A stretch of DNA of 64,000 nucleotides, taken from positions 4,517,501 to 4,581,500 of the forward strand of contig NC_014041.1 of NCBI RefSeq assembly GCF_000023465.1, in the 5' to 3' direction. The DNA is from Zunongwangia profunda SM-A87. Its GTDB lineage: Bacteria > Bacteroidota > Bacteroidia > Flavobacteriales > Flavobacteriaceae. The notes under the pieces were generated by a model. It was not told the origin of the DNA, made no database searches, and was given only the letters and a program-made list of their open reading frames with translations. A program made the translations under genes and the position numbers. This document shows, piece by piece, positions 1 through 64,000 of the stretch. Each line of letters begins with the position of its first letter. Position 1 is the stretch's first letter.

Positions 1-474
1 GCATGTAAAATTAGTTTTTATACTTTCTATACACCAGTATTCGTTTTCTTTCCAAATATTTTTTACCGGCTGTCCGGTAAGTACTTCAATTCCCAAGCGC
101 CGGGTTTCAGACAAAAAGCAATCAATAATGGTTTCAGAACTATCAGTAACCGGAAACATTCTTCCATCTTCCTCGGTCTTTAATTCTACACTTCGTTCTG
201 CAAACCAGCCAATGGTATCGCCTGTCATAAAATGATGAAACGGTCCTAGCAGCTCTTTTTCTCCTCTTGGATAATTACGCGTTAAATCTTTCGGTATAAA
301 TTCGGCATGGGTCACGTTACAGCGCCCTCCTCCTGAAATTTTCACTTTAGATAACACGGTTTTGCCCCGCTCTAAAATGGCAATCTTTAATTCGGGATTA
401 AAATTTGCCAGATTAATCGCGGTAAAAAAACCGGCTGCTCCACCTCCTACTACCAATACATCATAGTGCACCAT
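1..474 (-). CDS. HI0933/YhiN-type NAD(P)/FAD-dependent oxidoreductase, N-terminal part (cut by window edge)
   Basis: The reading frame is open from an ATG at 474 to the window edge, giving 158 residues. It begins with a Rossmann dinucleotide-binding segment (VLVVGGGAAGFFTAINLA) and carries SGGGRCNVTH at about residues 50-60, the hallmark of the HI0933/YhiN (BaiN-like) flavoprotein family. These proteins are about 400 residues long, so more than half is missing, cut by the window and not by mutation. The physiological substrate of the family is mostly unknown. The next gene on the same strand begins upstream with a gap of about 24 bases, so the two may be co-transcribed. Confidence 0.85.
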   Translation of the reverse strand, partial: MVHYDVLVVGGGAAGFFTAINLANFNPELKIAILERGKTVLSKVKISGGGRCNVTHAEFIPKDLTRNYPRGEKELLGPFHHFMTGDTIGWFAERSVELKTEEDGRMFPVTDSSETIIDCFLSETRRLGIEVLTGQPVKNIWKENEYWCIESIKTNFTC

Positions 475-498
475 ACGCCTCTTTAAAACTAGTTTTAG

Positions 499-1164
499 TT
501 ATAATCGATCTGGAAAATCAGAGAAAATACCATCCACATCAAGACTTTTTAGTTTCTTAATCTTCTCTGGTTTATTTACGGTCCAAACATAAACTTTAAT
601 ATCGTTTCGATGACAATCTGCGATAAAATCTCTGGTCACCATTTTGTAATAAGGATGTATAGAAAAAGCTTTTAAATGCCTTGCCTGTAAAAATGCCATA
701 CTAAGATCATTTTCGGTTAAGACGGCAACCGGAATTTCGGGATTCAAACTACGTAAACTCATTAATTCGTTAAAACTAAAACTGGAGATAAGAATTTTTG
801 ATTCCGGAAATTTTTGCAGGCATTTTAAAACCGGCTCGGCCGTCCCCTCTCCTTTTAGTTCGATATTTAAAATCACTTTATCCTGAATCAGTTCCAACAC
901 CTCGGATAAGGTTGGGATCTGATATCCCTCTCTGGTCCTAAACGATTTAATTTGCGCCAGGCTTTTATCGCTTACCACTCCATTTCCTGAAGTCGTATTA
1001 CCAAGTTCCTCATCATGAATTACGACCAGTTCCCCGGTTTTGCAAAGATGCACATCAATCTCGATCATATCGACTTTAAGCAGCATCGCCTTTTTAATAC
1101 TTTCGAGTGTGTTTTCTGCTACGTGGCCTTTTGCGCCACGATGTCCGATTTTTAAAGTTGCCAT
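499..1164 (-). CDS. glycerophosphodiester phosphodiesterase family protein
   Basis: A cytosolic-looking 221-residue protein with no signal peptide. It shows the GDPD TIM-barrel signatures in order: GHRGAKGHVAENTLESI near the N-terminus (HRG and the ENT motif), an EID metal-binding motif near residue 36, the HDE motif near residue 50, NIELKGEG mid-protein, and a C-terminal VDGIFSDFP. The family hydrolyses glycerophosphodiesters from phospholipid turnover to glycerol-3-phosphate and an alcohol, using a divalent metal. The length matches the short bacterial UgpQ-type enzymes. Start ATG at 1164 is the only good one. It lies just upstream of the flavoprotein gene. Confidence 0.9.
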   Translation of the reverse strand: MATLKIGHRGAKGHVAENTLESIKKAMLLKVDMIEIDVHLCKTGELVVIHDEELGNTTSGNGVVSDKSLAQIKSFRTREGYQIPTLSEVLELIQDKVILNIELKGEGTAEPVLKCLQKFPESKILISSFSFNELMSLRSLNPEIPVAVLTENDLSMAFLQARHLKAFSIHPYYKMVTRDFIADCHRNDIKVYVWTVNKPEKIKKLKSLDVDGIFSDFPDRL

Positions 1165-1321
1165 TTGTTTAGTCTGTTGTTAGTTAGTTTTATTCAAATA
1201 ATTTTTAGTTCAAAAAATTAAAATCGGCATCCCTTTAGAAATGCTTAGGACAACTTAACATTTTTTTTGCCTCTACCATGATTAAATTGACTCGATTTCA
1301 AACTACTAAAATGCAAATTTT

Positions 1322-2170
1322 ATGAATCAACCAAAAACCTTTCCGCAACAAGATCAAAAACAACCGGGGGATCAGCATAAAATGGATCCCCAACCCGTGG
1401 TGATCAGAGACTCTTACAAAGGCAGTGAAAAGCTGAAAGGGAAAAATGCATTAATTACCGGGGGAGATAGTGGTATAGGGCAAAGTGTGGCTGTACATTT
1501 TGCTCGCGAAGGTGCTAATATTGCCATTATCTATCTTGAGGAAGATGAAGATGCCCTGGAAACAAAAAAACTTATTGAAGCCGAAGGACAAGAGTGTTTT
1601 TTACTGGAAGGAGACATTAAAGACCCAGAATTTTGCAAAAAAGCGGTAAAGCACGTAGTAACAGAGTTTGGTGGTTTAGATATATTAATCAATAATGCGG
1701 CAGTTCAATTTCCCAAAGATTCTATTCAGGATATAAGCATTGATCAGTTAAAGGAAACTTTCGAAACCAATATTTATCCGTATTTCTATATTCTAAAAGA
1801 AGCACTACACCACTTAAAAGAAAATTCGACTATTGTTAATACCACTTCAGTCACTTCGTATCGTGGTAGTTCTCATTTGTTAGATTACGCCAGTACTAAA
1901 GGAGCCATCACCAGTTTCACAAGAAGTTTATCTTCGATGCTGGTTTCAAAAGGAATTAGGGTAAATGCTGTTGCTCCCGGACCAATATGGACACCTTTAA
2001 TTCCGGCTACATTTGAAGATGTTACTAAATTTGGACAAAAAGTACCTATGGGTCGCGCCGGGCAACCGGGAGAAGTTGCTCCTGCCTATGTTTTCCTCGC
2101 CAGTGAAGATAGCAGTTATATCACCGGGCAAACCATTCATGTTAACGGAGGCGAATTAATAGGAGGATAA
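1322..2170 (+). CDS. SDR family oxidoreductase (YghA/general-stress type)
   Basis: A 282-residue short-chain dehydrogenase with a proline/glutamine-rich N-terminal extension of about 40 residues, typical of the YghA/YdaD stress-associated subgroup. The Rossmann motif TGGDSGIG is at about residues 46-53, NNAAV at about 124-128, and the catalytic Ser-Tyr-Lys is read as TTSVTSY followed by YASTK near residue 190. The C-terminal VAPGPIWTPL and HVNGG segments are also classical. It reduces or oxidises an unknown carbonyl/alcohol with NAD(P)H. It is followed after 21 bases by a DUF421 gene and then a PaiB-like gene, so the three probably form one stress-related transcription unit. Confidence 0.9.
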   Translation: MNQPKTFPQQDQKQPGDQHKMDPQPVVIRDSYKGSEKLKGKNALITGGDSGIGQSVAVHFAREGANIAIIYLEEDEDALETKKLIEAEGQECFLLEGDIKDPEFCKKAVKHVVTEFGGLDILINNAAVQFPKDSIQDISIDQLKETFETNIYPYFYILKEALHHLKENSTIVNTTSVTSYRGSSHLLDYASTKGAITSFTRSLSSMLVSKGIRVNAVAPGPIWTPLIPATFEDVTKFGQKVPMGRAGQPGEVAPAYVFLASEDSSYITGQTIHVNGGELIGG

Positions 2171-2191
2171 TCATAAATTAAAATCAACAAA

Positions 2192-2713
2192 ATGGAGAAA
2201 TGGTTTGAAGCATCAGGCACAAGTTTAATTGCAATAGTACTTAGTGCCATAGGAATTTATATTACCGTAATAGTTTACACCAGAATCGCAGGAAAAAGAA
2301 GCTTTTCTAAAATGTCAAGCTTCGATTTTGCAATGACTATTGCCAGTGGAAGTATCTTGGCTTCAACCATTCTATTAAAGAATGTAAGTTTAATACAGGG
2401 CGCAGTTGGTTTATTGGTGGTTTATATTTTACAAATTGGTACCGCATTTTTAAGACGTTATCCTAAATTTCGAAAAATAACCGACAACGAGCCATTATTG
2501 CTTATGGAGGAAGGAAAGATTTTTCATGAAAATTTAAAGAAAGCCAGAGTAACCGAATCTGATCTGCGGGGAAAACTCAGGGAAGCCAACGTGATTCAAC
2601 TTTCTGAAGTAAGAGCGGTTATTTTTGAAACAACCGGAGATGTCTCTGTACTCCACTCTAACCCGGATAAAAAATTAGAAGAATGGCTTATTAAAGATGT
2701 AAATCGAAATTAG
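2192..2713 (+). CDS. DUF421 (YetF-like) membrane protein
   Basis: A 173-residue protein with three N-terminal transmembrane helices (about residues 10-30, 45-60 and 65-88) followed by a soluble domain with the DUF421 pattern (EPLLLMEEGKIFHENLKKARVTESDL, then LREANVIQLSEVRAVIFE). YetF-like proteins are conserved but their function is not established; some are linked to spore or envelope integrity in Bacillus. Here it is 21 bases downstream of the SDR gene and 32 bases upstream of a PaiB-like gene. It is shorter than the Bacillus proteins of about 220-230 residues, as is usual in Bacteroidota. Confidence 0.85.
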   Translation: MEKWFEASGTSLIAIVLSAIGIYITVIVYTRIAGKRSFSKMSSFDFAMTIASGSILASTILLKNVSLIQGAVGLLVVYILQIGTAFLRRYPKFRKITDNEPLLLMEEGKIFHENLKKARVTESDLRGKLREANVIQLSEVRAVIFETTGDVSVLHSNPDKKLEEWLIKDVNRN

Positions 2714-2745
2714 TAATTTGCGCGTATAATTTTCATTTCGAAAAA

Positions 2746-3357
2746 ATGTACCAGCCTCAACAGTATAAAAAGGATGACCCAGAATTTATCTTTAAGTTTA
2801 TTCAAAATCATCCTTTTGCCACCATGGTCAGCCAATCAAATAACCTGATGGCAACGCATATTCCTGTTTTAGTTGAAGGTAGGGCGCAAAACTTTAAGCT
2901 CTATGCTCATATCGCTAATCATAATGAGCAACTAAAAACCTTAAAGGATGGTACCGAGATTCTACTGATTTTTCAGGGTACTCAGGGCTATGTAAGTTCT
3001 TCCTGGTATACCGAAAAAGACATTAGCACCTGGGATTATTCGGCAGTGCATATAAACGCTCGAATTAAAATTCAAACAACAAAAGAATTAGAAAATTCTT
3101 TAAAAAAGCTGGTCAATACTTTCGAAAATAAACAAAATTCACCTCTTTTTTATGACGAAATTCCACAGCAAATGCTGTTGGATCATTTACCGCTAATTAC
3201 CGGATTTTGGGCTGAACCCTTTAAAATTAAAGGGATTGCAAAATTACACCAGGGCTATAAAAAAGAAGACATAAAATCTTCTATTGATCATTTAGAAAAA
3301 GGAGATTGGCAACAAAAATTACTTGCGAAAGATATTAAAGAAGAAAACGACTTATAG
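2746..3357 (+). CDS. FMN-binding negative transcriptional regulator (PaiB family)
   Basis: A 203-residue protein starting MYQPQQYK, which matches the PaiB family N-terminus, followed by NHPFATMVS, THIPVL, AHIANHNEQ, a central VSSSWY and the C-terminal LLDHLPLITGFWAEPFKIKGIAKLHQ typical of this split-barrel flavin-binding fold. In Bacillus, PaiB is described with PaiA as a repressor of sporulation and protease genes, but many homologues may simply be FMN-dependent enzymes. No PaiA acetyltransferase is adjacent. It closes the SDR-DUF421-PaiB run; the next 350 bases hold no gene. Confidence 0.88.
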   Translation: MYQPQQYKKDDPEFIFKFIQNHPFATMVSQSNNLMATHIPVLVEGRAQNFKLYAHIANHNEQLKTLKDGTEILLIFQGTQGYVSSSWYTEKDISTWDYSAVHINARIKIQTTKELENSLKKLVNTFENKQNSPLFYDEIPQQMLLDHLPLITGFWAEPFKIKGIAKLHQGYKKEDIKSSIDHLEKGDWQQKLLAKDIKEENDL

Positions 3358-3707
3358 AAATCCCGTTATAACGCTTTATATTTCCTTTTTTCAATACTCC
3401 ACTAATTCTCCATAAAGTTTCTCTTGTTGTCATGTAAACTTCAGATAGAGTTGTCCATCATTATAAAACTCTATATAATTCTCTAGCATCTTTTTCCGAA
3501 AAAAGTATATTTTCTGCGTTAAAAATCTTCTTAACTTTTAGATTTCCATTCTGATGAAATTTTTGGATCTGACCAATAGGCTAGTTTTGTCGATCTCCTG
3601 AAGACTGAGAAAACCAAATTTTGATGACAGTGCTAAAACTAAATATAAAATCGAATGCAATATACTTTAGAACCTATATAAGATACTCAAAACCAGAACA
3701 GCAAAAA
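3358..3707. other. intergenic region without recognised gene
   Basis: About 350 bases between the convergent PaiB-like and TerC genes. I find no open frame with family resemblance, no tRNA and no strong hairpin followed by a T-run. It may contain decayed coding sequence, but I could not identify any. Confidence 0.5.
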
Positions 3708-4415
3708 CTATACATTCTTTTTACGGTAGCGCATATTCAGCATTTCGATTGCCAGCGAAAAAAACACTGAAAAATAGATATAGCCTTTAGGCACATGATA
3801 ATGCAAAGCTTCTACGATAAGCATTACTCCGATTAAAATTAAAAAACTTAAAGCTAAAATCTGGATTGTGGGATGATTGTTTACAAAATCACTTACCGCT
3901 TTAGCAAAAATCATCATTACTAAAATTGAAATAATAACTGCTATAATCATCAAAATCACCTGTGTAGTTAAACCAACCGCAGTTAAAATTGAGTCAAACG
4001 AAAAAATAATATCCAGCATTACAATTTGAGCAATAGCCAGATTAAAGGATTTTACTTTTATCTCCTTTTCAGTTTCGTGTTGCCCTTCAACTTTATGATG
4101 GATTTCCAATGTACTTTTTACCAAAAGGAAAAGCCCTCCAGCTAACAGAATAATATCTCTCCAACTCAAGTCAAAATCACCAAAAGTTAATACCGGTTTT
4201 GTTAATCCAATAATCCACGTAATCCCTAAAAGCAGCAGTACACGCGTAAGCATGGCTAGTGTAAGACCGCCAATTCTGGCTTTCTTTTGCTGGTGTTTTG
4301 GTAATTTACCGGCTACCAGCGAAATAAAAATGATATTATCAATACCAAGCACTATCTCCATAAATGTTAAGGTAAGCAAGGCTACCCAGGTATCTGCCTG
4401 TAGAAAAATTTCCAT
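3708..4415 (-). CDS. TerC family integral membrane protein
   Basis: A 235-residue polytopic membrane protein with about seven predicted helices. The TerC signature is clear: FMEIVLGIDNIIF in the first helix and IVMLDIIFSFDSILTAVGL in the middle, which supply the acidic intramembrane residues. TerC/Alx/YjbE-type proteins are associated with metal ion (Mn2+) export at translocons and with tellurite resistance. It is monocistronic here, with about 250 bases of non-coding sequence before the divergent metallophosphoesterase. It sits on the host side of the integration site, so it is not part of the copper island. Confidence 0.92.
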   Translation of the reverse strand: MEIFLQADTWVALLTLTFMEIVLGIDNIIFISLVAGKLPKHQQKKARIGGLTLAMLTRVLLLLGITWIIGLTKPVLTFGDFDLSWRDIILLAGGLFLLVKSTLEIHHKVEGQHETEKEIKVKSFNLAIAQIVMLDIIFSFDSILTAVGLTTQVILMIIAVIISILVMMIFAKAVSDFVNNHPTIQILALSFLILIGVMLIVEALHYHVPKGYIYFSVFFSLAIEMLNMRYRKKNV

Positions 4416-4667
4416 CTAAATAAATCAACTTGTTTATTGAAAATTAAATATTAAATCATTAAAAATAGATAAGAAAAGCTTAAAAATTAAGAAGCAATCG
4501 TCATACAATTTTATAGTTTGTCTTTCCTTAAAAGCAGGGAAATTTTTGGAACAATCTTAAAATAATTAAGGACTGCCATTACTATTCCCTTTTAACCTGT
4601 GATTAATATTTAGTTAATATCAGTAAAATGAATCTTCGCTATTTTTATTGAGTTATGAACCATAATT

Positions 4668-5585
4668 ATGATAACTAACCTAATGAAAAGAAGATCTCTT
4701 TTAAAAGGACTTGGCGCAGCAGCTTTAACTCCTTCATTATCATTTATTCCCAAACCTAAAAAAGACACTCCTGTGTTACGCGTAGCACATATTACAGATG
4801 TTCATCTTAAAAATGATTTAGGAGCCCCTAAAAAGTTTGAGCGTTGCTTACATCATATTCAGCAACATTCGCCAAAAGTAGATCTTATTCTTAATGGTGG
4901 AGACATTGTTTTCGACATGAATAAGGAAAAACGAAGCGATATTGATGCTCAATGGAAATTAATGGAAATGATGATGAAAAATGAAAATGATATTCCGGTA
5001 AAATACTGTTTAGGCAATCACGATATTTGGTGGAATGAAGACTCTAAAAATGAGATTTTTTACGGAAAACAATACTCCCTCGATCGATTAGAACTAAAAG
5101 AGCCCTATTACAGCTTTAAGCAGAATGGTTGGAAATTCATTATCCTGGATAGCACTCATCAGGATATCGATGATACATGGTACATTGGTAAACTTGGAGA
5201 TCGGCAAATGCAATGGTTAACAACCGAATTAAAGAATACTCCTAAAAAAACACCCATCGTGATCATGTCACACATCCCTATTTTAACCTCGGTCCTGATG
5301 ATACAGGACAATGTAGTGAACCGTTGGGAATTTTTAGGAGGTGATATGCATACCGATTGCGCAGAACTAACTAATTTATTTTACGAGTACTCCAACATAA
5401 AACTTTGCCTTAGCGGTCATATACATATACGTGACAAAGTGGTATATAATGATGTCACTTATATTTGTGATGGGGCAGTAAGTGGAGCCTGGTGGGATGG
5501 TATTCGCCGACAAACCAAACCGGGGTATGGATTAATCGATCTTTATGCCGATGGTAGTTTTAATGAAAGCTATATTACCTATTAA
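4668..5585 (+). CDS. exported calcineurin-like metallophosphoesterase
   Basis: A 305-residue protein with an N-terminal RRSLLKGLGAAALTPSLSF stretch, a Tat-like or short Sec signal. All metallophosphoesterase motifs are present in order: DVH (HITDVHLKND), GGDIVFD, GNHDIWW, MSHIPIL and GHIHIRD, so the di-metal centre should be intact. The substrate cannot be inferred; related proteins hydrolyse cyclic nucleotides, phosphodiesters or phosphoproteins. Two starts are possible, ATG 4668 or ATG 4683; the second begins directly at the signal peptide and may be the true one. A bidirectional terminator follows at 5735-5765. Confidence 0.9.
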   Translation: MITNLMKRRSLLKGLGAAALTPSLSFIPKPKKDTPVLRVAHITDVHLKNDLGAPKKFERCLHHIQQHSPKVDLILNGGDIVFDMNKEKRSDIDAQWKLMEMMMKNENDIPVKYCLGNHDIWWNEDSKNEIFYGKQYSLDRLELKEPYYSFKQNGWKFIILDSTHQDIDDTWYIGKLGDRQMQWLTTELKNTPKKTPIVIMSHIPILTSVLMIQDNVVNRWEFLGGDMHTDCAELTNLFYEYSNIKLCLSGHIHIRDKVVYNDVTYICDGAVSGAWWDGIRRQTKPGYGLIDLYADGSFNESYITY

Positions 5586-5734
5586 AAAAGGTACCAGGAA
5601 ATTTACCCTCTCTACTGATAAACCGAAACCAAGAACTTAACTATACAAGAGGTATAGACCGCAAGACCTTTTTTTAATTTCTGGCATTTTAGAAGATGCC
5701 GGGATAGGGTATTTTACCTTTTGGAGGCGATAAT

Positions 5735-5765
5735 AAAAAAGCTCCACTTTTAGTGGAGCTTTTTT
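5735..5765. terminator. bidirectional rho-independent terminator
   Basis: The stem GCTCCAC/GTGGAGC with a five-base loop is flanked by AAAAAA on the left and TTTTTT on the right. It can therefore serve both the plus-strand metallophosphoesterase and the minus-strand 142-residue gene whose stop codon lies four bases beyond it. Confidence 0.85.
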
Positions 5766-5768
5766 ATT

Positions 5769-6197
5769 TTATCGATCACCAACGGTTGCGGCTAGATAAC
5801 CAATGCCTTGCAAGACATCTTCCTTTTCTTCAAAATTCTTAATCATTAAAGTTTTATTGCTGATATCATATTTTTGATCAAATATTAAAAAAGCCTTTTC
5901 TAAAAACAGTGCAATGTAAAACTTCGATGGTCTATGTAAAAGTGCTGAGTTTATACTTATACCACTTTTATCAATATAAATAAATCGTTTTGAAAATGGT
6001 TTCCAATGAGAAGAAACTTTAATTTCGAAATTAGAATTTTTTAATCGTTTTAAAAATTCGGCTACAACATTCTCATTATAATGCTGATCTAAAAATCCCT
6101 TTAAATCTTCATAAAAATGAGCACTATTAATAATTTGATTAGAGCGAGATACCATATTATATACCTTTAGATGCGCTCCGGTATAGATTAGCTTCAT
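5769..6197 (-). CDS. hypothetical protein, 142 residues
   Basis: I do not recognise this protein. It is a soluble 142-residue sequence with no signal peptide, membrane helix or cysteine cluster. It begins MKLIYTGAHLKVYNMVSRSNQIINS and has a central LKRLKNSNFEIKVSSHWKPFSKRFIYIDKSGISINSALLHRPSKFYIALFLEKAFLIFD-type alternation that suggests a mixed alpha/beta fold. It is an isolated gene between convergent and parallel terminators, so it has no operon partner to suggest a role. Start ATG 6197 is the only in-frame option near the upstream promoter region. Confidence 0.6.
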   Translation of the reverse strand: MKLIYTGAHLKVYNMVSRSNQIINSAHFYEDLKGFLDQHYNENVVAEFLKRLKNSNFEIKVSSHWKPFSKRFIYIDKSGISINSALLHRPSKFYIALFLEKAFLIFDQKYDISNKTLMIKNFEEKEDVLQGIGYLAATVGDR

Positions 6198-6579
6198 AGT
6201 CCCTGTGAGTTAGTTTAGTAGATTCAAAATTAAACAGTTACCATAAACTTCTACAAAATTTAACATTAAAATTTCATCAATAAATTGATAATTGCAGATT
6301 TCCTATAAAATGCAATCTAAATATTCCGAATTAGAAATACGCCTCATAAAAAAGCTCCTAAAACTAGGAAGCCTGTAATTTATCATTAACTATTTTGTAC
6401 GAATTTGTACACAATACAAGACGTCAATATAATCTGCTTTTCTAGCATCTACTTTTTGCTCTTCAGTAAAATACTAATCCTGGATTTTAATTTTCATTCC
6501 TCTCTGAAGAACTCTAATTTATCCAAATATCGTTAGTATGATCAACTATTCACACTTCAATTATTTTGATAAAAAGCTT
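6198..6579. other. intergenic region with terminator and a possible coding remnant
   Basis: This 380-base gap follows the Gfo/Idh/MocA operon. It holds the terminator at 6348-6373. At 6390-6497 on the minus strand, a 36-codon frame with one internal TAG reads plausibly as protein (for example FTEEQKVDARKADYIDVLYC). It may be the decayed end of a gene, but I cannot name a family. Confidence 0.35.
6348..6373 (-). terminator. rho-independent terminator of the Gfo/Idh/MocA operon
   Basis: On the minus strand GCTTCCTA and TAGGAGC form a stem around a short loop, followed by TTTTTT. It lies about 200 bases past the stop codon of the oxidoreductase gene at 6580, the last gene of the susC operon. 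Confidence 0.6.
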
Positions 6580-7914
6580 TTATACATATTTCGTTTTACC
6601 CGGCGTAGGAATAGGATATTCACCATTTTCCATTGGCTGTGTTGGCGGAACACTATCCCAGTTTATTTCTTCAGGCATCAATATATGATTTGAGTTCATT
6701 GCCGCTTCCCAGGTGATTACTTGCCCGCTATAGGTCGCCATACGCCCTATTATTGCAGTCATAGTACTCTTAGCCCCATTTTCTGCATCACTTATCACCT
6801 CTCCATTTCGAATCGCGGCAAATAGCCGATCGTGCTCTACTTGATAGGGATTTGGATCATTTTCTCCTCTGTAGGTAAAAATATCGCTTCCTTTTATATC
6901 CGTAATTCTAGCCACACCGGCATCATTAGTTTCCACCTTTCCTTTGGTTCCCTGAAAAGCTTCCGCTACTTTAGACATCGTTCCCGGTTGGTGCCTACAC
7001 TGACTTGAAATAACGGCACCACTCGGATAAGTAAATTCAACAAAATGATGATCAAAAATCTCTCCATGTTCAGGACCTTTTCTAACTTCTCTTCCTCCCA
7101 TACCTTGTGCAGCAATAGGATATTCGCCTATAAACCAATTCGCAACATCGATGTTATGTATATGCTGTTCTAAAATATGATCTCCACACAACCAGTTAAA
7201 ATAATACCAGTTCCTCATTTGATATTCCATCTCGGTTTGTTCTGGTTTTCTAGGATGTACCCAAACCCCGGCACTATTCCAATATACTTGTCCTGATACA
7301 ATATCTCCAACCTTATCATCTCTTATTTGACTAGCAATTTCGATATAATTTTTTTGGTAGCGCCTTTGTAAACCTACTACTACATTTTGTTTATTTTCTT
7401 TAGCAATTTTCGCCATTTTAAGTACTTTCCTTATACCAGGAACATCGGTAGCTACAGGTTTTTCCATAAAAACATGCTTTCCTGCCTGTATAGCATACTC
7501 AAAATGGTGAGGCCTAAATCCAGGAGGTGTAGTTAAAATAACCACGTCTGCCAAATCTATTGCTTTCTTGTACGCATCGAAGCCTATAAACTGATGCTCC
7601 CCTTTTACATTAATTTTTGTAGTATCATCAAACTCTTCCTTTAAGGCTGTATAACTACTGTCCAAACGGTCTTTAAAAGCATCTGCCATTGCGACTAATT
7701 CTATATTATCATCTGCTTTCAGGGCCTGATTTGCTGCACCTGTTCCACGCCCGCCACAACCTACCAAAGCGAGTTTTAATTTTTTATCATTAAACACATT
7801 AAACATTGAATTTATAGTTGTTGAAGGCATCATTATACCTGCTGTTACAAGGGCACTATTCTTACAAAATTCCCTTCTGGAGTTTTTGTTATTTTGGTTA
7901 TCGTATTTCATCAT
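6580..7914 (-). CDS. Gfo/Idh/MocA family oxidoreductase, Tat-exported type
   Basis: A 444-residue NAD(P)-dependent sugar oxidoreductase. The N-terminus has a Tat-like signal (SRREFCKNSALVTAGIMMP), then the Rossmann motif ALVGCGGRGTGAAN at about residues 48-60, and EKPVATDVPG at about residue 152 (the EKP substrate/cofactor motif). The aromatic-rich MRNWYYFNWLCGDHILEQHIHNIDVANWF is typical of the larger Bacteroidota members thought to act on periplasmic 3-keto or carbocyclic sugars. It is the last gene of the operon susC-susD-TIM barrel-SUMF1-oxidoreductase, 15 bases after its upstream neighbour. Together with the isomerase-like gene it suggests oxidation and isomerisation of an imported sugar derivative. 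Confidence 0.9.
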   Translation of the reverse strand: MMKYDNQNNKNSRREFCKNSALVTAGIMMPSTTINSMFNVFNDKKLKLALVGCGGRGTGAANQALKADDNIELVAMADAFKDRLDSSYTALKEEFDDTTKINVKGEHQFIGFDAYKKAIDLADVVILTTPPGFRPHHFEYAIQAGKHVFMEKPVATDVPGIRKVLKMAKIAKENKQNVVVGLQRRYQKNYIEIASQIRDDKVGDIVSGQVYWNSAGVWVHPRKPEQTEMEYQMRNWYYFNWLCGDHILEQHIHNIDVANWFIGEYPIAAQGMGGREVRKGPEHGEIFDHHFVEFTYPSGAVISSQCRHQPGTMSKVAEAFQGTKGKVETNDAGVARITDIKGSDIFTYRGENDPNPYQVEHDRLFAAIRNGEVISDAENGAKSTMTAIIGRMATYSGQVITWEAAMNSNHILMPEEINWDSVPPTQPMENGEYPIPTPGKTKYV

Positions 7915-7929
7915 TTAATATTTTATAGT

Positions 7930-8883
7930 TTATTCTCCCCAGTATTTTTTTAGCTCCTGGGCTGAAGGAGGGTTAGGATCCCTTACTATTCTAAATCCAA
8001 CGAATGGGGCGTCGGTATTCCACCATTTGCTTTTTGGAAATTGAGGATCTCTTCTTTTCCATTCTTTACTAGAAAAGAATCTCGCACTACTTCTTAATTT
8101 AAAAGCATCATCTTTATAGGACCCTCCTCTTACACTATTGGGATACACTGAAGTGGGGACGTTAAAGGGATTTTTACTAATTTTATCTGCGCTTTTATAA
8201 TATTTTGGATCATAGGCATCGAGCGTCCACTCTGCAACATTTCCATAAACATCATAAAGCCCCCATGAATTTGGTTGCTTTTCTCCTACTTTGTGATAAG
8301 AAGCATCACTATTTGCCGCGTACCATGCGAAGTTTGCTAAAGCCATAGGATCTTCTCCAAAAAAATAAGATGAATTACTACCTGCTCTTGCAGCATACTC
8401 CCATTCAGCCTCCGTGGGCAGACGATAAAAATCACCTGTTTTTGCAGAGAGCCATTTACAAAATTGGGATGCTGCTAAATATGTTACATTTCCTACAGGA
8501 AGGTCTTTTCCTTTCCCCATACCCAAACTCATATCTACATACGGAATTGTAGCCCCCGACACTGCATCAATATCAACTTTAATGATATCTGATTTCTGAA
8601 ATTCCTGATCCTCTATACTACGTTCCAAGTACAAATTATACAAATCCCAGGTGGTTTCGTATTTAGCCATCCAAAACTCATCTAATTGTACTTTATGGGG
8701 CGGTTTTTCCTCTTCTGGCGATTGTGTATTCCCTCCCATCACAAAAGTTCCGGCAGGAATTGCTATCATTTCTAGCTTAAGACTGGTTCCAGGAAAATCT
8801 AAGGTATAATCCTGTAGTTTGCTTTGTCCATAAAGAATGATGGATAAAAAGAAACAGAAAGTAAAAAAACAATATTTCTTCAT
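7930..8883 (-). CDS. SUMF1/FGE-fold protein lacking the catalytic cysteines
   Basis: A 317-residue protein with a signal peptide (about residues 1-19) and the formylglycine-generating-enzyme fold. Visible family segments include AGTFVMGG, DEFWMAKYETTWDLYNLYL, LPTEAEWEYAARAG, DVYGNVAEWTLDAY, VRGGSY and VGFRIVRD. In true FGEs the stretch after GGSY has two catalytic cysteines (CxxSYC) ahead of the arginine-alanine-arginine segment. Here it reads KDDAFKLRSSAR with no cysteine, so sulfatase activation is unlikely, and no sulfatase gene occurs nearby. It is probably a structural, binding or other oxidase-like SUMF1 protein. It sits between the isomerase-like and oxidoreductase genes of the susC operon, two bases after the former. 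Confidence 0.85.
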   Translation of the reverse strand: MKKYCFFTFCFFLSIILYGQSKLQDYTLDFPGTSLKLEMIAIPAGTFVMGGNTQSPEEEKPPHKVQLDEFWMAKYETTWDLYNLYLERSIEDQEFQKSDIIKVDIDAVSGATIPYVDMSLGMGKGKDLPVGNVTYLAASQFCKWLSAKTGDFYRLPTEAEWEYAARAGSNSSYFFGEDPMALANFAWYAANSDASYHKVGEKQPNSWGLYDVYGNVAEWTLDAYDPKYYKSADKISKNPFNVPTSVYPNSVRGGSYKDDAFKLRSSARFFSSKEWKRRDPQFPKSKWWNTDAPFVGFRIVRDPNPPSAQELKKYWGE

Positions 8884-8885
8884 AC

Positions 8886-9827
8886 CTAAAAATCATCAGA
8901 TACCTTATAGGCTTCTATAACTGCCAGCTCTCCTTGCTCGCCTTCTCCAGAGTTGCCGTGCTCCATCCCTATAATTCCTTTGTAGCCTTTTTGATGAATA
9001 TATTTAAAAACATTATTATAATTAATTTCACCTGTAGTAGGCTCATTTCTACCTGGATTATCACCTACTTGAAAATAACCTATTTCATCCCAGCAAGCTT
9101 CTATATTGGGAAGTAGATTACCTTCCTGAATTTGCTGATGATAAACATCAAATAGAATCTTGCAGGATGGACTCGCTACCGCCTTACAAATTTGATAAGC
9201 CTGGGGGGATTCTGAGAGAAAGAGTCCTGGATGATCTCTAAAATTTAAAGGTTCTAATACCATCGTAATGTCATGAGGCTCTAAAATATCTGCAGCAAAT
9301 TTTAAACTCTCAATCACATTGGCTGTTTGATATTGCATATGTTGACGAACATTTATATATCCGGGAACCACAGTCATCCATTTAGCATTTACTCGTTTAG
9401 CAACTTCTACCGACTCTTTTATTTCTTTTAAAAATTCTTCTCTAAGTGCCTTATCGCCATTCGTTAGATTAGGAGAGGTCCAATAAATTTTATGCGCAAC
9501 AAAGACCCCCATTTCTATATTTCTCTTTTGCATTGTTGCAGCCATTTTCTCCTGTAATTCTATAGGCCTATCCTTCATTCCATTATCTTCAAAAGCTGTA
9601 AAGCCTTGATCTGCCATAAAATTTAGTTGGTCTATAACATCTTTTCCTGCTAAATTTTGAAACATGCCTAAATGGGGCGCATAATTTAAGTTGAATTGAT
9701 GGGGCTCCTTTTCTTCTCGCAGTATATTGATATCACTCATTATTGTTTTAGGATATACACTTAAACCTCCAATACCTGCTAATGCCGAAATTTTCAAATT
9801 TTGCTTTACAAAATTTCTTCTATCCAT
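8886..9827 (-). CDS. hydroxypyruvate isomerase-like TIM-barrel protein (xylose isomerase-like fold)
   Basis: A 313-residue protein with an N-terminal Tat-like leader (DRRNFVKQNLKISALAGIGGLSVYP). The AP-endonuclease-2/xylose-isomerase-like barrel shows metal-ligand motifs MVLEPLNFRDHPG, ILFDVYHQQIQEG, FQVGDNPGRNEPTTGEINY and GMEHG, which closely follow the Hyi hydroxypyruvate isomerase pattern. In polysaccharide-type loci, members paired with Gfo/Idh/MocA dehydrogenases act on keto-sugar intermediates, so the physiological substrate may not be hydroxypyruvate. It follows susD by 34 bases and precedes the SUMF1-like gene by two bases. Confidence 0.87.
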   Translation of the reverse strand: MDRRNFVKQNLKISALAGIGGLSVYPKTIMSDINILREEKEPHQFNLNYAPHLGMFQNLAGKDVIDQLNFMADQGFTAFEDNGMKDRPIELQEKMAATMQKRNIEMGVFVAHKIYWTSPNLTNGDKALREEFLKEIKESVEVAKRVNAKWMTVVPGYINVRQHMQYQTANVIESLKFAADILEPHDITMVLEPLNFRDHPGLFLSESPQAYQICKAVASPSCKILFDVYHQQIQEGNLLPNIEACWDEIGYFQVGDNPGRNEPTTGEINYNNVFKYIHQKGYKGIIGMEHGNSGEGEQGELAVIEAYKVSDDF

Positions 9828-9861
9828 GATTTATAAATTAATTTTAAGAATACAGCGACAT

Positions 9862-11751
9862 TTAATAACCTGGGTTTTGAACCAGCAGATCGTTTCTATT
9901 CATTTCGTCTCTATGAATAGAAATAAAATACATTTTATCTAACCACTGACGATTTTCCACCCCTGGATTTAACTCAGCTGGAGTGTAGTTATAATTATAA
10001 GAGTCAGGATCGTAATGATATTGGGTTACGTTGGCTCCTGATTTTAAAGTAGCTCGTACTTCAATCGTTCTAATTTGCTTTCCAAATTTTTCCGGGGCAA
10101 TCATCCACCGCCTAACATCATGAAACCGATGCTCTTCATAAGCCAATTCTATTCTTCTCTCATTGCGATAACGATTCATTAATTCCTCCCCAGTATCTGT
10201 GATTGGCGGCATTCCTGCACGGAATCTAATTTTATTGAGCCATTCTCTCGCCATATCTTCTCTACCTGTTTCTATTGCTGCCTCAATATAATTTAATACT
10301 GCCTCTGTATACCTAAACATAGGAAAAGGGATAGTTTGCCTGGTGTTTTGGTCTATAATTGCCGGATCGGGATCTATAAATTTGCGCATAGTATAACCGG
10401 TATAACTTCCATTCCAGTCCTCAATATCACTATTTCGGGTATCTAATCCCCAATACGTTACTTTTTCTCCATTATTATTAATGATTTCATACCTCCCTGT
10501 TTGTATTTCTCCATAGGGATCACTTCCTGCTACGTCACTTGTTCTTGGTTTCCAATCTGCGCCGTCATATAAAATTGACGCATAAAATCTGGGATCTCGA
10601 TCCTGATAAGGATTACTTGCATGTTCCTGATTAGACCAACTAAAGGTTTCCCCTTCAATTGTCTCGTATGCATCTACTAAATCCTGGGTAGGGGTATTTC
10701 CGGACCAGTTATGGTAGCCATTAGGACCATTATATAGGTTTATATTAGCTCCTCCTTCATTTTTTTCGTCCACAAAATATCTTCCTAGAATGATTTCCTT
10801 ACTTGCTTCGGCATCCGCAACGGCGCTTCCTCCCGCAAGTGAAGCGGCTATATAATTTGCTTCTCCTACTTCTGGAGATACTTTTTCCGATAGATCTAAC
10901 TTATATCCTTCTCCCTCCTGAACTACTTCCTGTGCTGCGTTAAAAGCTAACTCCCAACGATTTGACTGACTTCCTGAAGTATACCCTAAATACTCCGGAT
11001 TAGAGTACCCGGCTATTAATGAAGAATTTAAAGAGGCTGTTGTTATATCGTGTAAATCACTAGCTGCATATAATAAAACCCTTGCTTTCAAAGCTTTTGA
11101 AGCAAGACTACTGGTTCTACCATCACCTAAATTAGCTCCTTCTAACAAACTTGCTGCGGTTTCACAATCTTTCACAATAAATGCTATGAGCTCCTCAAAA
11201 GTAGCGCGCGGTACTGAATAATCTGCAGTACCTAGTTCGTATACAAAATCAATAATAGGTACTGCTCCATAATATCTCATTAGTTGTTGATAAAAGAAGG
11301 CTCTCATAAAATATGTTTCTCCCAGCATTACATCTATTTCATCTTGGGTAACATCACTTCCAAATGAAGGATTCTCCAGGTTCTCAATAGCGATATTAGT
11401 TGCTCTTATACGGCTATACATATCGCTCCAATTATAATTGTAGTTTATCCAACCTTGGTCGGCTGGATTACTTCTAGATTCTGTAATAGTGTTTATACCT
11501 CTCCCAGGATGTGTAAATAAGGCTTCATCGGTTAAAGATGCTTGCATTTGCTCATCAAAACCTCCTTGTCCAAAACCGTTATAAAGTTCTAACACAAAAG
11601 CTCTAGCAAGAGAAGGATCCCTCCATACCTCTCTATCTGTAACCTCATCTAGCGGTTTTGTGTTCACGAAATCATCATTACATCCGGTAAAAGAAACAAC
11701 TGCTATCAGGGCTATAAGTAAATATTTTTTTATGTATCGTAAATGCTTCAT
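9862..11751 (-). CDS. SusD/RagB family nutrient-binding outer membrane lipoprotein
   Basis: A 629-residue lipoprotein. The signal peptide ends in a lipobox around residue 24 (VVSFTGC), and the mature protein carries the TPR-containing SusD architecture: an N-terminal KPLDEVTDREVW, MLGETYFMRAFFYQQLMRYYGAVPII, and a C-terminal RNERRIELAYEEHRFHDVRRW that is the signature end of the family. SusD caps the SusC channel and binds the incoming oligosaccharide. It begins 19 bases after susC, with which it forms a pair. No other specificity clue is visible beyond the downstream sugar-modifying genes. Confidence 0.96.
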   Translation of the reverse strand: MKHLRYIKKYLLIALIAVVSFTGCNDDFVNTKPLDEVTDREVWRDPSLARAFVLELYNGFGQGGFDEQMQASLTDEALFTHPGRGINTITESRSNPADQGWINYNYNWSDMYSRIRATNIAIENLENPSFGSDVTQDEIDVMLGETYFMRAFFYQQLMRYYGAVPIIDFVYELGTADYSVPRATFEELIAFIVKDCETAASLLEGANLGDGRTSSLASKALKARVLLYAASDLHDITTASLNSSLIAGYSNPEYLGYTSGSQSNRWELAFNAAQEVVQEGEGYKLDLSEKVSPEVGEANYIAASLAGGSAVADAEASKEIILGRYFVDEKNEGGANINLYNGPNGYHNWSGNTPTQDLVDAYETIEGETFSWSNQEHASNPYQDRDPRFYASILYDGADWKPRTSDVAGSDPYGEIQTGRYEIINNNGEKVTYWGLDTRNSDIEDWNGSYTGYTMRKFIDPDPAIIDQNTRQTIPFPMFRYTEAVLNYIEAAIETGREDMAREWLNKIRFRAGMPPITDTGEELMNRYRNERRIELAYEEHRFHDVRRWMIAPEKFGKQIRTIEVRATLKSGANVTQYHYDPDSYNYNYTPAELNPGVENRQWLDKMYFISIHRDEMNRNDLLVQNPGY

Positions 11752-11770
11752 GACTTTCTGAATTTTCTAA

Positions 11771-14700
11771 TTAGAAATTAATACGTGCTCCTAGATTAAT
11801 AATTTTGGATTGCGGATAATATTGCCCGATAGAATTTACCGCTTCTGGATCGAAAGATTCCATCCCCGTCCAGGTCACTAGGTTATATGCGCTTACATAA
11901 AGTCTAAAATTATTTATACCCACCTTATCTGCTAATTGTTGCGGAAGATTATATCCTAATTCAATATTTTTCAATCTTAAATAGTCCGTACTTTGTAACC
12001 AGTACGTATTACCAAATGAATAATATTGATTTCCCCGATCTGCTATTCTAGGGTGCGTACTACTTGGGTTATCAATAGTCCATCGGTTATCGTATACTTC
12101 TTTCAAATAGTTTCCTATAGATCCAGACTCATCTGCACCTACCCGTAATTCTCCTCCTGCGGCTCCCTGAAACAATACTGACAGATCAAAATCTTTATAT
12201 TGAAAATTAAAATTTACGCCCCCTTGAAACGTGGGCTGTGTAGTTTTATCTCTTCTTACCTGATCATCTGGAGTAATAGCACCATCGCCATCATAATCTC
12301 TGTACTTCATATCACCAGGCCTAAGATTATTAGTTATAGCGCTATAATCGATAGTATTATTATCTATTTCTTCCTGTGTGGCAAACACTCCATCGTACTC
12401 ATAATATAAGCCGGCATTAATCATTCGTCCAGTAGACCTTTGCCACTGGGGTGCGCCAGGTGCTTCATCCCAAAATACAATCTTGTTTTTAGCATATCCT
12501 CCATTAATACTAGCACTAAACATTAAGTCTCCAAATTGATTATTGTAGCCTAATTGAAAATCCCATCCCCGGTTTTCTACTTCTCCAATATTTTCTGCAG
12601 GAAGACTCATCCCTGTGGTTTGTGGTACCGAAGCATTTCTCCTCCATAATATACTACTCCGTTTATTAAGGAAGAGGTCTAACGTGAAATTCACTTTCCC
12701 CTCCCACATACGACCATCAAAACCAAGATTATAATTATTCGCAACTTCCCATGTTACTGCGGTATTGGGAACGCGAGTTTCAAATAAGGTTTGACTTAGC
12801 GCACTGCCTGTTACATAATTACTGAATCCATAAGTGGCGAAGTATTGATATTCTTGCAGCTCGTCATCATAATAAATATTATCATTTCCCATTTGTCCAT
12901 AAGAAGCTCTTATTTTGAAGAAGTTGATTAGCTTAAGGTTCTCTTTCCAAAAATTCTCTTCAGAGACTCTCCATCCAATCATCACCCCTGGAAAAAAACC
13001 ATATCTACTGTCCTCAGGAAACATATAACTTCCATCGTATCGCCAAAGAAATTCTGCTAAATATTTTTCTTTATAATTATAGCCAACCCGACCAAAATAA
13101 TTTAGTCTTGCTCTTTCCCAGGCACGACCATCATTATCTTTTTCTGCATCCCCGCCTGCAAAAAGCTGATCTATTACGGTAGAAATAAAATATCGACGAT
13201 AAGCACTAAAACTATCATTTCTAATAGTTTCTCTATTTACCCCGGCAAGAACATTAATTTGATGGAATCCAAATTTTCGCTCAAAATTTAAAACTCCTCC
13301 TAATAAGATATTGAGCTGATCCTGATTTCCCTGATTTAAATTTGGCTCTGCAGGACCTCTTTTCCCTCTTACAAGTTCTGGGGTACCATCATCGGTATAT
13401 CCTCCCTGCCATGTATACAGATACCATGGTATTTCCCATCTTTTCGTTTGTTGAATATATTTATCGACAGCAGCTGTACCTGTAAACTTTAAACCTTTTA
13501 CCCAAGGAATCTCTATATCTAATTGACCATTAGATTGAAAATAATATCTTCTATCTCTATCATAACCTGTTTGATCTGTAGTAATCACAACTGGGTTTTC
13601 TCCATACTCTATATCTGGTCCCGGCATGCCATTTGGCCAGTAGGCCGGCTGGGTTGGAGAACTACGCATTAACATTCTAAAAATGCTGGATGCCGGTTTG
13701 GTTGGATAATTACGATCTTCCTGCCTTCCCAGCACCCCTATTTTTGCAGTTATATAATCGTTAATTTTAGCATCCATATTTAACCTGATATCGTATTGCT
13801 TATAATTGGTAGCCGATTTTTTATAATAGGCATCCTGATTTTGATAACCAATAGTAGATAAGATCTTTAAATCTTCTGTTCCTCCTGTAATTTGTAAAGT
13901 ATGTCTACTTTGTGTAGACCAGTCTTTTAAAGTTTCTGAGAACCAATCGGTGTCTGGATGAAACCAAGGATCGCTACCATCTTGAAACTGACGTATGTCC
14001 TCTGGTGAAAAGGGAGCTGTAACTTCGCCTCCAGATGGTCTTGTATAAACACCATCGCTCATAAAACCTGCATTAGCAGGACTCCATTCGCTCACGGGAA
14101 ACTTATAAATTTCTAGCTCATTACGCATCATAGCGTATTGTGATGCATTGGCAAGATCAGGGATAACGGTGGGCTTTGAAAAACCTAAATTATAATCATA
14201 AGACAGTGATGTTTTCCCTACTTTTCCTCTTTTGGTAGTGACCAGGATAACCCCATTTGCTGCACGAGCTCCATAAATTGCTGCTGATGCATCTTTTAGT
14301 ACTGAAATATCTTTAATATCTGCAGGGTTAAGTCTGCTAAAACCTCCTTGCCTATCCGGAATTCCATCAATAACTACCAGAGGGCTATTATCTCCAAAAG
14401 AATTACTCCCTCGAATACTAATGGTTGATCCATCATAACCAGGCTCACCACTATTCTGGGTGGCAACCACCCCGGGCATTCTTCCTGTTAATGCATTAGA
14501 AACGTTTAAAGTGGGGGACTTCGCTAATTCCTCACTACTAACGGTAGCAACAGCACCTGTAATTACTTCTCGCCGCTGTTCGCTATATCCCACTAATACA
14601 ACTTCATCTAATTGTGCCTGGTCTTCCTCCATAAAAATCTCTATAGAAGTTTTACCCTCTAACCTCCTTTCCATGGTTTTAAAACCTATAAAAGAGAATA

Positions 14701-14962
14701 CCAAAACTGCATCATTGGAAGACACGTTAAGTTTGAAATTTCCATCAAAATCCGTAACCGCTCCATTAGAAGTGCCTTTTTCAACAACACTCACACCGGG
14801 CATTGGTAACTGATCAGCCGAAGATTTAACAGTTCCGGTGATTTGAGTTTGAAATAAAGAACTTTCTAACTTGAGCGGTGAGGCAGAGAGTGACGAAAGC
14901 GCAAATAAACTGAATACGATAAACGCAAAAGGCTTGTACCTAATGCAAAGTTTTTTTTTCAT
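11771..14962 (-). CDS. SusC/RagA family TonB-dependent outer membrane receptor
   Basis: A 1063-residue receptor with a signal peptide, an N-terminal CarboxypepD_reg-like domain (ITGTVKSSADQLPMPGVSVVEKGTS, about residues 41-65), the SusC linker LDEVVLVGYSEQRREVITGAV, a plug domain with GRMPGVVATQNSGEPGYDGSTISIRGSNS and VIDGIPD, and a long beta-barrel ending in an aromatic residue (GARINF). It imports oligosaccharide across the outer membrane with TonB energy. It is the first gene of a five-gene operon. A LacI-type palindrome (CGAAAACGTTTTCG) lies 32 bases upstream of its start and is the likely operator. Confidence 0.96.
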   Translation of the reverse strand: MKKKLCIRYKPFAFIVFSLFALSSLSASPLKLESSLFQTQITGTVKSSADQLPMPGVSVVEKGTSNGAVTDFDGNFKLNVSSNDAVLVFSFIGFKTMERRLEGKTSIEIFMEEDQAQLDEVVLVGYSEQRREVITGAVATVSSEELAKSPTLNVSNALTGRMPGVVATQNSGEPGYDGSTISIRGSNSFGDNSPLVVIDGIPDRQGGFSRLNPADIKDISVLKDASAAIYGARAANGVILVTTKRGKVGKTSLSYDYNLGFSKPTVIPDLANASQYAMMRNELEIYKFPVSEWSPANAGFMSDGVYTRPSGGEVTAPFSPEDIRQFQDGSDPWFHPDTDWFSETLKDWSTQSRHTLQITGGTEDLKILSTIGYQNQDAYYKKSATNYKQYDIRLNMDAKINDYITAKIGVLGRQEDRNYPTKPASSIFRMLMRSSPTQPAYWPNGMPGPDIEYGENPVVITTDQTGYDRDRRYYFQSNGQLDIEIPWVKGLKFTGTAAVDKYIQQTKRWEIPWYLYTWQGGYTDDGTPELVRGKRGPAEPNLNQGNQDQLNILLGGVLNFERKFGFHQINVLAGVNRETIRNDSFSAYRRYFISTVIDQLFAGGDAEKDNDGRAWERARLNYFGRVGYNYKEKYLAEFLWRYDGSYMFPEDSRYGFFPGVMIGWRVSEENFWKENLKLINFFKIRASYGQMGNDNIYYDDELQEYQYFATYGFSNYVTGSALSQTLFETRVPNTAVTWEVANNYNLGFDGRMWEGKVNFTLDLFLNKRSSILWRRNASVPQTTGMSLPAENIGEVENRGWDFQLGYNNQFGDLMFSASINGGYAKNKIVFWDEAPGAPQWQRSTGRMINAGLYYEYDGVFATQEEIDNNTIDYSAITNNLRPGDMKYRDYDGDGAITPDDQVRRDKTTQPTFQGGVNFNFQYKDFDLSVLFQGAAGGELRVGADESGSIGNYLKEVYDNRWTIDNPSSTHPRIADRGNQYYSFGNTYWLQSTDYLRLKNIELGYNLPQQLADKVGINNFRLYVSAYNLVTWTGMESFDPEAVNSIGQYYPQSKIINLGARINF

Positions 14963-14993
14963 TCGAAAATCTTTAATTGGTTAGCAATTCAAT

Positions 14994-15007
14994 CGAAAAC
15001 GTTTTCG
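14994..15007. promoter_or_regulatory. LacI-type operator palindrome upstream of susC
   Basis: A perfect 14-base palindrome, CGAAAAC/GTTTTCG, sits 32 bases upstream of the susC start codon. The AAAACGTTTT core with a central CG is typical of LacI/CcpA-family operators. A similar core occurs upstream of the glycosidase-like gene at 18972. No LacI-type regulator gene is in the window, so the partner is inferred. Confidence 0.6.
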
Positions 15008-15565
15008 TTCATAAATAAAAAACAGTCGGAATGACTATAAGAAAATTTAAAACAAACAACACTTAAAAGTGTGTTATCGAATATATAAATTAATTAACAT
15101 TTATCAAAGAATTTATTAATTAAATACTAAAATAACACATAAACCTTATTTTCGACAATACTGCGCAACCTTCAAAGATCAGTTTTTTTTTTAAAGAATA
15201 TGAGGGGACTCCTTCTGGAGATTAAAATTCTTGTTATGCATCTATAGACTATTCATCTTTAACTTTCTCAGATAAGACTTACAGTCTATAGTTATGTAAT
15301 ACAGATGTAATATGAATTGAAAATTTTCATCCAAATTCATATCATTTAGTTCCAAAAATTTGAATGATAAGTTTAAAAAAATACAATTAAATAGCTACTA
15401 GAAATATTTTGTGTCATAACTCATAATGTTATGAAAAATCAACCAATTTTCATGGAATCTCCCCATTTCGATAAGTTATATCCTAAAAATTGAAATTTTT
15501 TCACCTAAGTGCTTATTAGATTCCAGGTTTAGATTTCTTTTTTATAAGACCGATAAAATCTAAAA
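15008..15565. other. upstream region of the susC operon, no gene seen
   Basis: About 560 bases of very AT-rich sequence between the susC operator and the ROK terminator. It should contain the susC promoter and 5' leader, but I cannot point to a convincing TTTG/TAnnTTTG pair. No open frame resembles a protein family. Confidence 0.5.
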
Positions 15566-15600
15566 AATCTCTTATGCTCCAGTATCAGGCATAAGAGATT
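15566..15600 (-). terminator. rho-independent terminator downstream of the ROK gene
   Basis: A perfect 12-base stem, AATCTCTTATGC/GCATAAGAGATT, with an 11-base loop. Read on the minus strand it is followed by TTTTTTAG, so it should end transcription of the glycosidase-ROK unit, whose last stop is at 15699. Confidence 0.8.
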
Positions 15601-15698
15601 ATATTATACTGAAAATCGATAAATTACAAATGAAATTTTTAAAGTAAATCTGTGTCTTTTTAGCAAGATTTATTTTAAAAATAATATCGATGCTAAAA

Positions 15699-16628
15699 TT
15701 ATATACTAGGCAATTCTGTACGAATTCGGTCCCAAAAACCAGGATTAAAGAGATAGGCAGCGCCTATCACCCCAACTTTTTCGGCTTCCGTAACAATTCT
15801 AATCTTGGTTTTTAGTTTCCCTTCAGCTATACAATCCTCAAGTATGTCCAGAAAATAAGATGAAGCTTTGGCGATATTTCCACCAATAAATAAAACATCT
15901 GTATCAAAAGCTTTAAGGTGTGGGTATAAAAATTCACATAAATTATTAGCAAAATCGGTAAATACCAGTTTCATATTTTCCGGATCACTATCAATAAGTT
16001 CTTTGACACCACAACCGGCAGTATCATTGCCGGTTAAACCTCCATAATGATTAATAAGCCAGCGTGTAGAAAAATAATCATCTGCAATACCGTCCTTAAA
16101 ATCCTTATCCCATAAACAACCATTTTCAGGAACTCCGTTTCCGGTTATTAAAGGCACCTTATTCTTAAGAAAAGTAGCTCCAAATCCTGTACCCAGAGTA
16201 ATTGCTATAGTATGATCTTCGTTTAAGTTTTCTAAGAGGTCGCTTCCTACTCCAAAAGAAGAAGCGTCGTTTAGAAATCGCAGCTTTATATTACTGTTTT
16301 GTATTTCCCTGGCTAGCCCATCGATGATCGAGACATTATAAAGACTTTCATACTTATCATTTCTTTCGTATTTACCAATCCCATTTGCATAGTCAAAAGG
16401 CCCGGGGATAGCTATCCCTACCCCAAGGAGATGATTACTGTTAAGATCTACTGCGTTTATCGAATTGTTTAAACAGGATGCCCACTGTTTTAAGATAACT
16501 TCTTTTGTAGATTTATTATCTATTTTTTGATTGTAATAACTGTTTTCTATTACCGAAAAAGAATCTAAGTCTATGGCTGCACTGGTGATATGAGTCCCCC
16601 CAATATCTGCACCTATGGCTATATTCAT
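15699..16628 (-). CDS. ROK family protein (sugar kinase-like)
   Basis: A 309-residue protein with the ROK/ASKHA motifs: GADIGGTHITSAAID at the N-terminus (phosphate-1), GVGIAIPGPFD, NDASSFGVG (catalytic-aspartate region), ITLGTGFGATF (phosphate-2) and FIGGNIAKAS (adenosine motif). No helix-turn-helix precedes the kinase fold, so it is an enzyme and not a NagC-type repressor. The CxCGxxxC zinc motif of many glucokinases is not obvious. It probably phosphorylates a monosaccharide released by the upstream glycosidase-like protein, which ends 28 bases before it; the two genes appear to form a bicistronic unit. Confidence 0.9.
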   Translation of the reverse strand: MNIAIGADIGGTHITSAAIDLDSFSVIENSYYNQKIDNKSTKEVILKQWASCLNNSINAVDLNSNHLLGVGIAIPGPFDYANGIGKYERNDKYESLYNVSIIDGLAREIQNSNIKLRFLNDASSFGVGSDLLENLNEDHTIAITLGTGFGATFLKNKVPLITGNGVPENGCLWDKDFKDGIADDYFSTRWLINHYGGLTGNDTAGCGVKELIDSDPENMKLVFTDFANNLCEFLYPHLKAFDTDVLFIGGNIAKASSYFLDILEDCIAEGKLKTKIRIVTEAEKVGVIGAAYLFNPGFWDRIRTELPSI

Positions 16629-16656
16629 TTAATATAAATTTTCAAATTTATGTTCA

Positions 16657-18870
16657 TCACCAATTTATAGAGATTTTCGCTCCTTCAGGATTATTTGCAA
16701 ATTGTAAAAGTAAGGTTTTACTCTGTTGGTCATATTCGTAATGGATATCTGGTGATTTACGTAATGGATTATTATTTAATAAAATTGATTCTGGTTGCTG
16801 CGGAAGCAAAATCCTCATGCTATTGTTGGTATCAAGCGGACTCTTACAAACAAAAGAATATGATTTAGCATTTATTTCTTCATCATAAATCCTACTTGCT
16901 GAAGCCAAAACCTGTGGTTTATTTTTATCTTCTACACTATTAATATTGTATAAAAAGCTTTGCTCACCTGGCTTGGTGATCTTCTCTGAAATTACCGGAA
17001 GCTCAGGATCAAACAAATTAATATAACTTCCTGTAGTTATTACTGGCACCTTAGAGACACTTTCGTCTAAAGTTGCAATAAGCTCATAAACACCCCTAAC
17101 CAGTTTAAAATTGTTTTTATATTGAAGCTTCTCCCCATTATTAACTTCCGCATAAGCGGTATTGATCGCATTCAGAAAAGTCTCATCCCCATTTTTATTA
17201 ATCACAAAATCTTTTGGATTCTGCTTTATAAAATAAATCTTTCCTTTTCCTGCTTTGTAAACTTTATTATTCTCTGGATAATCTACATGCAACAAATCGG
17301 TTAAATGCTCTATCGGTTTTTTATAACTAAAATCACCTGTATTCCACCATTCTTCCACTTGCTGGTAAGGATCATTATCGGCACTCGTATACACTAAAAC
17401 TCCGCCTTCCTTAATCCATTTGGCAAGATATTTATGCTCTTCTGGATTATTGGGCTTCATATTAGAATAACTAAGAATCAATATTTTTTTATTCTGAAGG
17501 CTAGATTTATAGCCCAGATTTTCCAGATGAACGGTTTCAACAGGAATCCCTCTTTTTAAAAGCGGAAAAGTCTGACCGTAAAAATTTGAAAAGTTAGGGT
17601 CTTCGTATCCGTCGTGATTTGGGAAGGTTTGAAACATTAAAGAATTACTCATTGCCACTGCAATTCCCTGATCTCCGCTTACCTTATTTTCAGAAACCTG
17701 GATATCGTTCAACGCATTTATCATAATCTGCATTTGCGTTGCATATGCTTTTGGAATAAGGATTTTCTTTTCTCTTCCTGCTACGCTATATGGCCTGGTA
17801 TAAATTCGCTCTGGCCAAGGCATTACTTCATAATTGGCATTTCCCGGGTATAATAATTTCGCAACAAATGTCGCCTGATAATTCTTTTTATAGTCTTCCC
17901 AACTTTGATTGCGGTCTTCAATAGGATCGGTAAGAAAGAAAATTTTTCTATCGGTAGGTGCCGTCATCGAAACCATAGAACCGTATTCTAAAAAAGCATT
18001 TTCAAAGGTTCTTTCTTTCAAAATACCACTAAAATAATTTGGTGTTCTTGAAGTGCCTGTCCACACCTGGGCGATATACCCATCAATTCCTTCCAAAGAA
18101 GCCAAACTGGCTTCCGGACTCACAATATGCCATGCCGAATAATTTACCAGAGAATGCGTAGGAATATATACTTTTACATCAATTCCTTTGTCCTCACCAT
18201 AAGACTTTGCAAACTTAGAAACCTCATCAATAGCATTATAATAAAGTTGATATTTCAATTTATTAGAAAGCCATGTACTTTCTGGTGATTCGTGTTGTGC
18301 CTGCCAGGGAAACCCATAATGATTTTCCCATTCTTTTTTAAACTGAGAACTATAACCTGCCCTCGTCCAGAATTCAGGTTCCTCTAAATAAATAGAGCTA
18401 ATACCTGCGTCAATCACGGTCTTTATAATCGCATTCTTCATATAATCCAGGAAAGACGAATTTGGAACGATATAGGGAACATTTTTACCATGCCAAATAG
18501 TATCTCCACTTTGTTCTACCTGTCCTTCACCAAAATGAGTCTTCCCATCCCATTCTCCTAAAAAATAATCCTGATAAGAACCCCATGCTATTCCTGTCAT
18601 AAAATGAGTAGCATATCCTCTATCCCTCCAGGATTTCACCCTGCTTAAAAATGTAGAAGAAGGATCATGATCTGAAGGATTGCCATTAACGCCATAAACG
18701 ATAGCAATATCACTTCTAACGTCAATCTGTGGCAACCATTTACTACTGGTTTGAAAAGCGGTTTTAGCCTTAGGCACCACAGATGATTCTGTTTGCGCTA
18801 TGACAATCGAAGGAAGTAAAATAGCCCAGCAAAAAAATTTTATTTTTAATAATGTTAAGAGCTTTTTCAT
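16657..18870 (-). CDS. exported TIM-barrel glycosidase-like protein of unclassified family
   Basis: A large secreted protein of 737 residues from the preferred start ATG at 18870; an in-frame ATG at 18903 would add 11 residues ahead of the signal peptide. After the signal peptide (ending near QTESS), the first half resembles a TIM-barrel hydrolase: RGYATHFMTGIAWGSYQDYF, then SIYLEEPEFWTRAGYS with candidate catalytic glutamates, then a long helical segment. A middle part (ILILSYSNMKPNNPEEHKYLAKWIKEGGVLVYTS) looks like the GATase1-like trimerisation domain of GH42-type beta-galactosidases. A small beta-rich C-terminus follows. I cannot assign a GH family. It is the first gene of the unit that includes the ROK gene and lies downstream of AAAACGTTTT palindromes. 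Confidence 0.65.
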   Translation of the reverse strand: MKKLLTLLKIKFFCWAILLPSIVIAQTESSVVPKAKTAFQTSSKWLPQIDVRSDIAIVYGVNGNPSDHDPSSTFLSRVKSWRDRGYATHFMTGIAWGSYQDYFLGEWDGKTHFGEGQVEQSGDTIWHGKNVPYIVPNSSFLDYMKNAIIKTVIDAGISSIYLEEPEFWTRAGYSSQFKKEWENHYGFPWQAQHESPESTWLSNKLKYQLYYNAIDEVSKFAKSYGEDKGIDVKVYIPTHSLVNYSAWHIVSPEASLASLEGIDGYIAQVWTGTSRTPNYFSGILKERTFENAFLEYGSMVSMTAPTDRKIFFLTDPIEDRNQSWEDYKKNYQATFVAKLLYPGNANYEVMPWPERIYTRPYSVAGREKKILIPKAYATQMQIMINALNDIQVSENKVSGDQGIAVAMSNSLMFQTFPNHDGYEDPNFSNFYGQTFPLLKRGIPVETVHLENLGYKSSLQNKKILILSYSNMKPNNPEEHKYLAKWIKEGGVLVYTSADNDPYQQVEEWWNTGDFSYKKPIEHLTDLLHVDYPENNKVYKAGKGKIYFIKQNPKDFVINKNGDETFLNAINTAYAEVNNGEKLQYKNNFKLVRGVYELIATLDESVSKVPVITTGSYINLFDPELPVISEKITKPGEQSFLYNINSVEDKNKPQVLASASRIYDEEINAKSYSFVCKSPLDTNNSMRILLPQQPESILLNNNPLRKSPDIHYEYDQQSKTLLLQFANNPEGAKISINW

Positions 18871-18971
18871 TAGAAATGATTGATAATTAAGCTTATACTC
18901 CAACAGCTTCCGCTTTTAATTCTTACAGATCGTATTCTTTAGTCATAAATAAAATAAAGTTTCGAATATAA

Positions 18972-19002
18972 TAAAACGTTTTAGCAAATTAAAACATTTT
19001 CG
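18972..19002. promoter_or_regulatory. LacI-type operator candidate(s) in the divergent region
   Basis: TAAAACGTTTTA (18972-18983) is a perfect 12-base palindrome with the same AAAACGTTTT core as the susC operator at 14994. A related imperfect copy, AAAACATTTTCG, follows at 18991-19002. They lie about 100 bases upstream of the glycosidase-like gene and about 260 bases upstream of the divergent second susC, so one regulator could control either or both. Confidence 0.55.
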
Positions 19003-19258
19003 ACGAATTATAGAAGTTGAATGCTTAACAACCTTTCTTAAACCATAAACAACTACGCTTTAATGCTTCTAAAAGAAGAATAGAAAATATTCATAAGAAA
19101 ACAAAATACACTTAAATATCTATAACAATAACAACACAAGAGTAAATAAAATTTAAACAAAAGGTTAATAAAGTACAAAGTAATGATAATATTAAGTTAA
19201 AAATAAACCTGTTTTGTGATTAGATTAGCTGTTATTCCCAACACCTAAAATTTACAAT

Positions 19259-22200
19259 ATGCATCAAAAAAACAATTCTCAATCAATCCCCTTAATGTAT
19301 AAGCAAAGGTTTTACCTTCTCTTTTTGCTATTTTTCATTACAGGAACAAGCATGTTTGCCCAAGATCAAATAATGGGAAAAATTATCGACAATAACGGTA
19401 TGCCATTACTTGGCGCTACCGTTGTTGAGAAAGGAACCTCTAATGGTACACAATCTGATATGGATGGAAATTTCACCCTTCAGATTACTAATCCACAAAA
19501 TGCTATTTTAGTGATTTCTTATGTAGGATTCTCTACCCAGGAAGTACCTATTAACGGAAAAAAAACTATTGAAATCACTTTAGAAGAAGATTCTGAAGCG
19601 CTTAGTGAGGTAGTCGTAACGGCTTTAGGAATTAAAAGTGAAAAAAGAGCTTTAGGATACGCCACTGCTGAAGTTGACGGTGGTAACTTAAGTTCGGTAA
19701 AAGCCACCAATAACTTTGTCAATGCCTTGAGCGGTAAAGTTGCAGGGGTGCAAATTTCCAGTGCTTCCAGCCAGCCTGGTAGCGGCGCTCGTATTGTGAT
19801 TAGAGGCGGCTCTTCGATTACAGGAAATAACCAACCCCTTCTAGTGGTAAACGGTGTTCCTTTTGATGCGGCTAACGGAAGTAGCTCTTCCGGACTTGCG
19901 GATATCGATCCTAATTCGATAGAAAGTTTAAGTGTATTAAAAGGTGCGGCTGCATCAGCTTTATACGGCAGTGAAGCCGCCAATGGTGTAATATTGGTAA
20001 CCACTAAATCTGGGACTTTCAACATGAAACCAGTTATAAGCCTTAGCAGTTCTATCAGTTTTGATGATATTTATGAAATCCCACTTCAGGACAAATGGTC
20101 ACAGGGATATTGGCAAAATGACGATTGGGTGTATGTCGATGGAAACTCTTCTTTTACTTCAACCAGTTTTGGCCCTAGAATTTCAGATGTTCCTGGTGCA
20201 CAATTATATGACCGCTGGGATATCTTTGAAACCGGAATCACGAACGAAAATAGTCTTAGCATTACCGGGGGTGGAGAGAAAGCCTCATACTATATTAGCT
20301 ATAGTAACTTAAATAATAATGGTATATTATCTCCGCTTGAGTTCAGAAGAAACGCTATAAATGCCAACACTTCTTTTAAATTCACTCCAAAACTTACTGT
20401 TTCTTCAAACATCCTTTACACCACTCAAAAGAATGAACGACTTTTTGAGGATAGCTCCAACAGCTCTTTTATGAATACTTTGATGGCCACGCCTAATACT
20501 TGGAATCCCTATCCTATTTATGATGAAGATGGAAGCTTAAGATCTTATAGAGGTGGTTCCCGAGATCCTTATACCTGGGTATTGGACAATGTTGGCGCTA
20601 CCAATGAAAGGGATCGTTTTGCCGGAACTTTTATTATCGAATATGAAATCCTGGACCATTTAAAATTTAGATCTGTAACAGGTATTAGCACCACAAGCGC
20701 CTATTCTAATTCCTTTTATAACCTTGGTGGTTATGCCTCTGTACAGGGAAGTTATAGCTCTTCAGAAAGATTTAGCCGTGATATCGAATCGACTGAAACG
20801 ATAACCTACGACAACGATTTTGGTGATTTTGAAGTAAATGTCATGCTTGGCCATAATATTCAGGAAAATAAATGGAGAGGAAATTACTTTAACGGAAACG
20901 GACTGATCCTGCCTGGAATTTACAATTCCACCAATGTTAGTGGATATTCTGCTTATGATGACCGGGGAATGTTTAGATCCTATTCCTTTTTTGGACAGGC
21001 TATGCTAGGCTATAAAAAAATGCTTTATTATACTGTGACCGGTAGAAACGACTGGGCCTCCAGTTTAGCAGACAGTTTCTTTTACCCCAGCCACAGTTTA
21101 GGTCTCGTATTTACAGAACTTTTACCAAAAAATGATATTTTAAATTTCGGGAAATTTAGAGCCAGTTACGCAAAGGTAGGTTCTCCGGCTAATGCTTATG
21201 CAAGAAATAATCCACTGGTTTCTGCAGGTGGAGACGGAGTAATGTGGCCATTTAATGGTCAGAGAAGTTACTTATCGTCATCAAGAATTCCAAACAACAA
21301 TCTTACAAACGAATTTAAAAGCGAAGTAGAGCTTGGGTTAGAGCTACGATTGCTAAAAAGTCGTTTAAATTTCGATATTTCTTATTATCATAACTGGAGT
21401 GAAAACCAAATTCTATCTGAACAATTTTTAGCTTCTACAGGGTATACTTATGGAACCGTAAATATTGGTGGAATTACTCATAAGGGACTTGAAGTTGGTA
21501 TTAATGCTGTGCCAATCCAAACCGAATTCTTCAACTGGGATTTAAGCCTGAACTGGTCTAAAGATAACTCTAATGTAGATCGATTAGGTAGCAATAATGA
21601 GCCGATAAGTGTAGGTTCTTATGGTTACGCCATTGTAGACCAGCCTTACCCAGTTATTTATGGCCTTGGCTTTTTAAGAGACGATGAAGGCAGACTGGTT
21701 CTGGACGATACTCCTGGCTTAAGTTATGGCAGACCTCTTGCGGATAATAGCGGTAATCAGATTTTGGGACAAACAGCACCAGAATGGATTGGAAGTTTAA
21801 GAAACACTTTAAGCTATAAAAATCTTTCGCTAATGTTTCAATTTGATGTCTCTAAAGGTGGAAATCTGTATAGCCTTAATGATCATTACCTTACATATTA
21901 CGGCATGGCAGCTCATCAAAATAATCGACCAGATGATAACATGACAACTTTCGATGGTGTTATGGGACATTACGATTCTGCTACTGGAGAAGTAGTGGTT
22001 ACCAGTGAAACACCGCAGCCTACAAGATATGATCTTTACTATCAAACCGTAGCACAATCGGTTTTAGAAGATAACATCATGCCTAAAGATTACATCAAGC
22101 TTAGGGAGGTACAGCTTGCTTATAATCTGCCCAATAAACTGATTGCCAGCGCCGGTTTACAGGATGTGCAAATCGCTTTCTCAGGAAGAAATTTATGGAG

Positions 22201-22333
22201 AAGCTTTCACGATGACTTTGAAGGCCCAGATCCCGAAATTAATACCGATGGTATTACTAACGGAAATGGCTACCTAAGCTACAGCTTACCTACAACAAAA
22301 ACATACTCACTTACCCTAACTGCAAAATTTTAA
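19259..22333 (+). CDS. SusC/RagA family TonB-dependent outer membrane receptor (second copy)
   Basis: A 1024-residue receptor; an alternative start at ATG 19295 would begin directly at the signal peptide (MYKQRFYLLFLLFF). It has a CarboxypepD_reg-like domain (MGKIIDNNGMPLLGATVVEKGTS), the linker SEVVVTALGIKSEKRALGYA, a plug with GKVAGVQISSASSQPGSGARIVIRGG and VVNGVPFD, and a barrel ending LTLTAKF. It is only distantly like the first susC (GVKS-type linker GIKSEKRALG compared with GYSEQRREVITG), so the two systems take different substrates. It is followed one base later by a SusD-like gene and then a DUF885 peptidase, which suggests uptake of a peptide-type nutrient. Confidence 0.95.
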   Translation: MHQKNNSQSIPLMYKQRFYLLFLLFFITGTSMFAQDQIMGKIIDNNGMPLLGATVVEKGTSNGTQSDMDGNFTLQITNPQNAILVISYVGFSTQEVPINGKKTIEITLEEDSEALSEVVVTALGIKSEKRALGYATAEVDGGNLSSVKATNNFVNALSGKVAGVQISSASSQPGSGARIVIRGGSSITGNNQPLLVVNGVPFDAANGSSSSGLADIDPNSIESLSVLKGAAASALYGSEAANGVILVTTKSGTFNMKPVISLSSSISFDDIYEIPLQDKWSQGYWQNDDWVYVDGNSSFTSTSFGPRISDVPGAQLYDRWDIFETGITNENSLSITGGGEKASYYISYSNLNNNGILSPLEFRRNAINANTSFKFTPKLTVSSNILYTTQKNERLFEDSSNSSFMNTLMATPNTWNPYPIYDEDGSLRSYRGGSRDPYTWVLDNVGATNERDRFAGTFIIEYEILDHLKFRSVTGISTTSAYSNSFYNLGGYASVQGSYSSSERFSRDIESTETITYDNDFGDFEVNVMLGHNIQENKWRGNYFNGNGLILPGIYNSTNVSGYSAYDDRGMFRSYSFFGQAMLGYKKMLYYTVTGRNDWASSLADSFFYPSHSLGLVFTELLPKNDILNFGKFRASYAKVGSPANAYARNNPLVSAGGDGVMWPFNGQRSYLSSSRIPNNNLTNEFKSEVELGLELRLLKSRLNFDISYYHNWSENQILSEQFLASTGYTYGTVNIGGITHKGLEVGINAVPIQTEFFNWDLSLNWSKDNSNVDRLGSNNEPISVGSYGYAIVDQPYPVIYGLGFLRDDEGRLVLDDTPGLSYGRPLADNSGNQILGQTAPEWIGSLRNTLSYKNLSLMFQFDVSKGGNLYSLNDHYLTYYGMAAHQNNRPDDNMTTFDGVMGHYDSATGEVVVTSETPQPTRYDLYYQTVAQSVLEDNIMPKDYIKLREVQLAYNLPNKLIASAGLQDVQIAFSGRNLWRSFHDDFEGPDPEINTDGITNGNGYLSYSLPTTKTYSLTLTAKF

Positions 22334-22334
22334 A

Positions 22335-23804
22335 ATGAGAATTATGAACACGATACAACAACTATATAAAATTCGATTTTTAATAATTTTTAGCACCTTT
22401 TTTATAACTGGTTGCGAATCCTGGACAGATATCGATACCGATCCCGACAATATTACTGCCGGGCCAGCGATAACTGAAGATATAATGCTTATTGGAATAG
22501 AGGCCGAATGGGTTGAAACGGCCAACGAAAAATTCGAGACCTGGTATGGTTATCCAACATGGTTGTCCTGGTTTGCTATAGAAGGTTCTAATGCCATTGT
22601 AAATGTAGACCCGGGCTTTGGAAACGAAGTTTGGAACTCCTACTCTTATTCTTTAAAACACGCGGTAGAACTTCATGATTTTGCTGAACAAAACGGTAAT
22701 ACGTATTATCAGGGAATCGCAGGAGTTATTGCTGCACATCATTGGTTTTATATCGCCGATGTTTATGACCAGGCACCCTTAGAACAGGCCATGACCGGTT
22801 TAGAAAATCAGCAACCAGAACTGGCGACTCAGGAAGAATTATATGCCCACGCCAGTGCTCTCTTAGATGAAGCTATTAACCTTTTTAAAAATACCGATGG
22901 TGGTGAACTTTTACCGGGACAGGATGATTATATGCTAAACGGTGATATTGATCGTTGGGTGCGTTTTGCATATTCTTTAAAAGCCAGACAGGCTATGAGA
23001 AGAATTTATGCCCCGGGAGTAGACCAGGATGCGCAAATCTCTGCAATCCTTTCTTATCTGGAAAAAGGAATGACTTCTAATGAAGATAATGTAATGTGGC
23101 GACACCTTGAAGATCTGGCAAACGCCAACCCACTCTATAATTATATGACCAGAGCTTATAGTGGTGGTCGTGGATTGACTCCGGGAAACTTTCTTATCGA
23201 TATGATGAATGCATATGAAGATCCCAGAAGGCCGATCATGTTTACCAATGCAGAGGCCGATCCGAATGGCTATATGGGTCATTTTGCAGGTGCAGCAGTT
23301 CAGGCAGGGAATAGACCAAGCCATTACAGATTCGATTACCTTTCTATGTCATACCCAGATCATATCATGCTTTATTCTGAATCTAAATTTTTAGAAGCTG
23401 AAGCCTATGCCTTCAGAAACGAATGGGAGTTAGCTGAGATCGCTATGAAAGAAGGAAATCGTGCCGATATGGAATATATGGAAGTACCCCAAGAACAAAT
23501 TATAAGCTATAATGCACAACCTTCTTTAGATATGCCAACAAATCTTGAAGACGCTCAACAGCTGATCATTCAGCAAAAATACCTATCAAACATCTTTAGA
23601 ACCGGGGAAACCTATTTTGATTATGTAAGGACCGGTTACCCAGAATTTGATTTTGAATATATGATACAAAATACCAACGCCAGTACCACTTTCGCCAGAA
23701 GATTTCCTTATCCATTAAATGAAATAGAGCGAAATCCAAACGTTCGCGCTGTTGGCCAACCCGATTGGTTTAACAAAGGGACCACCTGGGATAACAAAAA
23801 CTAA
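22335..23804 (+). CDS. SusD/RagB family (SusD-like type 2) lipoprotein
   Basis: A 489-residue lipoprotein, shorter than classical SusD. The signal peptide ends in FFITGC with the lipid-attached cysteine near residue 27; ATG 22344 is an alternative start nine bases in. Sequence features fit the SusD/RagB subgroup that includes TPR-poor members (TDIDTDPDNI at the mature N-terminus, YYQGIAGVIAAHHWFYIADVYDQAPLEQA, FRTGETYFDYVRTGYPEF near the C-terminus). It begins one base after the susC stop codon, an obligate pair. It should cap the receptor and bind the ligand delivered to the DUF885 peptidase neighbour. Confidence 0.92.
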   Translation: MRIMNTIQQLYKIRFLIIFSTFFITGCESWTDIDTDPDNITAGPAITEDIMLIGIEAEWVETANEKFETWYGYPTWLSWFAIEGSNAIVNVDPGFGNEVWNSYSYSLKHAVELHDFAEQNGNTYYQGIAGVIAAHHWFYIADVYDQAPLEQAMTGLENQQPELATQEELYAHASALLDEAINLFKNTDGGELLPGQDDYMLNGDIDRWVRFAYSLKARQAMRRIYAPGVDQDAQISAILSYLEKGMTSNEDNVMWRHLEDLANANPLYNYMTRAYSGGRGLTPGNFLIDMMNAYEDPRRPIMFTNAEADPNGYMGHFAGAAVQAGNRPSHYRFDYLSMSYPDHIMLYSESKFLEAEAYAFRNEWELAEIAMKEGNRADMEYMEVPQEQIISYNAQPSLDMPTNLEDAQQLIIQQKYLSNIFRTGETYFDYVRTGYPEFDFEYMIQNTNASTTFARRFPYPLNEIERNPNVRAVGQPDWFNKGTTWDNKN

Positions 23805-23828
23805 TTCGAAATTGCTAAATCTTTAAGC

Positions 23829-25601
23829 ATGTACAAATTCAAAAAAACAAAAAGCTTTCTTTATGCTTTAATTATCTCTGTCCTTACACTCTGCTGCCAA
23901 AAAGCACTAGCTCAGGACGATAGTTTTGTACCCTGCCAGGTAATGCCCATGCTAATGACCAATCATCAGGCAGACATGGGTGACCTGGTACGCTATTACT
24001 CTCCCTCAAACGCTTATCGATGGGGAAGAATTTCAGATTCAGGTGGGTCTCAAGAAAGACGCGATCGCATTATAGTCCTAAATGAAAAATATCTGGCTGA
24101 ATTAGATAAAATCAACTTTAGTGAACTTCCGCAAGAATGTAAAGTAGATTATATTTTATTTAAACGTGACCTTAAGCATGAGATTAATGAAGCCAAAAAA
24201 CATGCTAAGATTTATACAGAAGTTAAAAGCTGGTTTCCGTTTTCAGAAAACATCTATCAATATCTAAAACGAAGACGAAGAGGCTATCAATTAGATGCTA
24301 AAGAAGTTGCCAAAAACTGGAATGCTTCAGCAAAACAAATAGACTCTTTACTTCCCCTTTTAAAAGAAGAACAATCGTTAGACAAAGACCAGGTTCAGGA
24401 AGCCGTTTTAGTCATCGAAGACCTAAAAAATTCAGCGGCAAATGTTTTTTCATTTTATAATAATTACGACCCCATGTTTACCTGGTGGGTTCCTACTACT
24501 TACAAAGCTTTAGATTCCAGCTTAGCAACGTTTAAAACTACTTTTGAAGCTAAATTAGAAAACAAACGTCCTGTTGATAAAAGTGGTATTATTGGTTATC
24601 CCGTGGGAAGAAATGAACTGGTAAAACAGTTAGAATACGAAATGATCCCATACACTCCTGAAGAACTTATAGAAATTGCTAATAAAGAGTTTGCCTGGTG
24701 CGATGCTGCACTTTTAAAAGCGGCAGAAGAAATGGGATTTGGAAAAGACTGGAAAGCTGCACAGGAAAAAGTTAAAAATGCTTATGTAGCTCCAGGACTG
24801 CAGCCTGAAGCCATGTTAAAGCTTTACAATGAATCTATTGCATTCTTAAAAGAAAAAGACCTTATTAGCGTACCGCCGTTAGCCGAAGAAACCTGGGGCA
24901 TGCAAATGATGTCTCCAGAAAGACAATTGGTTAATCCATTTTTTACCGGCGGCACCAACATCACCATTTCTTATCCCACCAGCGGAATGACCTATGAGCA
25001 AAAAATGATGAGTATGCGTGGTAACAATCCGCATTTTTCCAAAGCTACTGTTCATCACGAATTAATTGCCGGTCACAATTTAGAAGGCTTTATGAACAAC
25101 CGCTACAGAACCTATAGAAACTATCGCACCCCATTTTGGACAGAAGGTTGGTCTCTTTATTGGGAATTATTACTTTGGGATGAAGGCTTTCCAAGTGGCC
25201 CGGAAGACCGTATTGGAATGCTATTTTGGCATATGCACCGTTGCGCCCGGATTATCTTCTCCTTAAACTATCATTTAGGAAAATGGACTCCCCAGCAATG
25301 TATTGATTTTCTGATAGACCGTGTAGGCTTTGAGCCTGCGAATGCTGAAGGAGAAGTACGACGCTCTTTTATTGGAAGTTACCCCCCATTATATCAGTTA
25401 GCTTATCTAACCGGTGGCAGACAATTTTATGCCCTTAGAGAAGAGCTGGTAAAAACAGGTAAAATGACCAATAAAGAATTTCACGATAAAATCATGAGAC
25501 TTAATTCTATGCCAATAGAAATGATAAGAGCGATCTTAACCGATCAGGAGCTTAAGGAAAATTTTAAAACCTCCTGGCAATTCTACGATTCGATCGACTA
25601 A
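23829..25601 (+). CDS. exported DUF885 family metallopeptidase
   Basis: A 590-residue protein with a signal peptide (VLTLCCQKALAQDD). The DUF885 zinc-peptidase motif is clear: HELIAGHNLEGFM at residues 410-422, an HExxxGH arrangement with H410, E411 and H416. A downstream FWTEGWSLYWELLLWDEGF supplies the distal acidic ligand region. DUF885 proteins are related to M32-like and M2-type gluzincins and are thought to cleave short peptides. It follows the second SusC/SusD pair by 24 bases, so it probably processes the imported substrate. It ends at a strong terminator at 25634-25684. Confidence 0.88.
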   Translation: MYKFKKTKSFLYALIISVLTLCCQKALAQDDSFVPCQVMPMLMTNHQADMGDLVRYYSPSNAYRWGRISDSGGSQERRDRIIVLNEKYLAELDKINFSELPQECKVDYILFKRDLKHEINEAKKHAKIYTEVKSWFPFSENIYQYLKRRRRGYQLDAKEVAKNWNASAKQIDSLLPLLKEEQSLDKDQVQEAVLVIEDLKNSAANVFSFYNNYDPMFTWWVPTTYKALDSSLATFKTTFEAKLENKRPVDKSGIIGYPVGRNELVKQLEYEMIPYTPEELIEIANKEFAWCDAALLKAAEEMGFGKDWKAAQEKVKNAYVAPGLQPEAMLKLYNESIAFLKEKDLISVPPLAEETWGMQMMSPERQLVNPFFTGGTNITISYPTSGMTYEQKMMSMRGNNPHFSKATVHHELIAGHNLEGFMNNRYRTYRNYRTPFWTEGWSLYWELLLWDEGFPSGPEDRIGMLFWHMHRCARIIFSLNYHLGKWTPQQCIDFLIDRVGFEPANAEGEVRRSFIGSYPPLYQLAYLTGGRQFYALREELVKTGKMTNKEFHDKIMRLNSMPIEMIRAILTDQELKENFKTSWQFYDSID

Positions 25602-25633
25602 GCTATTAATAATCAAAAATGCTTAATTAAACC

Positions 25634-25684
25634 AACCCGGAATATTGTTTATGTGACCTAAACAATTTTCCGGGTTATTTTTTG
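25634..25684 (+). terminator. rho-independent terminator of the second susC operon
   Basis: AACCCGGAA pairs with TTCCGGGTT, extended by an inner ATTGTTT/AAACAAT stem, and is followed by ATTTTTTTG. It lies 33 bases past the DUF885 stop codon. Confidence 0.85.
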
Positions 25685-25752
25685 TATTAGCCCCTGTACT
25701 GAAATCAAACTCGATTTATCTTTAACTGCACATCTTAAAATTAGCGCATAAA

Positions 25753-25779
25753 AAAAGCCTCTCATTACAAGAGGCTTTT
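25753..25779. terminator. hairpin terminator next to the tRNA-Leu remnant
   Basis: AAAAGCCTCT/AGAGGCTTTT with a seven-base loop forms a bidirectional terminator. On the minus strand it is directly downstream of the tRNA-Leu 3' end, where a tRNA terminator is expected, so the original tRNA transcription end is preserved. Confidence 0.8.
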
Positions 25780-25783
25780 AACC

Positions 25784-25842
25784 TGTGCGGGCGGAGAGAC
25801 TCGAACTCTCACACCTCGCGGCACTAGATCCTAAGTCTAGCG
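25784..25842 (-). tRNA. tRNA-Leu(UAG) 3' fragment, candidate attL of the integrated element
   Basis: On the minus strand the sequence reads as the 3' part of a class II tRNA-Leu. It has the anticodon stem CTAGA/TCTAG with loop CTTAGGA (anticodon UAG), a long variable arm (TGCC GCGA GGTG), the T arm GAGAG-TTCGAGT-CTCTC and the acceptor 3' strand ending CCCGCAC plus a discriminator A. There is no D arm or 5' acceptor strand: upstream of CGCTAGAC the sequence does not resemble a tRNA. This is the expected product of a tyrosine integrase inserting into the 3' half of the gene. The complete tRNA should be at the far end of the element. It is not a functional tRNA by itself. Confidence 0.85.
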
Positions 25843-25878
25843 TACATTTGCCCAAACAGCACCAAAGCCACTCATTTT

Positions 25879-26045
25879 CAATTGATTATATAATATGTCA
25901 TTTTCTTTGATATCATCTAATATCAATTGATTTCAATATTTGTTGTACCTATGTTGTACCCAGAGAAACTAATAAATTTGTATCTTTAGGAAAACTTCTT
26001 GGTAAACTAAACATTCAAAATTGAATGTTGTACCTATGTTGTACC
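25879..26045. promoter_or_regulatory. repeat cluster between att site and integrase (candidate integrase arm sites/promoter)
   Basis: The segment holds a 19-base direct repeat GTTGTACCTATGTTGTACC at 25942-25960 and 26027-26045. Each copy contains two GTTGTACC octamers 11 bases apart, so there are four octamers in total. It also has TCAATTGATT at 25879 and 25923, an inverted repeat TTGATAT/ATATCAA at 25907-25926, and a 20-base hyphenated palindrome AACATTCAA/TTGAATGTT at 26010-26029. A TAAATTTG at 25973-25980 resembles the Bacteroidota minus-7 box. The layout suits integrase/excisionase binding sites and autoregulation, but this is inference. Confidence 0.5.
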
Positions 26046-26079
26046 TGATTTGGCTTTCGTACGCAAAACTAGGTCAATT

Positions 26080-27294
26080 ATGTCATCAAACGCTAAAATA
26101 GTTCTTCGCAAAAAGCCTAATAAAGAAGGCTTGTATCCTCTTGCCATACGTATTACAAAAAATCGTCGCTCAACATACCAATATATAGGTCACTACATTG
26201 AATTGGAAGATTGGGATGAAAAGAATATTCGGGTTAAGAAATCACACATAAATTTCAAAACCTTGAACAATTTGTTATCCTTGAAACTTTCTGAATTAAA
26301 CAATGCTCTTATTACGCTTCAATCCGAACAAAAAGATGCTTCTGCCAATCAAATTAAGAAGGAAATATATTCCTCCGGTATCAATGCTACATTCTTTGAA
26401 TTAGCACAAGAACATCTTGACGATTTAGAAAGTACAGAAAAGCTAAATCGTTTATCTACTGATAAAGCGTGGTTGAGCTTTATTATAAAATATCACAATT
26501 CGAAACAATTGTCTTTTCAAGAAATTGATGAACGTTTTCTTAAAAAATTGATGTTAACTTTAAAAGTTAAGTACTCCCTGTCTGAAACCTCAATAATGAA
26601 CATTTTGGTATTTGTAAGGCTATTATTTAACAGAGCAATTAAATACAAAATTGTAAGCAGAGAATTATATCCCTTCGGTGGCGATAAAATAAAAATCAAA
26701 TTTCCTGAAACTACCAAAGTCGGACTAAATATTTTAGAGATTCAACAAATTGAAAATTTGATAAATCTCAAACCTTCTGAAATACATACTAGAAATGTTT
26801 GGCTTTTTAGTTTCAATTTTGCTGGTATGAGGGTTTCTGATGTTCTACGAACCAAATGGTCAGATATTTATGATAACAGGCTGCATTATAGAATGCATAA
26901 AAACGCAAAACTTCTATCATTAAAAATTCCTGAAAAAGTACTAAAGATTTTAGACCAATATAAAGATGATAAAAGAAGTGATGATGATTTTGTTTTCCCT
27001 GAATTGAAAAAGGCAGACCCTGAAAATGCGAAAGATTTATATAACAAGAGAAAAACTGCTACAAAGAGGTTTAATGACAATCTAAAATCAATCTCTAAAA
27101 AGGCTAAAATAAATAAGAAAATAACGATGCACATAGCACGGCATAGTTTTGGAAATATTGCTGGGGATGCCATTCATCCGTTAATGCTACAGAAATTATA
27201 TCGCCATAGTGATTTGAAAACCACCTTGAACTATCAAGCCAATTTCATCCATAAAGAGGCAGATGATGCATTGGATAGTGTTATAAACTTTTGA
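26080..27294 (+). CDS. tyrosine recombinase/site-specific integrase
   Basis: A 404-residue phage-type integrase. I choose ATG 26080; an in-frame TTG at 26050 would add ten residues that overlap the upstream repeat region. The N-terminal arm-binding domain (residues about 1-85, SSNAKIVLRKKPNKEGLYPLAIRIT) and SAM-like core-binding domain precede the catalytic domain. The active-site residues are R251 (AGMRVSDVL), H351 and R354 (HIARHSF), H376 (YRHSDLKTT) and Tyr385 (LNYQ). All are present, so the enzyme looks intact. It lies about 240 bases from the tRNA-Leu fragment and faces into the element, as expected for an integrase that uses this tRNA as attB. Confidence 0.95.
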   Translation: MSSNAKIVLRKKPNKEGLYPLAIRITKNRRSTYQYIGHYIELEDWDEKNIRVKKSHINFKTLNNLLSLKLSELNNALITLQSEQKDASANQIKKEIYSSGINATFFELAQEHLDDLESTEKLNRLSTDKAWLSFIIKYHNSKQLSFQEIDERFLKKLMLTLKVKYSLSETSIMNILVFVRLLFNRAIKYKIVSRELYPFGGDKIKIKFPETTKVGLNILEIQQIENLINLKPSEIHTRNVWLFSFNFAGMRVSDVLRTKWSDIYDNRLHYRMHKNAKLLSLKIPEKVLKILDQYKDDKRSDDDFVFPELKKADPENAKDLYNKRKTATKRFNDNLKSISKKAKINKKITMHIARHSFGNIAGDAIHPLMLQKLYRHSDLKTTLNYQANFIHKEADDALDSVINF

Positions 27295-27310
27295 GGAAAT
27301 AAATAATTGA

Positions 27311-27366
27311 AGAGCGTATATTTTATTGCTATAAGTAGTTTAGCATATTCAAAATATCCGCTCTTT
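27311..27366. terminator. long inverted repeat after the integrase
   Basis: AAGAGCG TATATTTT pairs with AAAATAT CGCTCTT across a loop of about 26 bases that itself contains GCTA/TAGC. It separates the plus-strand integrase from the convergent minus-strand peptidase-like gene and probably acts as a terminator, though the T-run is weak. Confidence 0.45.
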
Positions 27367-27406
27367 ACGATTTTCAATTACAGATTTAATCTCTCCTAAA
27401 TAGAAA

Positions 27407-28192
27407 CTAATTTTTAATTGGATTTGCTAATTTTTGATTGAAGCATTTAACTAACATTTTATAAAGTTCTGGATGTTTCTTTTTGAGCAAATCTGGGCGC
27501 TCGAAGAAATATTCTGAAGCTACTGCAAAGAATTCTGCTTGGTTTGTACCACCATATTTTCTGATATCAGAATGGTTGTCGTTTATGGCTTCTATTTCCT
27601 TATGAATTAAATTCAGCCAAGGTATTGCATATTGATGTTCTAATAATCGCTCTGGAACGCCATCTGTTCTATCATCCAGCTTATCAATAAGGTGTACAAA
27701 TTCGTGTATGCCTGTATTGCTTTTATCTGTTGTGTTTCTAAAACCGTGATACAATGCTTTTTTAGATAAAATCATTTGTTTCTCAAAACGTCCGTTCCCG
27801 ACTATCCCACCAATATTGCGCGAGTTACCCTTACTGCTAAATTGCATATCTTCATTAAAATTATCTGGGTATAAGAGGATTCCACTTAAATTAGTGTAAT
27901 GCCATTCTTTAAAGCCGAAAACAGGAATTACCGCACTTGCTGCAATTAAAATTTTGTCTAATTCTTCCAATTCAAACTGCACGCCATCTATATAAACCTC
28001 ACTTAAAAACTGCATCATTTTTTGTTGAAAAACAAGTTGCCTGCCTTTTGAAAGATTTTTATAATAAAGAACATTCTCCATTAATAATTTGTGCCAATGC
28101 TCTGGAAATGGCTTTACGCTATGCCGTTTCTCTTTTCGATAAAAATGAATAGCAAACAGAAGAATCACAACCAAAATTAAAATATAAACCAT
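27407..28192 (-). CDS. MtfA-type zinc-dependent peptidase (M90 family)
   Basis: A 261-residue protein with one N-terminal membrane anchor (residues 2-17) and a soluble gluzincin domain. The zinc motif HEFVH is at residues 163-167 followed by LIDKLDDRTDGVPE. A downstream EFFAVASEYFFERP provides the third ligand glutamate typical of M90/MtfA peptidases. E. coli MtfA modifies the Mlc repressor; the substrate here is unknown. It is the last gene of the unit CopA1-HMA chaperone-MtfA, 14 bases after the chaperone gene. A role in metal-stress proteolysis is an inference from context only. Confidence 0.88.
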   Translation of the reverse strand: MVYILILVVILLFAIHFYRKEKRHSVKPFPEHWHKLLMENVLYYKNLSKGRQLVFQQKMMQFLSEVYIDGVQFELEELDKILIAASAVIPVFGFKEWHYTNLSGILLYPDNFNEDMQFSSKGNSRNIGGIVGNGRFEKQMILSKKALYHGFRNTTDKSNTGIHEFVHLIDKLDDRTDGVPERLLEHQYAIPWLNLIHKEIEAINDNHSDIRKYGGTNQAEFFAVASEYFFERPDLLKKKHPELYKMLVKCFNQKLANPIKN

Positions 28193-28206
28193 ATTATAGC
28201 GAGGTA

Positions 28207-28419
28207 TTAATCTACACGTTCCGCTTTAAAGCCTACCTTTTGCAAGGTAGCCTTTACATCTTCTTCTGAAGCACCATCGCTTTCTATGGTTAAAATTTTA
28301 TCAGGATTAGCGGTATCCACTTCCCAACTTTCGACACCTTCTTGCTTGTTTAAAAAAGGGGTCACTTTTGATACACAACCACCACAATTGATATTTGTTT
28401 TAAATTTTAAAGTTTTCAT
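28207..28419 (-). CDS. heavy-metal-associated domain protein (CopZ-like copper chaperone)
   Basis: A 70-residue HMA ferredoxin-like domain with the metal motif as CGGC (NCGGCVSKV) at residues 12-15, in place of the more common MxCxxC with a hydrophobic lead. Its pattern TPFLNKQEGVESWEVDTANPDKILTIESDGASEEDVKATLQKVGFKA keeps the beta-alpha-beta-beta-alpha-beta spacing. It lies 23 bases downstream of a P1B-ATPase gene on the same strand. It therefore probably delivers Cu(I) to that pump or buffers it in the cytosol. Confidence 0.9.
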   Translation of the reverse strand: MKTLKFKTNINCGGCVSKVTPFLNKQEGVESWEVDTANPDKILTIESDGASEEDVKATLQKVGFKAERVD

Positions 28420-28442
28420 TGTATTTGAATTTATAATTAATA

Positions 28443-30713
28443 TTAAAGTTTTACTCCTTTAAGCCTTAAACTATTTAGAACTACAGACACGCTACTGAAA
28501 GCCATTGCCATTCCTGCTATCATTGGGTCTAATAAGAACCCATTTACGGGATACAAAACGCCTGCTGCAATTGGAATACCAATGAGATTATAAATGAATG
28601 CCCAAAATAGATTCTGACGTATGCCCAACACCGTTCTTTTTGATAATTCCAGCGCTTTTGGGATGGATCGTAAATCTGATGTTATCAAGGTCATTTTTGC
28701 TACGTCCATCGCTATATCTGAACCTTTTCCCATTGCAATACTCACATTGGCTTGCGCCAAAGCCTGGGAATCATTAATACCATCGCCAACCATTGCGACT
28801 ATCTTTCCGTCCGCCTGCAATTTTTCAACAAAAGCTGCCTTGTCCGAAGGCATTACTTCGCCTTGGTAATTTGTTATTCCGACTTGTTTTGCGACAGCAG
28901 ATGCGGTTTTATTATTATCTCCTGTAAGCATACAAACCTCAATACCTCTTTCCTGAAGCGTTACTATGGCCTTTTCTGAAGTTTCCTTAATCTTGTCTGC
29001 AATGGCGAGTATCGCCAGCAATTGTTTTTCATTACCAAAGAATATGACCGTTTTAGCCTGCTCTTCGAGACTTTCTGCTGTTTGCATTAAAGAAGATTCA
29101 ATTTCAATATTCTTTTCGACCATTAGTTTATGGTTACCCACATAATATTTTGAACCATTCTCTGATTGCGCCTTTACACCTTTTCCTGTAATACTTTCAA
29201 AAGAAGCAATTTCAGCTTGTTCAACCTTTTCATCTTTTAAATGGTTGACTACTGCTTCCGCCAAAGGATGTTCCGATTGTGCTTCTATAGCCAAAAGAAT
29301 TTGCTTGTATTCATTTTGATTTTCAAGGTTATTCTTCCAAATTATATCAGTTACTAAGGGTTTTCCTTCGGTAATTGTACCCGTTTTATCAAGGATAATA
29401 GCATTCACTTTATAACCGAGTTCTAAACTTTCGGCATCCTTTATCAAAATATTATTTTCTGCGCCTTTACCAATTCCCACCATAATTGCGGTAGGTGTTG
29501 CCAAGCCCAATGCGCAAGGACAAGCGATAACCAACACGGCTACAGAGGTCAACAAAGCTTGTGAAAATGCGTTATCGCCACCAACTGACATCCAGACAAT
29601 GAATGTAATGATAGAAATGACTAATACGACAGGAACAAATATTCCGGCAATCTTATCAACCAGCTTTTGAACCGGCGCCTTGCTTCCTTGAGCTTCCTGA
29701 ACCATTTTAATGATTTGTGATAGTAAGGTTTCTCCACCTACTTTTTCGGCAGTAAATTGAAAGCTCCCTTTTTGATTTACCGTGCCTGCAAATACTTTTT
29801 CATCAGTTGATTTTTCTACTGGAACAGGTTCTCCCGTAATCATACTTTCATCTACATACGAGCTTCCCTTGGAAACTTCTCCATCCACAGGAATCTTTTC
29901 TCCGGGACGCACCAAAATGGTCTGGCCAACTTGCACGGATGAAATAGGAATTTCCTTTTCTTCTCCATTCTCAATGATTTTAAGGGTTTTAGGCTGAAGA
30001 CCCATTAATTTTTTGATGGCTGAAGACGTATTGGATTTTGCCTTTTCTTCCAATAGTTTCCCCAAGGAAATAAAGGTTATAATTACCGTAGCCGCTTCAT
30101 AATAAACGTGAGGTTCAATACCACGACTCAACCAAGATTCTGGAAAAAAGGTATTGAATACACTAAAGATAAAAGCGATTCCTGTGCTCAAAGCTACCAA
30201 GGTATCCATATTTGCTTTACCGTGTTTGGCTTGCTTGAAAGCATTGATGAAAAAGCTACGACCGAACCAAAAAAGAATTGGAAAAGTTAACACCAAAGAA
30301 ATCCACTTACCTGGTTCCCATTGCATAAAAAACATTCCTAATACAAAAATGGGTAGCGTAAGTATAGCCGACCAGATAGTACGGCTTTTTATGTCCTGAT
30401 AATGTTTTTGCTGAAGTTCTTGTTGTACTTCCGAAGGATTTTCTGTATCTATAATAATATCATAGCCTACCTCGCGAAGTGCATTTTGAAGTTGATTAGG
30501 ACTCAACGCTTTGTCGTATTCCACAAGAACAGAACTATTAGCGAAATTGACGCTGGCATCAAACACTCCTTCTGTGTGTTTTAAAACAGATTCAACGCTC
30601 GCTGCACACGATGCGCAGGTCATTCCCGTAACAGGAAATGATTCTTTTATTCCCTGTTTTTGCTTCTTTTCTTTGGTTTCAAATATGTTGATTGTCTCCA
30701 TAATCGTATTCAT
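28443..30713 (-). CDS. copA: copper-translocating P1B-type ATPase (CopA1)
   Basis: A 756-residue pump; ATG 30701 is a possible alternative start. It has one N-terminal HMA domain (GMTCASC, cysteines at 33 and 36), eight membrane helices, the CPC intramembrane motif ([17 protein letters not shown]), the phosphorylation motif DKTGTITEG, the HP motif (EHPLAEAVV) and the hinge GDGIND. The residues after the hinge are [10 protein letters not shown] in place of the usual APALAxADVG. It exports Cu(I)/Ag(I) from the cytoplasm. It heads a unit with the CopZ-like chaperone and the MtfA-like peptidase. A second, larger P1B ATPase in the same island (35298-37835) has extra metal-binding domains. Confidence 0.94.
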
Positions 30714-30872
30714 CTTAATACATCACAAATTTTAGGATTTAAAGTTTTTAATATATTACGTTATATGCTGAATGAATTGTAGAATTTGCTTGTTAAGGGT
30801 CACCAATATGTAATTTTCCCAAGTTTCCGATACAAACAAGATAACTTATACCCGATTTTTTATAAAACAAAA

Positions 30873-30894
30873 GACTACAATGTGAGTTGTAGCC
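30873..30894 (-). terminator. hairpin terminator after the Cys-rich storage protein gene
   Basis: Read on the minus strand, GGCTACAA pairs with TTGTAGTC and is followed by TTTTGTTTT. It lies about 55 bases past the stop of the cysteine-rich four-helix protein. A second small hairpin GAGGT/ACCTC is at 30906-30921. Confidence 0.6.
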
Positions 30895-30947
30895 TTTCGG
30901 AATTTGAGGTTGTTGCACCTCACTATAATGAATTGAGATAAGTTGTA

Positions 30948-31268
30948 TTATTTTAAATATTCGTTACAAGCTTCCTCACATTTTCTACAGGCATCTGCAC
31001 ATTCTTGACAGTGTTTGTGGTCGTGCTTGGCACATACATCAGCGCATTTTTTACAGATATCACGGCATTGTTCTACCATACCTCTAACATCTTTATAATT
31101 TGACGCAAGCAAATTTGCTGTTGCACTACAGATTGCAGCACAAGCCCTATCAGTTCTTATACAATCTACCATCATCTTGACGTTTTCTTCGCCAAGACAA
31201 GCATCTGCACAGTAATTACAATGTGCTACACAATTGTTTAAAGCTTCGATTAATTTTGAATTTTTCAT
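30948..31268 (-). CDS. four-helix cysteine-rich copper storage protein (Csp-like)
   Basis: A 106-residue protein with about 16 cysteines placed along four predicted helices, for example NNCVAHCNYCADACLG, DRACAAICSATANLLA, EQCRDICKKCADVCAKHDHKHC and ECADACRKCEEACNEY. This matches the Csp/DUF326-type bundle that sequesters many Cu(I) ions in its core. It has no signal peptide, so it resembles the cytosolic Csp3 type. It stands alone between the CopA1 unit and the AraC regulator gene and is likely part of the copper response. Confidence 0.9.
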   Translation of the reverse strand: MKNSKLIEALNNCVAHCNYCADACLGEENVKMMVDCIRTDRACAAICSATANLLASNYKDVRGMVEQCRDICKKCADVCAKHDHKHCQECADACRKCEEACNEYLK

Positions 31269-31411
31269 AAATATATTAGAATTTAAATTGTTAAAAATAG
31301 TCCACTACTATAGCGGATATTACTAAAGACAATTTAATGTATGTAATATCGTTTTTTGTTATAAAATATGCCGAATGATTTGTAAAATTTTCGGATTAAC
31401 AGAATTTAACA

Positions 31412-31978
31412 TCATATTTTATCCAAATATTTACGATTCTGATTTGTGCTTTTTTTAAACTGTGTAGGTGTCATTCCTGTAACCTTTTTAAATTGATTGC
31501 TTAAGTATGCAACACTACTATAATGAAGTTTAAATGCTATTTCACTCAAGGTTAATTCATCGTAAACTATAAGTTCTTTAACACGTTCAATTTTCTGGTT
31601 TATGATGTACTGCTCGAACGTAATATTTTCTACCGACGAAAAAAGTGAACTTAAATATTTGTAGTCCAAGTGAAGTTCGCCTGTAACAATATCTGCCCAT
31701 TTGAAATCGAGCTCCTCGGAAGAATGATGGATTTTATCTACAACCAATGTTTTCATTTGTTCAATAAGTTGACTTTTACGGTCGTCAATCAAACTAAAAC
31801 CTGAATTTTGAAGCGCTTTGGAAAGACTATTTTTTGTGTTGGGACTTAACGATGAAACTAATTTAACCTCCCCCAATTTTATAGAAACATACAGTATTTT
31901 AAGTTGTTCCAAAATATTGGAAACTGCTGAGATACATCTTGGGCAGACCATATTTTTAATATGGATAGTCTCATTCAT
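31412..31978 (-). CDS. compact HMA-like/AraC-type metal-responsive regulator (copy 1)
   Basis: A 188-residue protein with two parts. Residues 1 to about 75 form an HMA-like domain beginning MNETIHIKNMVCPRC, with the metal pair C12 and C15, and a ferredoxin-like pattern. Residues about 85-185 form an AraC DNA-binding domain (LTLSEIAFKLHYSSVAYLSNQFKKVTGMTPTQFK). Direct fusion of a metal-binding fold to an AraC HTH implies a copper- or silver-responsive activator or repressor, but the metal was not shown. It is the last gene after the CusB-like adaptor and a 58-residue protein (12-base gap), so it may be autoregulated. A second copy ends the CusA-TolC unit. Confidence 0.8.
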   Translation of the reverse strand: MNETIHIKNMVCPRCISAVSNILEQLKILYVSIKLGEVKLVSSLSPNTKNSLSKALQNSGFSLIDDRKSQLIEQMKTLVVDKIHHSSEELDFKWADIVTGELHLDYKYLSSLFSSVENITFEQYIINQKIERVKELIVYDELTLSEIAFKLHYSSVAYLSNQFKKVTGMTPTQFKKSTNQNRKYLDKI

Positions 31979-31990
31979 ATAGTACTTGTT

Positions 31991-32167
31991 TCAAAATAAT
32001 TTTAATCCAGATTTGTATAGAGAATAATAAACGGCAGCTGTTGCAGCAACTACAAAAATCAATACTATCACAACTAAAGCTATAATTTTATCTTTTTTTG
32101 GAATATCACTTTTAGGCTGATGTTTCTTTCTGTCATTTTTTCTTCTATTTCTTCTACTCTCACTCAT
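31991..32167 (-). CDS. small single-pass membrane protein, 58 residues
   Basis: A short frame from ATG 32167 to TGA 31991. The N-terminal 27 residues are very basic (SESRRNRRKNDRKKHQPKSD), then comes one transmembrane helix (IIALVVIVLIFVVAATAAVYY) and a short periplasmic tail. It begins 64 bases after the CusB-like adaptor gene and ends 12 bases before the AraC regulator on the same strand, so it is probably in their operon. I recognise no family. The positive-inside pattern suggests a membrane anchor or a small subunit of the efflux system. Confidence 0.6.
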   Translation of the reverse strand: MSESRRNRRKNDRKKHQPKSDIPKKDKIIALVVIVLIFVVAATAAVYYSLYKSGLKLF

Positions 32168-32231
32168 CCTCGTTCTCCTTCAAAAAATCAAGATGACTAA
32201 TTTAAACTACCCAATTAAGTATAGTTTTAAA

Positions 32232-34016
32232 CTATTGTACGGTTTCTGTTACTTCACCACAGTTTAGCATTGCTTGTCCGTAGTAGGGATTTTGTATTTC
32301 TTTTTCCGTGCTCAACCAATATGCGCCTTCATTATTATTTGCCATTGGACAAAAATCTATGTAAATTTCTTGGTTGATGCCAAACGCTTTCATTGCATTT
32401 ATGAGGTGTGCTGAAAGACTGATAAAATGATTTCTCTGGGTTTTAATATCGGATGTCTGGGCAATTTCATTTGAGGAAGCCTTCAATTCTTTTTCAAGTT
32501 GCGCCCAGTGGTTATTCGCATTTTTATCCTTTAGCAAAGCAAGGTCAACTTGTGTTAAACTTTTCTGTAAGGTCTGTGCGGCCGTTTTTGCTTTTTCACT
32601 TTGGTCGTTTGTCAATGCTGTTTTAAGCATAATATAATCATCAAAAACTGTTTTGAGCTGCTCTTGGAATTTGGAAGCTACATCCATACGCTTGGCGGCA
32701 TCAACTGTGTTGTTTAAATTTTCCATTCCCAAATGCCCTTCGTGACCTGTCATTGTTTTACCACCTGATGCATTCATCATAGATTTTTTTCCTTGTAACT
32801 GTGCAGCGGCATCTACGGTAAATGTTCCGTTGGTTACCACTTCATCGCCGTTAGAAAGCCCTTCGATAATGGTATAGTTCTCACCATTTTTCGTTCCCAA
32901 AGTCACTTCTTGCATTTCAAAAACGGGTTCATTGGGATTGGTCTTTACGTACACCAATGAGCGCTCGCCTGTCCACATTACTGCCGTTGCAGGTATGCTT
33001 ATCGCAATTTCCATAGTATTGCCTTTTGTCATTGCCACTTTTGCGGTTACGAACATTCCTGGTTTTAATAGATTTTCCTTATTGTTCAATGTGGCGCGCA
33101 CTGAAACAGTTCTGGACTTTGTATTCAAAGTAGGGTCGATAAATGAAACTGATGCTTCAAATTCTTTATTGGGATAAGCGTTACTAGTGATTGTTACCTT
33201 TTGACCTTCCTTTAGTTGCGAGATTTGTCTTTCGTAGGCGTCAAACATTGCCCAAACAGTACCCAAATCACTTACTTTAACAATGGGCTGGCCTTGTTTT
33301 ACATAGTCGCCTTCTTCTGCCATTTTTTGGGAAACGGTGCCTGAAACAGTTGCATAAATCGGAAAATTTTCCCGCACCTTGCCAGAACTTTCTATTTGGT
33401 CTATTTGGCTTTCAGAAAGTTTCCACAATTTTAATTTGTTTCGAACTGCTTTGTATAAACCTGGTTGTGATTCTTTCAGGTCAGAAGCAGTTAAAAGTTC
33501 TTGTTGGGCAGCAACGAGCGTTGGTGCATAAATCGTTGCCAACAACTGTCCTTTTCGTACTTCTTCGCCCGTGAAATTGACATTCAACTTTTCAATACGT
33601 CCTTCAAAATAGCTTGCCTGTACCGCATTGGCTTCTTCGTTGGCCATTATTTTTCCGGAAAGTGTTATTTTGTTATCGTCGGTTCCTGAAATATTTCCTA
33701 CAATTGTAGTTTGGATATTCGCCAGTGCCATTGCATTGTCGCTCATTTTTATTTCGTTCATTGCAAGCCCTTCCGCACCAGTTTCGGCGGGAATTAAATC
33801 CATACCGCATATTGGGCAGTCGCCAGGTTCTGGTTGCATAATCTGTGGGTGCATTGAACAGGTCCACATTTGATGTTCTTCGGAGTGGTTAACGTCTTCG
33901 CTCAAATCTGTTACTTTCTTGCTGTTTACGGAACCTTCCGCAGAAGGGCCAAAAAAGACATAGCCCAAGACCAATCCTATGGCTAAAATTGCGGTATAAA
34001 TGATGTATTTTTTCAT
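32232..34016 (-). CDS. cusB: CusB-like RND efflux periplasmic adaptor with metal-binding and DUF3347 domains
   Basis: A 594-residue adaptor. After the membrane anchor (residues 1-22) comes a heavy-metal-binding module MWTCSMHPQI and CPICGMDLIPAE (about residues 52-78), then the HlyD-type hairpin and barrel domains (SYFEGRIEKLNVNFTGEEVRKGQLLATIY, FPIYATVSGTVSQKMAEEGDYV), and from about residue 450 a C-terminal DUF3347 domain that ends PYYGQAMLNCGEVTE. It should link an RND pump to an outer membrane channel for Cu(I)/Ag(I). The only RND pump in the window, CusA, lies 19 kb away at 53.5-57.3 kb. It precedes the 58-residue and AraC genes on the same strand. Confidence 0.93.
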   Translation of the reverse strand: MKKYIIYTAILAIGLVLGYVFFGPSAEGSVNSKKVTDLSEDVNHSEEHQMWTCSMHPQIMQPEPGDCPICGMDLIPAETGAEGLAMNEIKMSDNAMALANIQTTIVGNISGTDDNKITLSGKIMANEEANAVQASYFEGRIEKLNVNFTGEEVRKGQLLATIYAPTLVAAQQELLTASDLKESQPGLYKAVRNKLKLWKLSESQIDQIESSGKVRENFPIYATVSGTVSQKMAEEGDYVKQGQPIVKVSDLGTVWAMFDAYERQISQLKEGQKVTITSNAYPNKEFEASVSFIDPTLNTKSRTVSVRATLNNKENLLKPGMFVTAKVAMTKGNTMEIAISIPATAVMWTGERSLVYVKTNPNEPVFEMQEVTLGTKNGENYTIIEGLSNGDEVVTNGTFTVDAAAQLQGKKSMMNASGGKTMTGHEGHLGMENLNNTVDAAKRMDVASKFQEQLKTVFDDYIMLKTALTNDQSEKAKTAAQTLQKSLTQVDLALLKDKNANNHWAQLEKELKASSNEIAQTSDIKTQRNHFISLSAHLINAMKAFGINQEIYIDFCPMANNNEGAYWLSTEKEIQNPYYGQAMLNCGEVTETVQ

Positions 34017-34084
34017 AGTATATTTTTTTATTTCTTTATAAAACCCAACAGATTTTAAGACCAGTTAGGTTTTGGTAATTATTA

Positions 34085-34564
34085 TTATTCTGCTTGCAAA
34101 CGCTTTATCATTGCTTTCATTTCTCCAATTTCTTTACGTTGTGCTTTGATAATATCATCAGCCAGTTTGCGCACTTCAGGGTCTTTGATATCGGCTCTTT
34201 CACTTGTTAAAATTGCAATTGAGTGATGGGGAATCATTGCTTTCATCCACAGAATATCGCCAATGATTGGGCTTTGTGCCCTAACCAAACCAAGTGCGCC
34301 TAAAAATAGCACCAAGCTACCTAATAAAATAGCGATGTTCTTTTTCTTGTTTTGATACATTTTCCGCATAAAAAACCACATTATTACTGCCATTGCTGCA
34401 ATACCCAAACAACTCATATAGAATCTGGTTAAACTAAAATATACGTGGTCTAACGCATAACTATTTAGATACATCGTGATGTACATTGCAATAAAAGATG
34501 CGACAAGCATCAAAATAAATTTTGTGTAATTGCCTTTGTTTGTGTGTTGATTTGAATTTTTCAT
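34085..34564 (-). CDS. DUF305 family membrane protein
   Basis: A 159-residue protein with three predicted membrane helices (about residues 14-32, 45-66 and 75-95) and a C-terminal DUF305 signature: LWMKAMIPHHSIAILTSERADIKDPEVRKLADDIIKAQRKEIGEM. The M..HH pattern in a ferritin-like/four-helix segment is widespread in copper-resistance clusters and is thought to bind copper. The gene lies 17 bases downstream of the PepSY gene on the same strand, and CusB is the next gene after it; they may form one unit. Confidence 0.88.
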   Translation of the reverse strand: MKNSNQHTNKGNYTKFILMLVASFIAMYITMYLNSYALDHVYFSLTRFYMSCLGIAAMAVIMWFFMRKMYQNKKKNIAILLGSLVLFLGALGLVRAQSPIIGDILWMKAMIPHHSIAILTSERADIKDPEVRKLADDIIKAQRKEIGEMKAMIKRLQAE

Positions 34565-34581
34565 TGTTTTAGAGTTTTTGG

Positions 34582-35295
34582 TTATGATTTAATTATTTTC
34601 TTTTTTAATTTTCTAATGGTTGGCGAGGAGGTGTACCACAGCAGGAATCCGCTTAACACCGTAATCAATCCCAAGAGCGAAAACGCCCTTAATACAATGG
34701 TATTGAAATTGTCGCGCGTGTCATAATCCATTGTGTGGGTCATCCATAAAAAGTCGAACCAACGCCACGCTCGATGCCTTACAGTCTGGAATTTTCCGTC
34801 TGTTACCGAAACATAAGCATTAAGAGCTTCATCGGTATCATATGAAATAACATAGGCTGGCAATAGCTTTTCCCGATATTCGTGATAGTCGTCCACTTCG
34901 GTTATTTTTTCGATGTTGGCGACTTTCAAACCATCTTTCATATAGTTTTTGGCAACAGACAAGGCCTCTTCTTCCGTAATATTTTTTTTTGCTTTCCCAG
35001 TTTTTGCACTGTACAATTTTTGATTGTTTATCCAGTAATAAGGCTCGTTGTTGATGTCCCTAATTTCGATACTTCCAATGCCTTCAGGATTGTTTATTTG
35101 TGAAGGACTTATTAAATCATCAAAGGCTTTGGGCACGTAATCTAAATTACAGAATTGGTCACCGTGAATGTCGTCTATGTTTGTCCAACTGAAATACATT
35201 CCGCTAATGGTCCAAAACAGGAACTGTACCCCCAAAAAGAGCCCCAAATATCTGTGGGTCTTTCGTATTTTTAGTGCGGTTTTCCTTTTCACCAT
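34582..35295 (-). CDS. PepSY-associated transmembrane protein
   Basis: A 237-residue protein with an N-terminal PepSY_TM helix (RKTHRYLGLFLGVQFLFWTISGMYFSW), a periplasmic PepSY-like portion with the ITEEEALSVAKNYM segment, and a C-terminal helix pair (FNTIVLRAFSLLGLITVLSGFLLWYTS). Proteins of this type are found near copper and iron reductases. It begins two bases after the CopA2 gene ends and is followed by DUF305, so it probably belongs to the CopA2 operon. A role in redox or assembly at the membrane is a family-level guess. Confidence 0.85.
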   Translation of the reverse strand: MVKRKTALKIRKTHRYLGLFLGVQFLFWTISGMYFSWTNIDDIHGDQFCNLDYVPKAFDDLISPSQINNPEGIGSIEIRDINNEPYYWINNQKLYSAKTGKAKKNITEEEALSVAKNYMKDGLKVANIEKITEVDDYHEYREKLLPAYVISYDTDEALNAYVSVTDGKFQTVRHRAWRWFDFLWMTHTMDYDTRDNFNTIVLRAFSLLGLITVLSGFLLWYTSSPTIRKLKKKIIKS

Positions 35296-35297
35296 CT

Positions 35298-37835
35298 TTA
35301 AAGTTTTAACGAACGTAACCGCAAAGCGTTCATAATAACGGAAACTGAACTAAAGCTCATTGCCAAAGCCGCTATCATTGGTGATAATAACAACCCGAAA
35401 ATAGGGAACAAAACACCTGCTGCGATTGGGATTCCTAAAATGTTATATCCTAAAGCCCAAAATAGGTTTTGCTTGATGTTACGCATTACACCGTCGCTCA
35501 ATTCCCGTGCCTTGACAATACCGTGCAAATCGCCTTTTACCAAGGTTATCATTGCACTTTCAATGGCAACATCTGTTCCTGTTCCCATTGCGATACCAAC
35601 ATCACTTTTTGCCAAGGCTGGCGCATCATTGATGCCGTCGCCTGCCATTGCTACAACTTTTCCGCTGTTCTGTAATTTTTCTACTTCCTGAAGTTTGTTT
35701 TCGGGCAACATTCCTGCTTTAAAATCAGCAAGATTTAATTCTTTTGCGACCGCTTGGGCAGTATCGTGATTGTCGCCAGTAAGCATTATTACTGCGATAC
35801 CTTTGTCTTGAAGTGCTTTGATCGCTTTGGCGCTGGTCGCCTTTATTTTGTCGCCAATGACAACATATCCCACAACTTTTGAATCGATGGATAGGTATGA
35901 AACTGTTTTTCCTTGCTTTTGAAAACTTTGTGCTTCGGTTTCCATTTCCGAAGTTAATTCAGCCTTGGCGTATGCCATCATTTTGGAATTCCCTAAATCC
36001 ACTTTTTTCCCGTTGATGTTTCCTTCAACACCTTTTCCGGTAACTGCGCTAAACTTTTCAGCGCTCAAAAACTCAACATTCTTTTCTTTACCATATTTTA
36101 CAGTTGCTTCGGCAAGCGGATGCTCGCTTTTGCTGTTTAGGGAAACGATGTATTGAAGCACTTCTTTTTCTGAAAAATTAGTTCCGAAGGCTCCGACTTT
36201 TTCAACCGTTGGTTTGCCTTCTGTTATGGTTCCTGTTTTATCGATAATAAGTGTATCCACCTTGTCCATTTTTTCCAAAGCTTCGGCATTTTTTATGAGC
36301 ACACCATTTTGTGCGCCCTTACCAACACCGACCATAATGGACATTGGTGTTGCCAAGCCCAAGGCACAGGGACAGGCGATAATCAATACTGCAATTGCAT
36401 TTACAAAGGCATAAACATAGACGGGTTCCGGACCAAAAATAGCCCAAACCACAAATGTGATAATGGAAATAAGGACAACTATGGGTACAAAATATCCCGA
36501 GACGGTATCCGCCAATTTTTGGATTGGTGCACGACTGCGACTGGCATTATTGACCATTTGGATAATTTGGGACAGTAGGGTATCTGCACCCACCTTTTCG
36601 GCTTTCATCAAAAAAGATTGGTTGCCGTTGATGGTGCCACTGGTAACTTTGTCATTTGCCGCTTTGTTTACGGGAATAGGTTCGCCTGTAATCATAGATT
36701 CATCGACCGTTGTACTACCTTCGGAAATCACGCCATCAACTGGAATTTTTTCGCCTGGTTTCACCCGTAGGATATCGCCCAATTTAATGCTATCAATCGT
36801 AACCTCTTCTTCCTTGCCATCTTTGACTAGTATGGCCTTGTTTGGCGCGAGCTTTAGCAATTCCTTTATTGCTGAATTGGTTTTGCCGTGGGCACGTGCT
36901 TCCAAAACCTGACCCAAGAGCACCAAGGTCAAAATAATAGTGGATACTTCATAATATACGTGAACGGCACCAGATTCTGTTTTGAACTGTGCCGGGAAAA
37001 AATCGGGAAAAAGCATACCGAATACGCTGAATAACCACGCTGCGCCAGCACCAATGCCGATTAGGGTAAACATATTGAGGTTCCAGGTTTTGATGCTTTT
37101 ATAGGCACGTTCAAAGAACATCCACGTAGCATAAAACACCACAGGAATTGAAAGTGCAAGCTGAATCCAGTTCCAGTTTTTTTGCTTCATTACCGTATAT
37201 AACGGATTATTCGGAATCATATCGCTCATTGCGATTAAGAAAATAGGTAAGGTAAAGGCGACTGCAATCCAGAATTTCTTGAGTAATTTGTTATAGGTCT
37301 TTTCTTCGGCTGAACTATCTGCTTCCATTGGGACTAAGTCCATCCCACAGATTGGGCAGGCTCCAGGTTCATCTTTTACAATTTCCGGGTGCATTGGGCA
37401 AGTCCATTGTTCAGAAGTTTTTGCAGATAAATTTTGCTCTTCAACTAAATCCATTCCGCAGACAGGACAGTCTCCAGTTTTTTCATATGTTTTGTCTCCC
37501 TCACAATGCATCGGACAGTAAAAAGTGCCAGTTCCTTTACCTTTAGGTTTTTCATTTTTTGCTTTCGTACTTCGACTACGCTCAGCATCAACTCCGGCGG
37601 TATCGTTTTGATGATGTCGCTCTCCAGATTTGTGGATAGAATAAGTACCACCTTCTTTTTTAAGGGCATCTTGGAATTTCTCAATAGGAATATGTGATTC
37701 CATTTCAATGGTAGCTTCAGCTTTTGCTAAATTCACAGTAGCCTTTGAGACACCTTTCACTTTGGAAAGTGTTCCTTCTACGTGATTTCGACAACCATTG
37801 CAGGTCATTCCGTGTATTTTATAGGTGTGTTTCAT
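35298..37835 (-). CDS. copA: copper-translocating P1B-type ATPase with HMA and two YHS-like metal domains (CopA2)
   Basis: An 845-residue pump. The N-terminal HMA domain has GMTCNGC (C12 and C15). Then follow two tandem YHS-like heavy-metal-binding modules: FYCPMHCEGDK with GDCPVCGMDLV (about residues 105-135), and WTCPMHPEIVKDEP with CPICGMDLVP (about 140-170). The ATPase core has the CPC motif ([19 protein letters not shown]), [18 protein letters not shown] and GDGINDAPALAKSDVG. Between the HMA and first YHS-like module is a low-complexity linker (AGVDAERSRSTKAKNEK) containing a genomic repeat sequence. It exports Cu(I)/Ag(I). PepSY and DUF305 genes follow immediately. Confidence 0.95.
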   Translation of the reverse strand: MKHTYKIHGMTCNGCRNHVEGTLSKVKGVSKATVNLAKAEATIEMESHIPIEKFQDALKKEGGTYSIHKSGERHHQNDTAGVDAERSRSTKAKNEKPKGKGTGTFYCPMHCEGDKTYEKTGDCPVCGMDLVEEQNLSAKTSEQWTCPMHPEIVKDEPGACPICGMDLVPMEADSSAEEKTYNKLLKKFWIAVAFTLPIFLIAMSDMIPNNPLYTVMKQKNWNWIQLALSIPVVFYATWMFFERAYKSIKTWNLNMFTLIGIGAGAAWLFSVFGMLFPDFFPAQFKTESGAVHVYYEVSTIILTLVLLGQVLEARAHGKTNSAIKELLKLAPNKAILVKDGKEEEVTIDSIKLGDILRVKPGEKIPVDGVISEGSTTVDESMITGEPIPVNKAANDKVTSGTINGNQSFLMKAEKVGADTLLSQIIQMVNNASRSRAPIQKLADTVSGYFVPIVVLISIITFVVWAIFGPEPVYVYAFVNAIAVLIIACPCALGLATPMSIMVGVGKGAQNGVLIKNAEALEKMDKVDTLIIDKTGTITEGKPTVEKVGAFGTNFSEKEVLQYIVSLNSKSEHPLAEATVKYGKEKNVEFLSAEKFSAVTGKGVEGNINGKKVDLGNSKMMAYAKAELTSEMETEAQSFQKQGKTVSYLSIDSKVVGYVVIGDKIKATSAKAIKALQDKGIAVIMLTGDNHDTAQAVAKELNLADFKAGMLPENKLQEVEKLQNSGKVVAMAGDGINDAPALAKSDVGIAMGTGTDVAIESAMITLVKGDLHGIVKARELSDGVMRNIKQNLFWALGYNILGIPIAAGVLFPIFGLLLSPMIAALAMSFSSVSVIMNALRLRSLKL

Positions 37836-37849
37836 AGTATCTGTTATTT

Positions 37850-39205
37850 TTACATTTTCATTTGTTCTTTTTCACTGTTTTCCATTCCCATATTCATATT
37901 TCCGTCTTTATCTGTATGCGATTTCATAAAAATAAATTGAGAAAGAAAAATGAGGGCAATACCAATTGCAGCAACTATTAGTACAAATGGGTCGTTTACA
38001 TATTTTAAATAGATAAATGCTGCCAAAATAACAACATCCAACAGTATGGCAATTATTGGAATAATCGGGTTGAATTTTACTTCCTTTTTCAAATATTTAA
38101 AAAGTCCCCAATGAATAGCAATGTCCATTATCAAATAGAAAATAGCACCAATGGAAGCTATGCGAGTTAAATCGAACAAAACAGTCAAAAGTATCGCTAA
38201 AGAAACAGTAAAAATCAGCGAAGGATTTTTAAGTTGCTTCATTCTGTTCATATCAGGAACTTGTTTCATATTGCTTAACATACCCAACATTCGCGAGGCA
38301 GAATATACGCTGGCAATTACACCGGAAACTGTTGCAACAATGGCTAGTAAAATAGTTAGCGTTGAACCCCATTCGCCAAATAGAGGTTTTGCTGCTGCTG
38401 CGAGAGCATAATCTTTTGCTATTATAATTTCTTCAATACTCAATCCGCCAGCAACCGATAATGCCAAAACAACATAGATAACCGTACAAACGATTATTGA
38501 TATAATTATGGAACGCCCTACATTTTTATGAGGATTTTTTATATCGCCACCTTGATTGGTAATGGTCGTAAATCCTTTGTATGCAAGGATAGACAAGGCC
38601 AATGCGGCAATAAATCCAAAACCTTCAGGCAGGGATTGGCCATTGGCAGCACTATAAGTACCTGTGATTGTGGGTAAACCAGAAATAACCAATCCTGATA
38701 TAGCAAGAACTGCAATACCCACTACTTTAATAATTGCAGTAATGGTAGCGGTAGTCTCAATAATCTTGTTACCCGAAATATTGATGATATATGCAGCAAC
38801 AATAAGCAATACACCCAATGCAGATGCATAACCTTCATATCCTTGCGGAAACAGTCGTAACGCATACGCCCCAAAAGTACCTGCCACTAAACTTTCTGAG
38901 ACAACCATTGATACATACATCAGCAAAGAAAATGAACCAGCAAGTGTACCTGGTAAATAGGCCTTTGTCAAAAATTTAGCAACACCTCCAGAAGAAGGAT
39001 AGGCGTTTGAAAATTTAACATACGAATAGGAGCTAAAGCCTACTACAACTGCGCCTGCGATAAAAGCAATAGGAAATAAATCGCCGACTAATTCGGCTAT
39101 CTGCCCCATTAAAACAAAAATACCTGCACCAATCATTACGCCTGTACCTAAAGATACAGAGCCTAATAATGAGAGCTTTTGGGTATTTATTTTTAATGGT
39201 TTCAT
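37850..39205 (-). CDS. APC family amino acid permease
   Basis: A 451-residue transporter with 12 hydrophobic helices. The APC family signature is near the N-terminus (GSVSLGTGVMIGAGIFVLMGQIAELVGDLFPIAFI), followed by the substrate-binding helix SYSYVKFSNAYPSSGGVAKF. The C-terminal part is acidic and rich in Met/Asp/His (MGMENSEKEQMKM), which is unusual for amino-acid permeases and may respond to metals. It is 14 bases upstream of CopA2 on the same strand, so it could be co-transcribed as the first gene of that unit. Its substrate is not predictable. Confidence 0.88.
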   Translation of the reverse strand: MKPLKINTQKLSLLGSVSLGTGVMIGAGIFVLMGQIAELVGDLFPIAFIAGAVVVGFSSYSYVKFSNAYPSSGGVAKFLTKAYLPGTLAGSFSLLMYVSMVVSESLVAGTFGAYALRLFPQGYEGYASALGVLLIVAAYIINISGNKIIETTATITAIIKVVGIAVLAISGLVISGLPTITGTYSAANGQSLPEGFGFIAALALSILAYKGFTTITNQGGDIKNPHKNVGRSIIISIIVCTVIYVVLALSVAGGLSIEEIIIAKDYALAAAAKPLFGEWGSTLTILLAIVATVSGVIASVYSASRMLGMLSNMKQVPDMNRMKQLKNPSLIFTVSLAILLTVLFDLTRIASIGAIFYLIMDIAIHWGLFKYLKKEVKFNPIIPIIAILLDVVILAAFIYLKYVNDPFVLIVAAIGIALIFLSQFIFMKSHTDKDGNMNMGMENSEKEQMKM

Positions 39206-39279
39206 CTCGAAATTTCTATTTAATCTGATTACAATATTGGTTGCGGGTCACTTTTTATATGTTATATATATGTTTCAAA

Positions 39280-39573
39280 TTACCTTAATTTTTTTCGGAT
39301 TGCCTCAGAAATATTTTCAGAGTAAACCCCATAAGCATCCACCAATAAGCCTTTTATTCCATTTTTGGAAGAAATGGCATATAGTACACTATTGTCATCT
39401 GTGCTACTCATTCCTTCAAAACGATGCATCTCGTCCACCTCAAAATCTTCTGGATGGAATTTCAACTTTAGAGCATTACATTCCAGATGTTTCTCTTTCA
39501 AATTGAAATCAACAGTGTAGCCTTTAGCCTGTAAATGAGCCATAGTTTCAGAAAGTGTATCGTAGCTTTTCAT
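39280..39573 (-). CDS. small conserved flavobacterial protein (often labelled phosphoribosylpyrophosphate synthetase-like)
   Basis: A 97-residue soluble protein: SYDTLSETMAHLQAKGYTVDFNLKE, PEDFEVDEMHRFEGMSSTDDNSVLYAISSKN, then GLLVDAYGVYSENISEAI. This pattern is common in Flavobacteriia and carries a doubtful synthetase annotation in databases; nothing in it resembles a PRPP synthetase active site. I treat the function as unknown. It starts ten bases left of hairpin repeat R1. Confidence 0.6.
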   Translation of the reverse strand: MKSYDTLSETMAHLQAKGYTVDFNLKEKHLECNALKLKFHPEDFEVDEMHRFEGMSSTDDNSVLYAISSKNGIKGLLVDAYGVYSENISEAIRKKLR

Positions 39574-39582
39574 ATTATAATA

Positions 39583-39655
39583 GTGCCCGACTTGGGAAGG
39601 AGTTTTAACTAATCAACAATGAAAAATTTTCCATTCCCTTCCCACATCAGGACTT
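39583..39655. repeat. structured intergenic repeat R1
   Basis: A member of a four-copy family. The outer arms are GTGCCCGA and TCAGGACTTA, the inner stem is GGGAAGG/CCTTCCC, and the loop contains ACTAATCAACAATG. It sits ten bases upstream of the 97-residue gene and 76 bases downstream of the YceI-like gene. Confidence 0.65.
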
Positions 39656-39730
39656 ATTTTATGTTCTCTTGGCCTGTTTTAAATATCATAAATACTCTTA
39701 TCATTCTTTTTGAATATAGAAAACACATAG

Positions 39731-40273
39731 TTATTCCAATTTCAGCACCAATTGTGCAAATTGCACATTTATTGTTTTATCCAAACCTTGCATTAAAGAA
39801 TCTAACCCCGTATCTGAAACCAAAACCTGTCCCGTTGCACTTATCAGACAAGACATATTTATGCCCTGTTCTATATGGGTAATGGTTGCTTTAAACTGTG
39901 ATTTATAGGTTTCCCCTTGATATAAAACATCAACCAGCCAATTAAAATTGATAGGGTCGTGCCGTTTTGATAAAAAATCAACGGATGGAATAGTACCTGT
40001 AAACCGAAGAATTGCAGGTGCTTCCCCTTCTTGTATAATGGCATTTAATTCAGGAAGGTCTGTTACTAAAGTTTTAAGGTCTAGAACACCATTTACTACT
40101 TTAGAATTGTAATCAAGATATAGTGCCAGACTATGGCTTTCTGCCTTGATAGTCTTACCGTCCACCAAAGTCATCATCTCAATATGGCCATCATCGGTTC
40201 TATATATTTTTTGAGCCGAAACCTCGAAATATGTTATTAAAAGAACTGCGAACATCAATAGTTTAGTTTTCAT
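39731..40273 (-). CDS. YceI-like exported protein
   Basis: A 180-residue protein from the preferred start ATG 40273 (a frame from 40330 adds 19 residues ahead of the signal peptide). The signal peptide KTKLLMFAVLLITYFEVSAQ is followed by a beta-rich lipocalin-like pattern (IKAESHSLALYLDYNSKVVNGVLDLKTLVTDLP, RFTGTIPSVDFLSKRHD, DVLYQGETYKSQFKATITHI). This resembles the YceI isoprenoid-binding fold, though less strictly than the bona fide YceI at 43540. Its role is unknown. Confidence 0.6.
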   Translation of the reverse strand: MKTKLLMFAVLLITYFEVSAQKIYRTDDGHIEMMTLVDGKTIKAESHSLALYLDYNSKVVNGVLDLKTLVTDLPELNAIIQEGEAPAILRFTGTIPSVDFLSKRHDPINFNWLVDVLYQGETYKSQFKATITHIEQGINMSCLISATGQVLVSDTGLDSLMQGLDKTINVQFAQLVLKLE

Positions 40274-40344
40274 AATGTTTATTGTTGCTAATTGTTTTCT
40301 ATATAAAGTAAGTATAACCATAATCCGCAATTGCCAATTTCAAA

Positions 40345-41589
40345 TCAAACTGATTTTGCTATTTTTTCCATAATTGTAAGGTCTGTACCAAATTTGCAAA
40401 TCGCATCGCAATGCATCCTCAATTCAGAAAACAAAATATACTTTATATGCATCTTGGAATTTTTGATTACAGGTCGATTCAATTGATGTATGACGTCTTT
40501 TTCACGATGGTTTGGAATGATGATATAAAAAACCTCATCGCCATCGGAAATGCTGAAATATAAATCGGACAGTCTTAAAATTCCTGAATAGATACTGGTG
40601 CTTTTTTCAACCTCAAAAGCGGCTACTATATTATTGGTTCCCTTTTCAAACCAAAGCACATCAATGAGTTTAATGGTGGTTTGGGTTTCCTTATCGCAAG
40701 GAAGCGCTGGAAATGTTTTCATTGAAATGAACGAAAAACTTTGACCGCCAAAAGATTTACTTTTATCGTTGCTGGCAGGTGTAACGTCAAAACCAAGTGA
40801 AATGCCGATTTTCAATAAATGGTATTGCATTTCGTCGTGAAGTTTCTCTTCCTGCTTTTCTTCCTGAATTTCCCTTTGCCGTTTTACGATGTTTTTTTCA
40901 AATTTGACCCGTTCGGCCTCACTTAAATATTCGTCGTTACCTATGAGCATTTTTTGGGTGCCAATCTCGAAACACAATCCTGCAATTGCGCCTAAATCGT
41001 TTGACAGTTCCGTTTTGTTTTTAGTATTGGTTTCTATCAAGATTTCCCTGATTTTCAGATACTCCGTCCAACTTCCCAATTTCTTTTTATCCTTGAACAG
41101 AAAATTAAACCCATTTAGTATGGCCGTATTAAATGGTGGAAACCAAGTGGGATGCAAAAAATATAAAATACTTGCTACCGCTGGGCCGAGGCCTTTTACT
41201 TTGAGTGCATCCAACTTTACGATTTCCCTTACGACCTGTTCTTCCGTTTTGGCATTAATACAGTTTTCCAAAAATTGACCAAAAGCTATTTTATTGTCCT
41301 GATTTTCATAGATATCAGGAATGCGCAGTTTCGGCTTCCAATAAAAAGGATGCGCCACACCCGCAAAAACTTGCTTTTGCTCTGCAATGCTGCCCAACAC
41401 AAATTCCAGACTGCTTTCCTTAAAATCGTTTGGGAAGGTTTTGTTTTTAATGTCCTCAATCACCTGCAAAACGCCTCTACGGATGGTTCTAAACGCCTTC
41501 AATCTCTGGTCATTGTCAACAAACCAAGTATTGTAAACACTTTCCGAGTCGGTTTTATATTGATGGATTATTTGAGGAAAATTGCTCAT
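40345..41589 (-). CDS. hypothetical protein with HhH-like and restriction-endonuclease-like regions
   Basis: I do not recognise a named family. From ATG 41589 the protein has 414 residues (a frame from 41643 would overlap the next gene). Residues about 129-160 (LKVKGLGPAVASILYFLHP) look like a helix-hairpin-helix DNA-binding segment. Residues about 225-255 form a highly charged coiled coil. The C-terminal region has D310 (KLIDVLWF), E326 and E328-K329 (AFEVEKSTSIYSG), arranged like the D...ExE/ExK core of PD-(D/E)XK nucleases such as type II restriction enzymes. No methyltransferase is adjacent. It lies eight bases past the NTF2-like gene and 71 bases before the YceI-like gene. Confidence 0.55.
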   Translation of the reverse strand: MSNFPQIIHQYKTDSESVYNTWFVDNDQRLKAFRTIRRGVLQVIEDIKNKTFPNDFKESSLEFVLGSIAEQKQVFAGVAHPFYWKPKLRIPDIYENQDNKIAFGQFLENCINAKTEEQVVREIVKLDALKVKGLGPAVASILYFLHPTWFPPFNTAILNGFNFLFKDKKKLGSWTEYLKIREILIETNTKNKTELSNDLGAIAGLCFEIGTQKMLIGNDEYLSEAERVKFEKNIVKRQREIQEEKQEEKLHDEMQYHLLKIGISLGFDVTPASNDKSKSFGGQSFSFISMKTFPALPCDKETQTTIKLIDVLWFEKGTNNIVAAFEVEKSTSIYSGILRLSDLYFSISDGDEVFYIIIPNHREKDVIHQLNRPVIKNSKMHIKYILFSELRMHCDAICKFGTDLTIMEKIAKSV

Positions 41590-41597
41590 TGTTGCTG

Positions 41598-42080
41598 TTA
41601 TTTCGTGTTTCTTGAAGAGGTATGTGTTTTGATGATTTTCCATTCGCCACCCATCTTTTTTAGGATAGACGTTGCCACGCCTTTTTTGCGAATCGTTCGT
41701 GTTTCACCTTTTTCATTTGGGTTAAGCACTATGGTATAAATGTAGGTTTCAGTAGTAAAAGCATAGGGCGCATCTACTTTGGCATCGATTTCATAATCAG
41801 AAAAGGTAAAACTTTTAAATTCGCCTAATTCTGGTCCAAGATGATGCTCAATGTAATGTGCATACGTGCCTTCGACTCCACCGGATTCAAATACTTCAGA
41901 ATCTTCTGCAAATAAATTGAACGTGCCTTCAGTTGTCAAATTTTGAATGGCATCCTTGTAGGTTTTCATCACAGCAATAACCGCTTCCGTATCCGTCTTT
42001 GCTTTTGTTTCCTGTGCGTTGGATAAGCTGAAAGTAGCAATGAGAATTGTTACGAGTGCAATTGTTTTAATTGTTTTCAT
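41598..42080 (-). CDS. exported SnoaL/NTF2-like protein
   Basis: A 160-residue protein with a signal peptide (KTIALVTILIATFSLSNAQ) and the cone-shaped NTF2-like fold of the nuclear-transport-factor-2/SnoaL family: AVIAVMKTYKDAIQNLTTEGTFNLFAEDSEVFES, and the C-terminal TIRKKGVATSILKKMGGEWKIIKTHTS. It appears to be a small periplasmic binding or stress protein. It starts 18 bases after the K+ channel-like gene ends, so the two probably share a transcript. Confidence 0.82.
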   Translation of the reverse strand: MKTIKTIALVTILIATFSLSNAQETKAKTDTEAVIAVMKTYKDAIQNLTTEGTFNLFAEDSEVFESGGVEGTYAHYIEHHLGPELGEFKSFTFSDYEIDAKVDAPYAFTTETYIYTIVLNPNEKGETRTIRKKGVATSILKKMGGEWKIIKTHTSSRNTK

Positions 42081-42098
42081 AATTTTAGTTTTTAAAGG

Positions 42099-42656
42099 TT
42101 ATTTATTATCAACGTGTATTCTATTAATATTTGCAATGCCAAAGACAAGTACCAAAAAGCTCAAGAAAATTTCCATCATTACCAGCGTTTTTCCCGCAAT
42201 TGAAATTGGTACAATATCGCCATATCCAACCGAGGAAAAAGTTATCAAGCTGAAATAGATAAATTCAAAAAATTGCAAGAAGAATGAACCATTGAGCGAA
42301 GTACTCTCTTTGAAATTTTCAGAATTCAAAATATATAACGCGTGATAATCAGTCGTGAATGAAAAAACAATCAAAACAATCAACACCGCAAATAAAGTTA
42401 GGACGTGCGCAAGCTGATGGCTTTCGCCTATTATTTTAGCCAATTGTATGAACGTAAGCCGAACGATAAAAATGGTCTTGATTAGAGCCAAAGCCACAAT
42501 TAAAATAGGTCGCCATAGGCCATTATCATCTGCTTGTGCCCAAAATATATAACTCAGTGATATAGCGATAACCGCCGTTGCGGTAAGCAATACTTTTTTA
42601 AAGAGCTGTCCATAAAACCCATTGCCGTTTGATATATCATTTATAGTTTCTTTCAC
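42099..42656 (-). CDS. potassium channel family protein (2-TM pore type)
   Basis: A 185-residue membrane protein with four hydrophobic helices. The pore is unmistakable: a P-loop LITFSSVGYGDIVPIS with the GYGD selectivity filter, followed by the inner helix VMMEIFLSFLVLVFGIANI. The length fits ion_trans_2-type channels of about 180-250 residues with no RCK or cyclic-nucleotide domain. It should conduct K+. The upstream region (42657-42913) contains hairpin repeat R2 and is otherwise empty. It is unusual cargo for a copper island. Confidence 0.88.
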   Translation of the reverse strand: MKETINDISNGNGFYGQLFKKVLLTATAVIAISLSYIFWAQADDNGLWRPILIVALALIKTIFIVRLTFIQLAKIIGESHQLAHVLTLFAVLIVLIVFSFTTDYHALYILNSENFKESTSLNGSFFLQFFEFIYFSLITFSSVGYGDIVPISIAGKTLVMMEIFLSFLVLVFGIANINRIHVDNK

Positions 42657-42819
42657 TATTGATTTTTTTAATACATTAATATTAGTTATATCATTGCAAC
42701 ACCAATAAATAAGTATTGATGCCTTGAAAGGATAGATGAAACTCTAGTGGCCACTCCATAAAAATATACATCCTGAAAATCCAGTATTTACAATAAGATT
42801 TTCTTTCACAAAATTTCTA

Positions 42820-42886
42820 GTGCCTAACAAGGGGGGACTAAAACCAACCATCAACATTGACCCTTCCCTAATTAGGGCTTTTTTTC
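42820..42886. repeat. structured intergenic repeat R2
   Basis: Outer arms GTGCCTAA/TTAGGGC with an inner GGGGGG-containing arm opposite CCCTTCCC, and a loop with AACCATCAACATTG, the same loop core as in R4. A T-run follows on the plus strand. It lies 28 bases downstream of the DUF4136 gene and about 165 bases upstream of the K+ channel gene. Confidence 0.65.
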
Positions 42887-42913
42887 TTGATATCTTTTTA
42901 TATCATTTTAAGC

Positions 42914-43510
42914 TCAGTTTTTTACAGTATTCCCATATTGATATTTTGCAAATATTTTTGCCACCGCCTCCTTAATTTCCTTTTGCTTGTCGGTGGTATT
43001 TGCGTGCAGCACATCTGGCGCAAATCCTTGCCAGACTAATTGACGGCGTTTCATATCTATAAGTTCTATGACAACGCCACCTTCTTTGTGTTCTTGAGAT
43101 GATTGGTAACCGCCATAATATCCATAACCGTAAGACCCGAAATGACCATAACCGTGACCATAAGAAGGAAAATAAGGGTAGCCACCACCTGTGTTTATAT
43201 CTCTTGTCTGTACAACGATACGGGAATCTACCAATAAATCAGGATTGCTCTTATTCAAGACGTAGCCTTTATTTTCCATTTGTTCCTGAATGGCGCCTTT
43301 TAACCGTTTCTTTATCAATGTGTTGAAAAATAACGGTTCGTTTTCCTTGTCGCTGTCCATTTGAAAATCATCGGACCAGTAAAAGGTTTTGTAGGTTCCA
43401 AACTGTGCTTCTTGGTCATAATCGGTAACGATGGCCGAAGAAGTGACCGAACAACTTACTGCGGTAATGCTTATTAAAAGGCAGACTGCCAATTTTATTA
43501 ATGTTCTCAT
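42914..43510 (-). CDS. DUF4136 domain lipoprotein
   Basis: A 198-residue lipoprotein with a lipobox at ITAVSC (cysteine near residue 20). The mature part contains the DUF4136 pattern: TDYDQEAQFGTYKTFYWSDD, KRLKGAIQEQMENKGYVLNKSNPDLLVDSRIVVQTRD and VVIELIDMKRRQLVWQGFA, with a glycine/tyrosine-rich insert (GYPYFPSYGHGYGHFG). It probably localises to the outer membrane or periplasm; the function of DUF4136 is unknown. The upstream neighbour on the strand is YceI (29-base gap). Confidence 0.85.
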   Translation of the reverse strand: MRTLIKLAVCLLISITAVSCSVTSSAIVTDYDQEAQFGTYKTFYWSDDFQMDSDKENEPLFFNTLIKKRLKGAIQEQMENKGYVLNKSNPDLLVDSRIVVQTRDINTGGGYPYFPSYGHGYGHFGSYGYGYYGGYQSSQEHKEGGVVIELIDMKRRQLVWQGFAPDVLHANTTDKQKEIKEAVAKIFAKYQYGNTVKN

Positions 43511-43539
43511 AATCCATTTATTTAATTCAACAATCTATT

Positions 43540-44088
43540 TTATTTCTTCGTAAGTATTGCATCCACACTCAAGTCGTGCTTGTCATTAACTTTTATAAAT
43601 ACCAAACTTGGGCGTTCCAAATTATAATCGGTAATCAATAAAGACCAAGAAGCTGTTAATTGAATTGTATCTTCTGAAACAAGTTTCAACTCAATAGGAA
43701 TGGTTATTTCCCGAGTAACTCCGGCAAGGGTGAAATCTCCCTTTGCGTTGAGCGTTTGTGTCGCTTTTTCTTCAAAATTAAAATCGTCCATAAATTTTCC
43801 TTCAAAAACAACATTGGGTTTTTTTTCCGCTTTTACCAGATCATACATATGTCCATCCCGTTTTTCATTATCTGTCTTTATGGATTTTACAGGAACCGAA
43901 AAGGTCAACGTGCCGTCCTTAAAACCTATGGTGCCCTGTAAATCATCAGATTTGCCGATATAGGAATTAAGTGGCATTTTTGCCTTAAAGGATGCGGTTC
44001 CTTCCTTTACTATATAATTTTGGGCCTTTATAGATACATTGCTTGAAAACAACAGTATTATTAACAAATAAATTAAGTTTTTACCCAT
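43540..44088 (-). CDS. YceI family periplasmic protein
   Basis: A 182-residue lipocalin-like protein with a signal peptide (LLIILLFSSNVSIKAQ) and the classic YceI pattern: EGTASFKAKMPLNSYIGKSDDLQGTIGFKDGTLTFSVPVKSIKT, MYDLVKAEKKPNVVFEGKF, LNAKGDFTLAGVTREITIPIEL and LLITDYNLERPSLVFIKVND. YceI proteins bind isoprenoid quinone-like lipids and respond to base or stress. Its start codon overlaps the end of the glutamate synthase-like gene by eight bases, so they are translationally coupled. Confidence 0.9.
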   Translation of the reverse strand: MGKNLIYLLIILLFSSNVSIKAQNYIVKEGTASFKAKMPLNSYIGKSDDLQGTIGFKDGTLTFSVPVKSIKTDNEKRDGHMYDLVKAEKKPNVVFEGKFMDDFNFEEKATQTLNAKGDFTLAGVTREITIPIELKLVSEDTIQLTASWSLLITDYNLERPSLVFIKVNDKHDLSVDAILTKK

Positions 44089-45607
44089 TACTTTTTATTT
44101 TTCGACCATTCAATCCATTTGAGTATAACTCTTGATATGTCTTGGTCTCATTCTCATTGATTCGGCGGACAATATACTTTTTGTCGATACCCTTTCTATT
44201 TTCAATACCCATTGATTTTAGCAGTTCCTTAAAACCTTCGATGGTATTTTTATGATAGTTGGCAACTTTGGTTTTTTTATCTTTTACAACAATGGATGCA
44301 ACTCGGGAAGGCACCATTGTGGTAATTCCCGTAGGGCAGGTATCCAAATTGCATTTTAGCGATTGCACACAGCCCAAGGCAAACATCATCCCTCTTGCGC
44401 TATAACAGGCATCTGCGCCGAGCGCCATCATTCTATAGATATCAAAAGCGGATATAATTTTACCAGCTGCCATTACTTTAATTTCATCTCGCAACCCATA
44501 CTTTTTAAGAATGCCGTTTGCGAAATGGATGGCTTCAATTATTGGCATACCGGCCCAATGTAAGGATTCCATATGGGCAGCACCAGAGCCACCTTCGGCA
44601 CCGTCAATGGCTATAAAGTCTGGGCAATTTTGCTTTTCGGCAAAGGTTTGAACCATTCTTTCAAACTCATCTTGTTGACCAATGCACAGCTTTATTCCCA
44701 CAGGTTTTCCTTTAGAGAGTTTTCTCAATTTTCTAATGAAGCGTAGCATTTCAACGTCATTGTCGAATGCCGAATGAAAGGCTGGGGAATGAATTTCCGT
44801 TCCCTGCTCCACATCCCTGAATTTGGCAATTTCCTTTGTGTTCTTCTTTGCCGGCAAAATTGCCCCAAAGCCAGGTTTGGCACCTTGCGATATTTTTATT
44901 TCAATCATTTTCACTACATCGTTGGTTGCGATATCGGCGAATTTTTTGGCGTCAAAATTTCCTTCTGCATCACGACATCCAAAATAGCCTGTTCCAAACT
45001 GAAAGATAATATCTGCACCGTATTCTTGATGATAGGGTGTAAAGCCACCTTCGCCGGTGTTTTGAGCAAAACCTGCTATTTTCGCACCACCGTTAAAAGC
45101 AAGGGTAGCATTTTTGCTTATGGAACCAAAACTCATTCCCGCAAGGTTGAGAATGCTGGCAGAGTAAGGTTTTAAGCAGTGGGAACTTCCTATAAGAACT
45201 CTAAAGTCGTCATTGATTTGTTTTGCAGGATATGTGGAATGGGTAAACCACTCGCGCCCCACTTTGTCATACGGAATCTGTGTTCCAAAAGGTTGATTTA
45301 TAAGCGCATCGGCAGCTCTTTTATAGACAATTTCCTTTTGAATTAAAGTAAAGGGTTGCCCTTCGGTACGGTTGAGCAATAATGTTTCCTGAATAACGTG
45401 GCGTTGCTCCTCAAGAAGATTTGTGATTCTACCAAGCAAAGGGTAGGTTCTCCTAATATTATTTGATTCTTGAAAATAGTCCACAAGACCGAGAACGAGT
45501 AAAGGAAGGATAATCAATCCAATCCACCACAAATGGGGATGCCAAAATACCATAACGATATATGCAGCAACTAAAAATATAGCGGTTATAATAAATCCTT
45601 TTCTCAT
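44081..45607 (-). CDS. FMN-binding glutamate synthase family protein (GltB central-domain type)
   Basis: A 508-residue protein with two N-terminal membrane helices (LVAAYIVMVFWHPHLWWIGLIILPLLVLGLVDYF) and the FMN-binding barrel of glutamate synthase: SFGSISKNATLAFNGGAKIAG, TGEGGF, AIDGAEGGSGAAH, and a C-terminal MMFALGCVQSLKCNLDTCPTGI with the iron-sulfur-type cysteine cluster. Standalone membrane-anchored homologues are widespread in bacteria and their reaction is unclear; glutamate formation is not assured without a glutaminase domain. Located between DUF2231 and YceI genes inside the copper island, it probably has a redox role. Confidence 0.88.
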   Translation of the reverse strand: MRKGFIITAIFLVAAYIVMVFWHPHLWWIGLIILPLLVLGLVDYFQESNNIRRTYPLLGRITNLLEEQRHVIQETLLLNRTEGQPFTLIQKEIVYKRAADALINQPFGTQIPYDKVGREWFTHSTYPAKQINDDFRVLIGSSHCLKPYSASILNLAGMSFGSISKNATLAFNGGAKIAGFAQNTGEGGFTPYHQEYGADIIFQFGTGYFGCRDAEGNFDAKKFADIATNDVVKMIEIKISQGAKPGFGAILPAKKNTKEIAKFRDVEQGTEIHSPAFHSAFDNDVEMLRFIRKLRKLSKGKPVGIKLCIGQQDEFERMVQTFAEKQNCPDFIAIDGAEGGSGAAHMESLHWAGMPIIEAIHFANGILKKYGLRDEIKVMAAGKIISAFDIYRMMALGADACYSARGMMFALGCVQSLKCNLDTCPTGITTMVPSRVASIVVKDKKTKVANYHKNTIEGFKELLKSMGIENRKGIDKKYIVRRINENETKTYQELYSNGLNGRKIKSNG

Positions 45608-45616
45608 TTTTCAGTA

Positions 45617-46291
45617 TTAATGTGAATGTTCATCACTTTCTCCGTGACCTTCTTCGTTTTCGTTACCAAGATATTTCCCCTGTGGGCCAACTCCTTCAAT
45701 ATGCACGAGCTGTGAACCATAGTGTCCTGCCTGTGCTACTGAATATCCTGCAAAAGCCATAACTACAAATACCCCAATTTCAAAACCTCGCTTTAATTTG
45801 TACCAGAAGAGGCTTACTATTTTTAATAGGGCTGCCAAAGCACTTGCCCATAAAGTCCAATCTGCATATTTGTCGTGCAGTTCCAAGACCTTTTTTGCGG
45901 TTTCTGTAAGTCCTTCGGTATGTGGGTGCACCAGTGTACCTGCTACGTAAGCTCCGATAAATCCGAATCCTACTGTTAGTAAAATGACCCAATCCAGTGT
46001 GCGATTTAAAACGAACAGCTGGATGAGCTGTAACAAAACTGCCAATAAAAGCAGTACAATCGGGAAGTGTACAACTAATGGATGCAGATTAGGGAAATCG
46101 TCCAAACCGGCTTCAGTATGGTCTTGTGAGACAGAAATTGGACTGCTTGTTTCAAAAATAGAAAGTGATTTCTCATCCTTGATGTCGGTTTTAGTTTCAG
46201 AAACAATAAAATTACTATCAGCAAATACCGTCGAAAAACCTCCAAACAAGGCTAACATCAATACGGTGAAAATTATTTTTTTAGATTTCAT
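45617..46291 (-). CDS. DUF2231 membrane protein
   Basis: A 224-residue protein from the preferred start ATG 46291 (the frame from 46315 would overlap the 45-residue gene). After a signal peptide it has a DUF2231 core: LHPLVVHFPIVLLLLAVLLQLIQLFV, then further helices, and a C-terminal histidine/acidic tail (GHYGSQLVHIEGVGPQGKYLGNENEEGHGESDEHSH) that could bind metal. It starts nine bases upstream of the GltB-like gene on the same strand. It lies close to the small 45-residue membrane protein. Confidence 0.85.
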   Translation of the reverse strand: MKSKKIIFTVLMLALFGGFSTVFADSNFIVSETKTDIKDEKSLSIFETSSPISVSQDHTEAGLDDFPNLHPLVVHFPIVLLLLAVLLQLIQLFVLNRTLDWVILLTVGFGFIGAYVAGTLVHPHTEGLTETAKKVLELHDKYADWTLWASALAALLKIVSLFWYKLKRGFEIGVFVVMAFAGYSVAQAGHYGSQLVHIEGVGPQGKYLGNENEEGHGESDEHSH

Positions 46292-46307
46292 TTTATATAG
46301 TTTTAAA

Positions 46308-46445
46308 TTAATCACCTGTTAATTGCAAGATCAATACACCTATCACAATAATGGCTATAATGGCATAAATGGTATAATTGAACCATTTTTTGAAGCCACT
46401 TCTCTTTTGTTTGGTTTCGCTACCGGTTTTACAACAATCTTTCAT
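46308..46445 (-). CDS. small cysteine-containing membrane protein, 45 residues
   Basis: A short frame from ATG 46445 to TAA 46308. The N-terminus has a vicinal cysteine pair, MKDCCKTGSETKQKRSG, and a basic stretch; the rest is one transmembrane helix (YTIYAIIAIIVIGVLILQL). It lies just upstream of the DUF2231 gene and downstream of repeats R3 and R4. I know no family name. The CC motif in front of a membrane helix suggests copper binding. Confidence 0.6.
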   Translation of the reverse strand: MKDCCKTGSETKQKRSGFKKWFNYTIYAIIAIIVIGVLILQLTGD

Positions 46446-46547
46446 CTGTTGATATTTATTTATTTTTAATTATCAGATGTAATTGGCCAATCAACATTTC
46501 GCTTGTTATCAACTTTTTTGTATGGCTCATTTCATACTATTTTATTT

Positions 46548-46616
46548 GTGCCTAATTAAGAGAAAGGGCTTCACTAACCAACCAAAAGTATGTGCCCTCT
46601 CTCTTATTAGGACTTA
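46548..46616. repeat. structured intergenic repeat R3
   Basis: Arms GTGCCTAAT and ATTAGGACTTA enclose a stem AAGAGA-AGGGC/GCCCT-TCTCTT with loop core ACTAACCAACCA. The copy is followed by R4 after five bases, a tandem pair in the gap between DoxX and the 45-residue gene. Confidence 0.65.
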
Positions 46617-46621
46617 AATTT

Positions 46622-46688
46622 TTGCCTGACCTGGGAAGGAATTAACACTAACCATCAACATTGTTTTCCTTCCCACGACAGGACTTAA
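46622..46688. repeat. structured intergenic repeat R4
   Basis: Arms TTGCCTGA and ACAGGACTTAAT enclose the inner stem GGGAAGGAA/TTCCTTCCC. The loop carries CTAACCATCAACATTG, identical at its core to R2. It sits just right of R3. Confidence 0.65.
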
Positions 46689-46774
46689 TGACTACCCAAG
46701 ATATCCCAGACATCTTATTTACTTCTGTTAACTAATAAACCAGAGCAACAAAAGATGCTTAGGGAAGGGATTAC

Positions 46775-46861
46775 CTATTGAATAGTCTTTTGTATTTTGC
46801 CATATTTAAACTTCCTACTACCATATTATCGGTTTCTTACTTTGTTTATTTACACTCAATT
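46775..46861 (-). pseudogene. decayed C-terminus of a DUF3347 gene
   Basis: On the minus strand the last 17 or so codons read YGSRKFKYGKIQKTIQ followed by a stop. This aligns with the ends of the intact DUF3347 proteins ([17 protein letters not shown]). Upstream a stop codon replaces one tyrosine (VRNR*YGS versus VKNPYYGS), and a frameshift is needed to continue the homology to LSTSNEV. It overlaps the end of the DoxX gene by a few bases. It is a genuine remnant of a further DUF3347 copy. Confidence 0.7.
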
Positions 46862-47287
46862 ATTTCCTTTTGCAATTAGGCTGTCCAATTCCATATACTT
46901 TTCTTTCATTAGGCTTAACGCAAAAGCTCCAGCAGAAGCTGTAAAGACTGAAAAGTCTAATGCTCCTTTTATTCCAGTGGAAAATGTCATTGAAAGCGCA
47001 AATAGTAGCAGTAAAAATCCACTCCATTTTGCGAACAATTCTGTTTTAAATCCAATTATCAAGAAGAATGCAAAAATAATTTCAGCTGCGGTTGCAATAA
47101 TTCCGATTGTTGAAATTAATGAGTCCGGAATCCAAGGATTTATCTGTTGTGTGTAGTTAAGAAAATTATCCCAATTCCCCCACACAGAAACATCTTTGTT
47201 CCACAATCCAAATCTATCAGCTACTGCCGATAAAAATCCGATTGATATTGCAAGTCGCAAAAAGAGTTTGATTATTTTAGTCCTCAT
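46856..47287 (-). CDS. DoxX family membrane protein
   Basis: A 143-residue protein with four hydrophobic helices. It follows the DoxX/SURF4-like pattern: KLFLRLAISIGFLSAVADRFGLW near the N-terminus and a GFLLLLFALSMTFSTGIKGALDFS segment near the C-terminus. DoxX-type proteins are linked to thiosulfate:quinone oxidoreduction or membrane redox stress, but the role here is not determinable. It lies 56 bases after the DUF3347 gene and overlaps the decayed DUF3347 relic. Confidence 0.83.
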   Translation of the reverse strand: MRTKIIKLFLRLAISIGFLSAVADRFGLWNKDVSVWGNWDNFLNYTQQINPWIPDSLISTIGIIATAAEIIFAFFLIIGFKTELFAKWSGFLLLLFALSMTFSTGIKGALDFSVFTASAGAFALSLMKEKYMELDSLIAKGNN

Positions 47288-47343
47288 CTTTGATTATTGT
47301 TGGTTGCTTAATTCTCTTGATTTTGGTCAAAAGGATTACAACT

Positions 47344-47904
47344 TTACTGAATTGTCTTTTGAACTTTCCCACATTTAAGCATTTTGCTGCCATAGTAGGG
47401 GTTTTTTACTTCATTACTTGTACTTAACCAAGCACTTCCTTTATCGTACATTGGGCAAAATTGTTCATATAACGTGCTTTTTGTACCCGTAATAGCTACC
47501 ATATCAGTAATATCCTTACTTAACGTTTTAAAGTGCTCGCGTTGGTGGTCTATCGCACTTTCAGAAATATGTTCTGCGTGCTCGGTAGCATCTTCTATGA
47601 TATCGGCCAGCTCTTTTTGTTGTTCTTTTGAGTAACTACTCTTATCGAATTTTTTAAGAGAGGCTACCAATTTAGAACCTGATTGTGCCGCTTTCTTGGT
47701 GTCATCGCCTACCAAAGCATCTTTCAACATAAAATAATCGGCAAGAACCGTTTCTGCCGCTGGATTCATTTTGTCCATTTTCATTTTACTATGATCCATT
47801 TCCATTTCACCGTGCTTGTGGTTCATTTTTTCTTTTTCCTGGGCGTTGGTAAAAGAAACTGCTAACAATAGCATTACTGCTATACTCATTTTTAAATTTT
47901 TCAT
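47344..47904 (-). CDS. DUF3347 domain periplasmic protein (copper-island copy A)
   Basis: A 186-residue exported protein (signal peptide [22 protein letters not shown]) with a histidine/methionine-rich N-terminal segment ([23 protein letters not shown]) typical of copper-binding proteins. The DUF3347 domain follows: [99 protein letters not shown]. It is a close paralogue of the gene at 48381 and of the C-terminus of the CusB-like adaptor. Confidence 0.92.
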
Positions 47905-47927
47905 TTTTATTATTTTTAAATTATTGT

Positions 47928-48380
47928 TTATAAACTATCTTTTAATTGTGTGATAAAATTGATTAATTCTTCTGCCTCCGCTTCAGAAAACTTAGCATCT
48001 TTATGTATCAAAGTGTAAGAATCCAAAGGCATTTCTCCGCTTTCTATCTGTTTGATAATTGATCGAAGTTTACTTGATTTTCTTCGGCTTGAAAGCGAAT
48101 CCCATTCGTTAAAATTAAGTTCGGCCTTGCCTTCTTTAATGTGGTCTTCCAAAAACCAAGCAGCGGGTTGAATCTTATTATACCAAGGATATTGCGTATT
48201 GTTACTGTGACAATCATAGCAGGATACCTGTAATTTTTTCTGAATAGTTTCAGGAACATTATGTACCAACATAAAATCAGTTTCGGGAACCGTATAACTT
48301 TGATTGCGTTCCGTGGGAATAAATTGAATCCCCACAAACCCTACCAGTGCTATTATTGCTATGATTTTTAAAATTTTCAT
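47928..48380 (-). CDS. haem-binding domain protein (mono-haem c-type)
   Basis: A 150-residue protein with a membrane anchor (residues 3-18, [15 protein letters not shown]) and a single c-type haem motif CYDCH near residue 55 ([18 protein letters not shown]). The remainder, [70 protein letters not shown], matches the haem_bd family of Bacteroidota. It is immediately next to the DUF3347 gene at 48381 (no gap). It probably transfers electrons in the periplasm during copper handling. Confidence 0.92.
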
Positions 48381-48968
48381 TTAATTGATTTCCTTTTGCA
48401 TTTCACCACAGGTCAACATTTTACTTCCATAATAAGGATTCTTAACGTCCTTGCTCATACTTAACCAATTACTACCTCCATCATACATTGGGCAGAATAG
48501 TTGATACAAGGTGTTTTCTGTACCGGTTATAGCAACCATATCTGTTACATCCTTACTTATGATTTTAAAATGTTCTCGCTGGTGTGCTATATCACTTTCT
48601 GAAATATGTTCTGCGTGTTCTGTGGCATCTTCCATAATATCCTTGAGTTCCTGTTGCTCACTATCTGAATAGCTGGATGCATCAAAATTTCCAAAAGTAC
48701 TTGCAAGCGTTGCTCCCAATTCTTTTGCCTTATCATTGTCATCGCCTACAAGTGCATCTTTCAAGTTGAAATAATCTTTCAGGATTGCTTCTGCTTTTGC
48801 GTCTTGGTTGTCACTCATTGCCATATCATCTTTGTCATCCATAGACTCTTGGTACATCTCATTGCTCATAGGTGCAGCTGGTTCATCTTTTTTTCCGTCC
48901 TTACAGGATATAGCCGTAAGGGTTAAGGTCATTACTAAAATACCGACGGTCATTTTTAATTTTTTCAT
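48381..48968 (-). CDS. DUF3347 domain lipoprotein (copper-island copy B)
   Basis: A 195-residue lipoprotein with lipobox LTAISC (cysteine near residue 22) and an acidic, methionine-rich linker ([23 protein letters not shown]). The DUF3347 domain has [76 protein letters not shown] and [19 protein letters not shown]. It is closely related to copy A, so the pair arose by duplication. It is directly coupled to the haem-binding gene. Confidence 0.92.
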
Positions 48969-49087
48969 TTTAATTTCGATTTTAATAGTTAATATTTGAT
49001 TTTAATTTATTGTTATACCTGTTTACACAGCTTAATTTTTTTTTACATAGTGCTATGTCTAACAGATTTTTGGATTGCTTCTTTTTT

Positions 49088-49282
49088 TTATTTCTTTGAG
49101 CCTATAGCCTGCTTAATTTCTTCATACTCCTCTTTGGTTATCTCTCCTTTAGCGTACCTTTCATCAAGGACATCCATAGCCTTTGAACTTTTAGTCCGCT
49201 TTATTTTCTTTCCTCCTGCATAGATGAAAACACCTAGAATAATAACACCGAAAATGGTTAAGAAATCCCAATTGTAGTCCAT
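49088..49282 (-). CDS. SHOCT domain membrane protein
   Basis: A 64-residue protein with one membrane helix (FLTIFGVIILGVFIYAGGKKI) and a SHOCT C-terminus (KAMDVLDERYAKGEITKEEYEEIKQAIG), a short oligomerisation domain with the typical LDERYAKGEI-TKEEYE pattern. It begins 18 bases after the multicopper oxidase gene ends, so it may be its operon partner. Function unknown. Confidence 0.85.
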   Translation of the reverse strand: MDYNWDFLTIFGVIILGVFIYAGGKKIKRTKSSKAMDVLDERYAKGEITKEEYEEIKQAIGSKK

Positions 49283-49300
49283 CGTTTTATTTTTTAGTCA

Positions 49301-51688
49301 TTAAAATCTTAGTGATAATCCTCCACCTGCACCAAAACGGTTATCATAACTTCCCATCAATGAGAAATTTTTGGATAAAAGATATTCAACACCCGTACTC
49401 CAAGTAATCTCTTTTTTGAAATTATCTCCTTGAGGCAGGTCATCTACCCACCCAAAATCTGCTTGGTACTCGTACATCCCAAAAACAATAGTTCTAGGGA
49501 AAATGGTAATAGCACGGCTTAAGCTAATCTGCGGGCGTAGCTTACTATCCATCCTCACATCCAACGTAAATAAGTAGGGCGTAAGGTATCGTATCCCTGC
49601 TATAGCTGTTGTTGTTATTTCTTCAAGGCTATCCTCCATTTCGTTCTCGACATTTACACCGCCAAAAACGGTTAGATAATCATAGAGGTATCTATCGTAG
49701 GCAGCTTCAACCTCCATATTCCTGTTCCAACCATATTCGCCCCTCAAACTGAATTGGTTTCGGATATTTGAAGATATAAGGTTCAAAGTGGTCATATGTG
49801 ATGCGGCATCTATCATTCCGTAGGAATAGAACTGGTCGGTCTCGTCAATAAGTTTAGATACGGGATATTCCTTCAACCTTGGATCCCTAGGGGTATCATA
49901 ACTTACAATACGCGCCATACCTCCCATCATATGGTATAGAATATGACAATGGAAAAACCAATCGCCATATTCATCACCATAAAATTCAATGGTAACTTGT
50001 TTCATTGGTGGAACATTGACTGTGTGTTTTAAGGGTGAGTATTCCCCATTTTCGTTAATGACCCTAAAAAAATGACCGTGTAGGTGCATTGGGTGGTGCA
50101 TCATAGTCAGGTTATTGAAGGTAATCCTAGTTACTTCGTCTCCCTTGATTTTTATTTTATCTGCTTCAGATAGAGGAACCCCATTCAAACTCCAGATATA
50201 GCGCTGCATATTCCCGGTAAGGTTTAATAGGATATCCGTTACAGGAACATCTGGGTCATAATTGGTCTTCTCCGGCGATTTCAAGTAGTCATAGTTATAC
50301 TCTGAAAACATATTCATTCCCTGCATTCCATCTGCTTCGTCCATTTTCATATCATCCATTTGAGAGGCCTTTTTCATTTTGGTATCCATTTTTGTGTCCA
50401 TCCCTGCCATTTTGGAATGGTCCATCTGCATTGAATCCTTTTTCATATCCATTTGCATTTCGTCCATTTTATGCTTCTTCATTTCCATACCCTTCATATT
50501 GGACTTGTCCATATTCATTGTACCCATATCCATATCTTTCATTCCTTCCATCTGCATTCCCCATTTTTCTTTCATCTCGTAACGCTCATCTTTGCCTGGT
50601 CGGAACTTTAAAGCGGGTGCACCCATTTTCATTTTCATTTTGGCCATTTGTTGCATCATCCCTATTTTATCAGGTTTGGATACATCGGGTGCAGCAACAA
50701 TAGGTCCTTGGCCTAGGTATGCCGTTGCGGTACCAGAGCCGTCTTGGGCCATAATTTTATATTCCAGTTTGCCGTTCTCCGGTATGGTTACGATAAAATC
50801 ATAGGTTTCAGCGACCCCTATAAATGTCTTGTTATGCTTAACCGGTACTACATCTTTACCGTCTGCCGAGACAAGCAAAGGGTCAGGGCCGCCAAAGGCC
50901 ATCCAGAACGAAGTAGAAGCAGAGCCGTCTATAATGCGAAGGCGCACTTTTTCGCCAGGTTTAAACTCGGGGTACTCCACTTTTTCTTCTCCATTAATTA
51001 AGAACGCTGGGTAATACACATCTGCCACATCTGCACTTTCCATACGCTGTCTCCAAAAATTTAATTGCGCCCCAAATGCGCCCCTTGCAATTACTTGGTT
51101 AAGCGGCGTAGCTGTTCCTTTTCTTATATTGTACCATTCTGTACCTCGCTTTAAAAACCGAAGTACATCCCGCGGTTTTTCGTTGGTCCAGTCAGATAGT
51201 ACCAAAACCTGCTCTTTATCATACTCCAAGGTTTTTTCTTTGGGCTGTATTACAATTGAGCCGTAAACACCGCTCTGTTCCTGCAACATTGTATGGGAAT
51301 GGTACCAATAGGTGCCGTTTTGCTTTATTGCGAATTCATATTTTAGTGTTTTACCGGGTTCTATGGGCGGTGTAGAAAGGTAGGGTACCCCATCATAAAA
51401 ATTGGGCAACAACAAGCCGTGCCAATGGATGGATGTCTCCACGCTCATTTCATTTTTTACATAGATTACTGCGTACTCCCCTTCGGTAAATTCGAGCGTT
51501 GGCCCTGGAATACCTCCGTTGACGGTCATCCCTTTTACTTCTTTACCGGCTTTATTAACCATTTCTTCCTTTAGGGTCAACGTGTATTCGTGAACGGGTA
51601 GATTATCGACATTACCTTCCACGGACTGTGCAGATGCTGTATAGGTACACAGTAACAAAAGAATAAATGCATAGCTTATTTTTTTCAT
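49301..51688 (-). CDS. multicopper oxidase (CopA/PcoA-like) fused to a CopB-like outer membrane barrel
   Basis: A 795-residue protein. After a signal peptide, three cupredoxin-type domains carry the copper motifs: HWHG at residues 88-91, HSH at 130-132, HHPMHLHGHF at about 531-540 and HCHILYHMMGGM at about 580-591, so T1, T2 and T3 copper sites should be intact. A Met/Lys-rich insert (about 345-465, repeated MKMDKSNMKGMEM-type runs) resembles CopA copper-binding segments. From about residue 615 to the end, alternating aromatic/charged strands (ending GLSLRF) look like the CopB outer membrane protein that is normally separate. The protein thus appears to join periplasmic Cu(I) oxidation to a membrane anchor. 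Confidence 0.88.
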   Translation of the reverse strand: MKKISYAFILLLLCTYTASAQSVEGNVDNLPVHEYTLTLKEEMVNKAGKEVKGMTVNGGIPGPTLEFTEGEYAVIYVKNEMSVETSIHWHGLLLPNFYDGVPYLSTPPIEPGKTLKYEFAIKQNGTYWYHSHTMLQEQSGVYGSIVIQPKEKTLEYDKEQVLVLSDWTNEKPRDVLRFLKRGTEWYNIRKGTATPLNQVIARGAFGAQLNFWRQRMESADVADVYYPAFLINGEEKVEYPEFKPGEKVRLRIIDGSASTSFWMAFGGPDPLLVSADGKDVVPVKHNKTFIGVAETYDFIVTIPENGKLEYKIMAQDGSGTATAYLGQGPIVAAPDVSKPDKIGMMQQMAKMKMKMGAPALKFRPGKDERYEMKEKWGMQMEGMKDMDMGTMNMDKSNMKGMEMKKHKMDEMQMDMKKDSMQMDHSKMAGMDTKMDTKMKKASQMDDMKMDEADGMQGMNMFSEYNYDYLKSPEKTNYDPDVPVTDILLNLTGNMQRYIWSLNGVPLSEADKIKIKGDEVTRITFNNLTMMHHPMHLHGHFFRVINENGEYSPLKHTVNVPPMKQVTIEFYGDEYGDWFFHCHILYHMMGGMARIVSYDTPRDPRLKEYPVSKLIDETDQFYSYGMIDAASHMTTLNLISSNIRNQFSLRGEYGWNRNMEVEAAYDRYLYDYLTVFGGVNVENEMEDSLEEITTTAIAGIRYLTPYLFTLDVRMDSKLRPQISLSRAITIFPRTIVFGMYEYQADFGWVDDLPQGDNFKKEITWSTGVEYLLSKNFSLMGSYDNRFGAGGGLSLRF

Positions 51689-51752
51689 AAGATTACTTTT
51701 TTTAAAATTAATATTGATTATGAGAAGTTTGTGTCATAATTATGGTTGTTAT

Positions 51753-52319
51753 CTACCTTATTTGATCTAAAGGGTTTCTAATACTTTTTTGATTATTCTT
51801 ATAATTAGTCAGACTCATACCAGTTTCACTTTTAAACAGCCTACTTAAATGATTTACATTACTGTAATCAAGCAGCTGACTTATCTCCGTAAAATTACCC
51901 TCTTGTAATTGAATCAGCTCTTTCACTCTTTCTATCTTGAGTTTTATAAAGTATTTTTCTATGGTAATATGCTCCGTAACAGAAAATATTTTACTGATTT
52001 TTGAGTACTCAAGGTTTAATTTACTTTCCAAATGCTTGGACAGCGTTTTATTTAATTGAAGTGGTAATTTTTGTAATAATTTAATAAGTTCAATTTTAAC
52101 TTGCTCTACTAATTGCTGGTCTTGCGCCAGTAAAATTTCGAAACCATTGTTTTCTAAAACATTTTTTATATTTTCAAAATCATCTATAGATTTCTCTTCG
52201 TAAATAATAGAACCCAATTCAATATGCTTTAAGTGAATCCCTAATGTTTCAACATCACTCTGGATTGTTTTAATACAGCGATTACACACCATATTTTTTA
52301 TAAATAATTTCTTTTCCAT
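51753..52319 (-). CDS. compact HMA-like/AraC-type metal-responsive regulator (copy 2)
   Basis: A 188-residue homologue of the protein at 31412. Its HMA-like N-terminus is MEKKLFIKNMVCNRC (C12 and C15, as in copy 1), and the AraC domain ends NFTEISQLLDYSNVNHLSRLFKSETGMSLTNYKNNQ. The lengths and motif positions agree, but the two differ widely in sequence, so they may sense different metals or promoters. It starts four bases after the TolC gene ends. The order CusA, TolC, AraC on one strand suggests autoregulation of the pump. Confidence 0.8.
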   Translation of the reverse strand: MEKKLFIKNMVCNRCIKTIQSDVETLGIHLKHIELGSIIYEEKSIDDFENIKNVLENNGFEILLAQDQQLVEQVKIELIKLLQKLPLQLNKTLSKHLESKLNLEYSKISKIFSVTEHITIEKYFIKLKIERVKELIQLQEGNFTEISQLLDYSNVNHLSRLFKSETGMSLTNYKNNQKSIRNPLDQIR

Positions 52320-52323
52320 CCGG

Positions 52324-53541
52324 TTAGTTGATTAGGTAATTAACAATTGCAGATTGTGTGTAATACTTCTGTATCGATTCCACTTGATTTAACTGAAATT
52401 TGAGCTGTAACTCTTGGATATCCAGCACATCATTAAAATCAATGGTGCCCGTTTCATAGTTTTTAATGAGAATTTCTTCAGCATCTTCTGCTTGTTTCAG
52501 ATTGTTCTCTTGTGTATTATATGCTATTCGTGCTTGGTTGCGTTGCGATATTGCTTTTGCGAAAGCGGATTCCAAAACATTCAATCGTTGTGCTTTTTGA
52601 GTCTCGATTTCTTGTTGGCGCAAGTCATTTTGCCTTGAAATAGATTTATACCGATTATTAAAAATGGGAATGGAAACTGAAACCATAGGCATTAGTATAT
52701 CCTTTCCATTGTCTATTGGATTCATATCCGCTCGCTCGCTCACTGGTAGATAATCAACCCCAAAACCAAACATAGGTAATGCCTCACGCTGGTTGAGCAA
52801 TTCAGATTGTGCTATAGATTCGTAGAGTTTATCATATTTAAGCAGTTCAGGATTAAGTGATAGTGCATCTCTACCAGATACGGCGTTTTCACTTGGAATT
52901 TCCATTAATGTGACCACATCAACCATCATAGTTCCATCACGATTGAGTAGCTTATTGAAGGTGATTTGTTCTGACCCAAATTCCTCTTCGAGCACCTCTT
53001 TTTGCTGTTGCAATTCATTTTGACGAATCTGTAATCTCAAAACGTCAACAGAAGATGCCTTGCCTACTTCAACCGATGTAAGGGCAAGACGCTCATAGGT
53101 TTCTAATAATTTAATGTTCTTATCGAGCACCCTTTGCTTTGCTTGTATTTCATACAAACGATAATAGGATTGAGCTACAGAAAGTGCCAGTTTTCTTTTG
53201 GCAATTATGATTTCCACATATTCAGCTTCAGCCATTGAGGCTGCATAATTTTCTCTTGCCGTTATGGTCCCGAACCAAGGCAACATTTGCTTAAAGCCAA
53301 TACGTGCTCTCTGCGCCCCAACACGGGTCTCGGGCTCACTGACAAAGTACCCAGCACTCACTTCAGTATTAGGCAGCCAGTTTGCTTCGTTCACTTTTTC
53401 TTCGGCGATGTTATAGCGCAGTTCAAAGGCTTGAATCTCGGGGTTGTTAGATTGTGCCTCTTCAATGTATGATTGTAGTTGTTGCGCTTTCGCGAAAGCG
53501 GAAACAAACAAAAGACAGGTAATAATTTTTATATTTTTCAT
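52324..53541 (-). CDS. TolC family outer membrane efflux protein (CusC-like)
   Basis: A 405-residue protein with a short signal peptide (LFVSAFAKAQQ) and two repeated coiled-coil/beta-barrel modules typical of TolC/outer membrane efflux proteins: the segment SYIEEAQSNNPEIQAFELRYNIAEEKVNEANW (family motif) and the second repeat with ALSLNPELLKYDKLYESIAQSEL. It should form the outer membrane exit for the CusA pump. Its start codon overlaps the stop of CusA by four bases (ATGA). A palindrome CGCTTTCGCGAAAGCG lies in its signal-peptide coding region. Confidence 0.92.
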   Translation of the reverse strand: MKNIKIITCLLFVSAFAKAQQLQSYIEEAQSNNPEIQAFELRYNIAEEKVNEANWLPNTEVSAGYFVSEPETRVGAQRARIGFKQMLPWFGTITARENYAASMAEAEYVEIIIAKRKLALSVAQSYYRLYEIQAKQRVLDKNIKLLETYERLALTSVEVGKASSVDVLRLQIRQNELQQQKEVLEEEFGSEQITFNKLLNRDGTMMVDVVTLMEIPSENAVSGRDALSLNPELLKYDKLYESIAQSELLNQREALPMFGFGVDYLPVSERADMNPIDNGKDILMPMVSVSIPIFNNRYKSISRQNDLRQQEIETQKAQRLNVLESAFAKAISQRNQARIAYNTQENNLKQAEDAEEILIKNYETGTIDFNDVLDIQELQLKFQLNQVESIQKYYTQSAIVNYLIN

Positions 53542-56500
53542 TTGTTTGCTCGTTTAAGTTGGTACTCTTTTTTCCAGCTATATAATACTGGTACTAAAAA
53601 GTAGGATGTAATATCTATAATCATCCCACCGAAAATGGGGATTGCCATAGGTATCATAATATCGCTTCCTTTTCCCGTAGAAGTAAGTACAGGTAAGAGT
53701 GCAAGCACGGTGGTAACAGTAGTCATCAAACACGGACGAATTCGCTTTCCAGCAGCTTCTAATGTGGCAAGTCGGATTCCTTTTTTATCATTGGGATTCT
53801 CTCTGTCAAAAGTTTGTGTGAGGTAGGTAGCCATAACTACACCATCATCTGTTGCGATACCAAAAAGCGCAATAAAGCCAACCCAGACAGCAACACTTAG
53901 ATTGATGGTTTTCATATTGAACAAATCCCGCATATTCTCACCAAAAAAGCTGAAATTGAAGAACCAATCCTGACCGTAAAGCCAAATCATTATAAAGCCA
54001 CCTGCAAAGGCAACTGCGATTCCTGTAAATACCATCAACGAGGTGGAAACAGAACGGAACTGGAAATACAGAATCAAGAAAATAATAAGCAATGCCAAAG
54101 GCACAACTACGGAAAGTGTTTTTTCTGCGCGCAGCTGATTTTCATACGTACCCGTAAAACGGTAATTAATACCTTGTGGCACAATCAAATCACCATTGTC
54201 TATTTTTTGTTGAATGAGCGCTTGGGCATTTTCGACCACATCAACTTCGGCAAAACCATCGAGTTTATCAAACAGTACATACCCTATCAAGAAGGTGTCC
54301 TCACTTTTTATGACCTGTGGACCTTGTTCATAACGTATGTCTACCAATTCGCTCAGTGGAACCGGACTTCCTTTCTCAACCGGAACATAAATATCTTTTA
54401 AATCTTCTGGGTTTGCACGCAACTCACGCGGATAGCGCACTCTTACTCCATACCGCTCACGACCTTCTACCGTTTGAGTAAGCGGCATACCGCCCACAGC
54501 TACCTGAAGTACTTCCTGAACATCCATTATGGAAATTCCATAGCGTGCCAATTGGTCTCGTTTTATATCAATTAGTAAATAGGGCTTGCCCACAATACGG
54601 TCTGCAAAGACAGCTTGTTCTTTTACACCTTCAGCTTGTTTTAAAATGTCTTCGAGCTGTAGACCAAAAGCTTCTATTGTTTTCAAGTCTGGCCCTTTAA
54701 CTTTTATACCCATAGGCGCACGCATACCTGTTTGAAGCATTACGAGCCTTGTCTCGATAGGTTGTAGTTTTGGTGCAGAAGTCACCCCTGGAAATTTGGT
54801 CACTTTCACAATCTCATTCCAGATATCGTCTGGGCTGTCGATTTCTGGCCGCCAGTTTCGGTAATATTCACCGCTGCCGTCTTCAATTAAATCGTTATGG
54901 GTTGCATTTGTTTTTAGTTGCGAGGCCTCATAATTAGCGTCATCATCGATTTCATTATTTGGATTAATAATGAATTTATCATTTTTCAGAACAAATAAAC
55001 CATCATCGTTTACGCGGTAGCGTTGTCTCTCGCCATTCTTGTTTCGCATATATTCAGACTTATACTGAATCACATTTTCATACATCGAGAGCGGCGCAGG
55101 GTCAAGAGCAGATTCTGTTCTACCCGATTTACCTACTACCGTTTCGATTTCAGGAATACTGGCTACGGCCATATCAAGCTGCTGTAACACACGCTTGTTT
55201 TCTTCAACACCTGCGTGTGGCAAGGATGTTGGCATTAACAGGAATGAGCCTTCGTTGAGCGATGGCATAAATTCTTTACCCGTGTTGCGCATTATTATGG
55301 CCCCTAAAATCAACACTGTGGTCGGAATTATTAAAAACAGTAATCGGTTTTGAAGTGCCCAACGTAATATAGTGTCGTAATATTTTTGGAAAATTGAAAA
55401 CGCCCCCAGTAATCCGAAACAGATAATCGCAACAAAAATCAAGTTCATTATAATACCGCGGTCAAAACCTAGTGGTCGCCAGTATTCGGCTAGAAGGAAA
55501 ACAATAGCAATACAAGAAATAACGATATGTATTAGATTGGCTCTTTTTGCCGTGATAATATCGCGTACACTCAAAATTGCAACGATTCCATAGGCAATTA
55601 ATATAATACCCAACCAATAACCATAGAAGATGGCTGTGATACCAAGGACGATGAGAACAGCATTAATAATATATTTAGCGTGCTCCCTAATAGTACTCTT
55701 TTTGAAAAGGAATGCGGCAAATGGTGGTATCAAGAAAAGGGCGATAACCAAAGACGCCGTGAGCGCCATTGTCTTTGTAAATGCGAGTGGACGAAACAAC
55801 TTTCCTTCAGCACCTATCATAGTGAATACAGGAATAAAACTGATAATGGTTGTTAATACTGCCGTTAAAATTGCACCAGAAACTTCAGCAGTTGCATTGT
55901 AGATGATTTCATTTGTGGTGTACTCGATTCCGCTTTCGCGAAAGCGTAATTTTTCATCTTCCAAATGCCGAATCATATTTTCGGCCAGTATAACGCCCAC
56001 ATCCACCATTGTACCTATAGCAATGGCAATCCCTGACAATGCTACAATATTTGCATCTACATCAAAAAGTTTCATTGCAATGAAAACCATTAATACTGCA
56101 ACGGGTAACAAACCTGAAATTAAGATGGATGCGCGTAGGTTGAACACCATTACGATAATGACCAGAATGGTTATTAAGATTTCAAGCGTGAGTGCTTCAT
56201 TAAGCGTGTGTAGGGTCTCTTGAATAAGCTGGGTACGGTCGTAAAAGGGGACAATGGTCACTTGTGAGGTGCGGCCATCTGCCAGAACTTTTGTTGGAAG
56301 CCCAGATGACAGTTCAGCGATTTGCTCTTTTACATTATTGATAACTTCCATAGGGTTGGCGCCATATCGCGCTACCACAACACCACCAACAACTTCGGCA
56401 CCTTCTTTATCTAAAATACCACGACGAGTTTGCGGTCCCAAATGAACAGTTGCGATGTCTTTTATTCGGATAGACGTAAAATTCTCTGAAGTGACCACGG

Positions 56501-57290
56501 CATTTTCAATATCTGCAACGGATTTTACATAGCCCAAACCACGAACCAGATATTCGGCCTGATTGATTTCCAATGTTTGTGCACCAATATCTTGGTTGCT
56601 CTGCTTAACGGCTTTGACAATGGCACTTAATCCAATATTGTATTGGCGCATTTTCTCCGGGTCCACATCTACTTGATATTCCTGAACATAACCGCCGATA
56701 GACGCTACTTCGGAAACACCACTTGCCGATGACAATCCGTATTTCACATAATAATCCTGTATACTACGCAGTTCCTGTAAATCCCAACCACCGGTTACAT
56801 TACCATCCTTGTCACGACCTTCTAGGGTGTACCAGAATATTTGTCCTAAACCTGTGGCATCAGGGCCCAAAGCTGGGTTAACGCCATCTGGCAGCAAGTT
56901 GGAAGGAAGCGAATTGAGTTTTTCGAGAATGCGACTACGTGACCAGTAAAACTCCACATCTTCTTCAAAAATGATATAGATACTGGAAAACCCAAACATA
57001 GAGGAACTACGAATAGTTTTCACGCCTGGAATACCTAGAAGCGAAGTTGTAAGTGGATACGTAATTTGGTCTTCAATATCCTGTGGCGAGCGCCCTTGCC
57101 ATTTGGTAAAAACAATTTGTTGGTTTTCACCAATATCGGGAATGGCATCCACAGCTACAGGGTCAGTAGGCAAAATACCGGTCTCCCAATTAAAAGGTGC
57201 GTTTACAACGCCCCAACCGACGAACAAAGCTAATAGTAAAACAGCTACTAATTTATTTTCTATTAGAAATTTGATGCTTTTATTCAGCAT
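53538..57290 (-). CDS. cusA: CusA/CzcA family heavy-metal RND efflux pump
   Basis: A pump of 1250 residues from the preferred start ATG 57290 (a frame from 57353 adds 21 residues). It has the twelve-helix RND plan: the first hydrophobic segment near residue 10, then PVAVDAIPDIGENQQIVFTKWQGRSPQDIEDQITYPL, GIAIAIGTMVDVGVILAENMIRHLED in the first helical bundle, and a second bundle with ATDDGVVMATYL. The methionine pathway residues of CusA appear in FMPSLNEGSFLLMPTSLP and LVMLQTGMRAPMG, which indicates Cu(I)/Ag(I) export. It is longer than E. coli CusA by about 200 residues, mostly in an extra hydrophobic insert (about 530-630). The HYC_CC_PP gene is 104 bases upstream. Confidence 0.93.
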   Translation of the reverse strand: MLNKSIKFLIENKLVAVLLLALFVGWGVVNAPFNWETGILPTDPVAVDAIPDIGENQQIVFTKWQGRSPQDIEDQITYPLTTSLLGIPGVKTIRSSSMFGFSSIYIIFEEDVEFYWSRSRILEKLNSLPSNLLPDGVNPALGPDATGLGQIFWYTLEGRDKDGNVTGGWDLQELRSIQDYYVKYGLSSASGVSEVASIGGYVQEYQVDVDPEKMRQYNIGLSAIVKAVKQSNQDIGAQTLEINQAEYLVRGLGYVKSVADIENAVVTSENFTSIRIKDIATVHLGPQTRRGILDKEGAEVVGGVVVARYGANPMEVINNVKEQIAELSSGLPTKVLADGRTSQVTIVPFYDRTQLIQETLHTLNEALTLEILITILVIIVMVFNLRASILISGLLPVAVLMVFIAMKLFDVDANIVALSGIAIAIGTMVDVGVILAENMIRHLEDEKLRFRESGIEYTTNEIIYNATAEVSGAILTAVLTTIISFIPVFTMIGAEGKLFRPLAFTKTMALTASLVIALFLIPPFAAFLFKKSTIREHAKYIINAVLIVLGITAIFYGYWLGIILIAYGIVAILSVRDIITAKRANLIHIVISCIAIVFLLAEYWRPLGFDRGIIMNLIFVAIICFGLLGAFSIFQKYYDTILRWALQNRLLFLIIPTTVLILGAIIMRNTGKEFMPSLNEGSFLLMPTSLPHAGVEENKRVLQQLDMAVASIPEIETVVGKSGRTESALDPAPLSMYENVIQYKSEYMRNKNGERQRYRVNDDGLFVLKNDKFIINPNNEIDDDANYEASQLKTNATHNDLIEDGSGEYYRNWRPEIDSPDDIWNEIVKVTKFPGVTSAPKLQPIETRLVMLQTGMRAPMGIKVKGPDLKTIEAFGLQLEDILKQAEGVKEQAVFADRIVGKPYLLIDIKRDQLARYGISIMDVQEVLQVAVGGMPLTQTVEGRERYGVRVRYPRELRANPEDLKDIYVPVEKGSPVPLSELVDIRYEQGPQVIKSEDTFLIGYVLFDKLDGFAEVDVVENAQALIQQKIDNGDLIVPQGINYRFTGTYENQLRAEKTLSVVVPLALLIIFLILYFQFRSVSTSLMVFTGIAVAFAGGFIMIWLYGQDWFFNFSFFGENMRDLFNMKTINLSVAVWVGFIALFGIATDDGVVMATYLTQTFDRENPNDKKGIRLATLEAAGKRIRPCLMTTVTTVLALLPVLTSTGKGSDIMIPMAIPIFGGMIIDITSYFLVPVLYSWKKEYQLKRANK

Positions 57291-57393
57291 AGAAATGATT
57301 ATTAAGTAATTATAAATCTTGTTTAAAAGTGACAAACAAGCAGAAATGTCCAAAACAAATTAATGCAGGACTACAGTTCTAATTACTTAAAAA

Positions 57394-57810
57394 TCAAATA
57401 AGGAAAGTCTGGTCTAAAACTTGAATATCCCTGACCAAGGGAGGAGGCGTATAATCTCTGTATGAATTTAAATCTTCTTGAGATTCGAAAAATAAGTGTA
57501 TATAGGTATGGATAAAAGCAGCAACAAATAGTTGTTGGTCTTTATCTAATTTGTCGAACGATGTTTTTAAAGTATCTTGCCCTTCAACAATCACTTGTTC
57601 ATCACTACAGCAATCTTTTTTAGAAATATCACACTCTGATGACTGCGATTGCTGTTGAACATCCATACCGCAAGTTTGAGCGTGACCAAATAATGAAGAG
57701 TCCACAAAAATATCTCCACAATAATGACTATCTACCGTAAATGATACGGTTGACAACAACACTAACAGTGCCATAGAGAATGTTGATATTTTAAAAAAGA
57801 TTTTCTTCAT
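57394..57810 (-). CDS. HYC_CC_PP family protein
   Basis: A 138-residue exported protein from the preferred start ATG 57810 (a frame from 57837 adds nine residues ahead of the signal peptide). The mature protein shows the family's naming motifs in order: HYCGD (residues about 29-33), CC (DCCSDE, about 66-71) and YTPPP (about 119-123). These proteins are small periplasmic or outer membrane-associated proteins of Bacteroidota, often beside CusA-type pumps as here; their function is not known. It probably heads the CusA-TolC-AraC transcript. Confidence 0.8.
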   Translation of the reverse strand: MKKIFFKISTFSMALLVLLSTVSFTVDSHYCGDIFVDSSLFGHAQTCGMDVQQQSQSSECDISKKDCCSDEQVIVEGQDTLKTSFDKLDKDQQLFVAAFIHTYIHLFFESQEDLNSYRDYTPPPLVRDIQVLDQTFLI

Positions 57811-57956
57811 TAATTTTACAAAAATACAAAATTTCAAGTAAATTTTCTTTATTTAACAAATAATTTTGATTTCATATGCAACATATTCTCCTAAATCTAT
57901 ATGAAAGATTATCTAATTTCTAGAAAAATGCCGAATACAAACCTGTTTTAAATTTA

Positions 57957-57979
57957 TTATTAAGAATTGTTCTAAATAA
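57957..57979. promoter_or_regulatory. Fur-like palindrome upstream of the DUF4856 promoter
   Basis: TTATTAAGAA and TTCTAAATAA are ten-base arms with one mismatch, separated by TTG. The palindrome lies directly upstream of the minus-33 element at 57981. A similar imperfect copy, TTATATTAAG-TCTAAATAA, overlaps the 5' leader at 58032-58050. A metal-dependent repressor is plausible. Confidence 0.5.
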
Positions 57980-57980
57980 G

Positions 57981-58011
57981 TTTGTTTTTTTAAATTTCAT
58001 TTCTATTTTTG
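57981..58011 (+). promoter_or_regulatory. Bacteroidota-type promoter of the DUF4856 gene
   Basis: TTTG at 57981-57984 and TATTTTTG at 58004-58011 are separated by 19 bases. This matches the TTTG-N19-21-TAnnTTTG consensus of the Bacteroidota primary sigma factor. The DUF4856 start codon is 44 bases further on. Confidence 0.7.
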
Positions 58012-58055
58012 TCGCTGAAATAATCACTTACTTATATTAAGTCTAAATAAATTTA

Positions 58056-59279
58056 ATGATGAAAAAAATGTTTTTTACCGCAATTATAGGAAGCCTTATT
58101 TTTGCTTCGTGTTCTTCTGATGATGAGCCGATTACTGAAACCTCAAACATTGAGGTGCCTTCAAACTACACCTTCGAAAGAGATGGACAATCCACAGTGG
58201 ATTTTAGTGGCCAGACCACCCGAATTTTAATGGCTGAAGAAATCCTTAATTCCTTTACAGATTTCGAAAACACGACTGTGATATCCTTGCAGGCAATGTA
58301 TGCACATCAGGAAGGGGACCTAGATTTTTCAGACGCTGCCTTAAATGCGTCAGATAAAAACGTACGCAGTAAAACGGCTGCGTCCCAAGATTATTTTAGC
58401 GCAAACACCACAGAAGCGGCAGCTATAAGAAACCTATTCGATAGCTATATTTCCGGTCAGGTCAATGAGGTATTCCCTAACAAGGATGTCCTAGCAGTCG
58501 CTGGCAGTGCCGGTCAACTTGCCGATGGGACAAAAACCCGGTATGTTAACGCTAAAGGACTTGTGTACAACCAAATGTTTGCAAAAAGCCTTATTGGGGC
58601 GCTGATGGCAGATCAGATGCTTAACAACTATCTCAGCATAGCTGTTCTTGATGCTGATAATAAAGTTGCGGACAACGACAATGGGATTACAGAGGATGGA
58701 GAGACCTTTACCACGATGGAACATAATTGGGACGAGGCCTATGGATACCTCTACGGAACATCCGTTGATGCAGCCAACCCGAATGTAACCATTGGGGGCG
58801 ATGATAGTTTTTTGAATGATTATTTGGGCACAGTAAACGCAGACCCGGATTTTTCTACCATTGCTGCCGATATTTTTGATGCATTCAAATTGGGTCGTGC
58901 CGCGATAGTGGCAAAAGATTATACAGTACGGGATACCCAGGCTGCCATTATACGTCAAAAAATATCCGAGGTAATTGCCATACGTGCGGTATACTATTTA
59001 CAACAAGGAAAAAATTTGCTTGCAAACGGTGATTTTGGCGCCGCATTCCAAAACCTTTCTGAGGGTTATGGGTTTGTTTTTAGCTTGCGTTTTACTAGAA
59101 ACCAGAGTACAGATACTTCCTTCTTTAGCACAAGCGAAGTTGATGGTTTTACATCTGCTCTCTTGGCGGATGGACTCAATGGTTTTTGGGACCTTGAACC
59201 TTCAACACTGGACAGTATTACTGAAGCTATTGCCGCTAAATTTGACTTCACGGTCGAGCAAGCTGCCAGCGCAAATTAA
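58056..59279 (+). CDS. DUF4856 (imelysin-like) lipoprotein
   Basis: A 407-residue lipoprotein (lipobox FASC, cysteine near residue 19). The DUF4856 pattern includes YTFERDGQSTVDFSGQTTRILMAEEIL, and the GxHxxE-like MEHNWDEAYGYLYG motif characteristic of imelysin-related domains. Such proteins occur as the first gene of imelysin loci in Bacteroidota and are associated with iron or copper uptake at the outer membrane. It is on the plus strand, opposite to the copper cargo. The gene is complete and has a strong promoter and a palindrome upstream, but the following imelysin gene is truncated. Confidence 0.9.
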   Translation: MMKKMFFTAIIGSLIFASCSSDDEPITETSNIEVPSNYTFERDGQSTVDFSGQTTRILMAEEILNSFTDFENTTVISLQAMYAHQEGDLDFSDAALNASDKNVRSKTAASQDYFSANTTEAAAIRNLFDSYISGQVNEVFPNKDVLAVAGSAGQLADGTKTRYVNAKGLVYNQMFAKSLIGALMADQMLNNYLSIAVLDADNKVADNDNGITEDGETFTTMEHNWDEAYGYLYGTSVDAANPNVTIGGDDSFLNDYLGTVNADPDFSTIAADIFDAFKLGRAAIVAKDYTVRDTQAAIIRQKISEVIAIRAVYYLQQGKNLLANGDFGAAFQNLSEGYGFVFSLRFTRNQSTDTSFFSTSEVDGFTSALLADGLNGFWDLEPSTLDSITEAIAAKFDFTVEQAASAN

Positions 59280-59299
59280 ATAAAAATTGAATTAGCCAC

Positions 59300-59336
59300 A
59301 TCAACCGATTTACCGCCGATGGAAAAATCGGTTGAT
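59300..59336 (+). promoter_or_regulatory. intergenic hairpin between DUF4856 and imelysin
   Basis: A perfect 12-base stem ATCAACCGATTT/AAATCGGTTGAT with a 13-base loop, followed by TTTAAAAAA. It lies 21 bases past the DUF4856 stop and 16 bases before the imelysin start at 59352. It could attenuate or stabilise the transcript; the T-run is interrupted, so it is not a clear terminator. Confidence 0.5.
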
Positions 59337-59351
59337 TTAAAAAAAATAGTT

Positions 59352-60026
59352 ATGAAACACTGGAAACTTTGGAGTTTTATTAGTATCGGACTGCTGATTG
59401 TAGCGTGTTCAAAAGATAATGGGAACGAAAACTTGCCACCGGCTAACAATAATTTTGATCGTGGCGCAATGCTTTTAAATTGGGCAGATAATATCATTGT
59501 CCCTGCATATACTTCTTTTAAAACAGAGGCCGAAAACCTGAACAATGCCGCAACGGTCTATTCAAATGAGCCTACAGAGGCAAGCCTACAGAGTTTGCGC
59601 GCCTCGTGGACAGCGGCCTACATTTCCTTTCAAAAGGTCTCTATGTTCGAAATAGGCAAGGCCGAAGAGTTACGGTACAGAAACCGACTGAATATTTATC
59701 CATCAAACACCCAAAAAATTGAAGATTTTGTAGCCACCGGTTCTTACGATCTGGCCTTGCCATCTACAATGGATGTACAGGGTTTCCCTGCTATAGATTA
59801 TCTGATCAACGGTCTTGGAGCAACAGATACCGAAATTGTAAGTTTCTATACTACCAACGGCAATGCCCTGGGATATAAAAATTATCTCGGCACCCTTACG
59901 GAAACTATCCTGCAATTGACCACAACACTCTCGGTCTTTCCACTTCCGGCAGAACCTATTATGGATGCACCTCGTTTGATGTTATCCAGTTTAAAATTTC
60001 CTTTCGTGGTGGCAAAATTGACTTGA
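59352..60026 (+). pseudogene. imelysin family lipoprotein, truncated
   Basis: From ATG 59352 (a frame from 59319 begins inside a hairpin and is rejected) the protein has a lipobox (LLIVACS) and the N-terminal half of an imelysin: AMLLNWADNIIVPAYTSFKTEAENLNNAATVY, SLRASWTAAYISFQKVSMFEIG, GFPAIDYLINGLG and YKNYLGTLTETILQL. After about residue 193 (position about 59930) the frame runs into sequence that is the reverse strand of a coupling-protein gene, giving a meaningless tail of about 30 residues. Imelysins are about 350-400 residues, so the C-terminal half is lost. Its product is probably inactive. Confidence 0.85.
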
Positions 60027-60283
60027 TATTTGGCATTTCCACTTTTAGGCTCGTCCGTTTTATGTAAGAATACATACATTACTATATTAATTAATGTCAG
60101 AGGACAAACCAAATAAAGTGCTATTTGAAACAATGGTAATTGTTCATTTAAATAATACACAAAAGCACCAATCAATAGAAAATTGACGACAAATGCATAT
60201 CTGCTTATCCGAAATATTCCATAAAAAACACTACTGGCCAAACCAATAATAAAAAGTACCGTTACGAGATTGTCCATTTGCAT
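59882..60283 (-). pseudogene. conjugative coupling protein (TraG/VirD4-like), N-terminal fragment
   Basis: A minus-strand fragment of 120 or so recognisable residues. It starts MQMDNLVTVLFIIGLASSVFYGIF with two membrane helices and reaches the Walker A region IKRGASIIGSAGSGKTESVV. Then, near 59925, the frame changes to unrelated sequence (the imelysin antisense) and stops at 59882. TraG/MobC coupling proteins are over 600 residues with Walker B and other motifs that are absent here, so it cannot couple DNA to a secretion channel. The adjacent relaxase begins upstream at 61324 and ends ten bases before this gene. Confidence 0.82.
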
Positions 60284-60292
60284 AGTTTTAGA

Positions 60293-61324
60293 TTAGATTC
60301 CGATGGAACTCGATTTAATGGCCACTTCCGCACCACGTCGTAGCCTATTAAAAATTTTCATTGCCAATTGTGCTTGCGTGACCGGAATACTCGGCATTAT
60401 TGGAATATTACTTTCACGCATTAATTTGAACGCAATCGCTTTTTCATTGGTGGGCAGTTTCATTAGTGAAGCAAAATAGATTTTCGGATTCTTGTTGAAA
60501 TCCTTTCTTGCTTTATAAGTTTCAGCAAAGTTCCTTTGATAGCCAAAAGACTTGTCAAAAGTCTTTTCCGCTTTCTCAAAAAACCCATCCCTATCAAATC
60601 CCCGTTTTACCGTTTTACCATTTAATTCAACATCAGAAGCTTTGTATTTACTTCCTGGGGACAAAGAGAATTTATTGGAAGCATCCTTACGGCTCACAAT
60701 AATATGGATATGACTTTGGTTTCCTGCTTTTGGCATTCCTTGTACGATTCGTTTTCCGTTCTGTTGGTGTGGGGCTTCTCTTTCGAGTTTCCCTATTTCT
60801 TTTTCCAATTTTTTCACATTCCCTTCTGCTCGTCCATCTTGCACATTTCGGATTTCAGTTTTTAGTTGAAGTATTTTTGTGGCATACGGTTGGTTTTCTT
60901 TTATCTGAAAGTCCGTTCCTTTAAAGGCTCTTTGGTGTTCAATTTTAGCATAGTATTTTATATCATCGATTGTAATGGGTCGCCCATTGATTTCGCGATT
61001 AAATGAAGCCACATAATCCTTCATAGTCTCACGGGTGTATTTTTGCAAATCCTCACTATGGTTCTGCAACCGTTTCAGTTCGTATTTAGATGGGCTTACG
61101 GTAATGGAATAAAACCGTGGTTCGTGCTTTTCGAGTTTTGCCGTATTGCCATCAATTTCCTTGACCACTTCCTCTGCTGAAATCTCGTCGCCGTATTGGT
61201 TAAAAAAATGTTCCATATCCTGCTGTTCCAGTCCTTGGTTTTCCTTCTCCAGATAACCCACAAAATCAGCCGAACTTTTAGAATAATTGCTTCCCATTTT
61301 TTGAGGTGTTATTGTTATGTACAT
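60293..61324 (-). CDS. MobB family relaxase (DUF5712 type)
   Basis: A 343-residue protein with the Bacteroidota MobB pattern: TPQKMGSNYSKSSADFVGYLEKENQGLE at the N-terminus, EPRFYSITVSPSKYE, a central coiled coil (about residues 165-195), and NQSHIHIIVSRKDASNKFSLSPGSKYKASDVELNG with the HIHIIVSR histidine motif of the relaxase active centre. It nicks DNA at oriT and initiates transfer. The C-terminal part looks complete. It lies between BfmA-like and the truncated TraG. It may still be mobilisable with a helper element. Confidence 0.9.
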   Translation of the reverse strand: MYITITPQKMGSNYSKSSADFVGYLEKENQGLEQQDMEHFFNQYGDEISAEEVVKEIDGNTAKLEKHEPRFYSITVSPSKYELKRLQNHSEDLQKYTRETMKDYVASFNREINGRPITIDDIKYYAKIEHQRAFKGTDFQIKENQPYATKILQLKTEIRNVQDGRAEGNVKKLEKEIGKLEREAPHQQNGKRIVQGMPKAGNQSHIHIIVSRKDASNKFSLSPGSKYKASDVELNGKTVKRGFDRDGFFEKAEKTFDKSFGYQRNFAETYKARKDFNKNPKIYFASLMKLPTNEKAIAFKLMRESNIPIMPSIPVTQAQLAMKIFNRLRRGAEVAIKSSSIGI

Positions 61325-61335
61325 AGCTTAAAATT

Positions 61336-61716
61336 TTAGAGGTCGTTATTAAGATTTTGCTTTTCGCGAAAGCGTACTTTCTTTTTTTCTTCGGCATATT
61401 TCTTTTCCACTATCAAAGGTTTTTTGCTTGGCTGTTCTGTCTCAAAAAGGGATTGAATCATTGCAACTGTAGGCTTGGTTTGGGTCTTTTCAACATCCCT
61501 CATTATAGCGATTACTGCATTGATTCTTTTCAGTAACTTGGCTTCGATGGTTCGTCCTGTCGGACCTAATTTTTCTTTTGGAGATATCTCATTGTAGAAG
61601 AAAAAATCAAGAATGGCTTCCATCGTTTCCGTATGTGTCTTGAAGTGCTTTTTTGAAAATTCCTGAAAACGTTTGGCAGTTTTCCTTTTGAACCTGATGG
61701 TGATGAATGAATCCAT
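61336..61716 (-). CDS. BfmA/BtgA family mobilisation accessory protein
   Basis: A 126-residue basic protein with a ribbon-helix-helix-like N-terminus (SFITIRFKRKTAKRFQEFSKKHFKTHTETMEAILDFFF) and a C-terminal charged tail (PSKKPLIVEKKYAEEKKKVRFREK), matching the BfmA/BtgA group that binds oriT DNA and helps the relaxase. It lies 11 bases upstream of the MobB gene on the same strand. A palindromic repeat core (TTTCGCGAAAGCG) occurs in its C-terminal coding region at 61362-61374. The candidate oriT lies upstream of it. Confidence 0.85.
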   Translation of the reverse strand: MDSFITIRFKRKTAKRFQEFSKKHFKTHTETMEAILDFFFYNEISPKEKLGPTGRTIEAKLLKRINAVIAIMRDVEKTQTKPTVAMIQSLFETEQPSKKPLIVEKKYAEEKKKVRFREKQNLNNDL

Positions 61717-61859
61717 TTTCTTTCGCTTTTTTTTGTGTTTGACGTAAATCCATCCCTGTTTACAGACTGTGTGGGGGCATTTGACGCAAATCGAAGAAAT
61801 TTATATAATCCATTAATTTTCAAGTATTTTAAAATCAATGGATTATACGCTAAAAGGAA

Positions 61860-62000
61860 TATGTAACGTGGCTCTGCCCGTTACCCTCTTGCTATTCCTT
61901 TTCGTCACGCCAAAGCGTGACAAAAATTTCATACAATCTGGCTAAAAAGCCAATTGCCTTTTAGGAATCCGAAAATTCCTATATGTAAATTATAGATGGA
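61860..62000. other. candidate oriT region with inverted repeats
   Basis: The 440-base gap upstream of the BfmA-like gene contains three hairpins: TCACGC/GCGTGA (61905-61920), GGCT/AGCC (61940-61951) and the perfect seven-base TAGGAAT/ATTCCTA (61962-61981). Transfer origins of Bacteroidota mobilisable elements commonly lie just upstream of the mob genes and contain such repeats. No nic site could be identified. The rest of the gap shows no gene. Confidence 0.4.
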
Positions 62001-62109
62001 TATAGCTATCAGCGAAAGTTAAAAATGGGATAACTATATTAATTTATGTGTGCTGAATTTCAGCGAAATAAAGATACGCTTTTTTCTCGACTTGAAATTA
62101 ATTGCATAC

Positions 62110-62138
62110 AAAAACACCTCCAAAAATTTAGAGGTGCT
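62110..62138 (-). terminator. terminator after the 65-residue gene
   Basis: On the minus strand CACCTC pairs with GAGGTG, followed by TTTTTG. It lies about 20 bases past the stop codon of the 65-residue gene. Confidence 0.65.
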
Positions 62139-62158
62139 TGACTATAAAATTTAGAAAA

Positions 62159-62356
62159 TTAGATGTTAAATACAAACGTATAGGAATATAAATTTCGCAA
62201 TGCTTCTTCCTCTATCATCGTTTCAAAACAGGTGTAATTTTCTCTTACGTATTTGCGAATATCGTCGCCAAATTTTCGTTCCACATCCTTTTTGGAATCT
62301 TCCAAAAGACGGTTTTGAGCCTCCTCGCTCAAGTCTGTAAAATTTAGATAAACCAT
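62159..62356 (-). CDS. hypothetical protein, 65 residues
   Basis: A small acidic soluble protein, beginning MVYLNFTDLSEEAQNRLLEDSKKDVERKFGDDI and ending LRNLYSYTFVFNI. I recognise no family. It is 11 bases downstream of the DUF6876 gene on the same strand and ends at a terminator. Its place among mobilisation and ssb genes makes it a likely part of the element's maintenance module. Confidence 0.55.
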   Translation of the reverse strand: MVYLNFTDLSEEAQNRLLEDSKKDVERKFGDDIRKYVRENYTCFETMIEEEALRNLYSYTFVFNI

Positions 62357-62367
62357 AGCTTTAAATT

Positions 62368-62748
62368 TTAGTATTCGCTTGGTAACATCAACGTATCATT
62401 TACAAAAAATAACCGCAGTTCATCGAGCGGAAAATCAGTTACCCGATAACCGTGTTTTTCCAAAATATTGTTGTTGCCATCGCTGTATATTATCTCTGCT
62501 TCATAGCCTGTAAAATCCTGCTTATCTTCGGGCAATCTTTTGAAGTCTATGGTTACAAATTCGCTTCGGTTCATTAGACTTTTTGCAATTACGGAAGTGT
62601 CCGTAATGAGCCAAAAACAATCTGCTACATTGGCAAGATATTTTAGTCCGTCTGTAAAACGTGTTCTTAATAATGGGATTTGGTAGAACATTTCCGTTCC
62701 GTGAAAATGTTGCAATCCTTCTTTGATTTCGTTAACTTGTGCTTTCAT
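62368..62748 (-). CDS. DUF6876 family protein
   Basis: A 126-residue soluble protein with the pattern LQHFHGTEMFYQIPLLRTRFTDGLKYLANVADCFWLITDTSVIAKSL and YTDGNN-like YSDGNNNILEKHGYRVTDFPLDELRLFFVNDTLMLPSEY. This family is typical of Bacteroidota conjugative elements and its function is unknown. It lies in a run with the small 65-residue gene downstream and an ssb gene upstream. Confidence 0.8.
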   Translation of the reverse strand: MKAQVNEIKEGLQHFHGTEMFYQIPLLRTRFTDGLKYLANVADCFWLITDTSVIAKSLMNRSEFVTIDFKRLPEDKQDFTGYEAEIIYSDGNNNILEKHGYRVTDFPLDELRLFFVNDTLMLPSEY

Positions 62749-62777
62749 TGTTATCTATTTTTATTAGTGGATAATTA

Positions 62778-62818
62778 AAAAGAGGGCGCAATTTTCGACG
62801 AGAACGTCCTCTTTAATT
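62778..62818 (-). terminator. terminator after the distal ssb gene
   Basis: On the minus strand AAAGAGGACG pairs with CGCCCTCTTT, followed by TTAATT. It begins at the ssb stop codon. Its loop and flanks resemble the hairpin after the second ssb gene, which suggests both were duplicated together with the gene. Confidence 0.6.
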
Positions 62819-63169
62819 TTTATGGTTACTTACCATTTTAGACCCGAGCAAAAGAATTTCCCTTGCTACAACTTCGGTATAGTATCGTTTTTCGCCTTCC
62901 TTGGTTTCATAAGAGCGTTGTGCCAATTTGCCTTCAATAGCAATTTGTTTTCCTACTACTGCATATTTTTCAATAATTGTAGCGAGTTTTCCCCAAGCCA
63001 CAACACTATGCCAATGGGTTTCAGATTGTTTTTCGCCTTTTGCATCCTTGTAATTTTCATTTGTAGCCATTGAGAACTGCGCCACAATTTTTCCATTTTC
63101 AAGATTTGTAACCTGTGGGTCTTGCCCAATGTTCCCGATTAACTGAACGTGATTTTTAATAGTTTTCAT
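62813..63169 (-). CDS. ssb: single-stranded DNA-binding protein (copy A)
   Basis: A 118-residue OB-fold protein from ATG 63169 (a frame from 63208 adds 13 residues). The SSB pattern is present: HVQLIGNIGQDPQVTNLENGKIVAQFSMATNENYKDAKGEKQSETHWHSVVAWGKLATIIEKYAVVGKQIAIEGKL. The C-terminus ends LLGSKMVSNHKN with no acidic tip, unlike chromosomal SSB. It probably protects transferred single strands. A very similar gene lies 73 bases upstream. Confidence 0.93.
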   Translation of the reverse strand: MKTIKNHVQLIGNIGQDPQVTNLENGKIVAQFSMATNENYKDAKGEKQSETHWHSVVAWGKLATIIEKYAVVGKQIAIEGKLAQRSYETKEGEKRYYTEVVAREILLLGSKMVSNHKN

Positions 63170-63195
63170 AATAAAAGTTTTAAAGATTATTAATA

Positions 63196-63230
63196 AAAAA
63201 GGGCGCAACTTTCGAGAGGTACGCCCTCTA
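63196..63230 (-). terminator. terminator between the two ssb genes
   Basis: On the minus strand GAGGGCG pairs with CGCCCTTTTTT around a 16-base loop. Its sequence and loop (TCGAAAGTTG versus TCGAAAATTG) resemble the hairpin after copy A. Confidence 0.65.
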
Positions 63231-63242
63231 AAATTTCAATGA

Positions 63243-63587
63243 TTACTTATCATTCTTGCTTCCAAGCAAAAGGATTTCATTTGCTTCGATTTCGGTAACA
63301 TATCGTTTGATACCCTCTTTGTCCTCGTAGCTTCGGGATTTCAATTTTCCCGTAACACCTACTTCCTTGCCTTTACCTACAAATTTTTCGATAATTTCGG
63401 CAGTCTTGCCCCAAGCCACAACGGTATGCCAATTGGTTTCTGTTTGTTTTTCGCCTTTGGCATCCTTGTAATACTCGTTAGTTGCGAGTGAAAAACGGGC
63501 TACTTTTTTACCGCTTTCAAGGTTTGTAATGGTTGGCTCTTGTCCAACGTTTCCGATTAACTGTACGTGATTTTTTAAAGTACTCAT
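63243..63587 (-). CDS. ssb: single-stranded DNA-binding protein (copy B)
   Basis: A 114-residue OB-fold protein that is clearly paralogous to copy A: HVQLIGNVGQEPTITNLESGKKVARFSLATNEYYKDAKGEKQTETNWHTVVAWGKTAEIIEKFVGKGKEVGVTGKLKSRSYED. It also lacks the acidic C-terminal tip that in chromosomal SSB recruits partner proteins (it ends LLGSKNDK). It precedes copy A by 73 bases, and both are followed by similar hairpins, indicating a tandem duplication. Confidence 0.93.
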   Translation of the reverse strand: MSTLKNHVQLIGNVGQEPTITNLESGKKVARFSLATNEYYKDAKGEKQTETNWHTVVAWGKTAEIIEKFVGKGKEVGVTGKLKSRSYEDKEGIKRYVTEIEANEILLLGSKNDK

Positions 63588-63644
63588 AATAAAATATTTA
63601 AAGATTAATTAAAATGCTATCTGAACTATTCAGACAGTTTATTG

Positions 63645-63770
63645 TTATATTTTTTGAAGTGATTTACTTATTATATCTTGAGCGTTTTCCTTTTTTGTTT
63701 TTTTTGGTGCCGCTTCCTTTTGTATGTTTTTGTAAGATTTCATAAGTTTTATTTTAGATTTACTTCCCAT
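63645..63770 (-). CDS. small basic hypothetical protein, about 41 residues
   Basis: The frame from ATG 63770 codes for a 41-residue, highly basic protein, MGSKSKIKLMKSYKNIQKEAAPKKTKKENAQDIISKSLQKI. An in-frame start at 63887 would extend it to 80 residues, but the extra part looks non-coding. I recognise no family. Its lysine-rich composition suggests nucleic-acid binding. Confidence 0.4.
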   Translation of the reverse strand: MGSKSKIKLMKSYKNIQKEAAPKKTKKENAQDIISKSLQKI

Positions 63771-64000
63771 AGCGCCCTCGCTGTTACCTTTTTTTTGTTG
63801 CTGATACAGTTTCAAGATTTTGAATTGATAAGGACTTATAAAAAGTGAAGCGCAGCGTAACGGTTTATGCAGTCTGTTCAAGTTCAAAATGTTGGTATTT
63901 TGCTGGCAAAAAAAGGTTAGGGCAGCGAGGGTGCGGAAGTATTTCTAAAGACTTTGTGAAGTACAATAACATAGGAAGTGGCACCAAATGATTAAATGGA
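63771..64000. other. right edge, no recognised gene
   Basis: This region holds a minus-strand open frame leading off the window (ending at about 63872 with LFLPAKYQHFELEQTA) that resembles no family. A motif on the plus strand, AGCGAGGGTGC-GGAAGTA at 63922-63940, is a near copy of AGCGAGGGCGC-GGAAGTA found on the minus strand around 63757-63780. It could be a repeated leader. Confidence 0.35.

Follow-up and report, generated by a model that had tools for sequence, protein, structure and literature searches.

A candidate copper sensor of Bacteroidota joining an HMA-like domain to an AraC DNA-binding domain, and its predicted operator before copA

Introduction

Bacterial copper sensors are usually of the MerR, CsoR or CopY type or belong to two-component systems. 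In the stretch of DNA analysed here (64,000 nucleotides of Zunongwangia profunda SM-A87; hereafter the window, in whose numbering positions are given), two small proteins that pair an HMA-like N-terminus with an AraC-type C-terminus lie among copper genes, raising the question of whether a protein of this build could sense copper and, if so, which genes it would control. The original prediction had been a compact AraC-type copper sensor with autoregulation. We found the domain fusion in copper loci throughout the phylum, in keeping with a sensor, while the autoregulation did not gain support. We consider it quite probable, taken as one joint explanation, that the 188-residue protein is a one-component cytosolic sensor of Cu(I)/Ag(I) and an activator of copA and of a DUF326 gene, and that its second copy is a paralogue tied to the genes for CusA, TolC and a multicopper oxidase.

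Results

Domains and cysteines of the HMA-AraC protein

Both copies of the predicted fusion are present, copy 1 at 31412..31978 (-) and copy 2 at 51753..52319 (-), each with 188 residues and with N-terminal motifs (IKNMVCPRC in copy 1, IKNMVCNRC in copy 2) that place cysteines at positions 12 and 15; they share 68 of 188 residues (36%) over their whole length (E 5e-33). The C-terminal half belongs to the AraC/XylS family, as HTH_18 (PF12833) scored 61.8 bits in copy 1 and 37.2 bits in copy 2 against a Pfam cut-off of 33.6, was matched at E<=0.01 by all 45 of a set of diverse members, and had as its nearest solved chains the DNA-binding domains of YesN, AraT and AraC. A Pfam search of both copies at E<=1 returned no MerR family, no CsoR (PF02583) and no BlaI/MecI-type winged helix of the CopY kind.

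The N-terminal half is more divergent, with the Pfam HMA model staying below its cut-off in copy 1 (E 0.1, 13.4 of 24.8 bits), finding no match in copy 2 and reaching E<=0.01 in only 5 of the 45 diverse members. Despite this shortfall, the HMA-like character that had been proposed was recovered when the N-terminal domain of the 45 members was compared by hhalign with 60 of 75 collected HMA sequences from chaperones and CopA (15 were omitted), giving a probability of 97.8 (E 7.8e-13) with cysteines aligned on cysteines, against at most 1.3 in five column-shuffled controls. The family profile likewise matched ATP7B (E 1e-7) and CopZ (4.5e-4) in the PDB. A structure prediction had been suggested as a check, a fold other than ferredoxin-like speaking against the HMA reading; the model obtained (pLDDT 90, pTM 0.79) runs strand-helix-strand-strand-helix-strand, followed by a linker helix and those of the AraC domain, with a predicted ferredoxin-like (babbab) N-terminal fold. 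From the ORF list, Pfam, the alignment and the fold model, copy 1 would comprise an HMA-like domain (about residues 1-65), a linker helix (67-84) and an AraC DNA-binding domain (about 94-187). Among 174 aligned members (172 relatives and the two window copies), C15 is conserved in 173 and C12 in 166, the exceptions being one row gapped at both cysteines and seven members with serine at position 12. By inference from these profile and model comparisons, we regard it as supported that each copy probably carries an N-terminal HMA-type domain with a CxxC pair fused to an AraC DNA-binding domain.

The two copper loci of the window

Copy 1 lies, as had been noted, behind a gene for a CusB-type membrane-fusion protein with HMBD and DUF3347 (32232..34016, (-)) and a 58-residue ORF with one hydrophobic stretch (31991..32167, (-)), from which it is separated by 12 bases; farther up is a second P1B ATPase with HMA and HMBD (845 residues, 35298..37835, (-)). 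On its other side are the two predicted targets, a gene for a 106-residue DUF326 protein, which we take to be copper-storage-like (30948..31268, (-)), and that for a CopA-type P1B copper ATPase with an N-terminal HMA (756 residues as listed, 28443..30713, (-)), with a 70-residue CopZ-like HMA protein after copA (28207..28419, (-)). A relative of the 58-residue ORF precedes the regulator in 43 of 80 loci of close relatives. The copper region is flanked on one side by a tyrosine recombinase (Arm-DNA-bind_5, Phage_integrase; 26050-27294, (+)) and on the other by a DUF5712 protein, presumably of the mobilisation type (60293-61324, (-)), and this flanking suggests a copper island within an integrative mobile element.

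Copy 2 follows a CusA-type RND pump (53538..57353, (-), as listed, the start probably being about 20 codons later) and a TolC-type outer-membrane factor (52324..53541, (-)), the latter at a distance of four bases, again as described before, and is itself followed by a multicopper oxidase (49301..51688, (-)). Just upstream of CusA is a small cysteine-containing protein with an HYCG motif and a signal-like N-terminus (57394..57837, (-)), whose gene is present in most of the copy-2 loci that were fetched. Of 20 relatives of copy 2, 10 had the strict order CusA-TolC-regulator-multicopper oxidase and two the same order with inserted genes, while eight were transcribed away from or opposite to CusA.

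A predicted operator and its spacing from the putative -7 element

A motif search over uncut 173-base stretches after the regulator gene had picked out the coding sequence for GMxCxxC in the gene that follows, so we trimmed the gaps between regulator and copper gene at the gene start. Such gaps, collected phylum-wide, numbered 47, one being too short for the search and one of the 46 used leading to a second regulator gene. In 42 of the 46, we found a 28-base motif, TAyAAAtcwTtTCCAAAATTnTGTAAc, with a log-likelihood of 531 vs. 110-148 in ten shuffled sets; an inverted repeat, TTAyAnA-N13-TnTrTAA, describes it best, the column correlation of 0.60 at that centre being the highest among the centres tried. 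The -7 consensus of Bacteroidota promoters is TAnnTTTG, and these promoters have a -33 element as well. In 24 of the 42 sites, a TTTG followed at a distance of 23-25 bases (exactly 24 in 18), compared with seven in total at the other offsets between 0 and 56, and the complete TAnnTTTG was at offset 24 in seven of seven cases. Since promoter information was not used in the motif search, this spacing was found independently of it, and the predicted operator is therefore most likely part of the promoter, abutting the -33 region.

In close relatives the operator takes a sharper form, TACAAATCATTCaGCATAT, then cgTAA. A matrix for copy-1 sites, trained on the same 80 close loci in which sites were then counted, gave 73 sites of >=12 bits, 53 directly before copA and 11 before a DUF326 gene, whereas 20 of the 80 loci had no operator site; of 48 distinct flanks, 35 had TTTG at offset 24. 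The window holds two such sites, one before copA (30754..30781, (-), 39.1 bits) and one before the DUF326 gene (31357..31384, (-), 36.9 bits), the next-best place in its 64 kb scoring 9.0 bits and five shuffled windows no more than 7.5. The TTTG of the putative copA -7 element lies at 30726..30729 (-), 24 bases after the operator, with the TA of TAnnTTTG unmatched, and the DUF326 operator is followed at about the -7 distance by ATTG in place of TTTG. A terminator-like hairpin between the DUF326 gene and copA (30899-30868) agrees with separate promoters for the two genes. Another terminator-like hairpin (31317-31301) is seen just past the predicted DUF326 transcript start, where it could be a leader structure. 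A scan for sigma-70-type promoters yielded nine vs. 8.3 expected. The autoregulation first envisaged for copy 1 found no counterpart in these sites, which precede copA and the DUF326 gene, nor did the idea of one sensor per half of the Cus system: in the window scan, neither the cus genes nor the genes that come before copy 1 had a copy-1-type site of >=8 bits in front of them.

A search of the whole genome (5.13 Mb) for the exact pattern gave three matches, the two window sites and one before the copA of a second copper island. Across 120 genomes of the family there were seven exact matches (none for the reversed pattern), six before copA and one before DUF326; as the window sites had helped to define the pattern, the independent matches are four of the seven, namely those outside this genome, all before copA. 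The five genomes with an exact site are all among the 10 of 120 that carry a regulator >=77% identical; the exact site is lacking in the other five of these ten, of which G351 has a site with one mismatch about 3 kb from its regulator. A distance of 3.5-5.4 kb separates the site from the regulator gene in the second island and in the four other genomes with an exact match, an indication that the site is associated with copA and not just with the end of the regulator gene. With three mismatches allowed, this genome gave 40 matches vs. 21 for the reversed pattern, and a two-mismatch scan of the 120 genomes was uninformative, with 116 matching.

At the copy-2 genes, no convincing site was obtained with the general matrix, be it upstream of CusA or on either side of copy 2. 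A motif search at copy-2 loci was discarded, having picked up coding ends and starts of the HYCG gene rather than DNA sites. Once coding parts had been removed, 21 upstream stretches from copy-2 loci shared a promoter-like pattern (271 vs. 105-116 in four shuffles), and by eye TGTTAA repeats lie above this pattern before the copy-2 gene group in relatives. The HYCG genes themselves (that of the window and those of loci L224-L243) have TGTTAA repeats upstream and a -7-like TTTG about 5-8 bases before their script-chosen start codons, hinting at a nearly leaderless transcript.

Spread of the family and its copper context

At E<=1e-20, the family profile was matched in 119 of the 247 Bacteroidota genomes searched; by genus, the count was 71 of 122. 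Protein searches at E<=0.001 returned at least 7935 relatives of copy 1 and 2261 of copy 2, other AraC proteins included; among the matches listed (120 per copy) any names given are generic (AraC-like, helix-turn-helix, YesN-, MelR- or RhaR-type, hypothetical). In a plasmid collection, 29 records carried the family, from Hymenobacter (14), Runella, Spirosoma and seven further genera, which we take to be Bacteroidota. Three Leeuwenhoekiella records and one MAG labelled Cytophagaceae contain a protein 100% identical to copy 1, which may reflect kinship or transfer.

The 80 close loci show a recurring island, with variations, of DUF3347 proteins, PepSY, DUF305, CusB, the 58-residue ORF, the regulator, and DUF326 and/or copA-copZ or CusA; a homologue of a window copper gene was present in all 80, as expected for loci found with copy 1. 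In the wider phylum such a homologue was near 68 of 84 relatives (80 regions from 77 genomes, picked from the best-scoring family-profile places listed, so that the sample leans to good matches). By the same criterion, only one of 20 control loci, drawn from this genome's 50 AraC matches outside the family, lay near a copper gene, or two of 20 with a loose motif added. A gene for a copper ATPase, an HMA protein or DUF326 was found within 450 bp downstream on the same strand in 46 of the 84 relatives, the usual next copper gene in distant relatives being an ATPase or an HMA chaperone. Apart from the two window copies, this genome has three further family members, likewise in copper regions, making five. 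The regulator of its second copper island (L200, G000:C1:3630000-3646000) is 84% identical, and between it and copA are inserted, by eye, an ArsR-type gene and two MerT/MerP-like fusions, resembling a mercury-type cassette, along with a CsoR-type gene.

Nine of the 84 members have both cysteines and no copper gene nearby, whereas seven have serine at position 12, none of them with a copper-gene homologue in its region (Fisher 8e-5, computed with one of the seven miscounted owing to a chance CxxC in a 1424-residue ORF). All seven fall into one nine-member subclade (support 0.994), so that the loss of C12 amounts to about one evolutionary change and is not an independent test of the link to copper. 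The subclade (loci L128, L161, L162, L172, L182, L186, L194 and L198) lies away from copper genes, several members being, by eye, beside PAS/sensor-like or cupin-like genes.

Discussion

We infer from the sequence both copper as the ligand and activation as the direction of control, and the predicted operator is linked to the regulator by association. On this basis, we propose that the HMA-like domain binds Cu(I), and probably Ag(I) as well, through C12 and C15, the metal possibly arriving by capture or by ligand exchange with CopZ or CopA. Metal loading would rearrange two subunits of a putative dimer, such that the AraC domains could bind the conserved 28-bp inverted-repeat-like operator. 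From there, just upstream of the -33 region and about 24 bases before the TTTG of the -7 element, the protein may recruit RNA polymerase, leading to transcription of copA for export and of the DUF326 gene, presumably for storage.

The same promoter geometry bears on the opposite direction of control, in which the apo-protein would block copA and Cu(I) would release it, as with CsoR and CopY. With the site adjoining the core promoter, steric blocking is conceivable, and sequence cannot give the direction of control. Nonetheless, the site is upstream of -33, with a constant spacing of about 24 bases to the TTTG, not over -7 or the start, and upstream of -33 is the usual place for activators of the AraC type. 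We thus judge a repressor to be improbable. A rather unlikely alternative is that the operator belongs to another copper regulator, for instance of a two-component or the CsoR/ArsR type, with the HMA-AraC protein acting elsewhere: the assignment of the site is by association, the distance of several kilobases from site to regulator gene in the other genomes and the second island would suit such a regulator, and this genome has two CsoR-type genes. Against it, a close regulator, present in 10 of the 120 genomes, accompanies the exact site in five of five cases, and a related motif is common to the regulator-to-copper-gene gaps of very divergent genomes.

Another possibility, that the N-terminal domain senses Zn, Cd, Hg or the thiol redox state and not Cu(I), appears unlikely given that targets and neighbours are of the copper type (CopA-type ATPase, DUF326, multicopper oxidase, CusAB, DUF3347). 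We likewise give small probability to the version put forward originally, in which each copy would autoregulate its own half of the Cus system. Its appeal is that each copy sits close behind Cus genes in the same orientation, and the TGTTAA-repeat promoter pattern before the copy-2 gene group may leave room for autoregulation of copy 2 through another site; it is opposed by the lack of copy-1-type sites in front of either the cus genes or those that lead up to copy 1, and of general-type sites at the copy-2 genes. Our preferred reading, a copper-responsive activator of copA and the DUF326 gene, was itself lowered slightly in its odds by the ATTG at the second site and by CueR-like matches below cut-off.

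These matches arose in a survey of other sensors. The CueR model was above its curated cut-off of 147.4 bits in none of the 247 Bacteroidota genomes, with sub-cut-off matches of up to 137.6 bits in the phylum (best in this genome, 33 bits), so CueR-like proteins may be present in some Bacteroidota. CsoR was found in 76 of the 247 genomes, 54 of them in one family that has no member among the 119 genomes with HMA-AraC, and the two occur together in 10 of 247 (Fisher 4e-14). This apparent complementarity fell to p 0.11 when the 54 were left out, and we dropped it as evidence.

More tentatively, and with somewhat less than even confidence, we speculate that the fusion constitutes a separate structural class of bacterial copper sensor, probably the main cytosolic one of most Bacteroidota outside the CsoR-bearing family, in which a metallochaperone fold would serve as the sensor, be loaded by ligand exchange with CopZ or CopA, and possibly form a Cu(I)-bridged CxxC pair on the inverted repeat; the subclade devoid of C12 and of copper context would then be a retargeted offshoot. 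If this is true, the cell would monitor how much copper its chaperones carry, and not the free copper.

In a copper survey of Bizionia argentinensis, CopA1 (BZARG_1779) and CusB (BZARG_1781) are placed in one unit, and MerR, CopY-like, ArsR and CusR-like candidates are discussed, the CueR-, CopY- and CusR-like proteins being doubted or rejected and ArsR types kept as a fallback, according to the parts available to us; neither "AraC" nor "BZARG_1780" occurs in its main text (PMC11213822). The gene neighbourhood described there appears to be of the same kind as that of copy 1, and in Bizionia echini (L042) the regulator sits at the place that copA1 and cusB frame in B. argentinensis, as far as that account goes.

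We found, in the open-licence literature, neither a description of an HMA-AraC fusion nor a paper attributing a cytosolic copper sensor to Bacteroidota. The HMA and AraC halves are each of known kinds, and the fusion has been deposited many times under generic names; what is new here is the 28-bp site, resembling an inverted repeat, in the gap from regulator to copper gene, together with its TTTG spacing. Sensor, likely operator and promoter geometry together form a single prediction that can be tested and that applies to about half (119 of 247) of the phylum's genomes sampled, and the regulator could provide a small part for copper biosensors.

When set beside known systems, the protein resembles AraC/XylS regulators (AraC, MarA/SoxS and those of the YesN type) in its C-terminal domain with two HTH motifs and differs from them in having an HMA-like sensor instead of a cupin or receiver domain and in being only 188 residues long. 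With CopZ, Atx1 and the ATP7B domains, it shares the predicted fold, the position of the CxxC and the profile match, but HMA chaperones and ATPase domains have GMxCxxC in contrast to its NMVCxRC, which is part of a fusion to a DNA-binding domain. Finally, it shares with CueR (MerR), CsoR and CopY the proposed role of a cytosolic copper sensor near copA/copZ, while their DNA-binding and sensor folds presumably differ from those of the HMA-AraC protein.
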